A DNA stretch of 64,000 bases from an uncultured Lachnospiraceae bacterium (GTDB lineage: Bacteria > Bacillota > Clostridia > Lachnospirales > Lachnospiraceae). The translations under genes and the position numbers were made by a program. Below, piece after piece: positions 1 to 64,000 of this stretch. The stretch spans positions 1 through 64,000 of the forward strand of contig CATKXR010000015.1 in the NCBI GenBank assembly GCA_949840805.1, written 5' to 3'. Each line of letters starts with the position of its first letter. The first letter of the stretch is position 1. A model generated the notes under the pieces. That model searched no databases. It saw only the letters and a program-made list of their open reading frames with translations, and had not been told where the DNA came from.

Positions 1-46
1 GGATATTATTTAATGATTTGAAATATTATCATATGGAGAGGATAAC

Positions 47-1216
47 TTGATACATAAAGAGAATTTAGTAAGTATAATTGTACCAATATACAATGTTGAA
101 AAATATGTAGAAAAATGCATTTTGAGTATTATAAATCAAACTTATAATAATTTACAAATAATTTTGGTGGATGACGGCTCCACAGATGCATCAGGAGAAA
201 TATGTGATTTTTATGCAGAAAAAGATCAACGGATTAAAGTGATCCATCAAAAAAATGCCGGGCTGGTTTGTGCAAGAAAGAGGGGGTTAAAAGAGGCAAA
301 AGGTCAATATATTGGATTTGTCGATGGGGATGATTATATTGACAAAATAATGTATGAAGAAATGTTGGATGCTATTTTAGAATCCAAGGCCGATTTTGTC
401 CATACAGGTTATTTTGTAGAAAAAGGCGCCATTATAAAAACAAGTCTGGATTATGAAAGTAAAGTCTATGACATTAGAGATAGCAGGAAACAATTCCTGT
501 ATGATTTTATTATTGATATAAGCCAGGATAGCCGTATGGGTTTTAGCATATGGTCAAAATTATTTAAAAGAGATTTAATCATAAAATGTTATCAAAAGAT
601 ACCGGATAATCAGTCTTATGGAGAAGATGTGCTGGCACTATATAGGTGTATTTTGGAAAGTGATGTGATTTATTTAAAGAGAAAATCATATTACCATTAT
701 GTATATAGAAATGACTCTATGACTAACAGCAATTGGATAAATATTCAAATTAACTTGATATCACTATATAAAAGTATTCAAGATTTATTAAAAGAATATG
801 ATTTAAATAGTATATTGGAGAGGCCGATAGAAAAATGGATTTTAACACAAATAATTGGAAATATTAATTCAGCTAAAATAGCTAATTTCTATATTCAGCG
901 TTTTTTTTATCCTGATATTTTATCATTACGGGGGAAGAAGATCGTTTTATATGGGGCAGGGGCTGTTGGACAAGATTACTATTTTCAGCTTTCTAATTAC
1001 CAGGATATTCAAATTGTAGCCTGGGGTGATAAAAATGCTGGTTACTGTAGTAGTGAGTATATGGAGATAGTCGATTTGGAGCGGTTAAAAGAATTCGATT
1101 ATGATTTTTTAATTATAGCAGTAAAAAACAGTAATATAGCAAAGCAAATAAGAAAGGAATTGATACAGAATAGTGTGCGGGAAGACAAGATAAAATGGCT
1201 AAAACCTATATTTTAA
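47..1216 (+). CDS. GT2 glycosyltransferase with C-terminal Rossmann-like module
   Basis: Predicted family 2 (GT-A fold) glycosyltransferase, probably adding a sugar to a surface glycan on the inner face of the membrane. The N-terminal domain (about residues 8-230) opens with the typical SIIVPIYNVEKYV strand and carries the nucleotide-sugar motifs DDGSTD and DGDD. The last ~95 residues form a second domain starting KIVLYGAGAVGQ and containing WGDKN, the glycine-rich module shared with the next eight genes. Translation appears to start at TTG (47), preceded by GGAGAGG. The gene is visibly more AT-rich than everything downstream, which suggests separate acquisition. It is the first gene of the visible part of the glycan locus; the acceptor and donor sugar cannot be told from sequence. 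Confidence 0.88.
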   Translation: MIHKENLVSIIVPIYNVEKYVEKCILSIINQTYNNLQIILVDDGSTDASGEICDFYAEKDQRIKVIHQKNAGLVCARKRGLKEAKGQYIGFVDGDDYIDKIMYEEMLDAILESKADFVHTGYFVEKGAIIKTSLDYESKVYDIRDSRKQFLYDFIIDISQDSRMGFSIWSKLFKRDLIIKCYQKIPDNQSYGEDVLALYRCILESDVIYLKRKSYYHYVYRNDSMTNSNWINIQINLISLYKSIQDLLKEYDLNSILERPIEKWILTQIIGNINSAKIANFYIQRFFYPDILSLRGKKIVLYGAGAVGQDYYFQLSNYQDIQIVAWGDKNAGYCSSEYMEIVDLERLKEFDYDFLIIAVKNSNIAKQIRKELIQNSVREDKIKWLKPIF

Positions 1217-1250
1217 CTTGAACTATGGTAAGAGAATAGGAAGGTCACAT

Positions 1251-3290
1251 ATGGTCAGTTTCGATATTTTTGACACCCTGATAACAAGAAGAACCATCTC
1301 CCCCCATGGAATTTTTCTCCTGGTCCAGGAAAAGCTTTTACGCCAATGGAAGGATACAAAATACTGCCATTTTTCCCGTAACTTTTGCACATTGAGAATT
1401 AACGCAGAAAAAGATGCCCGGATATCGGCAGCAAACCAAGGCAGGGAGGAGGTAACTATAGATGAAATCTATGACCTCCTGGCATATAGAAACAACCTGC
1501 CAAAGGAATTGGTTAATGGTATAAAGGAGTGCGAAATTCAGTCAGAGATAGAATATTCCTATCCCCTGGTATCTCATTTAAAACTTTTAGAACAGCATCT
1601 TTCAGAAGGAGAGCATGTTGTGCTGATTTCCGATATGTATTTGAGTGAACGGATTATACGGGAAATGCTAATCAGAATCAGCTCTGTTTTTTGTGATATG
1701 CCAATCTATGTTTCCTGTGAAACAGGAAAAACAAAGCAGAGTGGAAGCTTGTTTTTTGAAGTGGCGAAAAGGGAGAATGCAAGCTTCGGAAACTGGCTCC
1801 ATTATGGTGATAACAGGAAATCTGATTATCTTGTCCCCAAAATGCTGGGGATAGATGCCAGATATCTTTCTCAAGAGGAGCTAAAACCATGGGAAAAGGA
1901 GCTGAATAAAAGAATTTTGTTGGAAAATTCAGTGAATCCTCTGGCTTTGCAGTTGTATTTAGGGGCGGCAAGGAACCTAAGGGCAGAGAATAAGTGGAGT
2001 CAGGCCGGACAGATTGGAGCTTCTTTAGGCGGCATGATTTTATATCCTTATGTGTGGTGGCTGATTCATAAAAGTATGGATATGGGAATCCGGCGTCTGT
2101 ATTTTATTGCAAGAGACGGATATGTGTTAAAAAGGATTGGGGATGCAATTATCCGAAACCAGAAATTGGATCTTATTACTGTCTATGTTTATGGTTCCAG
2201 GAATGTATGGAGGAATATTGGAAGATCAAAGAAAGAGGAGAGTCTGGTAAAGGAGTATTTATCCCAGGAAGTAGATTTTTCGGATTCGGATTTTGCTTTT
2301 GTCGATTTACACGGAAGCGGGGTGACTATGAGATGTCTGTCAGATCTTATTTTGAAGGATTTCCAGGTGGAAACTAAAGTGTTTTATTTTGATTTGTTGG
2401 GGGAGAGGCCAAAGGAGCCTACGGTCTTTTTACCGTTTTGCTCGGAGCATTCAGGTATCTCAGAGCTTTTTTGTCGTGCTCCTCATGGGACTACTGTAGG
2501 GTATGAGCAGAAAGAAGGAAAAATAGTTCCAAGTCTTCAGCCAACAGACAGGGAATACTGGACAAGTACAGGGCTTGCTGATTATTTCAAGGGAATTGAG
2601 ATGTTTGCAGAGCATATGTCAGAATTTTTTGTGGATTTCGGAGCAGATGATGTGGGATTGGTTGAGACAGCTCTTGAATATTGCAAAAAAGAACCATGCA
2701 AGGAGGTGTTGGAGTTTTTGGGGAGTGTCCCCCATTGTGACGGGATCGAAAAGGAAGATACTAAATATGCACCAGTACTGTCGTCTCTAGATGTTTTTAA
2801 TTTATTTATGTGGAGAACGGTTGAAGATGATGCTCAATATTATTCCGGGATAAATTTAAATCTCTCTTTGTTTCGAAGCAGCCCTAAATGTAAGAGGGAA
2901 AAGCTTTTTTGGGAGAGGCATTACAACCGTTTTCTTGGGAGGTGCATTCATAAATGGAAAAACATGCGCAGAATGCATATAAGAGGAGAAAAAGTAAAAG
3001 TTATTTTATATGCTGCCGGGAAATGGGGAAAAAGGCTGTATGAACATTTGCAGACGACACCGGGGGTTTCTGTTGCGGCATGGGTGGATATGGATTATGA
3101 ACGGTATCAAAAGCTGGGTTATCCGGTTGTTTCTTTGCAGGAGATAACGGCGTTGGATTATCATTATATTGTGGTTGCGATAGAGAACCATAACAGCAGT
3201 ATGCAGGTTCAAAGCCTTTTGGAGCAACTGGGATTTCCAGGGGAAAAAATCATAGATTACCAGGGATTTTTACAAAAATATGGAAGCTGA
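1251..3290 (+). CDS. HAD-superfamily (COG5610-like) protein with C-terminal Rossmann-like module
   Basis: Large predicted HAD-superfamily hydrolase of the type found in polysaccharide loci. HAD motif I (SFDIFDTL) lies directly at the N-terminus. Further motifs are LISDMYLS (motif II region) and HYGDNRKSDY (motif IV region). A middle region with FIARDGYVLKRIG is typical of COG5610 proteins. The C-terminal ~95 residues are the Rossmann-like module (VILYAAGKWGKRL ... YPVVSL). The ATG at 1251 is preferred because AGGAAGG lies 7 nt upstream; a TTG at 1218, just past the preceding stop, would add 11 residues. Substrate unknown; a sugar-phosphate phosphatase role or a structural role in glycan assembly are both possible. 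Confidence 0.8.
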   Translation: MVSFDIFDTLITRRTISPHGIFLLVQEKLLRQWKDTKYCHFSRNFCTLRINAEKDARISAANQGREEVTIDEIYDLLAYRNNLPKELVNGIKECEIQSEIEYSYPLVSHLKLLEQHLSEGEHVVLISDMYLSERIIREMLIRISSVFCDMPIYVSCETGKTKQSGSLFFEVAKRENASFGNWLHYGDNRKSDYLVPKMLGIDARYLSQEELKPWEKELNKRILLENSVNPLALQLYLGAARNLRAENKWSQAGQIGASLGGMILYPYVWWLIHKSMDMGIRRLYFIARDGYVLKRIGDAIIRNQKLDLITVYVYGSRNVWRNIGRSKKEESLVKEYLSQEVDFSDSDFAFVDLHGSGVTMRCLSDLILKDFQVETKVFYFDLLGERPKEPTVFLPFCSEHSGISELFCRAPHGTTVGYEQKEGKIVPSLQPTDREYWTSTGLADYFKGIEMFAEHMSEFFVDFGADDVGLVETALEYCKKEPCKEVLEFLGSVPHCDGIEKEDTKYAPVLSSLDVFNLFMWRTVEDDAQYYSGINLNLSLFRSSPKCKREKLFWERHYNRFLGRCIHKWKNMRRMHIRGEKVKVILYAAGKWGKRLYEHLQTTPGVSVAAWVDMDYERYQKLGYPVVSLQEITALDYHYIVVAIENHNSSMQVQSLLEQLGFPGEKIIDYQGFLQKYGS

Positions 3291-4719
3291 GGGCGAGTTT
3301 GTGAGGATTTTTTTCGGTGCGGGAAGAATCGGCAGGAGATTGCTGGTATTTAGCCGGGAGTGTGGATTAGGAGTGGATTATTTTGTTGATAATAACCCGG
3401 AATTGTGGGGAAAAGAAATTGAAGGGATACCGGTTGTCTCAATTAGTGAACTGAAAAAAATATCCAAGGATGCAGAGATTCTGGTTGCCTGTAAGGAGGA
3501 GCAGGGGGTTGTCTGCCAGCTTTTGGATATGGGGTTTAAAAGCGGACAAATAAAAAGATGTAATTCTATGATACGCATGTTGGGATATCTTTTTAAGCAA
3601 CCGGAATGGAAGCTGCCGTTAAGGCTGCGGGATCCTTTGCCGGAGCGCTCTGGAAGGAAAGTTATTTTCGATTTATCTAACGGACTGGTTCTGGGGGGAG
3701 TAGAAGCCTGGAGCATCCAGACTGCCAAGTATCTGGAACAGTTGCAGTATGAAACCTGCCTTATGACAAACAACGCCATGATAAGAAACTATCAGGAAGA
3801 AAATGAGAACAAGACGGTTATTGTGTATTCCAGAGATATGTCAGAATGGAAAAAACTGGATTACCTTATATCGTTTATGACTGCGGGAAAATATAATAAC
3901 CTTATCTGCAATTTTATAAACCCTTTATTTACCGCGGCTTGCCTGGCGAAAAAATTATACCCGGATTCCGTGCGCCTGATTGCTGTGATCCATAATGATG
4001 AAGACATATATTACCAGGCTTACGGCGAAATGCAGCTTTTGATAGATCAATGCCTGGTTATCAGCAAGAGGATAATGAAAAAACTAGCAGATACCGGATT
4101 TCCCAAGGAAAAAATCCGGTATCTTCCGTGGGAGATACCCTGTGAGAAGCCATTTGCCCATACCTATACCCTGAAAGGGGGATGTATCCACATCGGCTAT
4201 GCCGGGCGCATCGTAACAGTACAGAAAAGGCTGGACTACCTGATCCAGATAGCAGAACAATTAAAAGAGCAGGGGATCAGTTTCTTGCTGGAGATTGCCG
4301 GAAGCGGAACGTATGAAGAAGAATTAAAACAAGAGATTGAAAAGAGGAACCTGGCCTTTGCTGTCCGGTTTTCAGGCCAGATAGGCCGCGGCCAGATCAT
4401 GGATTTCTGGAAAAGGCAGGATATCATGATAAGCTGTTCGGATTATGAAGGACACAGCATTTCCCAGGGCGAAGCCATGGCTGCCGGGGCTGTACCAATC
4501 ATCACCGATGTATCCGGGGCAAGGGATGATGTTACGGATGGGGAAAACGGTTTTGTGGTGGAAGTAGGCGCCATAGGCCAAATTGTAAAGAAAATATGTT
4601 TCTTATATCATCACAGGGAGCTGCTCCCGGTTATGGGAGAAAAAGCGTACCAGACGATTAAAGAGAAAAATAACGGGGCGGAGTTGGAAAAGCTCTGGAA
4701 AGAGGTCCTGCTTGGATAG
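3280..4719 (+). CDS. GT4-family glycosyltransferase with N-terminal Rossmann-like module
   Basis: Predicted retaining glycosyltransferase with a GT-B fold. Residues ~8-95 are the shared glycine-rich module (FFGAGRIGRRL ... DNNPELWGKEIEGIPVV). The rest resembles GT4 enzymes: an acceptor-side domain beginning VIFDLSNGLVLGGVE, then the donor-side domain with IGYAGRIVTVQKRLDYL and the E-x7-E type motif in SDYEGHSISQGEAMAAG. It overlaps the previous gene by 11 nt, implying translational coupling. The ATG at 3280 has no convincing Shine-Dalgarno site; a GTG at 3301 is an alternative that still keeps the module intact. Probably one sugar-addition step in the glycan built by this locus. Confidence 0.87.
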   Translation: MEAEGEFVRIFFGAGRIGRRLLVFSRECGLGVDYFVDNNPELWGKEIEGIPVVSISELKKISKDAEILVACKEEQGVVCQLLDMGFKSGQIKRCNSMIRMLGYLFKQPEWKLPLRLRDPLPERSGRKVIFDLSNGLVLGGVEAWSIQTAKYLEQLQYETCLMTNNAMIRNYQEENENKTVIVYSRDMSEWKKLDYLISFMTAGKYNNLICNFINPLFTAACLAKKLYPDSVRLIAVIHNDEDIYYQAYGEMQLLIDQCLVISKRIMKKLADTGFPKEKIRYLPWEIPCEKPFAHTYTLKGGCIHIGYAGRIVTVQKRLDYLIQIAEQLKEQGISFLLEIAGSGTYEEELKQEIEKRNLAFAVRFSGQIGRGQIMDFWKRQDIMISCSDYEGHSISQGEAMAAGAVPIITDVSGARDDVTDGENGFVVEVGAIGQIVKKICFLYHHRELLPVMGEKAYQTIKEKNNGAELEKLWKEVLLG

Positions 4720-4731
4720 AGGTGGATATCT

Positions 4732-6180
4732 GTGAAAGTTATTATTTATGCTCTGGGAAGGGTATTTGGGCAATATAAGGAAAAAGTTGACTGGAGCCAG
4801 GTCGTTGCCCTTGCAGATAAAAATAAGAAATCATTTTCGGCTCCCTGTTTCGTGCCTGTTATCACGCCGGACCAGATCCATGATTTGGAATACGATTTTG
4901 TTGCTGTTTTTTCCAATGGATTTTTTGAGGAAATCAAAATGGAGCTGGCGGGGGAGTATTTTGTCCCACGGGATAAGATCTTGTCCTGGAAAGCGTTGAT
5001 TGCCGGGGAAGAGCCATCGTCTGCGGCGACATTGCAGTTTTGCCGGGTTTTCCTGAAAGAAAAAGGATGCAGAAGGGTCTTGAACCTGGGGATGTGGTTC
5101 CTGGCAAAGCATTGCCTGGCCAAGGAGGAATTGTTTTTGGAAACAGGGTATCCGGAAAACGGTGTGGTTTTTGATTGCGTGCAGAGTGAGGAAACCATTG
5201 ATAATGAAAATTTATATGACCATATTTATGCTAAATACGGGGAATGTACCGGGAAATATGACGCTATTCTTTTGGGGGAGGGCTTGAAGGCTTCGGATGA
5301 AGAATGGCAGAGGATAAAGGGGCAGGGCAGGTATTTGTTATTACATACCCGGTATCTGAAAAATGGGATATCTGTGGAGAAGGAGACGCGGGAAAAGCTT
5401 CAGCGGTACGGAAAAGTGGCCGGTATCTCGAACCTGGATGGATATTTCTGGATTGTGGATACAGAGAGGGGGAAAAAGCCTGGAAATATAGCGGTTTACG
5501 TAGTTACCCACAAGGATTATAATCTGCGGCCGGATGGGTTCTATATACCGCTGTGTGTGGGAGGGTATCAGAAAGAAGGCTATCTGTCGGAGAATACGGG
5601 TGATAATATTGCCTGTTTAAATCCCAAAATTAATGAGTGTACCGCATTATATTGGATATGGAAAAATACCAGTACGGAATATGTGGGGCTGAACCATTAC
5701 CGCAGATATTTTTACAAAAATGAAATAAAGAGTATGGATAATTATCTGGATGGGGAAGACGCGGCAGAAATTCTGGAGGAATATGATATTATTTTGCCAA
5801 CAACCTATCCTTTGGGGACAGTGACGGTCCTGGAACAGATTAAGGCGTCTGTGAATCCGGAGTTATGTGAAAAGGCTTATCTTCTGGTCAGGGGAAAGAT
5901 TGAAAAAAGGCAGCCGGATTACCTGCGTGCATTTGACAGCGTAATGGAAGGATATAACGCCTTTTTATGTAATATGTTTGTGGCAAGACGTGAGATCCTG
6001 GATCGATACTGTGAATGGCTTTTTTCTTTTTTAACCGAAGCGGCGGAAGAAATGGACGTGTCTGGCTATGACCCGTACAGCCAGCGGGTGGTTGGCTTTT
6101 TTGCAGAGAGGATGTGGACGGTGTGGCTTAGGAAAAACCGGCTGAGAATAAAAGAACTGCCGTATGTTGTTGTGAAATAG
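4732..6180 (+). CDS. DUF4422-type capsular glycosyltransferase with N-terminal Rossmann-like module
   Basis: The C-terminal ~220 residues match the DUF4422 (capsular polysaccharide glycosyltransferase) pattern: IAVYVVTHKDY, ADNIxxLNPxxNE-like spacing, the hallmark EYVGLNHYRRYF, and the downstream YNAFLCNMFV. The first ~95 residues are a divergent copy of the locus-wide module (VIIYALGRVFGQY ... ADKNKK), in which the usual GAGxxG is relaxed to ALGRVFG. Residues ~100-250 form an extra segment I do not recognise. Start GTG at 4732 follows AGAGGTGG. Twelve nt after the GT4 gene, so the same operon. Likely cytoplasmic or membrane-peripheral and acting on a lipid-linked glycan. Confidence 0.82.
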   Translation: MKVIIYALGRVFGQYKEKVDWSQVVALADKNKKSFSAPCFVPVITPDQIHDLEYDFVAVFSNGFFEEIKMELAGEYFVPRDKILSWKALIAGEEPSSAATLQFCRVFLKEKGCRRVLNLGMWFLAKHCLAKEELFLETGYPENGVVFDCVQSEETIDNENLYDHIYAKYGECTGKYDAILLGEGLKASDEEWQRIKGQGRYLLLHTRYLKNGISVEKETREKLQRYGKVAGISNLDGYFWIVDTERGKKPGNIAVYVVTHKDYNLRPDGFYIPLCVGGYQKEGYLSENTGDNIACLNPKINECTALYWIWKNTSTEYVGLNHYRRYFYKNEIKSMDNYLDGEDAAEILEEYDIILPTTYPLGTVTVLEQIKASVNPELCEKAYLLVRGKIEKRQPDYLRAFDSVMEGYNAFLCNMFVARREILDRYCEWLFSFLTEAAEEMDVSGYDPYSQRVVGFFAERMWTVWLRKNRLRIKELPYVVVK

Positions 6181-6190
6181 GAGATTTACG

Positions 6191-7348
6191 ATGGCGGATT
6201 ATAAAATTCCTGTAATAGGCGCCATATCAGAATTGAAAGAATTATTGGGTTCTGTGAAGAAGGTAAGGCTGTATGGCGCGGGGTATTATTTGAATGTTTT
6301 TTTGCAGGAGCTGGAGCACCTGGACAAAAGTTATTTAGAAAAGATTGCCTGTATCATCGTGAGGGATACAAAAGGAAATTCTCCGGAGGTGAAAAACATC
6401 CCAATCGTGGCTTTCCGGGACGCCGGCTTAAAGGCCGGGGAGTATGTGCTGCTGACATTGGGGAACCGTTTTGTGGATGAGGTATATGGCCTTTTGAAGG
6501 ATACCGGGGCCTGTATTGTCCGGCTTAATTTTGATATGTTCCAGGAAATCCCATACAGGGATGTGGAAAAAAGCATCCGTCCCTTTTTAGAAGCGTTTCC
6601 CGAAAAGCTGACAGGCCTTAACGAGCCGGTCTTTGGGAGCCATGCAAAGCTGGCGTGGACCTGTTGGTGGCAGGGGGAAGAACAGGCGCCGGGGCTTGTG
6701 AAGGCCTGCTGGAAAAGCCAGAGGAAGCATTTGCCTCCGGGCGTGAGGCATATCATTATAACAAAAGACAATTATAAAGATTATATTGCCTTGCCGGCTT
6801 ACATTATGGAGAAGGTGGAAAAAGGGACTATTTCTTTGGCGACATTATCGGATATCATCCGGGCCGCGCTGCTCTATAAATATGGAGGATTCTGGATGGA
6901 TTCCACTTTATTTGTAGTAAAGCCTCTTGACAGAGACATATTGGATTTTCCGGTCTACACACGGAACCTTCCGGAAACGCAGTATTGTACAAATGTGATG
7001 TGGGCAGATTGGTTTTTCTATGCGAAGCCGGGCAATAAGCTGTTCCGGTTTTTGATGGAAGGATTTTTTTACTATTTTACTGTCCACGATAAAATACAGT
7101 ATTATTTTACGGTTGATTATATAATCGCGATAGCTTGTAACCGGTTCCCGGATATAGAGGGACAACTGAGGGGGATTCCATACAACAATGAGAAGGCGAT
7201 GGAATTGGGGAAGCATTTGGCAGAGCCATTTGAAGAGACCATCTTTAAAAAATATATACAGGGGACATCCATCCAAAAGCTGACCTATAAAGTGAACTGC
7301 AAAAAACAAGAAAATACTATCTATCAGTATATACTGGATTGTGAGTAA
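6191..7348 (+). CDS. Capsular polysaccharide synthesis glycosyltransferase (Caps_synth/GT32-like) with N-terminal module
   Basis: Residues ~130-330 resemble the Caps_synth/GT32-like transferases: PGLVKACWKSQRKHLP, then DIIRAALLYKYGGFWMDST with the DxD-like acidic site at the end, followed by the aromatic YAKPGNKLF region. Residues ~18-110 are the glycine-rich module shared along the locus (VRLYGAGYYLNVF ... NIPIVAF). ATG at 6191 is preceded by TAGGAG; the gap to the upstream gene is 10 nt. It probably transfers a hexose or similar sugar within the glycan repeat unit. Family assignment is good; donor and acceptor are unknown. Confidence 0.83.
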   Translation: MADYKIPVIGAISELKELLGSVKKVRLYGAGYYLNVFLQELEHLDKSYLEKIACIIVRDTKGNSPEVKNIPIVAFRDAGLKAGEYVLLTLGNRFVDEVYGLLKDTGACIVRLNFDMFQEIPYRDVEKSIRPFLEAFPEKLTGLNEPVFGSHAKLAWTCWWQGEEQAPGLVKACWKSQRKHLPPGVRHIIITKDNYKDYIALPAYIMEKVEKGTISLATLSDIIRAALLYKYGGFWMDSTLFVVKPLDRDILDFPVYTRNLPETQYCTNVMWADWFFYAKPGNKLFRFLMEGFFYYFTVHDKIQYYFTVDYIIAIACNRFPDIEGQLRGIPYNNEKAMELGKHLAEPFEETIFKKYIQGTSIQKLTYKVNCKKQENTIYQYILDCE

Positions 7349-7360
7349 CAGGAGAATTTT

Positions 7361-8302
7361 ATGGAGAAGAATAAACCGGTAATCATTTATGGCGCAGGGT
7401 TTCGGGGAGGGCGGAATTTTCTGGCGTTAGCCGAAGAAAATGTGCATGTCCAGGCTTTTTGCGACCGGGACGGGGATCAGATCCCTCTCTATTTCGGGTG
7501 CGAGGTTTTAAATTGCAAGGAAGCGGTAAAGAATTATTCTGGTTTGCCATTTATCGTATCCATTGATGAAGAAAGCGCGCGGGAGCAGGTGGCGGGTTAT
7601 CTGAGGGAACAGGGAATAGAAACCTATACATGTTTTGAGGAATTTTTTCAGGGGTTAAATGACGCGGAGGCGGTGACAAGGCGCTGTGGGACAAAGGCAG
7701 GCTTTCAGATCGTGCCAGGATTATTGGAGGGAAAAAAGAACCTGCTTGCCTATTCTTTTGGGATAGGATTTGATTTCTCGTTTGAAAAAGAGCTGGCGGA
7801 AAGATACGGGATGGAGGTTTATGCATTTGACCCAAGCCCTGAAGTGGTCCGGGATATGGAAGGCCAGGCTTTACCGAATCATTTAAAGTATTATGCCTAT
7901 GGCCTTTCCAATGAAGATAAGCTGAAAAGGTTTTATCTTCCAAGTGCCGGGCAGGATTATTCTGAATATTTTGCACCATGGACGAAAAGTGAAAGAACCG
8001 AAATGCAGGTTTACAGGCTTTCTACATTGATGAAACGTTTTGGGCACACGTACCTGGACTTGTTGAAAATGGATATTGAGGGATCGGAATTTTTGGCTCT
8101 TCCGGATATTTTAAAGGAAGGGATGCTATTTGGCCAGCTTTGTATTGAAACGCATACGCGGATTTTCCCCAATAGTGTGGAGCGGATGAGATGGGTGAAA
8201 AATTTGCTGAACCAGCATGGGTATCTGATGGTGAGCAATGGACGGCAGGAACAGACTTATGTACATGCCAGCTTAATAGAAGGGTATGCCAGAAGGGATT
8301 AA
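7361..8302 (+). CDS. FkbM-family methyltransferase with N-terminal Rossmann-like module
   Basis: Predicted SAM-dependent O-methyltransferase that would modify a sugar of the glycan. The C-terminal ~190 residues show the FkbM layout: an SAM-site strand LAYSFGIGFDFSFE, then VYAFDPSPEVV, AYGLSNE, and the diagnostic LLKMDIEGSEF. The N-terminal ~90 residues are the locus module (VIIYGAGFRGGRN ... FCDRDGDQIPLYFGCEV). Start ATG 7361 follows CAGGAGAA. It sits 12 nt after the Caps_synth gene and 3 nt before the next GT2 gene, so it is clearly in the operon. Confidence 0.87.
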   Translation: MEKNKPVIIYGAGFRGGRNFLALAEENVHVQAFCDRDGDQIPLYFGCEVLNCKEAVKNYSGLPFIVSIDEESAREQVAGYLREQGIETYTCFEEFFQGLNDAEAVTRRCGTKAGFQIVPGLLEGKKNLLAYSFGIGFDFSFEKELAERYGMEVYAFDPSPEVVRDMEGQALPNHLKYYAYGLSNEDKLKRFYLPSAGQDYSEYFAPWTKSERTEMQVYRLSTLMKRFGHTYLDLLKMDIEGSEFLALPDILKEGMLFGQLCIETHTRIFPNSVERMRWVKNLLNQHGYLMVSNGRQEQTYVHASLIEGYARRD

Positions 8303-8305
8303 ATC

Positions 8306-9628
8306 ATGAGGGATTCTTGCATAAAAATTTCCGTGATTGTTACGGTACATAATGCGGAAAAGTATATTGAAGAATGTCTGGACAGTGTAATCGGGCAGTC
8401 ATTCCGGGATATCGAGATCCTGTGCATGGACGGCGGAAGTACGGACGGTTCCCCGCGGATATTGCGTAAATATGCTGAAAAGGATGACAGGGTACGCATT
8501 ATCCATGACCCGAATACAAGCTACGGGCATAAGGTGAATCGCGGGATTAAAGAGGCGAGAGGAGAGTATATATCGGTCCTGGAATCGGACGATATGTATG
8601 AATCTTTTATGCTGGAAAAGCTATATGAAATTGCGGGGCAGTACCATCCTGATTTTGTAAATGGAGATTACACCTGCTTTCTTGATGTAAACGGAAGGCG
8701 TTTTAAATGGGTTACGAAAATGTATCCGGAAGGGGATTATGGGCGCCTGATGGAAAATAAAAAGCATCCGGAAGAATTTGGGATAATTCCCCGGTACTGG
8801 ACTGGTATTTTCCGGAAGGAGTATCTGGAGCGGGAACAAATACGGATGAATGAGTCGCCGGGGGCTTCCTATCAGGATATGTCGTTCCGGTTCCTGACGA
8901 GTATATTGGCGGACACTTCTTATCATTTGGATTTGCCGGTATATCTTTACAGGGTGGACAATCCTGGCTCGTCCATGTATGATTCCAAAAAAACAGTGGT
9001 AATCGCGGATGAACATGATTTTTTGAAAAGAGAACTGGAAAAAAGAAAGATTACGGATCCCTGCATCTGGCACAATGCATATCAGTGGAAGTATACGGAT
9101 TTCCGGGGAAATATGCGTCATTTGAAAGGGGAGTACCGGAAGGAATTGTTCTGGCGGTATCGGGAGGAGCTGAAAAAGGACCGGGAGATCCTCAACCGGT
9201 ATACAGGCCTGGGCTATAATCAGGATGTATGGGAGATGATTGTGGAATCCCCGGAAAATATAGAAAGAAAGATTGAACAGGCATCCATAGCGGAAAAAGA
9301 GAACCATGAACGGATCTATGCTTTTTTGGAATGGCTGGCCGGATTGCCGGAAAACCAGGAGGTGGTTGTTTTTGGCTGTGGCCAGAAGGGGGAGGAGGTT
9401 TTGAAATATATAAATCCTGTCCATATAAAGATATGCTGTATGACAGATAATGCAAGCAAATTATGGGGAACAGAGAAATATGGACATATTATTTTCAGCC
9501 CAAAGCAAGCGGCAGAGAAGTATCCGGGTGCGTTTTATATTGTCGCAAATAAATATCATGCGGATAGTATTTGCGGACAACTGAAATCCATGGGAATACA
9601 AGAAGATGTAGTATATCGTTATATTTGA
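8306..9628 (+). CDS. GT2 glycosyltransferase with C-terminal Rossmann-like module
   Basis: GT-A type glycosyltransferase: N-terminal ISVIVTVHNAEKYI, the donor-binding motif DGGSTDGS and the acidic ESDD. The catalytic domain spans about residues 6-240. A charged linker region follows, and the last ~90 residues are the shared module (VVVFGCGQKGEEVL ... TDNASKLWGTEKYG), here with GCG replacing GAG. Start ATG 8306 has only a weak ribosome site overlapping the end of the methyltransferase gene, consistent with coupled translation. It is the last gene before a 178-nt break in the locus. Confidence 0.87.
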   Translation: MRDSCIKISVIVTVHNAEKYIEECLDSVIGQSFRDIEILCMDGGSTDGSPRILRKYAEKDDRVRIIHDPNTSYGHKVNRGIKEARGEYISVLESDDMYESFMLEKLYEIAGQYHPDFVNGDYTCFLDVNGRRFKWVTKMYPEGDYGRLMENKKHPEEFGIIPRYWTGIFRKEYLEREQIRMNESPGASYQDMSFRFLTSILADTSYHLDLPVYLYRVDNPGSSMYDSKKTVVIADEHDFLKRELEKRKITDPCIWHNAYQWKYTDFRGNMRHLKGEYRKELFWRYREELKKDREILNRYTGLGYNQDVWEMIVESPENIERKIEQASIAEKENHERIYAFLEWLAGLPENQEVVVFGCGQKGEEVLKYINPVHIKICCMTDNASKLWGTEKYGHIIFSPKQAAEKYPGAFYIVANKYHADSICGQLKSMGIQEDVVYRYI

Positions 9629-9805
9629 GTTATTTGTTCACAGGCAATGTTATTAAGATACCCAAGGTCGTGTATTGTCACAGTTTTACTAAATGACATT
9701 GATTTGCAGGAGAATTCTGTATGGTTTGTCTGAATGGTAAGTTTTTTCGAGATAGTTTCTTATCAGCTATTCTGTGAATCGTAATCTATGAGGAGGCTAA
9801 GGGAC
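9629..9805. other. Intergenic break inside the glycan locus
   Basis: The 178-nt spacer separates the seven upstream glycan genes from the cytidylyltransferase gene. No convincing promoter or terminator was seen. It holds an 18-codon open frame (9721-9777) with CAGGAG upstream that could be a leader peptide or a relic. It also holds the 11-mer GTGAATCGTAA at 9774-9784, which recurs exactly in another spacer at 18118-18128. Confidence 0.4.
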
Positions 9806-12247
9806 ATGCAGGCGGAAAGATTAATCAGGGAACTTCCCAAGGGATTGATTCAATGGTATGATTTCAAAAAAGGCAGGAAGGCATTACTGGTCAGGGACGG
9901 TACTGTGCTATCAGAAGTGTTTGAGGAAGTGCTTTCTGAATGTGGGCTAGAGATGGGGAGTATTACCTGCTCACAGATTACCAGACAAATTGAAACAGGG
10001 CAGCAGCCCGATTATGGAAATAGCAATTTTGATTACATCATCATGATCGGCGGTTTAGAGCGCAGCAAAGACCCGGCAGGGCTCCTGCGCTCCCTGCGCT
10101 CCCTTCTAAGCCCCCAGGGCAGGCTGCTTTTAGGGACGGACAACCGCCTGGGACTCCGGTATTTTTGTGGGGACCGGGACCCTTTCACAGAGCGCAATTT
10201 TGACGGGATTGAAAATTACGTGAAGGTGGGGCCTACAGAGTGGGGACGCATGGAGGGCCGTGTTTATGCCAGGGCGGAGATTGCGCGGATGCTGGAACAG
10301 GCGGGATTCCCCTGCCACCGGTTTTATTCGGTGCTTCCGGGCCTGGCCAGACCCCAGGCCTTGTATGCGGAGGATTATCTGCCGGAGGAGGAGCTGGATG
10401 TACGGATTTTCCCCCAATATAATCATCCGGAGACTGTTTTTATGGAGGAGGAGTGGCTGTACACCACATTGATAGAAAATGGGATGTTCCACGCGATGGC
10501 CAACGGATATTTTATTGAATGCCCGATGGACGGCTGTTTTTCGAATGTAAGGCAGGTTACGGTTTCCATGGACCGGGGAGAGGAGGATGCCCTGGCCACC
10601 ATCATCCGCAGGGATGGGAAGGTGGAGAAGCGGGCCCTTTATGCAGGGGGACAGAAAAGGCTGGAACAGTTGATGGAAAATACCCTGTATCTGGAACGGC
10701 ATGGGGTCCGGATGGTGGATGCCCGGCTGGAAGAGGGGTCTTTTGTCATGCCTTATGTGAGAGGAGAAAATGTCACCGATTACTTCCGGAGACTTTTATG
10801 TGAGGACAGGGAACTGTTTCTTTGTGAGCTGGACCGGTTCTGGGAGGTGATCCGGCAATCCTCAGAGCATGTGGCCTATGAGGACGTGGACTGGGAGCGT
10901 TTTGCCCCGGATTGGGAGAAAGGGAAAGCGGATGATCCCGGGCGGGATAAATGGAGAGAAATTGCGCTTGGCGAAAGGGAAAAGGAGCCGTTGTGCGGGG
11001 GAAAAGCGGGAAACTATGAGAGGGCCGGGAATAGCAGAGGAGGCAGGAAGGGGCAGGAAACCGGGAAACTGGGCGTCATTTTAAAACGAGGATATATTGA
11101 CCTGGTTTCTCTTAATTGTTTTTACGCAGACGGGGAATTTATATTTTATGACCAGGAATTTTATCTGGAGCAGCTTCCGGCCAATGCGATCCTCATGCGG
11201 ACCATTGATTTTATATATTGGGGCAATGCCGGGATGGAGCGTATTTTGCCGAGAAAGGAGCTGCAGGAGCGTTATCATCTGAATGAATATGAGGGGCTGT
11301 GGCACCGTTTTTCCCATTGTTTTATCGAAAAGCTGCGCAACGAAAAGGAATTGTCCGCCTATCACCAGCTTTGCCGCCGGGATTGGGGGATTGTGAGTGC
11401 AAACCGGTATCGGATGAATTATTCCGAAAGCGAGTATGAGCGGGTTTTCAAGGATATTTTTAAAGGGACGCAGGGGCGTGATCTGTATCTGTTTGGCTCC
11501 GGTATTTATGCGGAAAAGTTCCTGGAGCAGTTTGGGAGGGACTGCAGGGTGGCCGGGATTCTGGATAATAATCCGGATAAATGGGGGACAGCCATGTCCG
11601 GGATCCGGATTTTATCCCCGGAATGCCTGCGGTCATTGCCGGAGGGTTCTTTTAAGGTAATGATCTGTATAAAAAGCTGTGTGCCGGTTATGAGACAGTT
11701 GAAGGAGGATTTTGGGATATCGGATTACAGCGTCTATGACTGGCACCAGGAATATCCCCGGAAGGCCAGGGAGACGGCTGTTGCTGCCCAAAAGGAGGAA
11801 TATACGCCGAAAAAGTATCCGGTTGGCTACATAGCAGGGGTGTTTGACCTGTACCATGTGGGGCATCTGAACATATTCCGGCGGGCCAAGGAGCAGTGTG
11901 AGTATCTGATTGTGGGGGTGGTCAGCGATGAGAGTGTGATGAAGAATAAGAAAACCATGCCCTGTATTCCTTTTGATGAACGGATCGAGCTGGTGCGTTC
12001 CTGCCGTTATGTGGATGAGGCGGTTGCGCTCCCCACGGACAACGGGGACACGAATGAGGCGTACCGGCGGTATCATTTTGACGTGCAGTTTTCCGGAAGC
12101 GATTATGCGGAGGATCCGGTCTGGCTGGCAAAGAGGGAGTACCTGAGGAAACGGGGGGCGGACCTGGTATTTTTTCCCTATACGGAAACGACCAGTTCGA
12201 CAAAGATCAAAGAGGTGATTGAGAAAAAGCTGGGGCAGGGAAGGTAA
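9806..12247 (+). CDS. Four-part protein: methyltransferase-like, kinase-like, Rossmann module, cytidylyltransferase
   Basis: Multi-domain glycan enzyme. The N-terminal ~200 residues look like a weak class I methyltransferase (FDYIIMIGGLERSKDP, then LLGTDNRLGLRYFCG). Residues ~255-540 look kinase-like, with MPYVRGENVTDYF and FIFYDQEF. Residues ~565-660 are the shared module (LYLFGSGIYAEKFL ... DNNPDKWGTAMSGI). The last ~130 residues are a clear cytidylyltransferase: GVFDLYHVGHL (the HxGH site) and TTSSTKIKE. By family knowledge this end would make a CDP-alcohol or CDP-polyol such as CDP-glycerol. ATG 9806 is chosen because AGGAGG lies 9 nt upstream; an ATG at 9788 would put that site inside the gene. 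A lysine/glycine-rich stretch near residues 370-420 separates two halves of the kinase-like region. Substrate unassigned. Confidence 0.8.
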   Translation: MQAERLIRELPKGLIQWYDFKKGRKALLVRDGTVLSEVFEEVLSECGLEMGSITCSQITRQIETGQQPDYGNSNFDYIIMIGGLERSKDPAGLLRSLRSLLSPQGRLLLGTDNRLGLRYFCGDRDPFTERNFDGIENYVKVGPTEWGRMEGRVYARAEIARMLEQAGFPCHRFYSVLPGLARPQALYAEDYLPEEELDVRIFPQYNHPETVFMEEEWLYTTLIENGMFHAMANGYFIECPMDGCFSNVRQVTVSMDRGEEDALATIIRRDGKVEKRALYAGGQKRLEQLMENTLYLERHGVRMVDARLEEGSFVMPYVRGENVTDYFRRLLCEDRELFLCELDRFWEVIRQSSEHVAYEDVDWERFAPDWEKGKADDPGRDKWREIALGEREKEPLCGGKAGNYERAGNSRGGRKGQETGKLGVILKRGYIDLVSLNCFYADGEFIFYDQEFYLEQLPANAILMRTIDFIYWGNAGMERILPRKELQERYHLNEYEGLWHRFSHCFIEKLRNEKELSAYHQLCRRDWGIVSANRYRMNYSESEYERVFKDIFKGTQGRDLYLFGSGIYAEKFLEQFGRDCRVAGILDNNPDKWGTAMSGIRILSPECLRSLPEGSFKVMICIKSCVPVMRQLKEDFGISDYSVYDWHQEYPRKARETAVAAQKEEYTPKKYPVGYIAGVFDLYHVGHLNIFRRAKEQCEYLIVGVVSDESVMKNKKTMPCIPFDERIELVRSCRYVDEAVALPTDNGDTNEAYRRYHFDVQFSGSDYAEDPVWLAKREYLRKRGADLVFFPYTETTSSTKIKEVIEKKLGQGR

Positions 12248-12329
12248 GCGGGAAAGATTTGTAAAATGACGGAAAAGAAACGGACAGAGATTCTTAAGAC
12301 GTGTATACCAGGGAGGAGAGGAAGATAAC

Positions 12330-13664
12330 ATGGACATAGTGTGTTCCTTGTCAGGCATCGTGAACCCTGCGGTCCCCAGGCAGGGGGTGGGGGATCTGGC
12401 CAATGCGGGTTTTCAGAATGTGTTTTTGGATCTGGGGATTGGCTGCGGGGTTCATGAATTGGAAAATCTCGGGAAGCCGGAAAGGCCTGGATGGAACCTG
12501 GCAGACAGGGCTTGTGTTATGGGAGGAACGGCGGACGGAAAGATTTTTACAGAGGAAAGCCGGACTGGCGGGGAAGGGAGCGTGGCAAAGGACCCGTCAA
12601 GGCTTGGCGGTTATTTTGAAAAGCTGTCCCTCCAATGCCAGGAGAACCATCTTTCCATCCCCATTGCCCGGGCGCCTTACCTGTCCCGGGACACAAAGAG
12701 GACCGATTTAAACGGGCATCTGGCCCGGGCTGTCCGGGAGAGTATCCGGTACTGCGGGCGGATCGGATGCCGGTATTTGGTGGTCCGCCCCTTGTTTTCG
12801 GGTATCCCGTATGGGGAGGAATGGGAGGCTAACCGGGAATATTACCTGGGTCTTACAGGGCTGGCCAGGGAAAATAAGGTGATGCTCCTTTTAGAGAACC
12901 AGTGCCGTGCTTACAACGGCCATATGGTAAGGGGAATCTGTTCTGATAGAAGGACGGCGGCTGACTGGGTGGACCGGCTTAATGAGGCCGCGGGGGAGGA
13001 GAGTTTCGGTTTTTGCATGGATGTGGGCGTGTGCAGTCTGTGCGGGCAGGATATGCATGGGTTTGCCTCTGAGCTGGGAGGGCGGATCAAGGCGGTTCTG
13101 CTGCGGGATTGCGACGGGCACCAGGAAAGCTCCCTTTTGCCCTTTACCTGTGTGGGGAACGGGCAGCCTCAGACAGACTGGCTGGGACTGATCCGCGGGC
13201 TGCGGGAGATCTGTTTTGACGGGTTTATGGTTTTGGATGCATCCGGCACGATAGGGGCGTTTTCACCGCTGCTCCGCCCCCAGGTCCTGGCGCTGGCCAA
13301 GATGACGGCCGGATACCTGAAATGGCAGGTGGAGATTGAAAACGTGCTGAAAAGGCATACTTCCATTGTGCTTTTCGGGGCGGGGAATATGTGCCGGAAT
13401 TATATGAAATGTTATGGGGAAAAGTACCCGCCCCTGTTTACCTGCGATAACAACCGGAAGCTGTGGGGAACCTCTTTTTGCGGGCTGGAGGTAAGGCCGC
13501 CGGAGGATTTAAAGAAGCTCCCTGAGGAGTGTGTGGTACTGATCTGCAATATCTATTACCGGGAGATCGAGAGCCAGCTTCGGGAGATGGGAATTGAAAA
13601 TATCGGGTTTTTTAATGATGAATACATGCCGTCATTTCATTTTGACAGGCTGAAGGAGGTATAA
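12330..13664 (+). CDS. Degenerate TIM-barrel sugar-phosphate isomerase/epimerase-like protein with C-terminal module
   Basis: Residues ~10-320 resemble the AP-endonuclease-2-type TIM barrel of sugar phosphate isomerases/epimerases and are related to the next gene. The metal-site positions look altered. Where the neighbour has CFDTGHANLAG this protein has CMDVGVCSLCG, where the neighbour has HIHDNDG it has LLRDCDG, and where the neighbour has SFETAP it has VLDASG. The final ~100 residues are the locus module (IVLFGAGNMCRNYM ... CDNNRKLWGTSFCGLEV). Start ATG 12330 follows GGGAGGAGAGG. The likely reading is a barrel that has lost or changed catalysis and works as a partner or binding subunit; a different metal arrangement is an alternative. 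Confidence 0.72.
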   Translation: MDIVCSLSGIVNPAVPRQGVGDLANAGFQNVFLDLGIGCGVHELENLGKPERPGWNLADRACVMGGTADGKIFTEESRTGGEGSVAKDPSRLGGYFEKLSLQCQENHLSIPIARAPYLSRDTKRTDLNGHLARAVRESIRYCGRIGCRYLVVRPLFSGIPYGEEWEANREYYLGLTGLARENKVMLLLENQCRAYNGHMVRGICSDRRTAADWVDRLNEAAGEESFGFCMDVGVCSLCGQDMHGFASELGGRIKAVLLRDCDGHQESSLLPFTCVGNGQPQTDWLGLIRGLREICFDGFMVLDASGTIGAFSPLLRPQVLALAKMTAGYLKWQVEIENVLKRHTSIVLFGAGNMCRNYMKCYGEKYPPLFTCDNNRKLWGTSFCGLEVRPPEDLKKLPEECVVLICNIYYREIESQLREMGIENIGFFNDEYMPSFHFDRLKEV

Positions 13665-13668
13665 GCTC

Positions 13669-14730
13669 ATGGCAGATGCAGGGGAAAGTACAGGAGCGGC
13701 AGGGAAGCATGTGGCAGGAGGAAGCGCAGGAACGGCGGGGAGGCATGGGGTCAGAGAAAGCGCAGTACCGTCCGGGAGCCATGTGGCGGGAATCGGGGTA
13801 CAGACAAAGAATGTGGTGGAAGACGGGAGGCCGGAGGAAGGATTCCGGATGCTGCGGGACGCGGGCTTTTCCTGTGCGGATTTCAGCCTGAATTATTATC
13901 TGACCAATACCTGCCTGTACCGGATGGAGCGGAACAGCTTTTTTGACAGGAGCGACCAGGAGCTGGAAGCGTATTTTTCCCCTCATAAGGCAGGGGCAAG
14001 AGATTCGGGGATCCGGATCCACCAGATGCATATGCCTTATCCGGTCTATGTCCCCAATGGGAAAAAGGAGCTGAATGATTACCTGTGGCAGGTAGTCGCG
14101 CCTAAAAGCATGAGACTGTGCGCCTTTTTTGGATGTCCGTATATTGTGGTCCACGGTTTGAAGCTGTCCCGCCAGCTTGGTTCGGAGGAGGCGGAGTGGG
14201 AGTGGACGGAGCGGTTTATCCATACCATAGCGCCTTTGGCAAAGGAGCTGCGGATTACCATCTGTATGGAAAATCTTTATGGAAATATCGGAGGCCATAT
14301 TGTGGAAGGGCCATGCTGTGACGGAAGAAAGGCCGCGGATCGGATCGACCGGATCAATGACCGCTATGGGGCGGAGGTGCTTGGGTTCTGTTTTGACACG
14401 GGCCATGCCAACCTGGCCGGCATTGATTTTGAGGATTTTATCACCACATTAGGAGAGCGGATCAAAGTACTCCATATCCATGACAACGATGGGGTTGGGG
14501 ATTTGCACCAGATTCCTTTTACTTTTACGAAAACCCGGGAAAATAAGGCTTCTACGGATTGGGAGGGATTTATCCGGGGGCTTCGGGCCATCCGGTTTGA
14601 CAAGGTCTTAAGTTTTGAGACGGCGCCTGTGCTCAGCGCGTTCCCTGATGGGCTGAAATCAGAGGCACTGGGGTTTATCGCTAAAATCGGGGAATGGTTT
14701 GCCGGAGAGATTGGGGAAAGAGAAGTATGA
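13669..14730 (+). CDS. TIM-barrel sugar-phosphate isomerase/epimerase
   Basis: Predicted metal-dependent sugar isomerase or epimerase of the AP-endonuclease-2 barrel family. The ligands expected for the divalent metal are all visible: Glu in CMENLYGN, Asp and His in CFDTGHAN, the HIHDND segment followed by His in DLHQIPF, and Glu in SFETAP. The first ~45 residues are a low-complexity, Gly/Ala/Ser/His-rich extension made of about three imperfect 12-13-residue units, unlike other family members. ATG 13669 lies 4 nt after the previous stop and uses AGGAGGT inside that gene. It is the only gene of this locus without the shared Rossmann-like module. Probably prepares a sugar or polyol phosphate for the cytidylyltransferase two genes upstream; this is inferred from position only. 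Confidence 0.85.
   Translation: MADAGESTGAAGKHVAGGSAGTAGRHGVRESAVPSGSHVAGIGVQTKNVVEDGRPEEGFRMLRDAGFSCADFSLNYYLTNTCLYRMERNSFFDRSDQELEAYFSPHKAGARDSGIRIHQMHMPYPVYVPNGKKELNDYLWQVVAPKSMRLCAFFGCPYIVVHGLKLSRQLGSEEAEWEWTERFIHTIAPLAKELRITICMENLYGNIGGHIVEGPCCDGRKAADRIDRINDRYGAEVLGFCFDTGHANLAGIDFEDFITTLGERIKVLHIHDNDGVGDLHQIPFTFTKTRENKASTDWEGFIRGLRAIRFDKVLSFETAPVLSAFPDGLKSEALGFIAKIGEWFAGEIGEREV
13681..13797 (+). repeat. Imperfect tandem repeat in the N-terminal extension
   Basis: About three imperfect units of 36-39 bp encode G-x-HVAG-like blocks (AGKHVAGG, AGRHGVRE, SGSHVAGI). They sit ahead of the barrel domain and look like a recent in-frame expansion or a flexible tail. Confidence 0.5.
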
Positions 14731-14778
14731 ATTATTTTAAACTGCCAGGACATTTTTGTTTTTTCAATCCATTACTGC

Positions 14779-14807
14779 TTGTCATTTTCAGCAATCTGTG
14801 ATAAACT
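14779..14807 (+). promoter_or_regulatory. Promoter of secG
   Basis: TTGTCA (14779-14784), a 17-bp spacer and TAAACT (14802-14807), preceded by TGTG, fit a vegetative sigma-A promoter. The start site would be ~25 nt ahead of the secG ribosome site. Confidence 0.55.
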
Positions 14808-14840
14808 AACCGATGTTTGATGATTAGGAGGTGCGTGGTT

Positions 14841-15068
14841 ATGCTCAAAGTAATTTTATCCGTGATTTTCGTGCTGATATGCCTGGCATTGATTGTGATT
14901 ATCTTACTTCAGGAAGGAAAGTCTGCAGGTCTTGGTTCCATCAGCGGTATGGCTGATACGTATTGGGGCAAGAACAAGGGCCGGTCCATGGAAGGAACCC
15001 TGGAAAAGGTTACGAAGGCGGCGGCGGTTTTGTTTATGGTGCTGGCAGTTGCCCTGAATATCCTGTGA
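14841..15068 (+). CDS. secG: Preprotein translocase subunit SecG
   Basis: SecG is the small subunit of the SecYEG channel in the cytoplasmic membrane. The 75-residue protein has the family layout: an N-terminal membrane helix (VILSVIFVLICLALIVIILL), then the conserved QEGKSAGLGSISG loop and a second helix at the C-terminus (AAAVLFMVLAVALNIL). ATG 14841 is chosen because AGGAGG sits 9 nt upstream; an upstream TTG (14817) would place that site within the coding region. It is followed by a terminator and then by rnr, the usual secG-rnr-smpB order in Firmicutes. Confidence 0.95.
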   Translation: MLKVILSVIFVLICLALIVIILLQEGKSAGLGSISGMADTYWGKNKGRSMEGTLEKVTKAAAVLFMVLAVALNIL

Positions 15069-15167
15069 GTTACAGGACGGGAACTTTTCCATAAGCAGCC
15101 GGTTCAGCCATATAGCAGCGGCTGTATGGGCAGGACGAATGGGTTCGTTGGATTTTTATACCTGGCG

Positions 15168-15189
15168 ATGTGCCTGTTTTCAGGCGCAT
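15168..15189 (+). other. Stem-loop between secG and rnr
   Basis: ATGTGCCTG and CAGGCGCAT form a 9-bp stem with one G-U pair around a TTTT loop. There is no T-tract after it, so it is not a terminator by itself; it precedes the secG terminator by ~20 nt. Confidence 0.45.
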
Positions 15190-15210
15190 GGAGTATTACT
15201 GTGAGATAAG

Positions 15211-15237
15211 GCACTCTTGATGAAAGGGTGCTTTTTT
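15211..15237 (+). terminator. Intrinsic terminator after secG
   Basis: GCACTCTT and AAGGGTGC pair over 8 positions (one G-U) around a 5-nt loop and are followed by a run of six T. This is a standard rho-independent terminator separating secG from rnr. Confidence 0.8.
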
Positions 15238-15312
15238 CTGTTGAGGCTTGTGCGGCGGCAGAGGGCTGCCCTGAAAAGGAGCCTGATTTTATTTGCGGAA
15301 TAAAGAAATTTA

Positions 15313-15342
15313 TTGACAAGTCATTTGGCCCATGGGTATATA
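15313..15342 (+). promoter_or_regulatory. Promoter of rnr
   Basis: TTGACA (15313-15318), an 18-bp spacer and TATATA (15337-15342) form a near-consensus promoter. The leader to the ATG at 15361 is only about 10 nt and contains little more than the ribosome site GGGGAAAGGAG. Confidence 0.7.
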
Positions 15343-15360
15343 GGGGAAAGGAGCGGCAGA

Positions 15361-17514
15361 ATGGAAGATTTGACGAGGGAGAGAAAAGAACGTTTGCTGG
15401 CGGCGATGAGGGACCCGGCGTATGTTCCCATGAAGTTAAAGGAACTTGCCATGCTTCTTGACGTGGCAAGAGAGCAGCGGGAAGAGCTAAAGGAGATATT
15501 GGATGTCCTGGTGTCGGAAGGACGGGTTGTCTTGTCAAAGCGGGGAAAATACAGCATTCCTGAAGCGTCTGTGCTGGCAGGGATCTTTTCCGGCAATGAG
15601 AAGGGGTTTGGATTTGTGGCAGTGGAGGGACGGAGCCAGGATGTGTTCATCCCGGCGGATAAAACCCTGGGCGCCATGCATGGAGACCGGGTGCAGATCA
15701 CCGTCATGCCAAACCAGCAGGGCAGACGGCCGGAAGGCGCGGTAGCCCGCGTGCTGGAACGGGCCAACCGGACCGTGGTGGGATATTATCAGAAAAGTAA
15801 AGCCTATGGTTTTGTGGTTCCGGACAACCGGAAGCTGGGACAGGATATTTTTATTCCACAGGGACAGGACATGGGAGCGGTGACGGGCCACAAAGTGGTG
15901 GTGGAAATCACGGATTACGGCAGCCCGGCAAAGGGGCCGAACCGTGGAGGAGGTAAAAGCCCGGAGGGCATAATCACGGAAATCCTGGGGCATGCCAATG
16001 ACCCCGGGGTAGATATTTTGTCCCTGGTGCGGGCCTATGGCCTTCCGGAAGAATTCCCGGAGGAGGTTATGGAGCAGGCACAAAGGACGAGGGACGAAGT
16101 GACGGCAGAGGAGATGGCAGGGCGGAAGGACCTGCGGGGGCTTAAGACCGTGACCATAGACGGGGAAGACGCAAAGGACCTGGATGACGCCATCACGATC
16201 AGCAGGGAGGATTTCGGATACCGCCTGGGGGTCCATATTGCAGATGTGACTCATTACGTCCATGAGGGAAGCCCTATGGACGAGGAAGCTTTCCGGCGCG
16301 GGACCAGCGTGTATCTGGTGGACCGGGTGATTCCCATGCTGCCTCACAAGCTTTCCAACGGGATCTGTTCCCTGAACGCGGGGACAGACCGGCTGGCCTT
16401 AAGCTGTATTATGGATATCGACCTTCACGGGAAAGTCCTGGGCCATGAGATCGCGGAGACGGTGATCCGTGTGGACAGAAGGATGACCTATACGGCAGTC
16501 AATGAAATTATCACAGGCCGGAATCCGGAAGTGACGGCGGAATACGGGGATTTTGTGGAAATGTTTGGCCAGATGAAGGAATTGGCAGATATTCTGAGGG
16601 AGAAGAGAAGGGCAAGAGGCTCCATTGATTTTGACCTGCCGGAGACGAAGGTTTTGCTGGATAAGGACGGGACGGTGCTGGAGGTAAAGCCTTACGACCG
16701 GAATGCCGCCACCAGGATTATTGAAGACTTTATGCTGATGGCGAACGAGACCGTGGCCGAGGACTATTTCTGGCAGGAGCTTCCTTTCCTGTACAGAACC
16801 CATGACAACCCGGATCCGGAGAAGATGAAACGCCTGGGGATGTTTATCAACAATTTCGGATATGCCATTCATTTCCAGAACGGGGAAATCCATCCGGGGG
16901 AGCTGCAGAAGCTTCTGGCAAAGATCGAGGGAAGTGAAGAGGAGGCGCTGATCAGCCGCCTGACGCTGCGTTCCATGAGGCAGGCCAAATACATGCCTGT
17001 GTGTACCGGCCATTTCGGGCTGGCCGCCCGGTATTATACCCACTTTACTTCGCCTATCCGGCGATATCCGGATCTTCAGATTCATCGTATTATTAAGGAA
17101 AATCTCCGGGGCGGCTTGACAGAGGAACGGATTGCCCATTATCATAAGATCATGATGGGAACGGCGGTGCAGAGCTCCGCCACGGAACGTCGCGCGGATG
17201 AGGCGGAGCGGGAAGTTGTGAAACTGAAGAAGTGCGAATATATGGAAAAGTATAAGGGGCAGGTCTTTGACGGGGTCATATCCGGCGTGACGAACCATGG
17301 TTTTTATGTGGAGCTTCCCAGTACGGTGGAAGGGATGGTTTCCGTGAATGACCTGCAGGGAGAATATTTTGTTTTTGACGAGGAAAAGATGGAGCTGCGG
17401 GGCGAGGCAAGCGGGAAGGTATACCGGCTGGGTCAGAAGGTGAAGGTAGCTGTGGCCGGGACAGACAGGATGAACCGGACGATTGATTTTATACCGGCGG
17501 AGGATGCCGGATGA
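15361..17514 (+). CDS. rnr: Ribonuclease R
   Basis: Processive 3'-5' exoribonuclease of the RNB family that degrades structured RNA, including mRNAs released by trans-translation. The order of domains fits RNase R: an N-terminal winged-helix segment (to ~residue 70), two cold-shock-like OB domains (~70-230), the RNB catalytic domain with the acidic cluster DGEDAKDLDDAI, and a C-terminal S1 domain (~630-705, VFDGVISGVTNHGFYVEL). It lacks the long basic tail of the E. coli enzyme. ATG 15361 has GGGGAAAGGAG upstream; a longer frame beginning at 15313 would start inside the promoter and is rejected. Next to smpB and tmRNA, its functional partners. Confidence 0.96.
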   Translation: MEDLTRERKERLLAAMRDPAYVPMKLKELAMLLDVAREQREELKEILDVLVSEGRVVLSKRGKYSIPEASVLAGIFSGNEKGFGFVAVEGRSQDVFIPADKTLGAMHGDRVQITVMPNQQGRRPEGAVARVLERANRTVVGYYQKSKAYGFVVPDNRKLGQDIFIPQGQDMGAVTGHKVVVEITDYGSPAKGPNRGGGKSPEGIITEILGHANDPGVDILSLVRAYGLPEEFPEEVMEQAQRTRDEVTAEEMAGRKDLRGLKTVTIDGEDAKDLDDAITISREDFGYRLGVHIADVTHYVHEGSPMDEEAFRRGTSVYLVDRVIPMLPHKLSNGICSLNAGTDRLALSCIMDIDLHGKVLGHEIAETVIRVDRRMTYTAVNEIITGRNPEVTAEYGDFVEMFGQMKELADILREKRRARGSIDFDLPETKVLLDKDGTVLEVKPYDRNAATRIIEDFMLMANETVAEDYFWQELPFLYRTHDNPDPEKMKRLGMFINNFGYAIHFQNGEIHPGELQKLLAKIEGSEEEALISRLTLRSMRQAKYMPVCTGHFGLAARYYTHFTSPIRRYPDLQIHRIIKENLRGGLTEERIAHYHKIMMGTAVQSSATERRADEAEREVVKLKKCEYMEKYKGQVFDGVISGVTNHGFYVELPSTVEGMVSVNDLQGEYFVFDEEKMELRGEASGKVYRLGQKVKVAVAGTDRMNRTIDFIPAEDAG

Positions 17515-17596
17515 AGGGCAGCATTTCATAAACGGGGCGTGCCTTAAAAACCGGCAGGGGAGCCGGAAAGGAAAAAGACGGGAGGTCTGAGGAAAA

Positions 17597-18058
17597 TTGA
17601 AGGACAGCATTAAGCTGGTCGCCAACAATAAAAAGGCGTACCATGATTATTTTATAGACGAGAAGTTTGAGTGTGGCATTGAGCTTTTTGGCACGGAGGT
17701 CAAGTCCATCCGGTCAGGCAAATGCAGCATTAAGGAGGCGTTTGTCCGGATCGAGAAAGGGGAGGTGTATGTGTTTGGCATGCACGTGAATCCGTATGAA
17801 AAAGGGAATATTTTCAATAAGGATCCTCTGCGGGCAAAGAAGCTTCTGATGCATCGGTCGGAGATCAATAAGCTTGAGGGGAAGATCCGGGAAAAGGGGC
17901 TTACCCTGGTTCCTCTGCAGGTGTATTTTAAAGGCAGCCTGGTGAAGGTGGAGATCGGGCTGGCACGGGGAAAGAAGCTTTACGACAAGCGGGCGGATAT
18001 AGCTAAGAAGGACCAGCGGCGGGAAGTGGAGCGGGATTATAAGGAGAAGCTGCGGTAG
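17597..18058 (+). CDS. smpB: SsrA-binding protein SmpB
   Basis: SmpB binds tmRNA and delivers it to stalled ribosomes. The 153-residue protein has the standard motifs: [10 protein letters not shown] at the N-terminus, [16 protein letters not shown], the central VNPYEKGN and the basic C-terminal tail ([17 protein letters not shown]) that enters the empty mRNA channel. It starts at TTG 17597 with GGAGGT ten nt upstream. The 82-nt gap after rnr has no terminator, so the two are probably cotranscribed. The tmRNA gene itself lies 1.5 kb downstream, beyond the aminotransferase. Confidence 0.97.
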
Positions 18059-18174
18059 GGGAAGGGCAAGGGCCCGGGGATTCCCGCAACCGCCCAGGCT
18101 ACGCTGCCAGTTACTCCGTGAATCGTAAGTGCGCCCAGAAACAGAAAACGGCAGCAGAAAACAAAAAAGAGTTG
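18059..18174. other. smpB-ilvE spacer, upstream part
   Basis: No gene or T-tailed hairpin was seen. It contains TTAC...GTGAATCGTAA (18111-18128), a copy of the 11-mer also found at 9774-9784. Confidence 0.35.
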
Positions 18175-18203
18175 TTGATTTTATCGGATAATGAGATTAT
18201 AAT
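18175..18203 (+). promoter_or_regulatory. Promoter of the aminotransferase gene
   Basis: TTGATT (18175-18180), a 17-bp spacer and a perfect TATAAT (18198-18203). It gives an AT-rich leader of about 80 nt before ATG 18289. No T-box or other known riboswitch motif was recognised in that leader. Confidence 0.75.
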
Positions 18204-18288
18204 ATTTCCAATATCAGGATATTTCTTTACAAAATATTCTTAAACATTTTAAAATACAGAGGGAGACACCGGAACGGAGGCAATTTTT

Positions 18289-19314
18289 ATGGAAAAGAAA
18301 AATCTGGATTGGAGCAATATCGGTTTTACTTACATGACCACAGACAAGCGGTATGTGTCCGATTTTAAGGATGGAAAGTGGGACGAGGGAAGGCTGACAG
18401 AGGACGCCACGGTTGTGCTGAATGAATGTGCGGGCATCCTGCAGTATTGCCAGGAGTGTTTTGAAGGGCTGAAGGCTTATACGACTGCGGACGGCAGTAT
18501 TGTCACCTTCCGCCCTGACTTAAACGCGGAGAGGATGATGGGGTCCGCGTCATGGCTGGAGATGCCGTTTTTCCCAAAGGAGCGTTTTCTGGAGGCAGTG
18601 GACCAGGTGGTGGCGGCCAATGCGGCCTGGGTTCCGCCTTATGGAAGCGGCGCGACCTTTTATCTGCGGCCTTATATGTTCGCTACAGGGCCGGTGATCG
18701 GGGTGAAGCCGTCCAGAGAATACCAGTTCCGTTTGTTCGGCACTCCGGTGGGCCCGTATTTTAAGGGAGGGGCAAAGCCTCTTACTCTTTGCGTAAGTGA
18801 TTTTGACCGGGCGGCGCCTCATGGCACGGGCCATATTAAGGCAGGGCTGAATTATGCTATGAGCCTTCATGCCTCCATGATGGCCCATGCGGCCGGCTAT
18901 GACGAGAACCTGTTCCCGGATTCGGCCACCAGGACTTATGTGGAGGAGACAGGCGGGGCGAATTTCTTGTTTGTCACAAAGAACCATGAGGTGGTGACTC
19001 CGAGGTCCAATTCCATTTTACCGTCCATTACCAGGCGTTCCCTTGTGTATGTTGCGGAGCATTACCTGGGGCTGAAGGTGACTGAGAGGCGTGTGAAGAT
19101 ATCAGAGCTTGGGGATTTTGCCGAGTGCGGGCTGTGCGGCACGGCGGCTGTGATCTCACCGGTAGGAAAGATCGTGGACCATGGGAAAGAGATCTGTTTT
19201 GCCAGCGGCATGGATGAGATGGGCGAGATCACGAAGAAGCTTTACGATACTTTGACCGGGATCCAGATGGGGACCATAGAGGCTCCGGAAGGGTGGATCC
19301 GGAAGATTCTGTAG
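18289..19314 (+). CDS. ilvE: Branched-chain amino acid aminotransferase
   Basis: PLP-dependent fold-type IV transaminase that interconverts leucine, isoleucine and valine with their 2-oxo acids. The 341-residue length and motifs fit the long (class II, BCAT2-like) IlvE form: QYCQECFEGLKAY near the N-terminus, the RPYMFATGP strand, the PLP lysine at about residue 184 in GTGHIKAGLNYA, the EETGGANFLFV segment, and the C-terminal CGTAAVISPVG. ATG 18289 follows CGGAGG. It has its own promoter and lies between smpB and ssrA. Confidence 0.95.
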   Translation: MEKKNLDWSNIGFTYMTTDKRYVSDFKDGKWDEGRLTEDATVVLNECAGILQYCQECFEGLKAYTTADGSIVTFRPDLNAERMMGSASWLEMPFFPKERFLEAVDQVVAANAAWVPPYGSGATFYLRPYMFATGPVIGVKPSREYQFRLFGTPVGPYFKGGAKPLTLCVSDFDRAAPHGTGHIKAGLNYAMSLHASMMAHAAGYDENLFPDSATRTYVEETGGANFLFVTKNHEVVTPRSNSILPSITRRSLVYVAEHYLGLKVTERRVKISELGDFAECGLCGTAAVISPVGKIVDHGKEICFASGMDEMGEITKKLYDTLTGIQMGTIEAPEGWIRKIL

Positions 19315-19330
19315 AGGACGGGCAGAGCGG

Positions 19331-19385
19331 GGCCTGGCGGATAACGGTTCGTGAAAAAGCGGATCCGTTATCCGGCGGGGCTTTT
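19331..19385 (+). terminator. Probable terminator after ilvE
   Basis: CGGATAACGG (19338-19347) and CCGTTATCCG (19365-19374) form a perfect 10-bp stem. Outer GGCC/GGGGC bases can extend it, and a short TTTT follows at 19382. The weak T-tract lowers confidence. Confidence 0.55.
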
Positions 19386-19454
19386 GGGATATCTGTTGGC
19401 AGAGGTTGACGGGGTCGATGGGGGCATTTTCCAGGATTTTGCTTCCCTATCCGG

Positions 19455-19483
19455 TTGACAAATGATTTTTTCAATGATACAAT
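19455..19483 (+). promoter_or_regulatory. Promoter of ssrA
   Basis: TTGACA (19455-19460), a 17-bp spacer and TACAAT (19478-19483), a near-perfect sigma-A promoter about 35 nt ahead of the mature tmRNA 5' end. Confidence 0.85.
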
Positions 19484-19517
19484 AAAATTCGCCGAATGAG
19501 TCGCGGTGATCCAGTAA

Positions 19518-19857
19518 GGGGTTGTACTGGTTTCGACGGGGATCATGAAGCTGGTGAAGCTATCCGCATGCGGTGCGTTAAACGGCAAAATTAAAATTAA
19601 ACGCTGAAGATAATTTAGCATACGCAGCTTAATTGCTGCTGTCAGCCTTGATGCACTCACACATTAAGAATCTGGCATCGACTATGTGAGAAACGACGTA
19701 TATTAAGCTTTGCGTATACGGGCGTATGATGAAGCTACTGAAGCTGTAAGGGTGCTTGTTCCCGTACAGCAGAGGGAATGTCAAAGAACAGGCTATGATA
19801 GTAGAAGAACAGGGAATTGGTTTTCGGACAGGGGTTCGATTCCCCTCAGCTCCACTA
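19518..19857 (+). ncRNA. ssrA: Transfer-messenger RNA (tmRNA)
   Basis: One-piece tmRNA that rescues stalled ribosomes with SmpB. The 5' end GGGGTTG (19518-19524) pairs with CAGCTCC (19847-19853) to form the tRNA-like acceptor stem. The conserved GTACTGGTTTCGACGGGGAT follows the 5' end, and a T-arm with GGTTCGATTCC lies before the 3' end. CCA does not appear to be encoded (ACTA follows the stem). The tag reading frame runs from GCA 19585 to TAA 19630-19632 and encodes AKLKLNAEDNLAYAA; the hydrophobic AYAA end is typical of protease-targeting tags. The resume codon is inferred from frame and position. Confidence 0.95.
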
Positions 19858-20138
19858 AGAGTACGGCTGGCCGATACCAGGTGGTTTGGCCAGAAAGATG
19901 TAAGTTCTGTTTTTATGTTATCAGATTTCCAGTTTTGAACGAAAGTGTCCTGTTTATTCCAATTTCTTTCCTGATATAGAGTATGGGCCTTTAAGCGGAT
20001 TTACAGCAATCCCTTAAGCGGCGGCATAGGAGCCTGGCACAGGCGGTTAATGCCGGACGGCTCCAACGATATCAACGGATTTTGGATATAAGCAGGATAT
20101 TTTTGTTTTTGCAGTACACGAAAGTTTGGGAGACACAT

Positions 20139-21758
20139 ATGAGGAAAATAATCCATTGGAAACGGCGCGCCATTGTAACAGGCTGTATGCTGCTTGCGGC
20201 AGCATTTTTATCTTATGGGGCAGTGGAGGAAGAACCGCCGGAAATGCTTCGGTCCGTGACTTATGTATCGGATGCCTGGGTGAAGAATTTCTGGAACACG
20301 GAAAGCGACCATATGGAGGAAGAGCTGGCACAGATAGCGGAGGACGGCTTCAACAGCATCATCTTGGCGGTTCCATGGAGGGAATTCCAGCCGGACACGG
20401 GGGTGGTCCGCTATAACGGGTATGCCTTTGACAAACTGGACCGGGTTATGGAGGCAGCCGGGGAACAGGGATTGTGGGTGATCCTGAGAGTGGGATATAC
20501 GTGGGACCAGTATGGAAGCGAGGCATCCCAGATCCGCTACAGGAAGCTGCTGCGGGAAGAAAAGACGCGGTCCGCATGGCTGGATTATGTGGAAACACTT
20601 TACGAGTCCGTGTCCGGGTATGAGAACTTTTATGGCGGGTTTCTCACATGGGAGGATTTCTGGAATTATGTGGAGGATGCTCCCGTATTGTTTACATCGG
20701 AACATGCAAAGACAGAAGAGGCAAAAAAGATCGGTTTTCAAAAGTATTTGGAGGAGCATTATACTCTGGAACAGGTCAACGGGTATTTTTCACCGGCAAA
20801 GCCGTTTGGAAGCTACAGCCAGGTGGGAATCCCGGGACGTGACAGCCCGGCGTACAAATTGTTCTATGAATATTATGACAATTTTCTGATGGATCTGCTT
20901 TCGGAGAGTCAGCAGGTGTTTCCCGGCTTGTCCATGGAGGTGAGGCTGGATGTGGATCCGGTGGAGGGGCTTAACGGAGAAAAGGCAGGGGCAAATCATT
21001 ATCAGACTTTTTCCTGCGGGAATGCCCCTTATACAGGGCTGATGTACAGCGTGTCCATGGGACAGGAGTTTAACCGCGAGATCACGGCAAAAGAGGCGGT
21101 GTCCATGATGGAAGAACTGCTTGGCCAGGTGAAAGCACATAACGGGGGGAAGCCGGTTTATATTGACCAGCTTCTCTATATGGACATGACTCCGGGGTTT
21201 GAGCATAATGCCCGGCTCCTGGAGGCAGAGAGAAACGCTTTCCTGGCCGGAATTTCCGGCATCCTGCGTCAATATACGAACGGATATGCGGTCTGGAGTT
21301 ACCGCAATTATGCGCATAACGACGTTTATAACAGCCAGTTTGCCTTGGGGAACCGGGGGTGGGACGTCAGGCGGGTAAGGTTTGTAGAGCATAACGGCAG
21401 CCGGCAGGCGTTGCTTGAGGGCGGCGGGAGACTCTCTCAGGCGGTGAAGGGAGGAAGCGGTGACGGCAGGTTCCGGAATCATGTGCGTTTTACGGCAGAC
21501 AGTGACAGTCCTGTAACGCTGTCTGTTAAACTGGATTCCCAGGTAAAAGACGTGGTGGTGGACGGGCAAGGCCGGTTTGACCTGGATTTTGGATGTTCCG
21601 AATACAGGCAGCTTTGTTTTATGTCAGATGGGGACGTGTATCTGGACAATATCTGCCTGTATAATTTTGTCCAGGACGGACAGCTCTATGATCTGGATGG
21701 AAATGAATTGTCCTGCCTGGAAGGGGTGAGGGAGCTTAACCGAATGCTTACGGACTGA
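20139..21758 (+). CDS. Secreted or membrane-anchored glycoside-hydrolase-like protein
   Basis: Predicted extracytoplasmic (beta/alpha)8-barrel protein resembling clan GH-A glycoside hydrolases. Residues ~10-30 are a signal/anchor helix after several basic residues. The barrel begins with DGFNSIILAVPWREFQP, DKLDRVMEAAGEQGLWVIL and RVGYTWDQYG, the usual alternation of strand and helix for GH5/GH42-like enzymes, and a WEDFW segment around residue 172 could hold the acid/base. The C-terminal ~90 residues (after GGGRLSQAV) look like a beta-rich, carbohydrate-binding-type module. Start ATG 20139 has a modest GGGAGA site; an in-frame ATG at 20082 is less likely. Substrate and exact family cannot be fixed. 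It stands alone between ssrA and the recombinase. Confidence 0.65.
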   Translation: MRKIIHWKRRAIVTGCMLLAAAFLSYGAVEEEPPEMLRSVTYVSDAWVKNFWNTESDHMEEELAQIAEDGFNSIILAVPWREFQPDTGVVRYNGYAFDKLDRVMEAAGEQGLWVILRVGYTWDQYGSEASQIRYRKLLREEKTRSAWLDYVETLYESVSGYENFYGGFLTWEDFWNYVEDAPVLFTSEHAKTEEAKKIGFQKYLEEHYTLEQVNGYFSPAKPFGSYSQVGIPGRDSPAYKLFYEYYDNFLMDLLSESQQVFPGLSMEVRLDVDPVEGLNGEKAGANHYQTFSCGNAPYTGLMYSVSMGQEFNREITAKEAVSMMEELLGQVKAHNGGKPVYIDQLLYMDMTPGFEHNARLLEAERNAFLAGISGILRQYTNGYAVWSYRNYAHNDVYNSQFALGNRGWDVRRVRFVEHNGSRQALLEGGGRLSQAVKGGSGDGRFRNHVRFTADSDSPVTLSVKLDSQVKDVVVDGQGRFDLDFGCSEYRQLCFMSDGDVYLDNICLYNFVQDGQLYDLDGNELSCLEGVRELNRMLTD

Positions 21759-21796
21759 GAACGATAAAGGAGAGCCGGCCATATATGCCAATGTGA

Positions 21797-21896
21797 GGCT
21801 GTCGGGAGACGGATCTCTGCACACAATTTATTCTGTGATGAATGGAATGTCACAGCAGGATATTGTGTGCAGATTCCATTTCCCGGCAGCCTTTTT
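21797..21896 (+). repeat. Three nested inverted repeats ahead of the recombinase gene
   Basis: Outer arms GGCTGTCGGGA (21797-21807) and TCCCGGCAGCC (21881-21891) pair over 11 bp with one G-U and are followed by TTTTT. Middle arms TCTGCACACAAT (21816-21827) and ATTGTGTGCAGA (21862-21873) are a perfect 12-bp inverted repeat. Inner arms CTGTGA (21833-21838) and TCACAG (21850-21855) are perfect too. The intervening loops are nearly symmetric (8/7 and 5/6 nt). Possible roles are a terminator for the hydrolase gene, a recombinase site, or a miniature inverted-repeat insertion. Confidence 0.75.
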
Positions 21897-21993
21897 ATAC
21901 CCGTGGGCCGGATGAAATGCGATTTCTGAACAGTTTTTGTGAATTCTACAAAAGAAGCGCGGGAATGGTCCTGCAGATAACAAAGGAGGAGTT

Positions 21994-22641
21994 ATGGGAG
22001 AGCTGTATGGATATGTGCGTGTGAGCACCAGGGAACAGAATGAGGACAGGCAGATGAGGGCGTTAGGCCAGATTGCGATTCCTAAAAAGAACATTTATGT
22101 GGATAAACAGTCAGGGAAGGATTTTAACCGTCCAATGTACCTGCAGATGGTCAGGAAAATGAACCGGAACGACTTGCTTTATGTGAAAAGCATAGACCGT
22201 CTGGGCAGGAATTATGAGGAGATTTTAAACCAGTGGAAGATGCTGACCAAAGAAAAAGGAGTGGACATTGTGGTGCTGGACATGCCGCTTTTGGATACCA
22301 GAAGAGGGAAAGATCTGATGGGGACCTTTTTAAATGATATTGTGCTGCAGATTTTGTCCTTTGTGGCGGAAAATGAGAGGAAAAATATCAGGGAAAGGCA
22401 GAGGGAAGGGATTGAGGCGGCAAAAGTCAGGGGCGTGCAGTTTGGCAGGCCCAAGACTCCGGTGCCGGATAATTTTGAACAGGTCTATATCCAGTGGACT
22501 TCCAAGAAACTGTCCGGAGAGGAGGCGGCCAGACTGTGCAATCGTACGGCGGCGACTTTTTACAGAAGGGCGAGGAGAATGCAGAAGGAGCAGGAGCAGA
22601 AAAGGGATCAGGAAGAATCGGCCATATACCGCGCTCTTTGA
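21994..22641 (+). CDS. Serine recombinase (resolvase/invertase family)
   Basis: Small serine recombinase of the Tn3-resolvase/DNA-invertase type, cutting DNA through a serine. The N-terminal catalytic domain has YGYVRVSTREQNEDRQ with the nucleophile at Ser11, SIDRLGRNYEEI and the conserved ENERKNIRERQREGI. A helix-turn-helix DNA-binding tail follows (LSGEEAARLCNRTAATFYRRAR). At 215 residues it is somewhat longer than a typical resolvase. ATG 21994 is preceded by AAGGAGG. No transposase or second mobile gene is adjacent. Inverted-repeat structures lie ~100 nt upstream and across its stop codon, so it may act on local sites. Confidence 0.92.
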   Translation: MGELYGYVRVSTREQNEDRQMRALGQIAIPKKNIYVDKQSGKDFNRPMYLQMVRKMNRNDLLYVKSIDRLGRNYEEILNQWKMLTKEKGVDIVVLDMPLLDTRRGKDLMGTFLNDIVLQILSFVAENERKNIRERQREGIEAAKVRGVQFGRPKTPVPDNFEQVYIQWTSKKLSGEEAARLCNRTAATFYRRARRMQKEQEQKRDQEESAIYRAL

Positions 22642-22664
22642 GGCAAAGGGCGCGGTATATGGCC
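22620..22664. repeat. Long hairpin over the recombinase stop codon
   Basis: GGCCATATACCGCGCTCTTTG (22620-22640) and its 21-nt partner (22644-22664) pair throughout with one G-T mismatch around a 3-nt loop. It covers the stop codon of the recombinase gene and lies 28 nt from the end of the convergent amidohydrolase gene. Neither strand has a T-tract next to it, so a simple terminator is not well supported. Confidence 0.8.
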
Positions 22665-22691
22665 AGGCCGGCTCTATGGTCTGGTCATTTA

Positions 22692-23894
22692 TCAGCTGTG
22701 GTCTTTTAGCCACCGCATGGCCGTGTAGGCGTATACGGCGCTGCCTTTTGCAAGGATCTGTTCGTCAAAACGGACCATAGGATGGTGCTGGGGATAGCTA
22801 TAGCCTTTGTCCGGCTGCCCTGCTGCCATAACAAGCATGACAGAAGGGATTTTCTGGCTTACATAGGCGAAATCTTCCGAGCCGGAGGCCTTGGAAGTCT
22901 TTTCATTGGCCAGGAAGGCTTTTTCGTCTCCCAATAATTCTTTTACATAGGTTTCCGTACAGAGGCATAAGTCCTTATCGTTAAGAAGGGCCGGGCATCC
23001 GCTGCCAAAAGTGACAGATGCTTTGGCGCGGAAGGCTTCTGCGGTTCCTTCTGCGATCTGAGCCATCCGTTCTTTCATGTACTGGCGTGTTTTTTCGTCA
23101 AAAGTCCGGAGGCTTCCTCCCATGGATACCAGATCCGGAATCACATTGTCTGCAGTGCCTGCGTTCATGGTCCCGATGGTCAGGACGGCCTGGTCGTCTA
23201 CAGCCAGCTCCCGGGCGTGGATTTCCTGAAGGGCAATTAGAATATGGGCGGCGGCATTTAAGGGGTCAACGCCTGTGTTGGGCATGGAGCCGTGGCATCC
23301 TTTTCCCTGGACCGTGATCCGGAAATAATCGGCGGCCGGAGCGCTGATGCCGGGGGCAGAAACGACAATTGTGCCGGGGGCAAGGGGCATTGCCGCTATG
23401 ACATGGATCATCAGGGCCGCGTCAACGGCAGGGTTCTCCAAAAGCCCGGAATCGAGCATGTCCTTGGCTCCCTCAAAGATTTCCTCTGCAGGCTGGAACA
23501 TAAGCTTGACGGTGCCGCAGATTTCGTCTTCATGCTGCTTTAACAGTTTTGCCGCCCCTAACATCATGGCTGTGTGCAGATCATGGCCGCAGGCGTGCAT
23601 CCGCCCGTTGGAAGACGGGAAATCTACGTCCGCCTGTTCCTGTATGGGCAGTGCGTCCATGTCGCCCCGGATCAGGAATACGGGTCCTTTTTTTTGGCCG
23701 CCGGCCAGGGCGATGAGCCCGGCTTTTCCGCAGTCCGCCGGCTGATAACCCATGCGGAGAAGTTCTTCTTTTACGAAAGAGAGTGTGTCTTTTAAGTCAA
23801 ATCCGGTTTCCGGATGGGTGTGCAGGTATCTTCGGTGGGAAATAAGAGTTTCCTGAAGAGAGGCGGCTTCTTTTAATAATTGTTGTGGCTCCAT
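22692..23894 (-). CDS. M20-family metallo-amidohydrolase
   Basis: Predicted zinc peptidase/amidohydrolase of the M20D type, which includes N-acyl amino acid and indole-acetyl amino acid hydrolases. Visible motifs are HRYLHTHPETGFD at the N-terminus, IRGDMDALP, the metal-binding HACGHDLHTAM, FQPAEE with the catalytic Glu, and GSEDFAYVSQ near the C-terminus. The dimerisation-domain segment KGCHGSMPNTGVDP lies mid-protein. Length (400) is typical. It has a CCAGGAGGA ribosome site and a good promoter upstream. Probably cytoplasmic and releasing an amino acid from an N-acyl conjugate; the exact substrate is not visible. Confidence 0.9.
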   Translation of the reverse strand: MEPQQLLKEAASLQETLISHRRYLHTHPETGFDLKDTLSFVKEELLRMGYQPADCGKAGLIALAGGQKKGPVFLIRGDMDALPIQEQADVDFPSSNGRMHACGHDLHTAMMLGAAKLLKQHEDEICGTVKLMFQPAEEIFEGAKDMLDSGLLENPAVDAALMIHVIAAMPLAPGTIVVSAPGISAPAADYFRITVQGKGCHGSMPNTGVDPLNAAAHILIALQEIHARELAVDDQAVLTIGTMNAGTADNVIPDLVSMGGSLRTFDEKTRQYMKERMAQIAEGTAEAFRAKASVTFGSGCPALLNDKDLCLCTETYVKELLGDEKAFLANEKTSKASGSEDFAYVSQKIPSVMLVMAAGQPDKGYSYPQHHPMVRFDEQILAKGSAVYAYTAMRWLKDHS

Positions 23895-23965
23895 GTTAAA
23901 TCCTCCTGGATGATAAAGAATGAAGTGTTTATGTGTGATCGAAAGGACCTTGCTAAGTGTTCCTA

Positions 23966-23995
23966 ATTATATCATAATCGAAAGAGTGGTTTCAA
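23966..23995 (-). promoter_or_regulatory. Promoter of the M20 amidohydrolase gene
   Basis: On the minus strand TTGAAA (23995-23990), an 18-bp spacer and a perfect TATAAT (23971-23966), reading toward the amidohydrolase. Confidence 0.7.
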
Positions 23996-24038
23996 GGGAA
24001 CCTTTTATGAAAGCATTAAATTTTTGCTGATTCCAAGG

Positions 24039-24067
24039 TTGATTCTAAGTTTAAAGAAGAGTATAAT
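24039..24067 (+). promoter_or_regulatory. Promoter of the 24100 membrane-protein gene
   Basis: TTGATT (24039-24044), a 17-bp spacer and TATAAT (24062-24067), pointing away from the amidohydrolase promoter. Confidence 0.7.
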
Positions 24068-24099
24068 CAACCTGGAAAAATTTTTTAAGGAGGATGGCT

Positions 24100-25455
24100 A
24101 TGAAAAAGCAGGTTTCCATGGCGCTTTCCCTGCTGTCTCTGGCGGCGGCCGTGTTTTTTTCTGTTTTGGCCGGCCGGCAGTTTTTAAGCGTGGCGGCGGG
24201 GCCTGAGGCAGTGCCGGAGGGCAGTCCGGTTGAGACGATGAGAGGGGAATACATTACATACAGTGTGGCTCATCCGGTGGCTTGTTTTGCAGAAGAGTAC
24301 TATTCCGGAAATGAGCGGCGGGTCAGCAAATATGCTTATGTGACTTATGACAGGGAGCGCCGGATCTTCTTGAAGATTGTGGTGCCGGAAAGAAAAAACA
24401 TCAAATTTGAGTATCTGATGCGGGCGGTGAACCGGTCCGCGGAGCTGAAGGAGAGCTGGGGAGACAGGCAGGAGGAAGAGGAACGTCCTGTGGAGGTGAC
24501 GGGTTCCCTCATGCTCATAGAGGATCCGGATGAGACCGGCCGGATTCTGGAGGCTCTTATGGGGGAGGATTCTCACAGTACGGAAGAGATGGATGAGCTG
24601 GCTCTGGCACAGACGGACTGGTATATGATAGAAGACGGGATTGTCGGCGGGATCCCTGTGAGCAATGTCCGGATATGCATTGTGTCGGCAGGGCTGAACC
24701 TGCTGGTCTTTTTGCTGTGCCTGGTCTCTTTGGCAAAGAAAAGCCAGGTATCAGACGGCAGAAAAAGCGCCGGGGACGCAGTAGGGCAGCTTTTGGAATG
24801 GCAGCGGGTCTGGCTTGCGCCCTGGTGTGAGGAGGGAAGGAAAAGGCAGAACAGGCTCGTTGTTTTAGGAATGGCCGGCGCGGTGGCGGCATTAATGGCA
24901 GTGGGATTTTTTGCGGGGTATCCGGTGAGTTATGTGCTGACCTGCCATCTTCCTGTGGGGCTGGCTGCGGGGGAAATATTCGGGGTTCCGGTTCTCATGG
25001 GAGCGGGGGGCTATCTTAACCCGGATAAGATCCTAAGGGCATGCAGGAAAAGCCTGGAACGGGAGATTCCTCAGCAGGAAAAGCGGGAGGCTATGGCAAG
25101 GGAGCTTCTGGATACGGAGAAACAGTGGGCCGTCCTGGAGACAGGGAAAGACGATGCGCGGTATGGCATAGCAGGGGAGCATTACTGGATGGTTCTTTCC
25201 GGCAGGGGCATGGCAGTTGTGGCAGAGGCTGACAGGATCAAAAAGATCGGTTCCGAGACCGTGACGGGGCAGGTCAGAAGCGGCAAGGTCAGGATGGCCT
25301 ACACATACTATTCCATCATGATCGATTATTGGGATTCCCAAAAGAAAAAGGGACATGATGTGGTGATCAATTTTGACGGGGAGGATACGGCAGGGCATTT
25401 TATCACGCTGGCACGCAAACGTCTGGGAGAGAGGGCCGCAGAGGTTGTGGAATAA
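24100..25455 (+). CDS. Uncharacterised membrane protein, paralogue of the next gene
   Basis: Function unknown. An N-terminal signal-anchor helix (about residues 5-25) is followed by an extracytoplasmic domain with GEYITYSVAHPV, VTYDRERRIFLKIVVP and VTGSLML. A helix near ~185-205 and a hydrophobic pair around 250-295 follow, and then a cytoplasmic tail. The extracytoplasmic block aligns by eye with the next gene (GKYVSWTVKYPV ... VTGSLEVL) and weakly with the gene at 37810. It resembles a small Clostridia membrane family that I believe is catalogued as DUF6709, which I could not verify. ATG 24100 is preferred over 24094 because AGGAGG ends at 24093. Confidence 0.7.
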   Translation: MKKQVSMALSLLSLAAAVFFSVLAGRQFLSVAAGPEAVPEGSPVETMRGEYITYSVAHPVACFAEEYYSGNERRVSKYAYVTYDRERRIFLKIVVPERKNIKFEYLMRAVNRSAELKESWGDRQEEEERPVEVTGSLMLIEDPDETGRILEALMGEDSHSTEEMDELALAQTDWYMIEDGIVGGIPVSNVRICIVSAGLNLLVFLLCLVSLAKKSQVSDGRKSAGDAVGQLLEWQRVWLAPWCEEGRKRQNRLVVLGMAGAVAALMAVGFFAGYPVSYVLTCHLPVGLAAGEIFGVPVLMGAGGYLNPDKILRACRKSLEREIPQQEKREAMARELLDTEKQWAVLETGKDDARYGIAGEHYWMVLSGRGMAVVAEADRIKKIGSETVTGQVRSGKVRMAYTYYSIMIDYWDSQKKKGHDVVINFDGEDTAGHFITLARKRLGERAAEVVE

Positions 25456-25535
25456 CGTGGCCCCATAACGAACAGAGCCGCGGGTACGGAGTGGTCAGTG
25501 GATATAAAAATAAGAAATTACAGGAGGAAAAGAAA

Positions 25536-26576
25536 ATGCTGAAAAAGTTACGAATGGGACAGATCATGGACAGCCTTTGGATCTTTTTGGTCTGTATTGG
25601 TTTTTGTGGTTTTATGTTCTGGAAAATGGGGCCTGGCCTGGTGGATCTGGTAAAAGGGGCAAAGCCTGTGGATGCGGAGAGCGAACTGTCTGAACTTCAG
25701 GGAAAATATGTGTCCTGGACCGTAAAGTATCCGGTCGACGAGTACATGGAGACGACCAAGACCACAAAGATCAACGGGGTTTCCACCGGTACAAAGAAGC
25801 ATCGTTCTTCCTGGCTGGTGATAGACGAGGACAGGGGAATCTGCCTTTCCATCGAAGTCCCGGTGAAGCGTTTTGACGAGATGATGGCTCAGGCAGAGCG
25901 GTTTTATCAGGCTTTGGAGCAGGGGGCGGATATGCCGGAGACAGGTATGCCGGTGACTGGTTCCCTGGAGGTGCTTTCCGGGGAGGAACTTCGGTATTTT
26001 AAGCAGACGGCAAATTCCATGGACCTTCCTGTGGAGGATGTGGTGTACCATATCCGTGATGGGAGCGTCCATGGGGAGACAAAGATCAATATTTACGGAA
26101 TTTCGGCCATCGGGGCTTTTTTCCTGCTGGTTGCGTTATTCATTCTAGTGAAAACCTTGAAAGATTCTGCAAAAAAACTGATTGACAAATATCTGGCGGA
26201 GCACACGGATGTGACATTGGCCCAGTTGGAAAGTGATTTTGCCGCCGCCCAGGAGATCAACAAGGTCTGGGTGGGAAAGAGATGGACCTTCAGCCCCAAG
26301 ATGACGGACCTGCTTTTTGACAATGACCAGTTGGTATGGGTCCATACAGGTTCGGTCCGCAGCGGCAGGAACATTAATTTCTATGTGTGGTGGAACTTAA
26401 TCGATGGAAGTGAAAAGCAGGTTTCTCTGTCATCAGAGAAAAAATGCACGCAGGTCATGGAGCGGTATAACCAGTTTGACCATGTGGTGGTGGGGAACAG
26501 CCCGGAGTACGGATATCTGCTGCGCAATGACAAGGAGGCGTTTCTGAATCTGAAATACAGGAATAAGCCGGAATGA
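25536..26576 (+). CDS. Uncharacterised membrane protein, paralogue of the 24100 gene
   Basis: Function unknown. A first membrane helix (about residues 12-32, SLWIFLVCIGFCGFMFW) precedes an extracytoplasmic domain with GKYVSWTVKYPVDEYM, SSWLVIDEDRGICLSIEVP, VTGSLEVL and VVYHIRDG. A second helix (ISAIGAFFLLVALFILVKTL) follows, and a cytoplasmic domain of ~130 residues ends the protein. ATG 25536 has CAGGAGGAAA upstream; an earlier GTG at 25491 lacks one. It is 80 nt after its paralogue and converges on the histidine kinase gene with 13 nt between stops. Co-location with a two-component system and efflux genes suggests an envelope role, by inference only. Confidence 0.7.
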   Translation: MLKKLRMGQIMDSLWIFLVCIGFCGFMFWKMGPGLVDLVKGAKPVDAESELSELQGKYVSWTVKYPVDEYMETTKTTKINGVSTGTKKHRSSWLVIDEDRGICLSIEVPVKRFDEMMAQAERFYQALEQGADMPETGMPVTGSLEVLSGEELRYFKQTANSMDLPVEDVVYHIRDGSVHGETKINIYGISAIGAFFLLVALFILVKTLKDSAKKLIDKYLAEHTDVTLAQLESDFAAAQEINKVWVGKRWTFSPKMTDLLFDNDQLVWVHTGSVRSGRNINFYVWWNLIDGSEKQVSLSSEKKCTQVMERYNQFDHVVVGNSPEYGYLLRNDKEAFLNLKYRNKPE

Positions 26577-26589
26577 CAATCTGTTCCGC

Positions 26590-28044
26590 CTATATTTCCC
26601 GTGGATTGTCCGGACAGGTAAACCAGAAGCTGGTATTGCCGTCCTGGCAGTCCACACCATACGTCATTCCATGGGCTTTCAGAATCGTGCTGACAATGGA
26701 GAGGCCGATGCCAGTGCCGAGACGGCGGCCGCTCTGGTGCTGGCTGCGCTGGTAACGCTCCCAGATCCGCTGTTTTTCATCTTCCGGGATCGGATCTCCG
26801 GGATTTATCACGGATACACGGACGGCCTGTGGAATGTGCCGGGTGCGGATTGTGATTTCTTCTCCTTCTTTTGTATGGTTGATGGCATTATAGAGCAGGT
26901 TGCGGAGAACCTGGCTGATCTTTAATGCATCCAGATACACAGTGAGCTCTTTGTCCTCGCATTCCAGATTCAGCCGGATCTGATGCTGCGCGGCGGCGGC
27001 CTGGCACAGGCTGATTTCTGATTCCAGAATATCGTATAAAAGATACCAGTCTTTTTTGAGCTGGATATAACCTGCCTGAAGCTGGGAATAGTCCAGGATA
27101 TCGGAGACCATCTCGCTCATTCTTTTTGCTTCGCTGATGATCAGGTTCAGGCCTTCTTCCCGCTGGGCATCGTCTTTCCAGGTGATGTCCCGCACCATCT
27201 CCGCATAGCCCCCGATGACGGCAAGAGGAGAACGGAGTTCGTGGGAGACGTTGGCAATGACTTCTTTTCGGAGAAGGTCCACCTGCTGGAGATTTTGTGC
27301 CAGCTTTTCCACGGAATCGGAAAGCTGCCCCAGCTCGTCGTTCCGTTTTAAACCGGGGCGGGCCAGCAAGTCGCCATGGGTCAGCCGGTCGATGGCATCC
27401 CTGATCCGGAAGATCGGCCGGGTGAAATGGCGGGACAGTAAAAAGGCCAGCACGGAAGCCGTGACAGTCATCAGGACGGTCAGAAGGATCAGCTGGCGCC
27501 GGTTTAAGTCCAGGTTGGTTTTCAGCATGACCATATTGTGGAGCACGACAAAACACGGCTCCCCTTCATAGGTTACGGGAAAGCCTAATTCATATCCAAA
27601 GATCCGGTCTCTGTGGCGTTTCACGATCCGGTATGGTTTTCCTTTTAAGAGTTCTTTAAATTCTTCCTGCCTTGTAATGGCGTTCCAGATGAATTTCTCG
27701 TCGAACGGTTCCTGAATATTGATTTTATGGCCGATGGAGTATGCCTGGAGCAGTTCTCCCTGCTGGTCCATAAGAAGCAGTTCCCCGCCTGTCATGTGGC
27801 TCATCATGGGAAGGAGACGGCTGTCGCTGGCGAGATCCCGGGTGGTGAGGTCTTTCATGACAGGCTCTAACCGCTGCTGTGTCTCTGCCAGCGCCGTCTT
27901 TACATAATTTTGTTCAAAAAGCCAGATCTGAGCGGTCCACATAAAGCCGATTCCCAACAGGGCCAGAAGCATCATGATGGCCCAGAGACGGAATACCATC
28001 CGGTTGCCAAAGGTGGGAATTTTAAATTTCTTCTGTGTATTCAA
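26590..28044 (-). CDS. Sensor histidine kinase
   Basis: Membrane-bound histidine kinase. Two membrane helices (about residues 16-38 and 182-204) flank an extracellular sensor of ~140 residues. A HAMP linker (RPIFRIRDAIDRLTHGD) comes next, then the HisKA box NVSHELRSPLAVIGG with the phospho-accepting His at about residue 268. The HATPase domain has the N box NLLYNAINHT and the G2 box GTGIGLSIV. The gene overlaps the 3' end of the response-regulator gene by 23 nt, so the pair is one transcript. It is divergent from the RND efflux operon, a usual layout for a regulator of that pump. The sensed signal is not apparent. Confidence 0.95.
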   Translation of the reverse strand: MNTQKKFKIPTFGNRMVFRLWAIMMLLALLGIGFMWTAQIWLFEQNYVKTALAETQQRLEPVMKDLTTRDLASDSRLLPMMSHMTGGELLLMDQQGELLQAYSIGHKINIQEPFDEKFIWNAITRQEEFKELLKGKPYRIVKRHRDRIFGYELGFPVTYEGEPCFVVLHNMVMLKTNLDLNRRQLILLTVLMTVTASVLAFLLSRHFTRPIFRIRDAIDRLTHGDLLARPGLKRNDELGQLSDSVEKLAQNLQQVDLLRKEVIANVSHELRSPLAVIGGYAEMVRDITWKDDAQREEGLNLIISEAKRMSEMVSDILDYSQLQAGYIQLKKDWYLLYDILESEISLCQAAAAQHQIRLNLECEDKELTVYLDALKISQVLRNLLYNAINHTKEGEEITIRTRHIPQAVRVSVINPGDPIPEDEKQRIWERYQRSQHQSGRRLGTGIGLSIVSTILKAHGMTYGVDCQDGNTSFWFTCPDNPREI

Positions 28045-28696
28045 GCTTATATCCTACCCCCCATACGGTCTGTATTAATTTTCTGTATTCTCCTAAGTGC
28101 TCCCGAAGGGACTTGATGTGAGTGTCCACCGTGCGGACGTCGCCGTAATAGTTGTATCCCCAGACAGTCTGAAGGAGCTTTTCCCGGCTTAAGACAACCC
28201 GCTCATTCTGAGAAAGTTTTAATAGAAGGTCAAATTCCTTGGGAGGAAGGTTCAGCTTCCGGCCGCAGAGGGTGACGGTGCGGGAGGCGGGGGTGATGGC
28301 TAGTTCTCCGAAAGTGATGGTCTCGGCCCGGGTTTTCCCGGCGCGCCGCAGAACCGCCCCGACCCGCGCCATCAGCTCCTTGGGGCTGAAAGGTTTGGAG
28401 ATATAGTCGTCTGCGCCCAGGCCAAAGCCTTTCAGTTTGTCATATTCTTCGTCCCGGGCAGTCAGCATAATGACAGGGACCTGGCTGGCGCGGCGTATTT
28501 CTTCCAATACCTGGAAGCCGTCGGAACCAGGCATCATCACATCAAGGATGATGATGTCAAAATCGGTTTTTTGGATGGCTTCCAGTGCCTGTATGCCGGT
28601 GTCTGCTTCTTCACAGTGAAAGCCTTCCAGTTCTCCGTAGGTCCGGACCAGTTTTCGCAGGTGCATATCATCGTCAGTGATGAGAAGATTGGGCAT
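28022..28696 (-). CDS. OmpR/PhoB-family response regulator
   Basis: DNA-binding partner of the adjacent kinase. The receiver domain has the acidic pocket LLITDDDMH, the phospho-acceptor Asp52 in IIILDVMMPG, VIMLTARDEE and the KPFSPKEL lysine. The C-terminal winged-helix domain shows LPPKEFDLLLKLSQNE, LLQTVWGYNYYGD and VDTHIKSLREHLG. ATG at 28696 (minus strand) is chosen because CCAGGAGGA lies just upstream; an in-frame start at 28744 has no such site. Likely binds the phased TCACA boxes between this gene and the efflux operon. Confidence 0.95.
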   Translation of the reverse strand: MPNLLITDDDMHLRKLVRTYGELEGFHCEEADTGIQALEAIQKTDFDIIILDVMMPGSDGFQVLEEIRRASQVPVIMLTARDEEYDKLKGFGLGADDYISKPFSPKELMARVGAVLRRAGKTRAETITFGELAITPASRTVTLCGRKLNLPPKEFDLLLKLSQNERVVLSREKLLQTVWGYNYYGDVRTVDTHIKSLREHLGEYRKLIQTVWGVGYKLEYTEEI

Positions 28697-28763
28697 GGGG
28701 ATTCCTCCTGGATGATTGATGGTATATAGTTTACCATATTTCAATGGTTTGGAAAATGGTTCT

Positions 28764-28826
28764 TCACAAATTCTGCTTATTTTCTCACAGTTCGTTCACA
28801 AATTTCTCACAAATTTCCAATATTCT
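28764..28826 (+). promoter_or_regulatory. Phased TCACA operator and -10 box ahead of the efflux operon
   Basis: TCACA occurs at 28764, 28785, 28796 and 28807, spaced 21, 11 and 11 bp. Three of the copies lie in longer TCACAAATT context. The last box ends a few bases before TATTCT (28821-28826), a reasonable -10 with no matching -35. This is the layout expected for activation by an OmpR/PhoB-type regulator binding tandem half-sites in place of a -35 element. The regulator gene is divergent and adjacent. Confidence 0.65.
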
Positions 28827-28953
28827 GTTTGGGAAAGTAAAAGGGAAAATGCCGGAAAGAAAAAACGCGCAATATTGAAAGTTATTTTGGACAGTTCCCG
28901 CGTGGGAGCCGGAAGGAGAATTCCTATCTATAATGAAGGAGGAGCTTAGGGTT

Positions 28954-30402
28954 ATGACAAAAAAGACGATCATGGCAGGCGTATGCGTGGTGGCGTTGGC
29001 TGCCGCCGCCGGAGGATATGTTCTGATGAGCGGGAATAAAAAGGGCGGAGGAATGGGAGGCCCGGGAGGAATGGGAGGTCCGGGAGGCGGCATGGCCCAG
29101 GAGGCTTCCGTGACGGTTGTAAAGGCGGCAGAGCCGGTGAGAGGGGATCTGAGCCTGTCTACAGGGCTTACGGGAACCGTGGAGGCGGCGGATGTGGTCT
29201 ATGTGTATGCAAAATCTTCCGGGGACGTGACGGCGGTCCATGTAAAGGCGGGGGACGTGGTGAAAGCAGGGCAGGTTCTCTGTGAGATCGATACGGAGCA
29301 GGTGGATTCCGCCCGCAATTCCATGGAATCGGCCCAGGTGAATCTGACCCAGGCCCAGAATAACTTAAGCCGGATGCAGCTTTTGTACCAGGGAGGAGAC
29401 TTATCAGCCCAGGAGTATGAGCAGTACAGCAATTCGGCAAAATCGGCGCGTCTCCAGTACGAGTCCGCTAAGATGGCTTATGAACGGCAGGTGGAATACA
29501 GCACGGTCACGGCTCCCATCAGCGGGCGCATTGAAAGCTGCGACGTGGAGGTGTACGACAGGGTCGGCCAGTCAGGGCAGCTTTGTGTCATCGCCGGGGA
29601 AGGAGAGAGCCGGATCACCTTTTTTGTGACCCAGAGGATGATGAGAAATATCCGGGAGGGGGACGAGGTGGAAGTCTCCAAAAACGGCACCACATACAAG
29701 GGGCAGATCAGTGAAATCAGCAGTATGGTAGACGAGTCCAGCGGTCTTTTTAAGGTGAAGGCGCGGATGGAGGATACGGAGGAGATCGCCATTGGCAGCA
29801 CGGTGAAGCTCAGCCTGGTGACGGAGCGGGTTCAGGATGCCATGCTGGTTCCCGTGGATGCCGTCTATTACAGCGGCGGCGACGGATATGTGTATCTGTA
29901 CCAGGACGGAACCGCTAAAATGGCCCCGGTGGAGGTGGGGCTTTATGATTCGCAATATGCGGAGATTCTGTCCGGGCTTAACGGAGATGAGATGGTAGTC
30001 AGCACATGGAGCTCCAATTTGTATGAAGGGGCGAAGATACGCCTTAAGGGGGAAGAAGAGGGGACGGAAGAGGGCCGTAGCCCGTCAGGAACGGAAGGGG
30101 GTCGGAAAGGGCGCAGTCCGTCAGGAACGGAAGAGGGTCGGGAAGGCCGCAGCCCGTCAGGAACAGAAGAGGGCCAGGAAGGTCATAGCCCGTCAGGAAC
30201 GGAAGAGAGCCGGGAAGTCCGGAAGACGTCAGAAGCAGGCGAGAACCAGGCAGAGAGCAGCCCATCAGGAATGGAAGATAGCCAGGCAGGCCAAGGCCCG
30301 TCAGAAAAGGGCGGGAACCGGAAGGGAAAAGATATTTCGGCGGCAGGAAGCGATTTGCAAAGAGCGTCCCTGAGTGAAAACAGAAAGAACCTGGCAGCAT
30401 AA
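28954..30402 (+). CDS. RND efflux periplasmic-adaptor-type protein (membrane fusion protein)
   Basis: Adaptor subunit of an RND-type transporter. Starts with an N-terminal anchor helix (IMAGVCVVALAAAAGGYVL) and a Gly/Met-rich stretch. Then come the lipoyl half-motif (SGDVTAVHVKAGDVVKAGQVL), an alpha-hairpin of about 60 residues (SAQVNLTQAQNNLSRMQ ...), the second lipoyl half (STVTAPISGRIE) and beta-barrel regions through ~residue 370. The last ~110 residues are an unusual Gly/Glu/Ser tail made of 12-residue repeats. ATG 28954 has AAGGAGGAG ten nt upstream. The stop is 13 nt before the pump gene. The adaptor presumably links the pump to the TolC-like proteins or the wall. Confidence 0.92.
   Translation: MTKKTIMAGVCVVALAAAAGGYVLMSGNKKGGGMGGPGGMGGPGGGMAQEASVTVVKAAEPVRGDLSLSTGLTGTVEAADVVYVYAKSSGDVTAVHVKAGDVVKAGQVLCEIDTEQVDSARNSMESAQVNLTQAQNNLSRMQLLYQGGDLSAQEYEQYSNSAKSARLQYESAKMAYERQVEYSTVTAPISGRIESCDVEVYDRVGQSGQLCVIAGEGESRITFFVTQRMMRNIREGDEVEVSKNGTTYKGQISEISSMVDESSGLFKVKARMEDTEEIAIGSTVKLSLVTERVQDAMLVPVDAVYYSGGDGYVYLYQDGTAKMAPVEVGLYDSQYAEILSGLNGDEMVVSTWSSNLYEGAKIRLKGEEEGTEEGRSPSGTEGGRKGRSPSGTEEGREGRSPSGTEEGQEGHSPSGTEESREVRKTSEAGENQAESSPSGMEDSQAGQGPSEKGGNRKGKDISAAGSDLQRASLSENRKNLAA
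30046..30320 (+). repeat. 36-bp tandem repeat in the adaptor gene
   Basis: The core CCGTCAGGAAC(G/A)GAAG recurs at 30082, 30118, 30154 and 30190 with an exact 36-bp period. Degenerate copies continue in phase at 30262 and 30298, with a decayed unit between. Each unit encodes about RSPSGTEEGREG. This is a likely length-variable (VNTR-type) hydrophilic tail. Confidence 0.85.
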
Positions 30403-30415
30403 GGAGGCGGAAAGA

Positions 30416-33400
30416 ATGGGAATAACAAAACTTGTATTAAAGCGTCCGGTTACTGTATTTATGGCGCTCCTCTGCCTGATCGTTTTTGGGATTTCTTCGG
30501 TTTTCAACGCGGATTTGGAGCAGATGCCGGACACGGACCAGCCTATGATGATCGTGTCGGCAAACTATTCCGGAACCAGCCCGGAAGATATGGATGAGCT
30601 GGTGACTCAGCCGATTGAGGACCAGGTCAGCACTTTGGAAGGCGTAAAAAGCATGACCTCCAATACGAGCGAGGGCAGGACCATGATCATGCTGGAATAT
30701 GAATATGAGACCGATATGGATGAAGCCTACGAAAATCTGAAGCAGGGCCTGGACCGGATACGGAGCCTTCCGGATGACGTGGAACCGTCCGTGATGAGGA
30801 TGAACAACAATGCCAATGCCAATATCATGCTGTCCGTTTCTCACAGCTCCCAGGAAAATCTTTATGATTATGTGGACCAGGTGGTCACGCCGGAATTTGA
30901 GAGGCTGACAAACGTGGCAGAGGTGGATACCATGGGCGGTTCCTCCGAATACATACGGGTTGAGCTTTTATCAGACATGATGGAGCAGTACCATGTATCC
31001 ATGAGCGATATTACTTCAGCCATGAACGGCGCCAGCCTTTCCTATCCGTCCGGCGATGCGGTGGCAGGCAGCCTGGAGCTCTCTGTCACCACCATGTCGG
31101 AAAACGACACGCTGGAAGCGCTTTTGCAGGTGCCGATCATCAACTCGGACGGAAAGATGGTCTATTTAGAAGACATAGCTCACGTGTATTACACGAAGGA
31201 AGAGCGGGGAGGCGTGTCCCGGTACAACGGACAGGAGACCATTTCCCTTTCCATCACCAAACAGCAGAGCAGCACGGCCATGGCGCTTTCAGAGGAGGTC
31301 AAAAAAGCCATTGCGGCGCTGGAAGCCAGTGACGAGGATCTGGAGATCCGGGTGGCCAGAGATGAGGCGGACTCCATTTTGGAATCGCTGCAGGACGTGG
31401 CTGTGACCATGGTCCTGGCAGTATTGATTTCCATGGTTATTATCTTCGTGTTCTTCGGGGATTTTAAGGCCTCTCTGATTGTGGGAAGCTCGATCCCTAC
31501 TTCCATATTGATGTCTCTCATTGTGATGACCCAGATGGGATTTTCTTTAAATGTCATTACCATGAGCGGCCTGGTCCTGGGAGTAGGGATGATGGTAGAC
31601 AACTCCATCGTGGTATTGGAGAGCTGTTTCCGTGCCATGGACACGGCGGCAGACAAAGGGGCCCTTGGTTATGCCAAGGCGGCCCTGGAAGGAACCAATA
31701 TTGTGATCCAGTCAATTATCGGTTCTACGGTCACTACTTGCGTGGTATTTATCCCGTTGGTATTTTTAAAGGGCATGACAGGGCAGATGTTCGGTTCCAT
31801 GGGATATACCATAGTCTACTGCATGTGCGCTTCCCTGATTTCCGCAATGTCTGTGGTGCCTTTGACTTACATGCTGTATAAGCCGAAGGAGAGGGACAGG
31901 GCGCCTATGTCCCGTCCGATCCTTCATCTGCAGAATCTGTACCGGAAAATCATGCCTGTATTTCTGGAACATAAGATAATGGTCATGGGGCTTTCCGTAG
32001 TGATCATCATCAGCACCATCGTGTTGGCAAACGGCATGGAGACAGAGCTTATGACGGCGGACGACACGGGTACGATTACCGTCAGCATCGAGACAAGGCC
32101 AGGGCTTTTAAGCGAGCTGGCAGGCGAGATGTTAGAGCGGGCGGAAAAGATTGTGGCAGGACATGAGGATGTGGAGTCCTATATGCTCCGTTTTAACAAT
32201 GACAGCGGAACCATTACCGCTTATCTGAAGGACGGCCGGAAAATGAGCACGGACGAGATCGTGGCCCAGTGGGAAAATGAGATGGTGGATATTGACAACT
32301 GCACGATTGAGGTAGAAGCGTCCACATCCATGAGTTTTATGGGAAGAAGCCGGGGCTATGAAGCGATTCTGCAGGGGACACAGTACCAGGAGCTTCAGGA
32401 GGCAAGTAACAGGATTGTGGAGGAACTCACGCAGCGGGATGATGTGATGAATGTCCATTCCAGTATAGAGAATACCGCGCCGGTGGTGGCGATCCGCGTA
32501 GATCCTGTAATGGCTGCTGCTGAAGGGCTGACCGTCACCCAGATCGGTTCGATGGTGAAACAGTATTTGGACGGCCAGGAGATTGCCACTCTGGAAATTG
32601 ACGGGCAGGAGATCCGTGTTAAGGCAGAATATCCGGAGGAGGAATACAGGACGGTTCCCCAGGTAAAACAGATTATTCTGAAAAAACCTTCCGGCGGTTC
32701 TGTGGCTCTGACGGATGTGGCGGAAATTTATTTCCGGGACAGCCCGGCTTCCATCCGCAAATCAGATAAGGCATATCAGGTGACGATTACGGCGGATTAC
32801 ATCCGCGGAAATGTCCAGTCCGCATTGGACAGCGAGGTGGTAAACCCGAATCTGACCGGAACCATTACCAGGGGAACAAACTCCAGGAACCGGATGATGA
32901 AAGAAGAATTTTCCGGCCTGTACGGAGCCATTGCAACAGCGGTCTTTCTGGTATTTGTGGTTATGTCTGCCCAGTTTGAGTCGCCGAAGTTTTCTTTTAT
33001 GGTCATGACCACCATACCCTTCAGCCTGGTGGGTTCCTTTGGGCTTCTTAAGCTGACGGGCGTGACCATCAGCATGACTTCCATCCTGGGATTTTTGATT
33101 CTGGTGGGGACGGTGGTGAATAATGGCATATTGTATGTGGATACGGTGAACCAGTACCGAATGTCCATGACGATCAGGGAAGCTTTGATTGAGGCGGGAG
33201 CCACCCGGCTTCGGCCGATCCTTATGACCAGCCTGACAACGATCCTTTCCATGATCCCCATGGCATTGGCTATTGGAAGCAGCGGTTCGACGACCCAGGG
33301 ACTCGCGGTGGTGAATATCGGAGGGCTGACGGCTGGTGTTTTTGTGGCATTGTTTATTCTGCCGGTTTACTATGCTTTGATGAACGGGAGGAAGCAGAGG

Positions 33401-33418
33401 GTGGTGCTGGATATCTAA
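30416..33418 (+). CDS. RND-family efflux transporter permease
   Basis: Proton-driven exporter of the HAE1/AcrB type, about 1000 residues from ATG 30416 (AAGGAGG eight nt upstream). The N-terminal helix (LVLKRPVTVFMALLCLIVFG) opens the usual two-fold repeat. The first porter region has SPEDMDELVTQPIEDQV. The helix 4 region VLGVGMMVDNSIVVLESC and the later ILVGTVVNNGILYVDTVN are the conserved RND helix pair. The end (ATRLRPILMTSLTTILSMIP) is typical. Gram-positive relatives include the SwrC-type pumps of Bacillus, which export surfactant-like compounds; the substrate here is unknown. Downstream are two TolC-like genes. Confidence 0.94.
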   Translation: MGITKLVLKRPVTVFMALLCLIVFGISSVFNADLEQMPDTDQPMMIVSANYSGTSPEDMDELVTQPIEDQVSTLEGVKSMTSNTSEGRTMIMLEYEYETDMDEAYENLKQGLDRIRSLPDDVEPSVMRMNNNANANIMLSVSHSSQENLYDYVDQVVTPEFERLTNVAEVDTMGGSSEYIRVELLSDMMEQYHVSMSDITSAMNGASLSYPSGDAVAGSLELSVTTMSENDTLEALLQVPIINSDGKMVYLEDIAHVYYTKEERGGVSRYNGQETISLSITKQQSSTAMALSEEVKKAIAALEASDEDLEIRVARDEADSILESLQDVAVTMVLAVLISMVIIFVFFGDFKASLIVGSSIPTSILMSLIVMTQMGFSLNVITMSGLVLGVGMMVDNSIVVLESCFRAMDTAADKGALGYAKAALEGTNIVIQSIIGSTVTTCVVFIPLVFLKGMTGQMFGSMGYTIVYCMCASLISAMSVVPLTYMLYKPKERDRAPMSRPILHLQNLYRKIMPVFLEHKIMVMGLSVVIIISTIVLANGMETELMTADDTGTITVSIETRPGLLSELAGEMLERAEKIVAGHEDVESYMLRFNNDSGTITAYLKDGRKMSTDEIVAQWENEMVDIDNCTIEVEASTSMSFMGRSRGYEAILQGTQYQELQEASNRIVEELTQRDDVMNVHSSIENTAPVVAIRVDPVMAAAEGLTVTQIGSMVKQYLDGQEIATLEIDGQEIRVKAEYPEEEYRTVPQVKQIILKKPSGGSVALTDVAEIYFRDSPASIRKSDKAYQVTITADYIRGNVQSALDSEVVNPNLTGTITRGTNSRNRMMKEEFSGLYGAIATAVFLVFVVMSAQFESPKFSFMVMTTIPFSLVGSFGLLKLTGVTISMTSILGFLILVGTVVNNGILYVDTVNQYRMSMTIREALIEAGATRLRPILMTSLTTILSMIPMALAIGSSGSTTQGLAVVNIGGLTAGVFVALFILPVYYALMNGRKQRVVLDI

Positions 33419-33614
33419 CTTCATAATATTGAAAGATATTTATGGCAAGAAAGGGTTGCAGGAAACGGGAATGTGTATTATCATAAGTGTATTAATATAA
33501 TTCATACGGTTGCGCTCGGCATATGAAGCAGGGGGCTTTTTGCCAGGGAATCAAAAGCAGCCGAAAAAGCGGCCGGGACGGCTGGAATCAAGACAGGAAA
33601 GGATGGAAGACCGG

Positions 33615-34796
33615 ATGAGGTACAGGAATTGGATGAGTCGAAAAAGCAGGATTGCAGGGTGTCTTGCCTTTATGGCAGGGATTTCCCTGCTGCCGTTTCC
33701 GGCCATGGCGCAGCAGAGCCCGGAATTTGCTTATCCGGCGGAGAAATGGGCGGCATTGCGGGACGACCGGTTAGAATATGAGGAGATTCCGGATCTGGTT
33801 CATGAGTATAATAACACGGTTTTGAAAAATGTTATTTCTTACCGGGAAGAAAAGGATAAGGACAGGGATGACGTGGCTCAGGATTATTATGATACGGCAG
33901 ACGATATTTACAGGAATATTCAGTACCCGGACCCGGAGGACAGCGATTACGGCGCCAGGATGGCTTCTATCTTAAACAGCCGTTTACAGGCCGAGCAGAT
34001 GATGGAGCGGGGGGACGAGAATACCGAGGACAATGAAACCATTAAGATGGGGTATGACCAGGCGGAAGACAATCTGGTCAAACAGGCCCAGGGGCTGATG
34101 ATCCAGTATTGGAGCCAGTATTACAGCCTGGAAAGTTTAAGGGAGAGGACGTCCCAGGCGGAGATCAGCTATCAGTCGGAACAGAATCGTTTAAATGCAG
34201 GCATGTCCACCGAGGCAAAGGTGCTAAGCGCCAGGGAAGCGATAAATACTGCAAAAGCCTCTGTTGTATCGGCGGAGAGCAGCCTGGAAAAAACGAAAGA
34301 AAGCCTGTGCCTTATGTTAGGATGGGGCTATGGCGCCGATGTGGAGATCGGAGAACTGCCGGACCCGGATCCGGAACAGGTTGCGGCTATTGACGTGGAG
34401 GAAGATGTCCGGACGGCGCTGGAGAAAAACTACAGCCTGAAGCTGACGGAGAAACGCCTTGCCAATGCCCGCACCGTAAAGGTAAGGGAAACTCTCGAGC
34501 AGACAAAAAAGAACCAGAGGGAGGCAGTCGCCACCAATGTGAAGGACAGCTACACCAGCCTGGTTTTGGCAAAGTCCAATTACGAGCAGGCCGTACAGGC
34601 ATTTGAGCTGGAAAAGACTTCCATGGATTCCGCGTCCAGGAAGCTGGCGGCAGGGACCATCACTGCCAATGCCTATCAGTCCCAGCAGTCCTCTTATCTG
34701 ACGGCCGAGGTGGAGGTCCGCACCAAAAAGCTGGCTCTTTTGTCGGCATTTGTAGATTATCAATGGGCCGTGGACGGGCTTGCTTCGGCTTCGTAA
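33615..34796 (+). CDS. TolC-like secreted coiled-coil protein
   Basis: Member of the outer-membrane-efflux-protein (TolC-like) family by helical pattern. A signal peptide (RIAGCLAFMAGISLLPFPAMA) precedes two repeated long-helix halves with the family pattern (YQSEQNRLNAGMSTEAKVLSA and later KSNYEQAVQAFELEK ... KLAAGTITANAYQ). Such proteins occur in monoderm Clostridia beside RND pumps without an outer membrane, so it probably spans or lines the cell wall rather than forming a membrane pore. The start is uncertain: 33615 fits a GGAAAGG site 12 nt upstream; 33603 and 33510 are also in frame. The next gene is a second TolC-like protein 10 nt downstream. Confidence 0.8.
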   Translation: MRYRNWMSRKSRIAGCLAFMAGISLLPFPAMAQQSPEFAYPAEKWAALRDDRLEYEEIPDLVHEYNNTVLKNVISYREEKDKDRDDVAQDYYDTADDIYRNIQYPDPEDSDYGARMASILNSRLQAEQMMERGDENTEDNETIKMGYDQAEDNLVKQAQGLMIQYWSQYYSLESLRERTSQAEISYQSEQNRLNAGMSTEAKVLSAREAINTAKASVVSAESSLEKTKESLCLMLGWGYGADVEIGELPDPDPEQVAAIDVEEDVRTALEKNYSLKLTEKRLANARTVKVRETLEQTKKNQREAVATNVKDSYTSLVLAKSNYEQAVQAFELEKTSMDSASRKLAAGTITANAYQSQQSSYLTAEVEVRTKKLALLSAFVDYQWAVDGLASAS

Positions 34797-34806
34797 GGAA
34801 TTAAGA

Positions 34807-36099
34807 ATGGAGACTGGCATGAGCGTGGACAGATTTGGAAAAGGATTAAGGAGAAGGAAAGCAGGAAGGAGCGCGGCCGCCGCCGTATTGGCCGCGGCGG
34901 CTTTGGGAATGACGGCATGCCCTGTCATGGCGGCGGGCGGGGGAACGCAAGAAGCAGGAAAAATCGCGGCTGAGGGAAGCGAGGCGGCGGGGAAGAGAGA
35001 CGAGGCCGAGGAAATTGCGGCTGAGGGAAGCGAGGCGGCGGGAAGCGGCGAGGCTGAAGAAAATGCTGCCCCGAAGGATAGCGTCATTGTGGAATATGAT
35101 AATTTAAGACAGCTTCTTCTGGACGGGAACCTGGATCTGAAACAGGCCAACGATAGTTACGAGAGTACAAAGAAGAATTATCAGGAATTGATGGAGCAGA
35201 TGCGGGAAGAACAGGCGTATATGAAGTTTATGGCAGTAAAATATGAAGATACGGAGAACGAGGCCGCCTATTCTGCAAACGCGGGGATTCTGGGAAGGCA
35301 GGCCAGTATGCTGGCTAAGAGGATTGAGGCTTTGAACAGAAAGACCCAAGTCCTGGTCCTGGAGGAAAATGCAGATTCTTATACCATGGCCGCCCAGTCA
35401 GTGATGAATTCCTACAATCAGGCGGTGCTGAATATGGCGGCTAAGGAGAAAAGCGTTCAGGCGAAAGAGGCCGCTTATCAGGCTGTGACAAAAAAGAAGT
35501 CTGTGGGGGCGGCTACGGCTGCGGAGGTGATGGAAGCCGCCGACAGGCTGCTTGCGGAACAGAATCTTTCAGGCACTTACCGTCAACAGGCAGACCGGCT
35601 TCGTTTCCAGCTTCTTTCCATGCTGGGATTGGAAGATAATAACGAGGTGGCTATAGGAGCCGTTCCGGAGCCGGATTTGTCAGAGATTGACGGGATTGAT
35701 TTTGAAAAAGACAAGACAAAGGCAGTTAATAACAGCAGCTCGGTTCAGAACATCCGCCGGTCACGGGCAGGAAGCACAGAAGAGATCCGCCGGAAAGCTG
35801 TCCAGGAGGCGGAAGCGGAGGGAAACGCAGAGACGGAATTTCTGGCGGCTTATGAGGAGCTGCAGGCAGCAAAGCTGGAATACCAGGCCGCTCAGGACGC
35901 ATACGAGAGCGCCCGGATTGCCTACCATTCTCTGCAGAAAAAAAATCAGGCAGGGATGCTTGACCGGACGGAGTATCTGGAAGGGGAGGCGGCCTATCTG
36001 GAAGCGCAGGCAAAGCGGGGCAGTGCGGCGATGGAGCTGCAGCAGGCTTTGGAGGATTATCGGTGGCTGGTGAAAGGAGCAGAAGAAACACGGGGATAA
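34807..36099 (+). CDS. Second TolC-like secreted coiled-coil protein
   Basis: Starts with a basic, Ala-rich signal peptide (AAAAVLAAAALGMTACPVMAA). An Ala/Glu/Gly linker follows, with a repeated EEIAAEGSEAAG block. Two long-helix halves follow with heptad-like Ala/Glu/Gln composition and the family segments NLRQLLLDGNLDLKQANDSY and AYHSLQKKNQAGMLDRTEYL. It shares its general pattern with the gene before it but is clearly diverged. ATG 34807 has AAGGA just after the preceding stop codon. The gene ends 18 nt before a strong terminator, closing the efflux operon. Role inferred as an extracytoplasmic partner of the RND pump. Confidence 0.75.
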   Translation: METGMSVDRFGKGLRRRKAGRSAAAAVLAAAALGMTACPVMAAGGGTQEAGKIAAEGSEAAGKRDEAEEIAAEGSEAAGSGEAEENAAPKDSVIVEYDNLRQLLLDGNLDLKQANDSYESTKKNYQELMEQMREEQAYMKFMAVKYEDTENEAAYSANAGILGRQASMLAKRIEALNRKTQVLVLEENADSYTMAAQSVMNSYNQAVLNMAAKEKSVQAKEAAYQAVTKKKSVGAATAAEVMEAADRLLAEQNLSGTYRQQADRLRFQLLSMLGLEDNNEVAIGAVPEPDLSEIDGIDFEKDKTKAVNNSSSVQNIRRSRAGSTEEIRRKAVQEAEAEGNAETEFLAAYEELQAAKLEYQAAQDAYESARIAYHSLQKKNQAGMLDRTEYLEGEAAYLEAQAKRGSAAMELQQALEDYRWLVKGAEETRG

Positions 36100-36117
36100 G
36101 TTACGGACAGGGAAGGA

Positions 36118-36157
36118 TACAGGGCCTTTTGGAAGGAAGACGGCCCTGTATTTTTTT
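36118..36157 (+). terminator. Intrinsic terminator closing the efflux operon
   Basis: TACAGGGCC (36118-36126) and GGCCCTGTA (36142-36150) form a perfect 9-bp stem followed by seven T. Confidence 0.92.
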
Positions 36158-36191
36158 GCGTTTTCTTTGCCGGGAACAGACGGGTATTTGG

Positions 36192-36220
36192 TTGAAATTT
36201 TTAGTTAAATAGTATATAAT
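36192..36220 (+). promoter_or_regulatory. Promoter of the mgtC-like gene
   Basis: TTGAAA (36192-36197), a 17-bp spacer and TATAAT (36215-36220), 25 nt before ATG 36246. Confidence 0.85.
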
Positions 36221-36245
36221 TTTTTATCAGAAAGGAGAGGCAGTT

Positions 36246-36944
36246 ATGGGATATGCGAAAAATTTTGTGGTTTTTGAACAGTTTCAGATGCCAGGGCTGC
36301 TGATGCAGGCAGAGTATTTATTCCGGATTCTCCTGGCTGTCTTTTTCGGCGCCCTCATTGGCAGTGAAAGGCGGAAGCGCACCCAGTCGGTGGCCACCAG
36401 GACCCTTACCGTGGTGGCATTTGGGGCGTCCCTTATGATGGTGATATCAAAATACGGATATACGGATGTGCCGGGATTTGACGCGGCCAGGATGGCGGCC
36501 CAGGTGGTAGGCGGGGTCGGATTTTTAGGTGCCGGGGTGATTTTTGTAAAAAATAATCTGGTCAACGGGCTGACCAGCGCGGCGATTATATGGGTGACGG
36601 CCGGCATGGGGCTGGCTTTGGGGGCAGGAATGTACATAATCGGCATCAGCGCTGCCATTTTGATTCTCATTATGCAGTATGTGTTTTTCAATGTTGCATA
36701 TTTCAATAAAGAGGCGTATAATGGCTGTGTTCGGCTCACTATCGTCCAAAAGCCGGGAGCAGTAGAGTCCATGGAGAACTTTCTGGAAGGACAGAATGTA
36801 GAAGTCATCGGAATCAAGGTGCAGAAAGTGAAAAAGGGTGAGATCAAGGTGGAATTTGACGTGATCTATCCGGCAGGGTTTAAAAAATCAGGGTTGCTTT
36901 CTAAACTGGTAGAGCTGGAAGACGTGCTGGCGGCAAGTGAGTAA
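36246..36944 (+). CDS. MgtC/SapB-family membrane protein
   Basis: Integral membrane protein of the MgtC/SapB family, linked in other bacteria to growth under low magnesium and to ATP synthase regulation. It shows the family signature FFGALIGSERRKR followed by several hydrophobic helices (TLTVVAFGASLMMVIS, VVGGVGFLGAGVIFVK, AIIWVTAGMGLALGAGMYIIG). A C-terminal soluble domain of ~80 residues (VRLTIVQKPGAVESMENFL) looks ACT-like. AAAGGAGAGG precedes the ATG. It has its own promoter and is flanked by an upstream terminator, so it is independent of the efflux operon; no Mg riboswitch was recognised. Confidence 0.92.
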   Translation: MGYAKNFVVFEQFQMPGLLMQAEYLFRILLAVFFGALIGSERRKRTQSVATRTLTVVAFGASLMMVISKYGYTDVPGFDAARMAAQVVGGVGFLGAGVIFVKNNLVNGLTSAAIIWVTAGMGLALGAGMYIIGISAAILILIMQYVFFNVAYFNKEAYNGCVRLTIVQKPGAVESMENFLEGQNVEVIGIKVQKVKKGEIKVEFDVIYPAGFKKSGLLSKLVELEDVLAASE

Positions 36945-37149
36945 AAGGATGAGACCGGCGGCTTTTCCAGGCAGGCATTGCCATTGCCGGAATCGACGCA
37001 GAGGATTATCATATAAGAGACAGTTCTTAAGACAGGAGGAGTGCGTAGCGGGATGGATGACTCGGGGGTTCAGTGAGGAAGCTTTCAGAAGAATAAAAGG
37101 CAGAAATAAGACATAAGGAAAAGCAAAAAGGGAAGAAGGAGAGAGAAAA

Positions 37150-37761
37150 ATGGCCATCATTGAGAAACTGGCAGATATGGTGGGAGTAACGCCGCAGGTA
37201 TTCATCATTACGGTTGTTATCTTGGTAGTCTTGTTTATCATTATTTACATCAAAATCAGCCTGGACGAGAAGAAAGGCGTAAACAGCCAGGAAAAGGAAG
37301 AGATCCGCAAGATTATCACAAATCTGGTTCCGGATGGAGGACAGTACATGGCAGCTTATGCCCACAGCAAAGAAGTATATGGCGGCGCCCGGATGAGACG
37401 TGAGGTATACCATTATTATGCGGTAGGATTCCGGCAGGATCAGACAGATCATTTGTGGGTAGTCCCGATCGGCGTGGAAGGCGGAAAGATCGTCTATACG
37501 AAACCTGTCCGGGCAAGTTCGGAAAACGTGAATTTTGTAGGCGGCAATGCTTATGAGCTGCAGCTGAATTTTCCGGGCGGAAAGGACAGCAAATATATAC
37601 TGAAGGTGGAAGAAAGCAACACCAAGATGGGCAAGGAGTGCCAGGTAAATATCCAGCAGCCGGACGAGGCAAAGGCATGGCAAGAATTTGCTCCCAAATT
37701 CCAGGAGCGTGTCAATGCGGAACGAGGAGTGGATAAAAAAGGCCGGGTTGCAAAAAAGTAA
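37150..37761 (+). CDS. Uncharacterised single-pass membrane protein
   Basis: Function unknown. One N-terminal membrane helix (VFIITVVILVVLFIIIYIKI) is followed by a ~170-residue soluble domain with a mixed alpha/beta pattern (GGQYMAAYAHSKEVYGG, VYHYYAVGFRQDQTDHLWVVPIG). ATG 37150 has GAAGGAGAGAG upstream. It lies 48 nt before the gene at 37810, with no terminator between, so they are likely cotranscribed. I see no catalytic motif. Confidence 0.7.
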   Translation: MAIIEKLADMVGVTPQVFIITVVILVVLFIIIYIKISLDEKKGVNSQEKEEIRKIITNLVPDGGQYMAAYAHSKEVYGGARMRREVYHYYAVGFRQDQTDHLWVVPIGVEGGKIVYTKPVRASSENVNFVGGNAYELQLNFPGGKDSKYILKVEESNTKMGKECQVNIQQPDEAKAWQEFAPKFQERVNAERGVDKKGRVAKK

Positions 37762-37809
37762 GCAGGGAAGCTGACAAAAACAATTCGTACATACAGGAGG
37801 GAAAGTACA

Positions 37810-38478
37810 TTGAAGATTGGAAATATTTTCAGGTCATTGAGCACAGGAGTGCTGATGCTTCTGGGTATTGGCGGGATGCTGCTGTATATGACCGCATCGG
37901 ATTTGGTCGTGTCGTTTAAGCCGTCAATCAGTTTTGAGGATATGCTGGACGGAAAGGAAGTAAAGTCCGGGAGCCACGTAAAGGGAAATGTGGTATACGT
38001 GTTTGACAGCTTTGCATCGGAAAGCACTTATACCCGGTATAAGGACGGCTCCCGCAGCGGCAGCAGGAAGTCAGGGAATTATTATCTGATCCCTGCCGGC
38101 GAGGAAAAATTTTTGGCCCTGAAAAGCCGCCAGGCGGATGTAGAGGCATTGGACCAGCTTATAGATGAGACTATGAACTATATGACAACCGGGGAGGAGC
38201 CGTCCACAGAATTTTTTATGGAAGGCCATGTGGAGAAGCTGGAGGGAAAGCCGCTGGATTATTATAAGGAATACCTGATTGAAGGCGGTTTCACGGAGGA
38301 AGAAGTGGAAGCCATGGGAGAGCCTCTGGTGGTGGAATTCATAAGCTTCACCGCAGTGCGGGTTATGTTTGTGATCGGGCTGCTGCTGGTGGCATTGTCA
38401 GTGTTTTTGTTCATGCGGCGGTATTGGATCGAGACAAGAGGTTCAGGGCTTAAGCGGGCGGAAGACCTGCCAGGGTGA
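37810..38478 (+). CDS. Uncharacterised membrane protein, short relative of the 24100/25536 family
   Basis: Function unknown. A membrane helix at each end (about residues 11-32 and 180-202) encloses an extracytoplasmic domain with GNVVYVFDSFASES, KSGNYYLIPAGEEKFLAL and MEGHVEKLEG. These match the ITYSV, LVIDEDRGICLSI and VTGSL positions of the two longer relatives, but the large cytoplasmic part is absent. It starts at TTG 37810 after AGGAGGGA. With 24100 and 25536 it makes three members within 14 kb, all near the efflux and two-component genes. Confidence 0.7.
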   Translation: MKIGNIFRSLSTGVLMLLGIGGMLLYMTASDLVVSFKPSISFEDMLDGKEVKSGSHVKGNVVYVFDSFASESTYTRYKDGSRSGSRKSGNYYLIPAGEEKFLALKSRQADVEALDQLIDETMNYMTTGEEPSTEFFMEGHVEKLEGKPLDYYKEYLIEGGFTEEEVEAMGEPLVVEFISFTAVRVMFVIGLLLVALSVFLFMRRYWIETRGSGLKRAEDLPG

Positions 38479-38857
38479 ACCTGAAAATAAGGGAACTGTG
38501 TTGGCAAATGATTTGGCTTGCGGGGATATCCGGATTGCAGCAGAAGAAGATAAAAGGGTACGGGTCAATGGCGGGTTCAGCCGGATCCGTGCTTTTTTAT
38601 TTGTGGGGTAAATATATGATATCCGGTATCTTGTACAACAGGCTTTTTTCTTCCTTTGAAGTATCGAATTCCAATATGGTTTCTGCGGGAACAGGGATCC
38701 TATTATTAAGATTGATAGCTCCATGTTTTCAGATGGCATGCGCAAAGACATTGTACGCATGGAACACCCTGTTGGCAATGAATACAGTTCTTAACTAACT
38801 GACATTGCGAGTGAACAGTCATTAAAATTAAAAAATTATAAACACACTAATTTAGGC
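38479..38857. other. Gene-poor stretch, possible coding remnant
   Basis: About 380 nt without a convincing gene. One frame (38475-38798) stays open for 107 codons, but its composition is unlike a real protein and it lacks a ribosome site. Another frame ending at TAA near 38796 reads like the tail of a protein (KDIVRMEHPVGNEYSS) and is closed upstream by a stop near 38657. A decayed gene is possible but unproven. Confidence 0.3.
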
Positions 38858-38886
38858 TTGTCATGTAAAAAAATTTATGTTATGCT
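38858..38886 (+). promoter_or_regulatory. Candidate promoter of the surface-protein unit
   Basis: TTGTCA (38858-38863), a 17-bp spacer and TATGCT (38881-38886). It would give a leader of roughly 335 nt before the gene at 39228. Confidence 0.5.
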
Positions 38887-38927
38887 GTATCTACTTATCG
38901 CAGATATTCGTTCTGCAATATTCAAAG

Positions 38928-38984
38928 GAACGACGAAATGTCGTTTATCAGACACTTTTAGAAGTGTATCTGGCTTTTCGCCGG
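38928..38984 (+). promoter_or_regulatory. Cluster of three hairpins in the surface-protein leader
   Basis: Three adjacent stem-loops: ACGAC/GTCGT (38930-38944); CAG-ACACTT/AAGTGT-CTG with a 2-nt bulge and TTAG loop (38949-38972); and CTGGC/GCCGG with a TTTTC loop (38970-38984), which competes with the second for three bases. The overlap allows two alternative folds. No known riboswitch consensus was recognised. Confidence 0.45.
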
Positions 38985-39137
38985 AGATTATCAAGAGTCA
39001 AAAGGATTGATAGTTTTAGGAAATGGGGTGATATTATGGATTGAACCAATACGATTCATTGTATTTTGCCTATAAAAGATTTTAATGATCATTATTCAAA
39101 ATCCGAATCCGGATTTGTAAGGTTCTGAAACTTTTGG

Positions 39138-39159
39138 ACAGCAAATATGCTGTGTTTTT
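39138..39159 (+). terminator. Terminator-like hairpin inside the surface-protein leader
   Basis: ACAGCA (39138-39143) and TGCTGT (39148-39153) pair around AATA and are followed by GTTTTT. It lies ~70 nt before the start codon of the first surface gene, a position suited to attenuation. Confidence 0.5.
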
Positions 39160-39227
39160 AATTCTCTTTAAAAGAAAATCCAAATGTAAAAGAAAAGTAA
39201 AAGCCATAACAGGCAAGAAAGGATAAA

Positions 39228-41297
39228 ATGAAAAATCAATTGGTAAAAGAAGTGGCAGTGCTTGCAATTTTGGCAGTGCTAGGACGAACCGATCCCGTTT
39301 ATGCAGGATGGCAGAAACAGGAAGACAGTTGGAAATATGAACAAGACGGAGCCTGGGCCAGAGATCATTGGATACAGGATGAAAGCGGTTGGTACTATTT
39401 GGGCCAGGACGAAAAAATGGCAGTTGGATGGAGAAAGATAGGCGGATATTGGTATTTTTTTAATCCGATATCAGATGGAACCTGCGGCCGGATGATGACA
39501 GGATGGCAATGGGTCGATGGACGATGTTATTATCTGGCACAGACAGGCAATATTTATCCGGAAGGAGCCATGTACAGGGGAGAAAGGACGCCCGATGGAT
39601 ACCAGGTAAATGATAACGGAGCCTGGACAGATGATAAAGGAAATGTGATGGAGATTTGTGGAAAGGGAATATTGACAAATACTATCCAGGGCAAGGTAAA
39701 TGGAAATACGGTTTTATCAGGCAAAGGGAGGAGTGGAAGTGGCAGCGGAGGCCATGGGAATGGTAATAAAAACAGCAAAAATAGTAATGGAAATAGTGGA
39801 AATGGCAGCAAAAGCGATGTGTCTGGCAGTGAAGAAAGCGTAAACAGCAGCAGGAATAATGAAAAAAACAATGAGGAAGGGAAGGAAGCTATAAATATTG
39901 CAGCGACCAGCTCTAATGCCAGGATGACAGACTGGTATGTCTATTTTGTAGATGAAGATACGCATCAGACATTGCTGGCCAAGACACGGCAGGGAGAGAT
40001 CAAAGATGGAGAAAGTCTTGTACTGAACTTTCAGGAAAGAATCGTAGATCAGAAAGGCCAGGTGTGGGAGTCGGTTATTAAGCCGCCTTTCATTTTGGAG
40101 GTATATGGCCCGGGAGACCAGATATTTTACATAGAATATCATTTGGCAGGAACCCTGAAAGCAGACAGGGACCCGCATCAGAATGAGAAGGAACGCCTGA
40201 AATCGTGGCTGGAAACAGCAAAGGAGCAGGAGGAAAAACTTACAGGGGAGGATACATTGTCCATTCCGGACAGCCGGTTTTTTGTGTCAGGGCAGAAAGA
40301 AAATGACGGACGTCTTCTGACGGCTGCAGGCCAGATCCCGGATTTTGAGGAATGTGCCTTATATGTGATCGGCATAAATATGGAACCGAATGGAAGAATC
40401 CTTAAAGATTTTTACCGGGAAGAGATTACATATTCGGAACAAATGGAGGACCGATTTGAGTTAGACGGAAATATTTATACGGTCGTTCGTTTTTCTGTAG
40501 AAAAAAGAGAAATTAAAGAAGAAAAGGAAGATAAGGAAGACAATAATTATCTGTGGAAGGATCCGGAGACGGTTCATCATTGGGATTTAGGTGATGTGAT
40601 GTCCGGAGAAATTTACGGTGTGACTTATACATTTCGGTGTATTGACCAGAATTATTCCGATCAGGCAGGAAATCATCGCCAGGGGGCATTGTTCTTATGC
40701 GATTCCGTGATACCTGCAGATTTTGGCTCGTCTTATTCTTATGAGCGTCTGGAGGATGGAAGTTATGGATATGTGTTCTGTCCGGGACCTATTGTGAATT
40801 TTGGTGAATCCAATGATTATAAGTATTCCAATATCCGGAAGTGGCTGCAGAAGACGGAGGAAAATTTCCCATATGCAAAGGATATTGATATTGGCACTTC
40901 GGTGGCTTACGCGGGGAGTACCGATTTGAACATGTACAGCCAGTTTCAGGAATCGGATTTAAAGGGCAGCCCTATTGGGAATCAGAAGCTTACAGGAAAG
41001 CTGTTTGTTTTGTCTGTGGATGAGGCTTTCAAATATCGTGACTGGCTTTGGCGCTTTAATGGTTCGGAAGAAGAGAATCCACAGAGCCAGACAGGAACGT
41101 TTTCCAATGGATATTGGCTGAGGAATCCTATGGGTACGTCTTGGGAATATGATTCGGATTTTGTTTATGCGGTAGATCTGGCGAACGGAACGATCCGCCC
41201 TATGGGAATACTCCCGGAAGGGGAAACGGAGGATGAAGAATTAGGGGTAACATGTCCTGTTGGAGTAAGGCCGGCATTTGTAATGCCGCAGGAATAA
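39228..41297 (+). CDS. Secreted wall-binding-repeat protein with C-terminal DUF6273-like domain
   Basis: Secreted surface protein. After a signal peptide of ~27 residues (VAVLAILAVLGRTDPVYA), residues ~28-140 hold choline/glucan-binding-type wall repeats: WKYEQDGAWARDHWI, SGWYYLGQDEKMAVGW, YFFNPISDGTCGRMMTGW. A Gly/Ser/Asn-rich linker spans ~165-210. A middle domain starts WYVYFVDEDTHQTL. The C-terminal ~230 residues resemble DUF6273, a C-type-lectin/SUMF1-like fold: GALFLCDSVIP, SNIRKWLQ, YWLRNPMG and the closing GVRPAFVM. ATG 39228 follows AAGAAAGGAT. It is first in a same-strand run with the two larger surface genes. Probable wall-attached binding protein; ligand unknown. Confidence 0.75.
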   Translation: MKNQLVKEVAVLAILAVLGRTDPVYAGWQKQEDSWKYEQDGAWARDHWIQDESGWYYLGQDEKMAVGWRKIGGYWYFFNPISDGTCGRMMTGWQWVDGRCYYLAQTGNIYPEGAMYRGERTPDGYQVNDNGAWTDDKGNVMEICGKGILTNTIQGKVNGNTVLSGKGRSGSGSGGHGNGNKNSKNSNGNSGNGSKSDVSGSEESVNSSRNNEKNNEEGKEAINIAATSSNARMTDWYVYFVDEDTHQTLLAKTRQGEIKDGESLVLNFQERIVDQKGQVWESVIKPPFILEVYGPGDQIFYIEYHLAGTLKADRDPHQNEKERLKSWLETAKEQEEKLTGEDTLSIPDSRFFVSGQKENDGRLLTAAGQIPDFEECALYVIGINMEPNGRILKDFYREEITYSEQMEDRFELDGNIYTVVRFSVEKREIKEEKEDKEDNNYLWKDPETVHHWDLGDVMSGEIYGVTYTFRCIDQNYSDQAGNHRQGALFLCDSVIPADFGSSYSYERLEDGSYGYVFCPGPIVNFGESNDYKYSNIRKWLQKTEENFPYAKDIDIGTSVAYAGSTDLNMYSQFQESDLKGSPIGNQKLTGKLFVLSVDEAFKYRDWLWRFNGSEEENPQSQTGTFSNGYWLRNPMGTSWEYDSDFVYAVDLANGTIRPMGILPEGETEDEELGVTCPVGVRPAFVMPQE

Positions 41298-41315
41298 AAA
41301 TAAGGAGGCGGGTCT

Positions 41316-44300
41316 ATGAGGCAATATAAAAAGAAAGCGGCAGGTTTTCTGATAACAGCAATGTTTTTTCATGGTGCAATGTCAGTGCTGGCAGACGTAC
41401 CAGTACAGGAATATGTGCCGGCAATCGCGGAAGCCACTGTTGGAGAACCTGTAAAAAATGCAGGGAGATATGAGCTTGCGACGCCATCTAAGGCAGAAGA
41501 AAATATAGAGGAATCAGGCAAAAGAAACGAAATAAATTTTGTCAAAGTTGCAACTCAGGCAAATGCCAGAGAGGACGATTTGTGGGAATGGATGTTTGCC
41601 ATGCTGGAAGAGGAAGAACCAGAAAATTATGAAGATTTTCTGGCCTGGTATGAAGCCTGTGAAGAGGAGATAACAGAAACCTATCATAAAGTTTCAGGCA
41701 TTGAAATGATGTCTTCAAGTGTAGGGGATCTGTGGGAGAATTGGAATGCAAATATGGACTTTCCTGGAGACGGGACAAAAGGAGCCCCTTTTCAGATTGA
41801 CAGTCTCTCGCGTCTGATGGGGTTGTCTGAGGCTGTAGCTGCAGGAGTAGATTATGAAGGAAAATATTTTGAACTGACCAGGGATATTGATTTAGGTAAT
41901 CTTACGGCCAATTCCGGAAATTGGAACCCTATTGGATGGTATCAGAACCAGGGTGAATTAGGTGGGGAAGTCAGCCATCCGTTCCGCGGAAATTTTGACG
42001 GAGGAGGCCATACCATTTCAGGCCTGAAGATTGTCAGACCATCTCTTACTCTTACCAATATCGGGCTTTTCGGAGTAATTGACGGCGGTTCGGTAAAAAA
42101 TCTGAGCATAGAAGCAGAGGACATTGTGGGGGAAGACAATACGGCAGTTTTGGCAGGAGCAATCCTGGGAGATGCTGTGATCTATGGAGTAACGGTTTCC
42201 GGATATGTCAATTCCAACGGAAACGCAGGAGGAATTGCAGGTGAGGTGACAGGTTCTGAAAAGAGAGTGACAATTGAAAACTGCAGCTCAGAAAGTATCG
42301 TGCTGAATTCTGAAGGAAGAGATAAGTATGTGGGAGGAATTGCAGGAAATGTGCAGAATGCATGGCTGGTGGACAGCCAGGTTACTACTCAGGACGGAGA
42401 TTCCAACAGAATCCGGGGTAAAGGTTATGTAGGCGGGATTGCCGGGAGAACCAATCATGCGGATCTGTACAATTCTTATGTGAGCGGAACCATAGGTGGA
42501 AACGGAAGTCAGGCTGCAGGAGGGATGATCGGGAAATATCAGAGCGGAAACATGGTATTGGCGCGGATGGCAGGCAAGATTTCCTCCACCAATAACGGAA
42601 CGGCATCCAGGGAGGGGACATTTGTGGGAACCAGGGAATCCAAGGACCGTTTTACCTATGGGACGGAGAAAAATAATCATTTCAGTTATCTTTTTACGAA
42701 TGATGGGGCAAAAGCCAAAGTAGTGTCGGGAAGTACTATTGACGGAGACAATAGTTTCACAAAAGAAGCCCATATTGGTTATTGGACGGACAATGAGAAA
42801 AAGTATACGATCGTGGCCGGCCGGACGGAGGCAGACAGTGGCGAGCGCTATTTTTATGAGGAGCTGGAGGATGCGGTCCGCTACATTGTGACTCAGAAGC
42901 TGGACCGGGAATTTACAGCGGGAGAATATGCAGATGGCATTTCATTTCGTATTGACCATTTTGCACCCGGGTATATGGGAGAGCCGGTAAGGGGGTACTT
43001 GGTATCTGTTCCTCGTATTGACGCGAAAAATGACAATGGGACTTTTGATACAGACGTAGCAAAACTGACAGCAATTTCAGCTACCAGTAATTCTTACCAT
43101 CGGACGATCCATAAAGACCATGCAGCGGCGATTGTGCCAGGTTCTGTAGTGACGGTGACGACCGCGCCGAAAAATACAGGAGAGAACCGATACCAGATGG
43201 TTATGGATACCAATGAGCCAGGAGGTGTGAAAGCGCCGGTTTTTTTAGATGAATCGGGAAGATGGGTGGAAATGGATTATGTAAATGGAGGTTCCTACAG
43301 CTTTATCATGCCGGAATGCGATACGGAGTTAAACGTGGAATACATTAAGGTGACTACCAGACTGGCCGTAGAACCGGAAGAGACGTCCATTCATGTCGTT
43401 CAAACCCGCAGCGGAGACAGGAAGAACCCAAAGATTGTTACGGAGGTTACGAATCAGGAAGGTATCTTGATTGCCCGTTATATTGATTCAAATCCCGATG
43501 TTTCTGTGCAGGTGCAGCCATTGACGGTCCATGGACAGCATAATGGTGCAGGATGGACGGCAGACCGTACTGTCAGGTGGTCCGTGGATGACACGAACCT
43601 TCTGATGAATTTGTCGGAAACAGGCTACACGGTAAAGGATGCGGTGATTCTGCCTAATCTGGATTCTGCTTTTATCCAGGGTATTATCAACCGGGAGGTG
43701 CAGGCGCAGGCAGACGGGCAATATCAGGAAAAAATCAACAATACGATCTATACTCAGAATGCAGTGGTAACTGGCTCCACGAATCCGGAGACTTCTGTAG
43801 ATAACCGGGCTGTCTATGGAAATTGCCGGGTGAAAGTGACCTTCCGGATCCTGGATAATACGACTGTGCGGGTGGAAGGGATGGCTTTAAACCGGGATGA
43901 GATTTCGTTTACTGTCACACGCAAACTGACTGGCGACAGGAAAAATCCCAAAGAAACCATAAGTTGTTCGGGACCGGTGATTCTGACCGCAACGTTAAAT
44001 CCGGTTCGTCCTTTTTTTAAGAATGTTTCCTGGAAGGCCAAAGAGGAAGGAAAGATTGTTTTGCTCACTCCGTCAGGAGAGAATACTCAGGACTGTCAGA
44101 TTGCGGTAAATTATGACCCGTCAGGGGCTCAAAATCCTGCATGGATTCAAAATATTATCCTGGAGGATAATGAGAAGAGGAATAAGGATCCCTATGGAAA
44201 GCTTACAGGAAAAGGAAACTACAAAGAAATGGTTACGGCAGTCAGTGAGGACCAGACCTACGGTCATGTGATGGTTTCGTGTCCGGTGAATATTTATTTT

Positions 44301-45344
44301 GTCACGGAAGATGAGACCGTGATTCATCCGGAAAAAATTTCTATGAATAAAGGAAAGCTGTCTTATAATTTGTCTTATGATTATAGCGGAAATATTTATT
44401 CTGAGATTAAAAAAAGAAATGGTTTCGGGGCGAAGGAGACTCTCAAAGCGGTTGTTATGCCGGTGCTTGCAGAGGAGAAACTATATTCTCCTTATGACAG
44501 GACCATATTGTGGAGTTCGTCAGATCCGGACGCAGTGATTGTGGAAAACGGAAAGATTACGGTACGTGACCAGGCAGGATGGATTAAAGAGACGTTAAAA
44601 ACGTATCCTTATGAGGCAAAGAAAACCGTCCTCATTACAGCTAAAACAAGGGATAACGGGCTGTCTGCCCAGTGTGAAGTAAACCTTACGTTTAAAGCGA
44701 ATGCCACATATATATCCTATAGCAGCAGAGGAAGTTCCGGCGGCGGAGGCGGAGGAAGCAGTTTGGGAAGTTCCTCCGGCAAGAGCAGTGTCGTAACGGC
44801 AGGCAGTGCAGGCGGAAGCGGGGCAGCCGGTCCCGGGGTGGCCCTTTTGGGAACCGTAACTTTAAATGGAGATGAAGTGCCAAAATCAGCAGAACCAGGA
44901 AGCGGACTGCCGGATTATGTGGTATCAGGAAGCTGGGTGAAGGAAGGTTTAAACGGTTGGAAGTTTTCAGATGGAAACCGAAATTATGTCAATGAATGGG
45001 CGGCGGTGGTGAATCCTTATGCGGATATCGGGGCAGGACAGAGTTCCTATGACTGGTTTCGGTTTGATATGGACGGATTTATGATGTCAGGATGGTATCA
45101 GGATAAGGATGGTAACTTATATTATTTGAATCCCCGGTCAGACGGAACAATGGGCAGGATGTTTACCGGATGGAACTGGATAAAAGGCGTCGATGGAAAT
45201 GAATACTGCTATTATTTTAATGAGAAATCGGATGGATTGAAAGGTGCGCTTGTGTGTTCTGCAGTGACCCCGGATGGGTACATGGTAGATGATTCAGGAA
45301 GGTGGATGAAAGACGGGAAACCTCAGATAAAAGTAAAACCATAA
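41316..45344 (+). CDS. Large secreted protein with GLUG-type repeats and C-terminal wall-binding repeats
   Basis: 1342-residue surface protein. Signal peptide (AGFLITAMFFHGAMSVLA) is followed by a linker with ELATPSKAEEN. A domain opening DGTKGAPFQIDSLSRLMGLS precedes GLUG-like repeats at about residues 300-410 (AGGIAGEV, VGGIAGNV, VGGIAGRT, AAGGMIGKY), seen in adhesins and IgA-peptidase-like proteins. Ig-like segments follow, including LWSSSDPDAVIVENGKITV. A Gly/Ser linker near 1140 leads to C-terminal wall repeats (~1224-1340: FMMSGWYQDKDGNLYYLNP, GRMFTGWNWI) like those at the other end of the preceding protein. AAGGAGGCG sits 8 nt before ATG 41316; the gap to the previous gene is 18 nt. 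Likely a wall-associated adhesin. Confidence 0.75.
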   Translation: MRQYKKKAAGFLITAMFFHGAMSVLADVPVQEYVPAIAEATVGEPVKNAGRYELATPSKAEENIEESGKRNEINFVKVATQANAREDDLWEWMFAMLEEEEPENYEDFLAWYEACEEEITETYHKVSGIEMMSSSVGDLWENWNANMDFPGDGTKGAPFQIDSLSRLMGLSEAVAAGVDYEGKYFELTRDIDLGNLTANSGNWNPIGWYQNQGELGGEVSHPFRGNFDGGGHTISGLKIVRPSLTLTNIGLFGVIDGGSVKNLSIEAEDIVGEDNTAVLAGAILGDAVIYGVTVSGYVNSNGNAGGIAGEVTGSEKRVTIENCSSESIVLNSEGRDKYVGGIAGNVQNAWLVDSQVTTQDGDSNRIRGKGYVGGIAGRTNHADLYNSYVSGTIGGNGSQAAGGMIGKYQSGNMVLARMAGKISSTNNGTASREGTFVGTRESKDRFTYGTEKNNHFSYLFTNDGAKAKVVSGSTIDGDNSFTKEAHIGYWTDNEKKYTIVAGRTEADSGERYFYEELEDAVRYIVTQKLDREFTAGEYADGISFRIDHFAPGYMGEPVRGYLVSVPRIDAKNDNGTFDTDVAKLTAISATSNSYHRTIHKDHAAAIVPGSVVTVTTAPKNTGENRYQMVMDTNEPGGVKAPVFLDESGRWVEMDYVNGGSYSFIMPECDTELNVEYIKVTTRLAVEPEETSIHVVQTRSGDRKNPKIVTEVTNQEGILIARYIDSNPDVSVQVQPLTVHGQHNGAGWTADRTVRWSVDDTNLLMNLSETGYTVKDAVILPNLDSAFIQGIINREVQAQADGQYQEKINNTIYTQNAVVTGSTNPETSVDNRAVYGNCRVKVTFRILDNTTVRVEGMALNRDEISFTVTRKLTGDRKNPKETISCSGPVILTATLNPVRPFFKNVSWKAKEEGKIVLLTPSGENTQDCQIAVNYDPSGAQNPAWIQNIILEDNEKRNKDPYGKLTGKGNYKEMVTAVSEDQTYGHVMVSCPVNIYFVTEDETVIHPEKISMNKGKLSYNLSYDYSGNIYSEIKKRNGFGAKETLKAVVMPVLAEEKLYSPYDRTILWSSSDPDAVIVENGKITVRDQAGWIKETLKTYPYEAKKTVLITAKTRDNGLSAQCEVNLTFKANATYISYSSRGSSGGGGGGSSLGSSSGKSSVVTAGSAGGSGAAGPGVALLGTVTLNGDEVPKSAEPGSGLPDYVVSGSWVKEGLNGWKFSDGNRNYVNEWAAVVNPYADIGAGQSSYDWFRFDMDGFMMSGWYQDKDGNLYYLNPRSDGTMGRMFTGWNWIKGVDGNEYCYYFNEKSDGLKGALVCSAVTPDGYMVDDSGRWMKDGKPQIKVKP

Positions 45345-45407
45345 AAGCCCTGGGGAATCAGAAGCCGTTTCGATTTCAGGAAAATGGGGAGGGGAAAGAC
45401 AGACTAG

Positions 45408-48400
45408 ATGCAAAAGTGGATGAGAAAAATAAGGGGAAGGCGATGCTATGCCGGGATAATGGCGGGCCTGTTGTTCGGAATGATATTTTTGCCATACTTG
45501 AATTTGCCGGGCAAGGCTTATGGATCGGTTTCTTTTGGTGAAGGGGAACTCAGCTATAGTGAGGAGCTGGTAGCTTTGTGGGACGGGCTGGCTGCGGCGG
45601 AGAATATGGAGCGGACAGATTTTATTGGCCACATGACATGCACCTTTCCTATTGCAGGTGTTGTGATTTATAAGCAGCAGACAAGCGTAAGCCCTGGCGG
45701 AAAATGGAAGGATTATGAATATCGCAATATGTACTGTATTTCCCACAGCCGGGAACTGGCGGAAAATCCAAATACTACTATGGAAACCTCGGCCATCTGG
45801 TATATGAAAAAAGAACCTTATACTCTGAGAAATCTGCCGGATTCTATTACGAGCCGTATAACGGATCAATATCGCAGGCGTTTTAATTTTTTGCTTATGG
45901 CATATGGGGCTAATTATGAGGCGTATCAGGGAGGCGTTAATTCGGACCCGGTGATCGGAACGGCTAACTACTATTTGTGTCAAAGCTTTTGCACCCTGTC
46001 AGAAGAGGCGAAATTTACCGGAGACCGGGCTCATGACTGGGGGATGTACCGGCAGCATGCCACCCAGATTGCAAACCTTTACAACCCTTCAAAACTGGGG
46101 AGCAACCAGGTGTATCTGGACATGTTGGAGAATATGGAGACGACTTTCAATGCTGTCTGGAATACGGCAAAGGTGGCAGCGGATTGTGTGGAATCTTCGG
46201 ACACCGGCTATGTGTTTCATCCGTCTATTGCCCTGGAAGGAGATGGGATGTATCATGCCAGGTATGTGCTGACGCCAGAGACAAAAGAATTTTTCGGTTC
46301 TTCGTCCATCACGCTCCATGGAGACTGGAGCTTTGAAATCACAGAAAACGCGATTGATTTCAGATCGCCGACCGGCCGGCTTTCTGATGATGGTTATGTA
46401 GCGGAGATTGATCTGGCCAATGCCAATGGCATTATCCGGAAGATGATCGGAAATGAAAGCGTGAGGGAAGTTCATATGCCGGTAAAAATAGGAAACCGTT
46501 GGAGCCTTACCTTTGCTCAGGGCAACTTGATATCCAATTTAATAGAAGAAATGAAAATTGTAGTAGGAAGCCCGGAAGCAGGAACCCCGCCGATCTCTGC
46601 GGCGCCTCATCCTGCGTCATCTACAGTAGTCCGGTACAAGCATACGGAAAAATGGCAAGCGGATTATGTAGTGAATTTAAGGAAAATGGACGCAGAGACA
46701 AAAGAACCCTTAGAAGGAGCCTGGTTTGATATTCTGGAGGCTTTTGACGACAGCCAGCTTGAAGGGAGCATTCTGGAGGATGATAACTGGGACAATGACA
46801 ACGGAAGTCAGTTTATGCGATGGAAAGGCTGGGACAGCCCATATGGCGAGAACGGTGACGGAGATCCTTGTGAGAAGGACCAACAGGTTACGGACAGCGA
46901 AGGATGGCTTGTGGAGGCGGATTCCCTGGGAGCAGGGGAATTACAGCCATCCGGTGTCCATGCGCACCGGGATACGAAATATTACTCTTATACGAAAGGG
47001 TACTGTGGCGGTCATCTGGAGCCGGAGGAGGATGATGAAGAGGATGACGGAGGCGAAGCATCCGAGGAGTATGAGCGCCAGATCGAGATCTGTGAGAGCC
47101 TGGCGGCAGCAGGGGGATTTTATCACTCCCTGGACGGCGGGGCAAGAGAGCTTCTCGAAGCAGACCGGAACCGCCATTATGAGGAATTCGTATCCCTGTC
47201 CTATGAATATTCAGCCAGGGAGACAGCGGCAAGGAATGGATATATTCTTCACAACCAGGATCAGGTTCATGAGCCTTTTGAGAATGTTTTTGACGGGATT
47301 CATCAGGATACGGTTCCTGTTGAGACAGTGACGGTTCATTCCAGCCAGTATTATGCTTTACAAGGAGGAGAAAGCAGGGAAAAAAGGAAAGAAAAAAACA
47401 GAATAGAAGAAATAACTTTGACGGAGGATGATTTTATCCGAGAAGAGGATGATTTAGACCGGGAGACAGTTGATTTTGTCCATAGGGCAGATGATGTTAA
47501 TCAAGAAATTCCATATCTGACTGCCAAATCCCGGTATTTTATGGCAGTTGCCGGAAGTAATGATGCCATAAAGACGGAAGTAATGCCAGGAGAGGAGGCA
47601 GATCTGGACCATGTGTGGATTTTGGACGAGGATGGAACGTATGAGGAGGATTCGGAATATGGTATGGAGGATGAATGGGATACAAGTCCGTATGCGGCAA
47701 GCCCGTCTAACGCAGGTTCATTGAAAGCAAGCCCGGCCAATGCCAGTAGTCCGGATGTCGATCCATCTGATCTCAGGCTTCCTGTAAGAACTCTGTTTCT
47801 CCCAGGGGGAATCCGGTCATCCGGAACCGGAGGAAAGGGAATGAGGATACAGCAGAGGAGGAAGAAAACAGCCAGGGATAATTCTGTCCGCAGTTCGGCA
47901 GAGATGCAGGAATCCCAGATAACGCACATATCACCGGCAGATCCTGATTACTCTGAAAGCGGCGGCGCAGACTGGGTTTTTGAAATTTATGACAACCGGA
48001 CAGAAGCGGAAGTACACATTAACAAGCGTGATCTGCTTTTAAAGAGGGGAGAGAATGAAAATTATAATTCTTATGGGGATACTCAGGGGGACGGATGCTT
48101 AGAAGGCGCGGTTTATGGATTGTATGCGGCGGAAGACATCATTCATCCGGATGGGAAAACGGGGGTGGTTTTTGAAAAGGGGAATTTAGTGGCAATAACG
48201 TCTACAGATAAAAATGGGGATGCTTCTTTTATGGCAATCACTGAGGCGCCGGGGACGGTCTATGATTACAGCCAGGGCAGGACAGTCAGGACAGGGTTTG
48301 CAGGGCCGGGGAATGCATATACCGAAAATATCCATATGAACACCAGTAATCCCGATAGCAGTCAGGGGGAAAGGTGGTACTATCCTTTAACAGACAACCA

Positions 48401-51400
48401 GTCTGATAATGGAAATTGCTGGATTGGAAGGCCGCTGCTCTTAGGTTCCTATTATATTCAGGAACAAACCCGCTCTGAAGGGTATGAATTGTCTGTATAT
48501 GGGATAGATGCAGATATATCCAACCGTAATAGCTGGCTGGCCGGCGGAAGCCCGGAGGCAAAGGGAAACGTTCAGGTGAAGAAGGTAGAAGGAAATGTCC
48601 GGCTGATGGAGGATACGCAGAAGGAAGAAACGGTGACAGAGATACACCTTTCCGGCAGCGGCGCTGATTACGGATATGATATTTCCGTTAAAAACATATC
48701 GCCGGAGGCCCATCCTGGCTTTTGGCTGACCACTTTGGGGAAAAAGGAGGTATACCGGGAATGGAAAGAGCCGGAGATTTATTATGGAACAGAGGAAGCT
48801 GCCTATGGGACACCTGTTATGATTGACGGCAAAACCGTGGAAGCAGAAGAAGGGGAGGTAAAAACGCTTCCAAATGGAGAGAACATCGTAATCGGCCATA
48901 CGATGAAAATGGCAGTATCACCGGAAAATGTGGTTATAACAGGGCAAAAGGGCGCAATCCGAACCTTGGATATTCAGTATATACCAGAGCTTACGGGGAT
49001 TGCCGGAGGAAATGAAGCAGCTTTTATCAATAACTGCAATCAGGCATTTTCGTCTATCGGTTTACAGGTGCCTGATGGAGATGCTCCGTATTTTCTGGTG
49101 GAATTAGGAGACGATGCCTTATGGGCCAGGAATCTTTATGCGTTTTTGGCCAGAGAAGATTGTCCTGCTTTTAACGGGGCAAGGCTGGAGAAAGTCATAA
49201 GGAAAAACGAAAAGGCTTACGGAGTGCTCCGGTATTCTTTTCTTGAAGACGGGAAAGGGATGCCAGTGGTGTTCAGCACTCCGGACCAGACTTTTTATGT
49301 GCGGTATCCGGTGGTTTATTCGGACGGTTCGGATGGATATGCCTATCGCGGATATCCGCTGTCCGGGCTGGAGGAGGAGAATTATGAAAGAGGAGTTTAT
49401 CTGTACCGATGGATCCGGGTACCTAATGTGAAGCCGGAAAATCAGGTCGGTTTGTATGAGGATTTATCACGGATTTCTTATGTGAGCGCCCAGGAATTCC
49501 GGTCCTTATGGGTATATGGGGATGGGGAACTGCTTCGGGCACAAGACGGGAGTATCTATCAGAAAGAATACACCCGTTATGTGGACAGATCCGGGTATCA
49601 GATGATCGAAACGGCCGTCTATGAAGAAATAGAAGCAGCCTATGATCCGGTCAGCCGGACATGGAAGCTCCATGGCACGCCAGAACAGATTTCTCCGGAC
49701 GGAAGTATGATGATAACCGTCCGTTATGGAAACCGCTTTGGAGGAGAGACCAAAAGCATTACAGTGGCTGCCGCTCCTTCTATGAATCTTACGGGAACCT
49801 ATGTGCAGCCCGTGATTCTGGCGTACCCGGGCCAGGATTCTGTTTATGAGGATGCAGGAACAAGGCAGGTTCCTGTGGAAGTGTCAGAGCGCGCAGTCAT
49901 TCAAAAACTTCAGGTGAGGAAGGATATAGAAAAGACCTCCTACAATAATACGAATTCTTATGGGAAAATTCACGAGGACTGGTTTACAAGGATATTTGGC
50001 GGTTACTACCAGAACGGAGATGCAAAAGCCGCTGCCGGGAAAATGGATAATTTCCGGTTTAAGGCGTATCTTAAGTCTAACCTTGCCAGGCTTTACCGAT
50101 GGGAGGACGGTCAGGTGGTCTGGCAGGATCGGATGGGAAGAGAAATGGATGAGGCAGAGGTCCTTGGGGAAAATAACCGTTTCCCGGAGCTGGTTCGGAA
50201 AATCCACACCAAGGTACTGCATCAGACAGAGCCTCTTTTTCAGGATTCTGAAATGGCTGTAGTGGCAAACGAAAGGCTGTATGAATATACAAATGACAAG
50301 ATTAAGGAAGAACCAGAAAAAGGATATACTGCGATTTTAGAGACCACCTGGCGGACGGCAGAGGACAAAGAAGGCATAAGGGTGGTAAAAGCATACAATT
50401 ATGAGAAATTTTTTGATGCGATACAAGTGGCAAATCATGATAAATGGGACGATAGAGCGCCTTCTTATACAAGCTGGCATCCTATTGGCAACCAGGCGAA
50501 CCGGACGGAAGAAGCTATAGAGAATGCCCGGGTATCAGACCAGGTGCGTCAGTTTGCCATTGACTGGTATCTGCAGGATGAGGTGAAAAAACTGGCAGAG
50601 CCGGTACAAGACAGTCCCGGTGAAACTCAGGCGGCAAAAGGACAGGTATCCTACCCGGATGAAATTTATGACCGGGCGCTTCGGGCAGCGATTTTAAAAT
50701 CAGAAAATTATTTAAAACCGTTTTTTTTATACGATCTGGATGAAATCTATGCGGTCTTATGGGATGGGGAAGAAGGAGGCGGAAGTGATAGAGATGTCTC
50801 TACCCTTTCGGCGGATATGATTTATGAGGAGGATGGGGGCTATTATGGAATATCGGCATATCTGCCTTATGGCACTTATGTAGTGGTAGAGCAGCAGCCG
50901 AAGTATTCCGGATCCGAATACGGAAAGAACTTAATGGATTTTAAAAATAAACATTATGAGGTTGATAAGCCTAAGGAGATAAGCCTCCCTTCTCTCTATG
51001 CAGGATACGATGGTTTTCAGGCATCTCCGGAATTGATGAATAAATATTACTGCTATGACGGGACTATGGCACAGTCAGAGATGGAGCGAAAATATCATAT
51101 TCGTTTTCATGAAGAAGACCATGTAATCCAGGCCCATAACCATCATGGAGATTTTGAAATCTATAAATATGGCATGGATATCAGACTGATTGACAATGGG
51201 ATGCCAGAGGCTTTGGGAAGGGGGAATTATTTTTCTCTTACCCAGGATTCCCATAAGCCTTATAAAAATTATTATAATAAAAACGACGACCGGAAAATGG
51301 GAGAGGTGGATTTTTATCTGACAGAGAATCAGTCCGGGAGGAAAGGTATTGCGCCAAATTATCGATACAGTTCCGTGTCGGAGCACAAAGGGACTGCAGA

Positions 51401-54400
51401 TGATGTGCCTTATCCGGGAAAAGTTTCCACAGAGGACAATGTGCCAGGTGTGGAATATAAGGATCAGGTCTTAACCATACATGGAGTGCAGACTGCATAT
51501 GACGGGTTATATGCACCTATGCTGGTGCCCTGGAGCGTGATGGCTCCGGAACCGTCCGGGGGAGGACTGCAATCCGGAGGCCAGGATGAGAAGACTGGTG
51601 AAAGTGATTACCTTGGTTTTGCTTCTTTGAAATTCCGTAACCGTTTTTTTACGGCCAGGCTGCGTCTGGAGAAACTGGATAGTGAAACTCATGAAAATAT
51701 TCTTCATGACAGTGCCATCTTTGCCGTTTATGCGGCAAAAAGGGATGATTCCCGGGATGGGAACGGCCAGGTCATTTTTTATGATAAAGATACAACGATT
51801 GTGGGGACAAAAGAATTTTTGGAATCCATGGGGGCGGTCCAAATTTGTCCTGTAGCCAGAAGAATATCGCTTTTAGACCGGTTGTTGGGAAAGGAAACCG
51901 GTCCGGGAAATCTTTACACAGGCGTGGTTCCTGCAGGGACGCCTGTCTGTGATGAAGCCGAGAAAATCATAACAGGAAAAGGACAAGGTCAGCAGACGGT
52001 AGCATTTTCTTCTTATTCCACGGTACTGGACGGTAAAATGAAGGATGAAGAGGGCAAAGATGAGATGCGCTGGCAGCTTCAGACAGTAGGATATCTGGAA
52101 ACGCCTCAGCCACTAGGGGCAGGCGTCTATGTGATCTGCGAAGAAAAGGCTCCTTCTGGATATGTGAGGACAAAGCCTGTGGCTGTGGAAGTCTACTCGG
52201 ACAAGGTGGCTTATTATAAAGAAGGCCACAGAGACAGCCGGGTTCTGGCAGCTATCTATGAAGAGCTGTCGGAGGAAACCACAGGAAACCGCAACAAGCC
52301 TCAGGACAAAGGACACATGGCCCGGATTCATATAGAAAATACGCCCATTAAGCTGACCGTAGAAAAGTTAAAAGAATCCAGCAGCATTACGGCAAATACT
52401 ACGGCAGATAAGACAGTCACCTATAAGGTGAGCGGCAGGATCGATGGGAGCCTTGCAGATATCGGAAATAACCCTGACTATGTTTATGCTTATGAAAACG
52501 GGCATTATCTGGGGTATGGATGGAAGAAAGGGACGTTGGAGTATTTAGCCGCAAGGAAGGCGGCCGGAGAACAGGTAGAGCTTGTCTATGAGGGAGCGGT
52601 TTTTGCAGGCTATGGGTATGTGACCCGGGCGCTGGAGACAGCAGATGATAAAAATTCTTATGTGGCAGGGGCAAAAATGGCGCTGTTTGATGCTCTTGTC
52701 CTGAATCCTTCCGGAGATACCCAGGATTATGCTTATGAAGGTTTGGTGATAGAACGTAATTCTACCAATAATATTACCAGAATGTATGTGGAAAAGGGAT
52801 ATGCCGGGGAAAAGACCGATTTTGTGAAGAGGAAGGATGAAAACGGCCAGGAATATGAAGGAGAATTTCAGGCAGGGGCAGACCGTTATGGGAATCCGGT
52901 GATAAAGAAAGGGAATATTTGGGGTGCAGTGGTTTTAGAACGTCCGGATACTGATATTTTGTATTATGACTTAGACAGCCTGGAGGTTGCAGCATCAAAA
53001 ATTATAGATGGACGCAGGATCATTTTTGGTTATGACCGTGACCATAAAATGATCCCCATAAGCCAGATAGAGTCGGATAAGGCGAACTTCAGGCGGACGG
53101 ATACAGATCACTCCTTATTTGCTTTTAAAGGCGGCATGCCATACCTGGAACTGGTGGGAGGTGATTTTACAAAGATTCAATATTCCTCTATGGACAAGAC
53201 CCTGGCCGTAGGGGAAGGAACCCTGGTTTACCACCTGGACAGGGAGGGGAACCGGGACAGCCTGGTGGACCCGTACACGGGTATGGCATATGTACTTATG
53301 CCGGGGGAGTCTTCTGGTAAAGTGATGGTCTGGCCGGTGAATCTTCACCGGGATCAATATGGCAATGTGATTGCGCGGGATAAGATCACTACCTGCAGAG
53401 TGGCTACCATTGGGGAAAATCAGGATGGTTATGAAGAAAAAGCGGTTCTTGATGTGGTGAACCACTCAGGCCGGGAAATTCTAAGGAACCGGCTGCCTTC
53501 TTATGAGCACAGAGAATCCGGTTCTGTTTCAGGAACCTGGGAATCTCAGGAAAGCGGGGAAAGCCACAAGGAGACCACCGTCTATACCAATCCTTACGGA
53601 CAGAATCTTAACGGAGAAGTGTTGGAAGATGATAATAACGGGAGCTTTGCCGGGGAATTAAATCCTGTTTATGACAGTTACGGGCTTTCGGAATATTACC
53701 AGAGAAGCAATGAAACTTATGACAAGGGGACAGAGCTCTATGACCGGAACGGGGATTTTGTGCGGTATCAGGATTCCGATAATCTGGAAGAATATAATAA
53801 AAATGCCTATCACATCAATTCTCATGAACAGATATATGACGGAGATAAGGAAAAAGAGAAACAGGAACAAAAGAAGCTGTATCATCGGCAGGGAGAGGGA
53901 TATATTTTGGAAAATTTCTGGATTACTTCAGACAAAACGCCGAATGATCCTTTCCACAATGCTGAGACAGACGGGCAGGCTGACATTTTAAAACGAATTC
54001 CGGCGGGAAACTATATAATGGAAGAGCTTAAAAGTCCTCCGGGATATCTGAAGGGCATGCCTGAAGGGGTGGTGGTTGCGGAAAGTACGGATATGCAGCA
54101 TACCTCCATGGTAGATAAGACAACAAAGGTGGAAATATCTAAAATTGACGGAACGATAAACAGGAAAATCGGGGTTTGCCATTACCGGTCTGACGGAGCT
54201 GCGGAAAGCCTGGGGAGTATGACAGAGAGGAGCGGCGGTTATACATACAGAATGGTTCCGGGAGCCAGGCTTGCGCTGTTTGAGGCCAGAAAGGTCTATG
54301 ACGCACAGAAGCCAAAAGGATATTATCTGGAGAAGACAGGAAAAAATCCTCTGATATATGATTCCACGGACAGCCGGGCAGGTGATCAAAAGAAGCTGAC

Positions 54401-57400
54401 AGCATGCTGGGTCACGGACAGCACCCCGGTGTATGCAGAAGGGATTCCTGTTGGAACTTACATTTTAGAGGAAATCTATACGCCGCCTGGATTTGTAGCC
54501 GGCAGGCCTGTGGAAGTGGAGATCGTCAACACGCCCCAGGTACAGATATTCGTGATGAACAATGACCATACGAAGGTCGAGATAGAGAAATTTTCCATAA
54601 AAGAAGATAAAAAAAGCTGGATTTCCGGAGCGGGATTTACCTTGTATGAAGCGGTCACAGATAAAGACGGAAAAGCAGTATTCTGTGAGGGGGACCCGAT
54701 ATATGATCCTGGTAAGGCAATTGATTCCTGGATTAGCAGCGATTTAAAAGAATACACCAGCTTTATCCCGGCATTCGAAGTTATGTACCAGGAATATGGA
54801 GCAAAGGAGAAGACTACGGTGCAGTGGGGAGAAGATGGCCAGGAGTATAAGGCAGAGTGCATTTTTTCCTGCTCCCCGGATATTCAGGACAGTGGCCAGG
54901 GCCGGCTCCATCCTGTTACGGCGGAACTGATATTTGAGATGGAGGACGGAAGGCAAATCCGTATTACCGTATGGGGAGGTGATTATTTTGAATATCAGTT
55001 TGATTACCGGAAACTTCCAGAAGTAAATGAATATGCCTGCTCTTATGTAACCCTTGACGGAGTCAGAAGGATTGATTATCTTCCAGCAGGAAATTCTTAT
55101 GTGTTGGTGGAAACAAAAGTTCCCAAGGGATATGCAAAAGCAAAAGATCGGCTGATCTGTGTATCCGATACGGAGGCAGTCCAAAGGTACTCCGTTGAAA
55201 ATACGGAAGGAAAGCTGTATGTCTCCAAAAGGGCAAAAGGCCGGACGAAAGAACTGGCAGGGGCTCATCTGGAACTGTATCGGGCAGAAGATGACGGGAG
55301 ACTTGTGAAAGATAAAAATCATCTGGAAGCAGAATGGATTACCGGAAGCGATGGGGTTTATACGGATTCGGATTATGTAAATGACCGGATTCTGTCAGGA
55401 TATGAAACAGGGGATTTAAAACCTCACAAGATCGAAAGACTGGAAAATGGAATTTATTGGCTGACAGAACGGGAATGCCCTGATTATTATACTGCTTTTG
55501 AGCCAATCCGGATCGATTACCGTCAGGAGGATGAAATTCAGGTGATCCGGGCCGAGAACAGCCCGGTGGAAGGCTGTCTTGAGATTAAAAAGACAGGCGC
55601 AGACGGAACAGGACTTAAGGGAGCCGTGTTTGAACTGGCTGCATACGGACAACACGATCTGAGAAATCCGGTGTTTACAAAAAAGCTGAGTGATACGGAT
55701 GGAAGGATTCAAATTGGAAGATTACCGGTCGGTGAAGTGGAGAAGGATGGAAGGGTTGTGCCTTATCAATATAAGCTGAAGGAAATCGTCCCTCCGGAAG
55801 GGTATGCAGTCAATACACAGATTTTTACCTGGAGATTTGAGCCGGATAAAGAAGGGGAGCCTTATGCGTTTCATGAGGAGGCTGTCCGGTATTTTGAGAT
55901 TGTAGACGAGCGGACAAAAGTATTCATTGGAAAAAAGGATTTTGATGTGTTGGGAGCAGGTACGGAGGGGGATTTTCTTTCGGGGGTCGAATTTGCTGTT
56001 TATGAAATTACAGGAAGAGATTTGGAAGGAGGTCTTCTTTATGACAAGGAATCGCCTCTGGACAGATGGACGACCAGGAAGGAGGAAGTCCACGAAATAG
56101 AAGGCCTGATTGCAGGGAGAAGTTATCTTTTGAAAGAATTGTCCTCTCCGACAGGATACCATCTCATGGAGCCTGTACTGTTCGTCATGTCCATGGATGG
56201 AAGAAGGATTATCAAGATCAGTAATGAGGTGAATACTGTGACGGTCCATGGCATGGAGGGAGATGGAGAAGATCCGGATCCCATATACGGGATAACTATA
56301 AAAGGACGTTATCCCATCCGTGTGGAATATGAGATGGCAGATCGTTCCGGCATGGTGAAAGCACATTGGACAGGGACAAAAGACGGACATATTCTTGACC
56401 GGAAAGACGGATGGAAAGAAGGAGAAATTTATACAATAACAGAATACACCTGCTATCATGACGGTACCAGGCCTGTGACAGGGAAAAGGACAGAAAGCCT
56501 GTTTTTTGACGAGGACGGGTTCTGCTGTATTCCGGGACGGGAGGCAAGAAACACATCGCTTACCTTGAGCCATGAAGACGGGACGAAAATAGAATCTTTT
56601 CTTGTGAACGAGGTACTTTCCGAAAAGACTATTAAAAACAATGTACTTCCGGAGAATCCGCAGATTATGATAAGCAACCGTGACGGAAAACCAGGCCAGG
56701 TTTTGGATCCGGCTCAGGCAATTATCGGGACTATTGCTTTTATTAATGATTCAGCGGGCAAGACGGATATGGAGATTGCTGTCAGCCTTGACTCTTCCCT
56801 GGAAATATTGGATTCAGGAGGAGGTATGATCAGGGAAAATCAGATTATATATAAGGAAAAGGATGTCATGCCTATGGAGAGGCGGACGGTTTCCTATGTG
56901 GCAGCGGCAGAAAAAGAGGCATTATCTGTCCATCAGACAGCAGTGGCCCGTTATCAGGGGCATGTTGCCGCAACATCAAAAACCGTGCCTTTTATGCAAA
57001 AAGGGCGTCTTATAATCTATAATGAACTGACAGGAACCGGAAAAGGGATTTTTGGAGGTGAGGAGAGCGAATTTCAGGTCCGGCTTTATGCAGAAGACGG
57101 CGAAGAATTAAAAGGGCGTTATCAATATGGAGGAAGCAGAACAGGGATAATACAAAGTGGAGACCATATTGTTCTTGCAGGAAATGAATTTGCAGTGATT
57201 GACCCTGGATTTTATAAGAACGCACGATATCAGATTGCCCGAAAGGAGGATGGAAAAGAAGTGACAGGGCAAAACCTGTCAGGAACCATAGGAGAACAAG
57301 GAGCTTTTGCGTCATTTACCAGGCAGGTATGGGACAGCTCCGACCGGGAATTGTTCCGAAAGGGCGGGAGCTATCTGCTGACAGAGCAGACCGTTTATTC

Positions 57401-58949
57401 AGATAAAACCATATGGGAGAACGGACGGTTTGTGTTTACCCTGGATGGGCAGGCAGCCATAAGAGGAGTTGTGGCGGCAGATAAAAAGACAAAGATAGTC
57501 TTTTCAAAGTCAGATATCACAGGAACACAGGAGATTTCGGGATGCCATATGAGGATCAAGGACCGTGAGGGAAACGAGATTCTATCCTGGGTATCCACAG
57601 AGGAACCATACAAGATAGAAGGGATTCTGACGCCGGGGGAAGAATATTATTTGGAGGAAATACGTCCGGAGGATGGTTTTGCTTTTGCTGAGGAAATCCT
57701 GTTTTCCGTGTCTGAGAATGGTATTTTAGAGCAGGTTGCCATGAAGGATGAGGACACAAAACTTCGAATCCATAAGCTTGCGGATCCGGACGGAACGAAA
57801 TATGTACCAGACGCCATACTGCAGATTTTGAATCAGGACAAAACACCGGCAAGGGCGATATGCAGTTTGGGAGCTTTTAAAGAAGGGGAGCTTCTGATCT
57901 TTCGGTCAGGAGAAGAACCAACAGAGATTATCAGGCAGCTCTGTGCAGGACAAAGTTATTGGCTGCATGAGATAAAGCCTCCTTCAGGCTGCGCTTATGC
58001 GGAGGATGTGCCTTTTGTGATCAGCCCGGACGGAAGCTGGGATGAAGTGGTGATGACAGACAGGCAGACACATGTGTCGGTCAGCAAGACCGGTATCACT
58101 GGTGAAAAAGAAATTCCAGGCAATCATCTGCGGATAAAGACGACAGAAGGAGATGAGGTTATTTCCTGGGTGTCCGGGACAAAGCCTTATGAAATTCAGG
58201 GAATCCTGGATGCAGGGGAAACTTATATTTTAGAGGAGGTTCAGCCATGGGACGGTTATGCCTGGGCAGAGGAAATACGGTTTAAGGTCAGCTTAGACGG
58301 GACGGTGGATCGTGTTGTCATGAAAAATCAAAGGACGCAGGCGGAGATATTAAAGACGGATGCCAGGTCAAAGGAGCCTGTGGCAGGAGCAATCCTGCAG
58401 ATTCAGGATAAAGAAGGGAGGATTTTGGAACAGTGGACGTCAGGAGTAAAAAGCCACAGGATTACGGGAAAACTGGCAGCCGGTGAAGTTTATTATCTCT
58501 GTGAAAAGAAAGCGCCAAAAGGGTATCTGCAGTCGGAAAAGATGGAATTTACTATGCCAAAAAAGCCGGAGCTTTTGCAAATTTCTTATGAAAACAAAAA
58601 GAGGAAAGGAGGGAGGATACCGGAAGGGCCAGACACGCCAAAAGCGCCTGAATCGTCGCAAGTGCCTGAGGAGCCTAAAGAACCAGGCAGAATAACGGCA
58701 GTGTATGAAAGCGAGACGCCCAGATGGGTAAAGGAATTTTTTGATAATCCGATACCAAAGGCTTTCCGCCTGCCTGAAACAGGAGACAAAAGCCTGGCAA
58801 AATGGTATTTGATTGGCGTCGCGGCGTCTTTTTTGGGCATGTGCATAGCTTTTTTTGCAATTTCAATGACAAAATGCAGAAGATTCGATATAATAAACAG
58901 GATCAGAAAGAAAAAAGAAAAAAATGCAGAGAAAGACAAAGAAAGATGA
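45408..58949 (+). CDS. Giant LPxTG-anchored adhesin with ~13 Cna-B/SpaA-like domains
   Basis: 4513-residue cell-wall protein. Signal peptide (GIMAGLLFGMIFLPYLNLPG) to about residue 38. An N-terminal head (~41-400) looks like a thioester domain, with Cys110 in MYCISHS and Gln192 in LCQSFC as candidate bond partners. Prealbumin-like Cna-B/SpaA domains begin near 421, 869, 2085, 2315, 2907, 3057, 3270, 3391, 3505, 4030, 4119, 4223 and 4312. They carry the K-x-D...GAxFxLY opening (LRKMDAETKEPLEGAWF) and the E-x-x-AP-x-GY closing (EEKAPSGY, CEKKAPKGY); the Lys in such domains often forms isopeptide bonds. Acidic and Ser/Pro-rich spacers separate groups. The C-terminus has LPETG at 4455-4459 (58770-58784), a membrane helix and a basic tail, so a sortase attaches it to peptidoglycan. 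No sortase gene is in this window. Confidence 0.88.
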   Translation: MQKWMRKIRGRRCYAGIMAGLLFGMIFLPYLNLPGKAYGSVSFGEGELSYSEELVALWDGLAAAENMERTDFIGHMTCTFPIAGVVIYKQQTSVSPGGKWKDYEYRNMYCISHSRELAENPNTTMETSAIWYMKKEPYTLRNLPDSITSRITDQYRRRFNFLLMAYGANYEAYQGGVNSDPVIGTANYYLCQSFCTLSEEAKFTGDRAHDWGMYRQHATQIANLYNPSKLGSNQVYLDMLENMETTFNAVWNTAKVAADCVESSDTGYVFHPSIALEGDGMYHARYVLTPETKEFFGSSSITLHGDWSFEITENAIDFRSPTGRLSDDGYVAEIDLANANGIIRKMIGNESVREVHMPVKIGNRWSLTFAQGNLISNLIEEMKIVVGSPEAGTPPISAAPHPASSTVVRYKHTEKWQADYVVNLRKMDAETKEPLEGAWFDILEAFDDSQLEGSILEDDNWDNDNGSQFMRWKGWDSPYGENGDGDPCEKDQQVTDSEGWLVEADSLGAGELQPSGVHAHRDTKYYSYTKGYCGGHLEPEEDDEEDDGGEASEEYERQIEICESLAAAGGFYHSLDGGARELLEADRNRHYEEFVSLSYEYSARETAARNGYILHNQDQVHEPFENVFDGIHQDTVPVETVTVHSSQYYALQGGESREKRKEKNRIEEITLTEDDFIREEDDLDRETVDFVHRADDVNQEIPYLTAKSRYFMAVAGSNDAIKTEVMPGEEADLDHVWILDEDGTYEEDSEYGMEDEWDTSPYAASPSNAGSLKASPANASSPDVDPSDLRLPVRTLFLPGGIRSSGTGGKGMRIQQRRKKTARDNSVRSSAEMQESQITHISPADPDYSESGGADWVFEIYDNRTEAEVHINKRDLLLKRGENENYNSYGDTQGDGCLEGAVYGLYAAEDIIHPDGKTGVVFEKGNLVAITSTDKNGDASFMAITEAPGTVYDYSQGRTVRTGFAGPGNAYTENIHMNTSNPDSSQGERWYYPLTDNQSDNGNCWIGRPLLLGSYYIQEQTRSEGYELSVYGIDADISNRNSWLAGGSPEAKGNVQVKKVEGNVRLMEDTQKEETVTEIHLSGSGADYGYDISVKNISPEAHPGFWLTTLGKKEVYREWKEPEIYYGTEEAAYGTPVMIDGKTVEAEEGEVKTLPNGENIVIGHTMKMAVSPENVVITGQKGAIRTLDIQYIPELTGIAGGNEAAFINNCNQAFSSIGLQVPDGDAPYFLVELGDDALWARNLYAFLAREDCPAFNGARLEKVIRKNEKAYGVLRYSFLEDGKGMPVVFSTPDQTFYVRYPVVYSDGSDGYAYRGYPLSGLEEENYERGVYLYRWIRVPNVKPENQVGLYEDLSRISYVSAQEFRSLWVYGDGELLRAQDGSIYQKEYTRYVDRSGYQMIETAVYEEIEAAYDPVSRTWKLHGTPEQISPDGSMMITVRYGNRFGGETKSITVAAAPSMNLTGTYVQPVILAYPGQDSVYEDAGTRQVPVEVSERAVIQKLQVRKDIEKTSYNNTNSYGKIHEDWFTRIFGGYYQNGDAKAAAGKMDNFRFKAYLKSNLARLYRWEDGQVVWQDRMGREMDEAEVLGENNRFPELVRKIHTKVLHQTEPLFQDSEMAVVANERLYEYTNDKIKEEPEKGYTAILETTWRTAEDKEGIRVVKAYNYEKFFDAIQVANHDKWDDRAPSYTSWHPIGNQANRTEEAIENARVSDQVRQFAIDWYLQDEVKKLAEPVQDSPGETQAAKGQVSYPDEIYDRALRAAILKSENYLKPFFLYDLDEIYAVLWDGEEGGGSDRDVSTLSADMIYEEDGGYYGISAYLPYGTYVVVEQQPKYSGSEYGKNLMDFKNKHYEVDKPKEISLPSLYAGYDGFQASPELMNKYYCYDGTMAQSEMERKYHIRFHEEDHVIQAHNHHGDFEIYKYGMDIRLIDNGMPEALGRGNYFSLTQDSHKPYKNYYNKNDDRKMGEVDFYLTENQSGRKGIAPNYRYSSVSEHKGTADDVPYPGKVSTEDNVPGVEYKDQVLTIHGVQTAYDGLYAPMLVPWSVMAPEPSGGGLQSGGQDEKTGESDYLGFASLKFRNRFFTARLRLEKLDSETHENILHDSAIFAVYAAKRDDSRDGNGQVIFYDKDTTIVGTKEFLESMGAVQICPVARRISLLDRLLGKETGPGNLYTGVVPAGTPVCDEAEKIITGKGQGQQTVAFSSYSTVLDGKMKDEEGKDEMRWQLQTVGYLETPQPLGAGVYVICEEKAPSGYVRTKPVAVEVYSDKVAYYKEGHRDSRVLAAIYEELSEETTGNRNKPQDKGHMARIHIENTPIKLTVEKLKESSSITANTTADKTVTYKVSGRIDGSLADIGNNPDYVYAYENGHYLGYGWKKGTLEYLAARKAAGEQVELVYEGAVFAGYGYVTRALETADDKNSYVAGAKMALFDALVLNPSGDTQDYAYEGLVIERNSTNNITRMYVEKGYAGEKTDFVKRKDENGQEYEGEFQAGADRYGNPVIKKGNIWGAVVLERPDTDILYYDLDSLEVAASKIIDGRRIIFGYDRDHKMIPISQIESDKANFRRTDTDHSLFAFKGGMPYLELVGGDFTKIQYSSMDKTLAVGEGTLVYHLDREGNRDSLVDPYTGMAYVLMPGESSGKVMVWPVNLHRDQYGNVIARDKITTCRVATIGENQDGYEEKAVLDVVNHSGREILRNRLPSYEHRESGSVSGTWESQESGESHKETTVYTNPYGQNLNGEVLEDDNNGSFAGELNPVYDSYGLSEYYQRSNETYDKGTELYDRNGDFVRYQDSDNLEEYNKNAYHINSHEQIYDGDKEKEKQEQKKLYHRQGEGYILENFWITSDKTPNDPFHNAETDGQADILKRIPAGNYIMEELKSPPGYLKGMPEGVVVAESTDMQHTSMVDKTTKVEISKIDGTINRKIGVCHYRSDGAAESLGSMTERSGGYTYRMVPGARLALFEARKVYDAQKPKGYYLEKTGKNPLIYDSTDSRAGDQKKLTACWVTDSTPVYAEGIPVGTYILEEIYTPPGFVAGRPVEVEIVNTPQVQIFVMNNDHTKVEIEKFSIKEDKKSWISGAGFTLYEAVTDKDGKAVFCEGDPIYDPGKAIDSWISSDLKEYTSFIPAFEVMYQEYGAKEKTTVQWGEDGQEYKAECIFSCSPDIQDSGQGRLHPVTAELIFEMEDGRQIRITVWGGDYFEYQFDYRKLPEVNEYACSYVTLDGVRRIDYLPAGNSYVLVETKVPKGYAKAKDRLICVSDTEAVQRYSVENTEGKLYVSKRAKGRTKELAGAHLELYRAEDDGRLVKDKNHLEAEWITGSDGVYTDSDYVNDRILSGYETGDLKPHKIERLENGIYWLTERECPDYYTAFEPIRIDYRQEDEIQVIRAENSPVEGCLEIKKTGADGTGLKGAVFELAAYGQHDLRNPVFTKKLSDTDGRIQIGRLPVGEVEKDGRVVPYQYKLKEIVPPEGYAVNTQIFTWRFEPDKEGEPYAFHEEAVRYFEIVDERTKVFIGKKDFDVLGAGTEGDFLSGVEFAVYEITGRDLEGGLLYDKESPLDRWTTRKEEVHEIEGLIAGRSYLLKELSSPTGYHLMEPVLFVMSMDGRRIIKISNEVNTVTVHGMEGDGEDPDPIYGITIKGRYPIRVEYEMADRSGMVKAHWTGTKDGHILDRKDGWKEGEIYTITEYTCYHDGTRPVTGKRTESLFFDEDGFCCIPGREARNTSLTLSHEDGTKIESFLVNEVLSEKTIKNNVLPENPQIMISNRDGKPGQVLDPAQAIIGTIAFINDSAGKTDMEIAVSLDSSLEILDSGGGMIRENQIIYKEKDVMPMERRTVSYVAAAEKEALSVHQTAVARYQGHVAATSKTVPFMQKGRLIIYNELTGTGKGIFGGEESEFQVRLYAEDGEELKGRYQYGGSRTGIIQSGDHIVLAGNEFAVIDPGFYKNARYQIARKEDGKEVTGQNLSGTIGEQGAFASFTRQVWDSSDRELFRKGGSYLLTEQTVYSDKTIWENGRFVFTLDGQAAIRGVVAADKKTKIVFSKSDITGTQEISGCHMRIKDREGNEILSWVSTEEPYKIEGILTPGEEYYLEEIRPEDGFAFAEEILFSVSENGILEQVAMKDEDTKLRIHKLADPDGTKYVPDAILQILNQDKTPARAICSLGAFKEGELLIFRSGEEPTEIIRQLCAGQSYWLHEIKPPSGCAYAEDVPFVISPDGSWDEVVMTDRQTHVSVSKTGITGEKEIPGNHLRIKTTEGDEVISWVSGTKPYEIQGILDAGETYILEEVQPWDGYAWAEEIRFKVSLDGTVDRVVMKNQRTQAEILKTDARSKEPVAGAILQIQDKEGRILEQWTSGVKSHRITGKLAAGEVYYLCEKKAPKGYLQSEKMEFTMPKKPELLQISYENKKRKGGRIPEGPDTPKAPESSQVPEEPKEPGRITAVYESETPRWVKEFFDNPIPKAFRLPETGDKSLAKWYLIGVAASFLGMCIAFFAISMTKCRRFDIINRIRKKKEKNAEKDKER

Positions 58950-61708
58950 AAAAGGTGGTAATTGGCATATTAGCCCATGTGGATGCAGGAAAGACCACAT
59001 TGTCGGAACGTATTTTATATTTGACCGGAAAAATTCGGAAAATGGGGCGGGTGGATACAGGGGATACTTATCTGGATACCGATGAACAGGAAAGGGCCAG
59101 GGGAATTACGATTTTTTCCAAGCAGGCAGTATTTCCTTTAGGAGATTTTTCCGTTTCGTTATTGGATACACCAGGCCATGTGGATTTTTCGGCAGAGATG
59201 GAGCGGACACTGCAGGTCCTGGATTATGCAGTATTGGTAATCAGCGGGGCAGATGGAGTCCAGGGGCATACGGATACTCTGTGGCGGTTGCTGAAACGTT
59301 ATAAAATACCGTGTTTTTTGTTTATTAATAAAATGGACCAGGAGGGTACGGAAAAAGAGACGCTGCTGGCGGAGCTGCAGCAGCGTCTGGACGGAGGCTG
59401 CCTGGATTTTACGGCAAAGCAGGAGGAGCTGTGGGAGAATCTTGCTATGTGTGAGGAGCGGCTTTTGGAAATGTATTTGGAACAGGGGAATATAGAAAGG
59501 ACGGAGATTCTCAGGCTGATCCGGGACAGAAAGATATTCCCCTGCTATTTTGGCTCGGCTCTTAAGGGGGACGGAGTGGAGAAATTTCTGGCCGGATTGG
59601 AAAGTCTGCTTGAAGAGCCAAAGGCCAAAACGGAACTGGGGGCAAAGGTTTATAAAATTTCCAGGGACAATCAGGGAAACAGGCTGACCCACATGAAAAT
59701 TACCGGAGGCTGCCTGAAGGTGAAGGGGCTTTTGCCCGGCAGAGAGGATGAAAAGATCAATCAGATCCGGATTTACTCTGGAGAAAAGTTTGAGGCGGTG
59801 AAAGAAGCAGAACCAGGGACGATCTGCGCGGTTACGGGGCCTGTGGCTACTTATCCGGGGCAGGGAATCGGCGTGGAGAAGGAGTCGGAGCTTCCAATAC
59901 TGGAGCCGGTGCTGAATTATCAGGTAATATTGCCGGAGGGAAGCGATATTGCGGGGATGATAAGCAGGCTTAAGCAGCTAGAGGAGGAAGAACCTCAGCT
60001 TCATATTGCCTGGAACGAGCCGCTTAAGGAAATACATGTCCAGGTTATGGGTGAAATCCAGATTGAAATCTTAAAGAACCAGATCCGGGAACGTTTTGGC
60101 AGAGAAGTAGAATTCGGGGTCGGGAATATTGTATATAAGGAGACGGTTTTGCGGGCCGTGGAAGGGGTGGGACATTTTGAGCCGCTGCGCCATTACGCGG
60201 AAGTACATCTTCTTCTGGAACCGGCAGAGCCGGGAAGCGGGCTGCAGGTGGCAAGTTGCTGCAGTGAGGATACGCTGGACAAAAACTGGCAGCGCTTGAT
60301 TCTCACCCATCTGGAGGAAAAAATCCACAAAGGAGTGCTGGTCGGGGCGGATATTACGGATATGAAGATCACACTTCTTTCCGGGCGGGCCCATGTAAAA
60401 CACACAGAAGGCGGAGATTTCAGGCAGGCGACTTACCGGGCCGTACGTCAGGGGCTAAGGGAAGCAGGATGCAGGCTCTTGGAACCCTGGTTTGCGTTTC
60501 GCCTTGAAGTTCCGGCAGAATCGGTAGGCCGCGCCATGTCAGATTTAGAGCAGATGCAGGGAAGTTTTGAACCGCCTCAGATAGACGGGGAGAAGGCAGT
60601 GCTCAAAGGCAGCGTGCCTGCAGTCAATATGCAGGGATACCAGCAGGAAGTGACACGGTACACAAGAGGAAGAGGAAAGCTTCACTGCACTTTAAAAGGT
60701 TATGAACCATGCCATAACGAGGAAGAGGTGGTGGAGAATGCCGGTTATGATCCTGAGGCAGATCTGGATAATCCCACCGGTTCCGTATTCTGCGCCCATG
60801 GAGCAGGATTTGTGGTGCCGTGGAACCAGGTAAAAGATTATATGCATTTGGCTCCTTCTTTTCAGGCGGACAAGACAGGGGAAGAAGGGAGTGAAGAAAA
60901 GGAAGGGGGAATGGCCGGAAAGGGGACAGGGGGGAAAAGCGGTTTAAAACCAGGAGCCGGTGCGGAGACGTACAAGGATGGAAGGGGAGGCCTGCCTTTT
61001 GGGGCAGAGGAGAAGGAACTGGAGGAAATTTTTATCCGGACCTATGGGGAGACTAAGAAAAAGCAAAGAGGCACAGAAGGGCCGCGCCGAGTGATTTATG
61101 AGGGACACCAGGAATCGGGACAAAAGGCTGCAAAGCCAGAAGACAGAGGATCCCCTATGGTTTCGGCGCCGGATTACAGGCAGGAAGGCAAAAAGGCGGT
61201 AAACAGAGACGAGTATTTGCTGGTGGACGGCTACAACATCATTTTCGGATGGGAAGAACTGAGGGAACTTGCAAAGGAGACGATTGACGGGGCAAGATAC
61301 CAGCTTATGGATACTTTGTGCAATTATCAGGCATTCCGCCAATGTGTCCTGATCGTGGTGTTTGATGCATATAAGGTGGCCGGGAATACGGGAAGCGCCA
61401 TGAATTATCACAATATTCATGTGGTGTACACAAAGGAGGCAGAGACGGCAGACCAGTACATCGAAAAGTTTGCTTATCGGATGGGAAGGAATTCTCGTGT
61501 GACAGTGGCCACCTCTGACGGCCTGGAGCAGGTGATCATCCGGGGAGCAGGATGTCTTTTGATGTCTGCGGAAGAACTGTGGGAGGATGTGAAAAGGACA
61601 GGGCAGCTGATCCGGGAAGAACAGCAGAAATTGTCTCAAAAGAAAAAGTTCCGCCTGTTTGATGGGGCGGATGAAAAACTGAAAAAGCAGTTGGAAGATC
61701 TCCGGTAA
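58946..61708 (+). CDS. TetM/EF-G-like ribosomal GTPase fused to a C-terminal NYN (YacP/Rae1-like) nuclease domain
   Basis: 920-residue fusion. Residues 1-~640 match the size and order of TetM-type ribosomal-protection GTPases: P-loop AHVDAGKT (10-17), switch RGITI (52-56), DTPGH (74-78), NKMD (128-131), then EF-G-like domains to the end of domain V. A charged, Gly/Glu-rich linker (~640-750) follows. Residues ~755-900 form a NYN/PIN-like domain of the YacP type: LLVDGYNIIFGW with Asp761, VVFDAYKV with Asp807 and ATSDGLEQ with Asp858. In Bacillus, YacP (Rae1) cuts mRNA in the ribosomal A site. ATG 58946 overlaps the adhesin stop (ATGA), so translation is probably coupled; the ribosome site is weak. 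Tetracycline resistance should not be assumed. Confidence 0.88.
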   Translation: MKKVVIGILAHVDAGKTTLSERILYLTGKIRKMGRVDTGDTYLDTDEQERARGITIFSKQAVFPLGDFSVSLLDTPGHVDFSAEMERTLQVLDYAVLVISGADGVQGHTDTLWRLLKRYKIPCFLFINKMDQEGTEKETLLAELQQRLDGGCLDFTAKQEELWENLAMCEERLLEMYLEQGNIERTEILRLIRDRKIFPCYFGSALKGDGVEKFLAGLESLLEEPKAKTELGAKVYKISRDNQGNRLTHMKITGGCLKVKGLLPGREDEKINQIRIYSGEKFEAVKEAEPGTICAVTGPVATYPGQGIGVEKESELPILEPVLNYQVILPEGSDIAGMISRLKQLEEEEPQLHIAWNEPLKEIHVQVMGEIQIEILKNQIRERFGREVEFGVGNIVYKETVLRAVEGVGHFEPLRHYAEVHLLLEPAEPGSGLQVASCCSEDTLDKNWQRLILTHLEEKIHKGVLVGADITDMKITLLSGRAHVKHTEGGDFRQATYRAVRQGLREAGCRLLEPWFAFRLEVPAESVGRAMSDLEQMQGSFEPPQIDGEKAVLKGSVPAVNMQGYQQEVTRYTRGRGKLHCTLKGYEPCHNEEEVVENAGYDPEADLDNPTGSVFCAHGAGFVVPWNQVKDYMHLAPSFQADKTGEEGSEEKEGGMAGKGTGGKSGLKPGAGAETYKDGRGGLPFGAEEKELEEIFIRTYGETKKKQRGTEGPRRVIYEGHQESGQKAAKPEDRGSPMVSAPDYRQEGKKAVNRDEYLLVDGYNIIFGWEELRELAKETIDGARYQLMDTLCNYQAFRQCVLIVVFDAYKVAGNTGSAMNYHNIHVVYTKEAETADQYIEKFAYRMGRNSRVTVATSDGLEQVIIRGAGCLLMSAEELWEDVKRTGQLIREEQQKLSQKKKFRLFDGADEKLKKQLEDLR

Positions 61709-61754
61709 CGGTTCGGAACTGTCGGGGAAAACAGAGAAACTTTTAGGAAGAATC

Positions 61755-61783
61755 TTGAAAATCTGTCCAAAATAAAGTACAAT
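61755..61783 (+). promoter_or_regulatory. Promoter of gpmI
   Basis: TTGAAA (61755-61760), a 17-bp spacer and TACAAT (61778-61783), with a leader of about 60 nt before ATG 61850. Confidence 0.8.
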
Positions 61784-61849
61784 GTACAAAGCAAACCGTG
61801 TACGGGAAAGGACCGGCAGAACCGGTCGTTAAATAAAAGGAGATTTCAC

Positions 61850-63394
61850 ATGAGCAAAAAACCAGTAGTATTGATGATCCTTGACGGGTATGGCCTCAAT
61901 GACAAGTGCGAGGCAAATGCAGTATGCGAAGGCAGGACTCCGGTGATGGACCAGTTGATGGGGCAGTGTCCTTTTGTAAAAGGACAGGCAAGCGGCCTGG
62001 CAGTGGGGCTTCCGGAAGGGCAGATGGGAAATTCTGAGGTAGGCCACTTAAATATGGGAGCGGGACGTATCGTATATCAGGAACTGACCCGTATTACCAA
62101 GTCTATTCAGGATGGGGATTTCTTCTCCAACAAGGCATTTATGGCCGCTGTGGATAATTGTAAAAAGAACGACTCTGCCCTGCATTTGTACGGTCTGGTA
62201 TCGGATGGCGGCGTACACAGCCATAACACCCATATTTACGGCTTGTTAGAGCTGGCAAAGAGAAACGGCCTTGAAAAGGTGTTTGTGCATTGCTTCCTGG
62301 ACGGGAGAGATACGCCTCCTGCATCTGGAAAGGATTATGTGGCAGCTCTGGAAGAGAAGATGAAAGAGCTGGGAGTAGGAAAAGTGGCTACGGTGGCAGG
62401 CCGTTATTATGCTATGGACCGGGACAAGAACTGGGACCGTGTAAAAGTGGCTTATGATGCACTGACAAAAAGCGAGGGAGCAAAAAGTGAAAGCGCCACC
62501 GGCGCGATCCAGGCTTCTTATGATGAGGGAAAGACGGATGAATTCATGATGCCTACGGTTATTACGGAGAACGGAATTCCTGTGGCGGCCATCCAGGATA
62601 AGGATTCTATCATTTTCTATAATTTCCGTCCAGACCGGGCAAGGGAGCTTACCCACGTGTTCTGTGATGATGTGTTTGACGGGTTCGACCGGGGCGAGAG
62701 AGTAAAAACCACTTATGTATGCTTTACGGACTACGACGAGACGATTGGCAATAAACTGGTAGCCTTTGAAAAGGAGAGCATTACCAACACCTTTGGCGAG
62801 TTCCTTGCTGCTCATCATAAGAAGCAGGCCAGGATTGCAGAGACGGAAAAATATGCCCATGTGACATTTTTCTTCAACGGAGGGATTGAGGAGCCCAATG
62901 AGGGAGAGGACCGGTTTTTGATTCCGTCTCCCAAGGAGGTTGCCACTTATGACTTAAAGCCGGAAATGAGTGCGCCCGGAGTATGTGATAAACTGGTGGA
63001 GGCCATTAAGTCCGGAGATTATGACGTGATCATCATCAATTTTGCCAATCCGGATATGGTGGGACATACGGGCGTGGAAGCTGCTGCCATCAAAGCTATT
63101 GAGGCAGTGGATGCATGTGTGGGAAGGGCAGTGGATGCCATTAAAGAGACGGACGGCGTGATGTTTATCTGTGCTGACCACGGGAACGCAGAGCAGCTTA
63201 TTGATTATGAGACCGGGGAACCATTTACGGCCCATACTACGAATCCGGTACCCTTTATTCTGGTAAATGCGGATCCGGGATATAAGCTGAGAGAAGGCGG
63301 CTGCCTGGCAGATATTGCCCCGACTCTGATTGAGCTGATGGGGTTGGAGCAGCCTAAAGAAATGACAGGTAAATCCCTGTTGGTAAAAGCGTGA
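61850..63394 (+). CDS. gpmI: 2,3-bisphosphoglycerate-independent phosphoglycerate mutase
   Basis: Glycolytic enzyme interconverting 3- and 2-phosphoglycerate through a phosphoserine intermediate, with two Mn ions. The 514-residue length is standard. The N-terminal LMILDGYGLN supplies a metal Asp, and the nucleophile is Ser62 in GNSEVGHLNMGAGR. Substrate-site motifs include SDGGVHSH, FLDGRDTPP, GRYYAMDRDKNWDR and FYNFRPDRAREL. Metal ligands recur in NFANPDMVGHTG and CADHGNAEQ near the C-terminus. AAAAGGAGA precedes ATG 61850. It has its own promoter and is not part of the surface unit. Confidence 0.97.
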   Translation: MSKKPVVLMILDGYGLNDKCEANAVCEGRTPVMDQLMGQCPFVKGQASGLAVGLPEGQMGNSEVGHLNMGAGRIVYQELTRITKSIQDGDFFSNKAFMAAVDNCKKNDSALHLYGLVSDGGVHSHNTHIYGLLELAKRNGLEKVFVHCFLDGRDTPPASGKDYVAALEEKMKELGVGKVATVAGRYYAMDRDKNWDRVKVAYDALTKSEGAKSESATGAIQASYDEGKTDEFMMPTVITENGIPVAAIQDKDSIIFYNFRPDRARELTHVFCDDVFDGFDRGERVKTTYVCFTDYDETIGNKLVAFEKESITNTFGEFLAAHHKKQARIAETEKYAHVTFFFNGGIEEPNEGEDRFLIPSPKEVATYDLKPEMSAPGVCDKLVEAIKSGDYDVIIINFANPDMVGHTGVEAAAIKAIEAVDACVGRAVDAIKETDGVMFICADHGNAEQLIDYETGEPFTAHTTNPVPFILVNADPGYKLREGGCLADIAPTLIELMGLEQPKEMTGKSLLVKA

Positions 63395-63497
63395 TTGTAT
63401 AGCTGTGGGTCAAATGATTTGCCGGCACAGTTCCCATTTTTCCATAAATACATCGAACCATTTGGCAAATAAGTATGCTCACAAGTATATATGGATG

Positions 63498-63551
63498 CCT
63501 GGCTGTTTAGCCAGGTATTACATACAGGAAAGGAAGCCTTTTGGCTTCCTT
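63498..63551. terminator. Two hairpins between convergent genes
   Basis: CCTGGCT/AGCCAGG (63498-63515, GTTT loop) and AAGGAAGCC/GGCTTCCTT (63530-63551, TTTT loop) are perfect stems. Neither has a clean T-tract, but they lie between gpmI and the convergent gene and could end transcription from both sides. Confidence 0.5.
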
Positions 63552-63583
63552 CCCTGGTAAATTTCTCTGGCTCATTCTGAATC

Positions 63584-64000
63584 TTATTTATTTTTCCCCT
63601 TTTTGATGCCTGCCAGTTCTGCTAAAATGAGAGCGGTGGCGTGGATATCCAGGCTGCCGGTGTGCAAAGAAACATTGTCCTTCAAATACTGACAAAAGCT
63701 TTTTGGCGTATAAACCGAGGAAGGGACAGACTGTAGAGTTGCCCGGGGGTTGGTAAATACAGTTACCACATCCAGATCTGTGGTGATTCCGGCTTCTTCC
63801 ATGGCAGCCTGGATCAGCTTTTTCTGCTCCAGGCATGATTGTAAGGGATTGTCAAAGGTTTTATCTTCCCCGTTGATATGCTGACGCCAGGAAGATGATG
63901 TGGCGGCCGGAGACTTTACATCTCCAGGGGCGATTGTACCTCCAAAGCCGAGGCAATAGACGCCGGTAATTCCTCCCGGAGCTACAATCAGAGCTGTAAG
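63584..64000 (-). CDS. NERD-domain-like protein, 3' part only
   Basis: The gene runs off the right edge; only the last 138 codons are inside the window and the start is not visible. Reading back from the edge the frame is open: ALIVAPGGITGVYCLGFGG, then PAATSSSWRQHINGEDKTF, NPLQSCLEQKKLIQAAM, VVTVFTNPRATLQSVPS, and the end AELAGIKKGKNK. The W...NP(x)Q spacing and following hydrophobic strand resemble the NERD (nuclease-related) domain seen in membrane-linked or DNA-processing proteins. Assignment is tentative because the N-terminal catalytic strand is missing. It converges on gpmI. Confidence 0.6.
   Translation of the reverse strand, partial: LTALIVAPGGITGVYCLGFGGTIAPGDVKSPAATSSSWRQHINGEDKTFDNPLQSCLEQKKLIQAAMEEAGITTDLDVVTVFTNPRATLQSVPSSVYTPKSFCQYLKDNVSLHTGSLDIHATALILAELAGIKKGKNK

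Follow-up and report, generated by a model that had tools for sequence, protein, structure and literature searches.

A one-frame fusion of an EF-G-like GTPase and a Rae1/YacP-type NYN nuclease in gut Clostridia, with a possible role on paused ribosomes

Results

The window, which is the whole 64,000-nucleotide stretch of DNA from an uncultured Lachnospiraceae bacterium that was analysed here, carries a gene in which a translation GTPase is joined to a YacP/Rae1-type NYN nuclease. The fusion is real, is no one-off and is common in gut Clostridia. Judged on the sequence comparisons below, it is somewhat more probably than otherwise the Rae1/YacP endonuclease of its genome, brought to ribosomes by an EF-G-like GTPase of its own, and mRNA cleavage on paused ribosomes is the interpretation that we prefer.

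Reading frame and gene layout

The gene was found on the plus strand as a single intact frame (58946-61708) running from an ATG at 58946 to a stop codon at 61706-61708 and encoding 920 residues with zero internal stops; its start codon shares nucleotides with the stop codon of the open reading frame upstream (45408-58949). The following features were delineated, with the evidence used given in brackets.

58946..61708, plus strand, stop codon included: fusion gene, 920 residues, translation GTPase, linker and YacP/Rae1-type NYN nuclease (open reading frame, Pfam)
58946..60865, plus strand: GTPase part, residues 1-640, with G domain, domains II-V and C-terminal extension, G motifs intact (Pfam, alignment, AlphaFold2)
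60383..60424, plus strand: domain IV tip, residues 480-493 (GRAHVKHTEGGDFR), Lys485 opposite TetM Pro509 (alignments)
60701..60865, plus strand: C-terminal extension of the GTPase, residues 586-640, of the SVFC..G...V.W..V..YMH type (alignments; TetM aligns to model residue 631)
60866..61201, plus strand: linker, residues 641-752 (about 110), charged, predicted to be mostly disordered (AlphaFold2)
61010..61045, plus strand: predicted linker helix, residues 689-700, with a conserved ELxxIFxRT-like motif (AlphaFold2, alignment)
61202..61705, plus strand: NYN (YacP/Rae1) nuclease domain, residues 753-920, with D761, N764, D807, D836, E840 and D858 invariant (Pfam, alignments)

Both domains lie within one frame in 80/80 retained loci and in 21 further loci, two sets to which some genomes are possibly common. 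The unbroken frame claimed in the initial annotation therefore stands, and a frameshift or assembly error, which had been named there as grounds for refutation, is excluded by this recurrence in other loci. In the AlphaFold2 model of the fusion the GTPase and NYN parts are ordered, and pLDDT falls below 50 at residues 644-688, 701-751 and 900-907.

The nuclease half and its distribution

The NYN_YacP profile (PF05991) matched residues 758-920 of the fusion with 174.7 bits, against a curated cut-off of 24.6. Asp761, Asp807 and Asp858 had been picked out correctly at the outset; the full invariant set also includes D836 and E840, and all five acidic residues are retained in 102/102 fused sequences (the window counted) and in 28/28 stand-alone ones. 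In the order D761, D807, D836, E840 and D858 they align with D7, D53, D81, E85 and D104 of Bacillus subtilis Rae1, and by this alignment the putative nuclease site is in register with the Rae1 active site.

A YacP domain was present in 264/299 genomes of the window's family. Among the best 150 YacP matches in the family, 132 lay within frames of at least 800 residues, and the fusion is the usual form of YacP among these best-scoring matches; the search for the architecture across Clostridia, which had been proposed as a check, showed that it recurs widely and is kept across many families. No YacP domain other than that of the fusion was found in the window's genome, and no yacP was present behind rlmB, the operon site at which relatives keep it. 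The GTPase was found without YacP in 0/35 cases in the family sample and in 8/102 other Clostridia, outside the family, where no YacP was detected. The proposition that the GTPase never occurs without YacP is refuted by these eight genomes, and the GTPase would therefore have some role without Rae1; outside the family its association with YacP is weak (9/54 versus 8/102, Fisher p 0.11). One of the eight (G426) is probably a truncated fusion, since its gene ends at the contig edge and its row falls inside the fused clade, and another (G530) has two frames (L100/L107). A rough look at 130 loci, a mix of fused, stand-alone and unfused forms, found no common gene neighbourhood of the fusion among the first 25 BLAST clusters listed, taken without annotation; the largest of these consisted of the gene and its shadow frames, and the next ones, several of which were also shadow frames, held at most 39 loci. 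Loci on viral contigs gave 29 matches, most near 30% identity.

A role of the NYN domain in rRNA or tRNA maturation, with the GTPase positioning it on pre-ribosomes or ribosomes, appears improbable. It would fit what was predicted early on for NYN domains, as cited in Atkinson 2015 (PMC4342817), and a stand-alone yacP (L058) adjoins genes for an RNase-III-like protein and a SpoU-type rRNA methylase. However, Rae1, the characterised relative of this half, is reported to cut translated mRNA, and YacP is dispensable in 35/299 family genomes, because no YacP domain was found in those.

Origin of the fusion and the linker

In the quick tree the fused rows form one clade together with the contig-edge rows G256 and G426 (SH-aLRT 98). 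One clade of the fused rows alone was not rejected (p 0.868), and the three changes for the fused state in the free quick tree arise only because these contig-edge rows sit among the fused. On these trees the fused GTPases group together, and the hypothesis that the fusion arose once is not rejected. Of the 27 genomes in which the GTPase occupies a separate frame, 12 were represented in the earlier quick tree, and the repeat added 15 rows from 14 genomes; loci L064-L099 are missing from the bootstrap tree, in which the bootstrap is unsettled, and from the earlier quick tree. Rows below 200 bits were dropped from the trees, G530 is in none of them, and L155 equals L246. The position of the Tet group is unsure because both quick trees carry long-branch warnings.

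The charged linker noted in the initial annotation was confirmed at residues 641-752 as mostly disordered, with one helix. Within this helix E691 and I695 are present in at least 90% of 59 rows, and the motif pattern matched 68/93 fused proteins examined, these being the 93 of 102 that remained after the 9/102 without an anchor. A stricter pattern gave zero matches in unfused GTPases, an absence that is suggestive in strength because this pattern was applied to the unfused ones only. An internal start with a ribosome site ahead of the NYN domain occurred in 10/81 genes and in 123/810 control windows, so that no enrichment was seen and separate internal translation of the nuclease is rejected. 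The window's fusion does have one such start (ATG at codon 738), which is no family feature.

It is improbable that the two halves function separately and that the fusion merely co-expresses both. The long linker, predicted to be disordered, would permit this, and each half is known unfused in relatives; against it stand the retention of the fusion across many families with one origin not rejected, the conserved helix within the linker and the lack of an enriched internal start.

The GTPase half and its affiliation

A complete GTPase of about 640 residues with intact G motifs had been described, and this holds. Pfam located GTP_EFTU (4-222, 176.7 bits), EFG_III (320-391), EFG_IV (394-507) and EFG_C (510-592), with EF-G_D2 (234-299) slightly below its cut-off (25 versus 27), and the strings AHVDAGKT (10-17), RGIT (52-55), DTPGH (74-78), NKMD (128-131) and GSA (203-205), which we take to be the GTPase G motifs, are all present. 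The predicted fold is of the EF-G-like five-domain kind and agrees with those of EF-G and TetM bound to the ribosome.

The GTPase half shares 29% identity with TetM, 29-31% with TetM/TetO and 27.8% with the genome's own EF-G, and by this measure is about equally distant from TetM and EF-G. Its top NCBIfam profile is tet_protect (NF012153), at 427.9 bits; this fails the curated cut-off of 775 bits, which a genuine TetM used as a control exceeds (872.6), and the EF-G profile TIGR00484 is failed too (296.7 versus 659.4). The YSPVST/Pro509 loop of TetM is not found at the domain IV tip, where KHTEGG stands instead; Lys485 is kept in 59/59 fused rows, and residues 485-491 are invariant in the same rows. 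The initial description of the GTPase as TetM-type is thus unsupported in the resistance sense, because both the NF012153 cut-off and the Pro509 signature fail. Unfused relatives have their C-termini near the end of the 586-640 extension, and as judged by these comparisons the GTPase forms a subfamily of its own, with unfused members as well, and is not, strictly speaking, a Tet resistance protein.

These results make it very unlikely that the fusion is a ribosomal protection protein for tetracycline resistance to which an RNase was added, as in the suggestion of Atkinson 2015 (PMC4342817), where such proteins are placed in the Tet subfamily and a novel resistance mechanism involving RNase activity is put forward, and tetracycline resistance is unlikely as its main role. 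That placement, the identity of the best profile and the alignment of TetM with the model up to residue 631 speak for resistance, whereas the score far below the cut-off and the conserved lysine in place of the Pro509 signature speak against it, and a fusion this common in the family would look more like housekeeping than like an acquired resistance gene. A defence protein cutting mRNA upon phage- or drug-stalled ribosomes is scarcely credible: cleavage on stalled ribosomes could in general serve defence, but no PADLOC defence model matched the fusion at E 1e-5, and the fusion occurs commonly across the family, whereas defence genes are patchy.

Discussion

In the preferred interpretation, mRNA cleavage on paused ribosomes, the GTP-bound GTPase would bind, like EF-G and TetM, to a paused ribosome whose A site is free. 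Tethered by the flexible linker behind the C-terminal helix of the GTPase, the NYN domain would cut the exposed A-site mRNA once domain IV withdraws, or would act on a stalled neighbour of that ribosome; hydrolysis of GTP would release the protein, the cut mRNA would enter general decay and the ribosome trans-translation. Sequential use or neighbouring ribosomes would be needed because two A-site-filling proteins should exclude each other. Points against this mechanism are that both halves would need the A site, that B. subtilis Rae1 is free and that the GTPase is also found without YacP.

More tentatively, the fusion may be a translation factor equipped with an mRNA nuclease of its own, a quality-control enzyme timed by its GTPase that detects paused ribosomes and cleaves the mRNA on them. 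It may have taken the place of free Rae1 in much of the Lachnospiraceae and Oscillospiraceae, and its unfused ancestor may have been an undescribed Rae1-partnering ribosome factor. If the preferred interpretation holds, it would reveal how Rae1 locates its target ribosomes and would mean that a common family of gut bacteria has, in its ribosome quality control, a dedicated mRNA cleavage step driven by a GTPase. It would also caution against calling such genes tetracycline resistance and would draw attention to an unstudied subfamily of GTPases common to fused and unfused forms.

Comparison with known systems

The initial annotation knew of no characterised protein like the fusion. For characterisation this stands, as no functional study of a Tet-NYN fusion was found in the openly licensed literature searched; for the architecture it does not, as Tet-NYN fusions in ten Clostridiales species were already reported by Atkinson 2015 (PMC4342817). 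By the definition available from that paper the present protein is a Tet-NYN fusion, sharing the architecture of a Tet-family translational GTPase with a C-terminal YacP-like NYN domain and having tet_protect as its best profile, though below the cut-off; it differs in that its GTPase fails the Tet criteria and has unfused relatives. With B. subtilis Rae1/YacP (PDB 5MQ8, 5MQ9) it shares a homologous NYN domain with the acidic set in register; unlike the fusion, Rae1 is a free protein (181 residues in the PDB chain) without a GTPase part, and its gene is described as adjoining yacO/rlmB. Compared with TetM/TetO, the fusion GTPase has the same predicted fold and domain order, but lacks YSPVST/Pro509, has a shorter G' region and carries the added NYN domain. 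The fold is also that of EF-G, from which the fusion differs in the domain IV tip, the C-terminal extension and the NYN domain.

Distribution and origin of the fusion

The GTPase-NYN fusion of the window (920 residues: EF-G/Tet-type GTPase 1-640, linker approximately 641-752, YacP/Rae1-type NYN domain 753-920) is real and widespread. In family and class counts in which long frames were scored as fusions by length alone, the NYN_YacP profile (PF05991) matched 264 of 299 Lachnospiraceae genomes, the best 150 matches lying in frames of at least 800 residues (132), fewer than 300 residues (14) or between (4), and 189 of 291 genomes of the class-level sample of Clostridia, with 88 long, 56 short and 6 intermediate frames among the best 150. 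Sequences were inspected for 102 fused proteins (22 + 80), partly from outside these lists. The two-domain architecture, read from a single frame in the initial annotation, proved recurrent in a scan of named genomes, both domains being present in 80/80 of the best 80 of 595 named-genome loci. Named hosts include Hungatella hathewayi, Intestinimonas butyriciproducens, Clostridium punense, Desulfosporosinus acididurans and Anaerovorax odorimutans; the Monoglobus copy is labelled 'translation factor GTPase family protein' by NCBI. Across a phylum-wide sample the GTPase was matched at E 1e-100 or better in 22 of 299 genomes, 18 times in frames of at least 857 residues and four times in frames of 651-661 residues, two of the latter being only 35-36% identical.

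In a first GTPase tree, the 41 fused rows grouped as a single clade (SH-aLRT 99) among GTPases lacking the NYN part (unfused relatives), the nearest branch being the unfused protein of genome G202. With 15 further rows, the fused proteins and two contig-edge genes formed one clade (SH-aLRT 98), G202 was again nearest and a single clade of fused proteins alone was not rejected (AU p 0.868). The NYN tree required two changes for the fused rows, a single clade again not being rejected (AU p 0.544). The fusion may well have arisen once. Two genomes of other families (G431, G495) have two YacP matches each, and their fused copies fall deep within the fused group, which suggests transfer.

Identity of the GTPase

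Identity of the GTPase to TetM, TetO, L115 (another Tet-like protein) and the EF-G of its own genome was 29.0%, 30.7%, 33.2% and 27.8%, respectively. The designation 'TetM-type' in the initial annotation could not be retained in the resistance sense: the GTPase scored 427.9 bits against the NCBIfam profile of Tet ribosomal protection proteins (tet_protect; cut-off 775, genuine TetM control 872.6), and its Lys485 aligned with TetM Pro509, located in the tetracycline site according to excerpts from a review and a paper. Residues 485-491 (KHTEGGD) were invariant in 59/59 rows of one alignment of fused proteins, with slight variation at G489 in another of 20 rows. Unfused GTPases, which terminate close to the linker start of the fusion, share this domain IV loop (KHTEGGD in one set, KHT-E/S/C/N-GGD in another) and, wherever the end is present, an S-V/I-.C..G C-terminal extension; in nine Clostridiaceae-type copies S, C or N replaces the E of the loop and the lysine is retained. 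Because of the low identity, the sub-cut-off score, Lys485, and the loop and extension common to unfused relatives, the GTPase is, on sequence criteria, a separate subfamily, of which the window's genome has one protein.

A further Tet-like group (loci L115, L116 and L117 of genomes G566, G500 and G521) carries HTHPLDF at the domain IV tip instead of HTEGGDF or YSPVST; L115, the sole member scored, was below the tet_protect cut-off at 525 bits and 33% identical to the window's protein. Two viral-collection contigs (L198, L199) have at their start a GTPase relative that is 49% identical over query residues 1-635.

Nuclease domain

The NYN part matched crystal chains of B. subtilis YacP/Rae1 (E 5.9e-24), and D761, N764, D807, D836, E840 and D858 corresponded in sequence alignment to Rae1 D7, N10, D53, D81, E85 and D104. 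All six were invariant in 102/102 fused sequences (window included) and 28/28 stand-alone sequences. The three aspartates named earlier (Asp761, Asp807, Asp858) were correct, and the acidic set is larger, D836 and E840 also being members. No signs of a dead nuclease were found in the Rae1 alignment or in the conservation of fused and stand-alone sequences; judged by conservation, the fusion is probably functional.

Genomic context and apparent replacement of free Rae1

The fusion gene and its upstream neighbours are:
41316-45344, plus strand, ORF of 1342 residues adjoining the giant ORF, no Pfam family matching it at E 0.001 or better
45408-58949, plus strand, giant ORF of 4513 residues with six SpaA (prealbumin-like) stretches
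58946-61708, plus strand, GTPase-NYN fusion

The giant ORF, which has an LPETG-like C-terminus, is apparently a wall-anchored surface protein. The start codon (ATG) of the fusion gene overlaps the stop of this ORF.

In G161, another Lachnospiraceae genome (locus L058), the gene order is mrnC-rlmB-yacP-sigma, and the same RNA-methylase-type neighbour adjoins 8 of 11 stand-alone yacP loci (BLAST clustering, with Pfam confirmation in L058); in B. subtilis, according to a literature excerpt, rae1 is co-transcribed with yacO, a homologue of rlmB. The window's genome contains ispF-cysS-mrnC-rlmB followed by a transglutaminase-like ORF, yacP being absent directly after rlmB, where G161 has it. The fusion is the sole YacP domain found in this assembly (90% complete, 6% contamination; a second copy may be missing) and, to judge from these contigs, takes the place of free Rae1.

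Co-occurrence of GTPase and YacP

The GTPase was sought in genomes without a YacP match and in those with YacP in a short frame. It was found in 0/35 vs 10/14 Lachnospiraceae (the 14 being 13 of the 14 short-frame family genomes, with G095, at a contig end, omitted, plus G536) and, in the rest of the class, in 8/102 vs 9/54 (the 54 being the class list of 56 short frames less G517 and G536, the latter counted with the family). Combined, these gave 8/137 vs 19/68 (Fisher p 3e-5), or 7/136 vs 18/67 (p 4e-5) without contig-edge genomes G256 and G426, which place among fused genes in the GTPase tree. The signal is driven by Lachnospiraceae (p = 0.11 outside the family) and is a pointer only, because the short-frame genomes were not sampled at random and related genomes do not count as independent observations. 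Each of the two, GTPase and Rae1, can exist in the absence of the other. Genome G416 has both a stand-alone YacP and two unfused GTPases of the subfamily (L263, L264).

Proposed mechanism and comparison with known systems

The fusion would most likely act on paused ribosomes, since the literature excerpts describe Rae1 as an A-site endoribonuclease with translated mRNA as substrate, and Tet proteins and EF-G as binding at a shared site within the A site. The GTPase part would bind the ribosome and allow release, and mRNA cleavage would fall to the NYN domain. We infer that a single A site cannot hold domain IV and the NYN domain together; the 110-residue linker would let the two exchange places once GTP is hydrolysed, or let the mRNA be cut on an adjacent ribosome.

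Leroy 2017 and Condon 2018 are two key papers on Rae1, the latter on its distribution; novelty is not claimed for the distribution data because Condon 2018 may mention the fusion. The architecture has already been noted in print: Atkinson 2015 (PMC4342817) reports that in ten species of Clostridiales the Tet proteins have gained a YacP-like NYN domain, and proposes that RNase activity plays a part in resistance. No functional characterisation was recognised among the papers listed by searches of the open-licence literature. To this the present analysis adds that the GTPase falls outside the Tet criteria, exists unfused and may well have fused once, and that the fusion, within the limits of the assembly, replaces free Rae1 in the window's genome.
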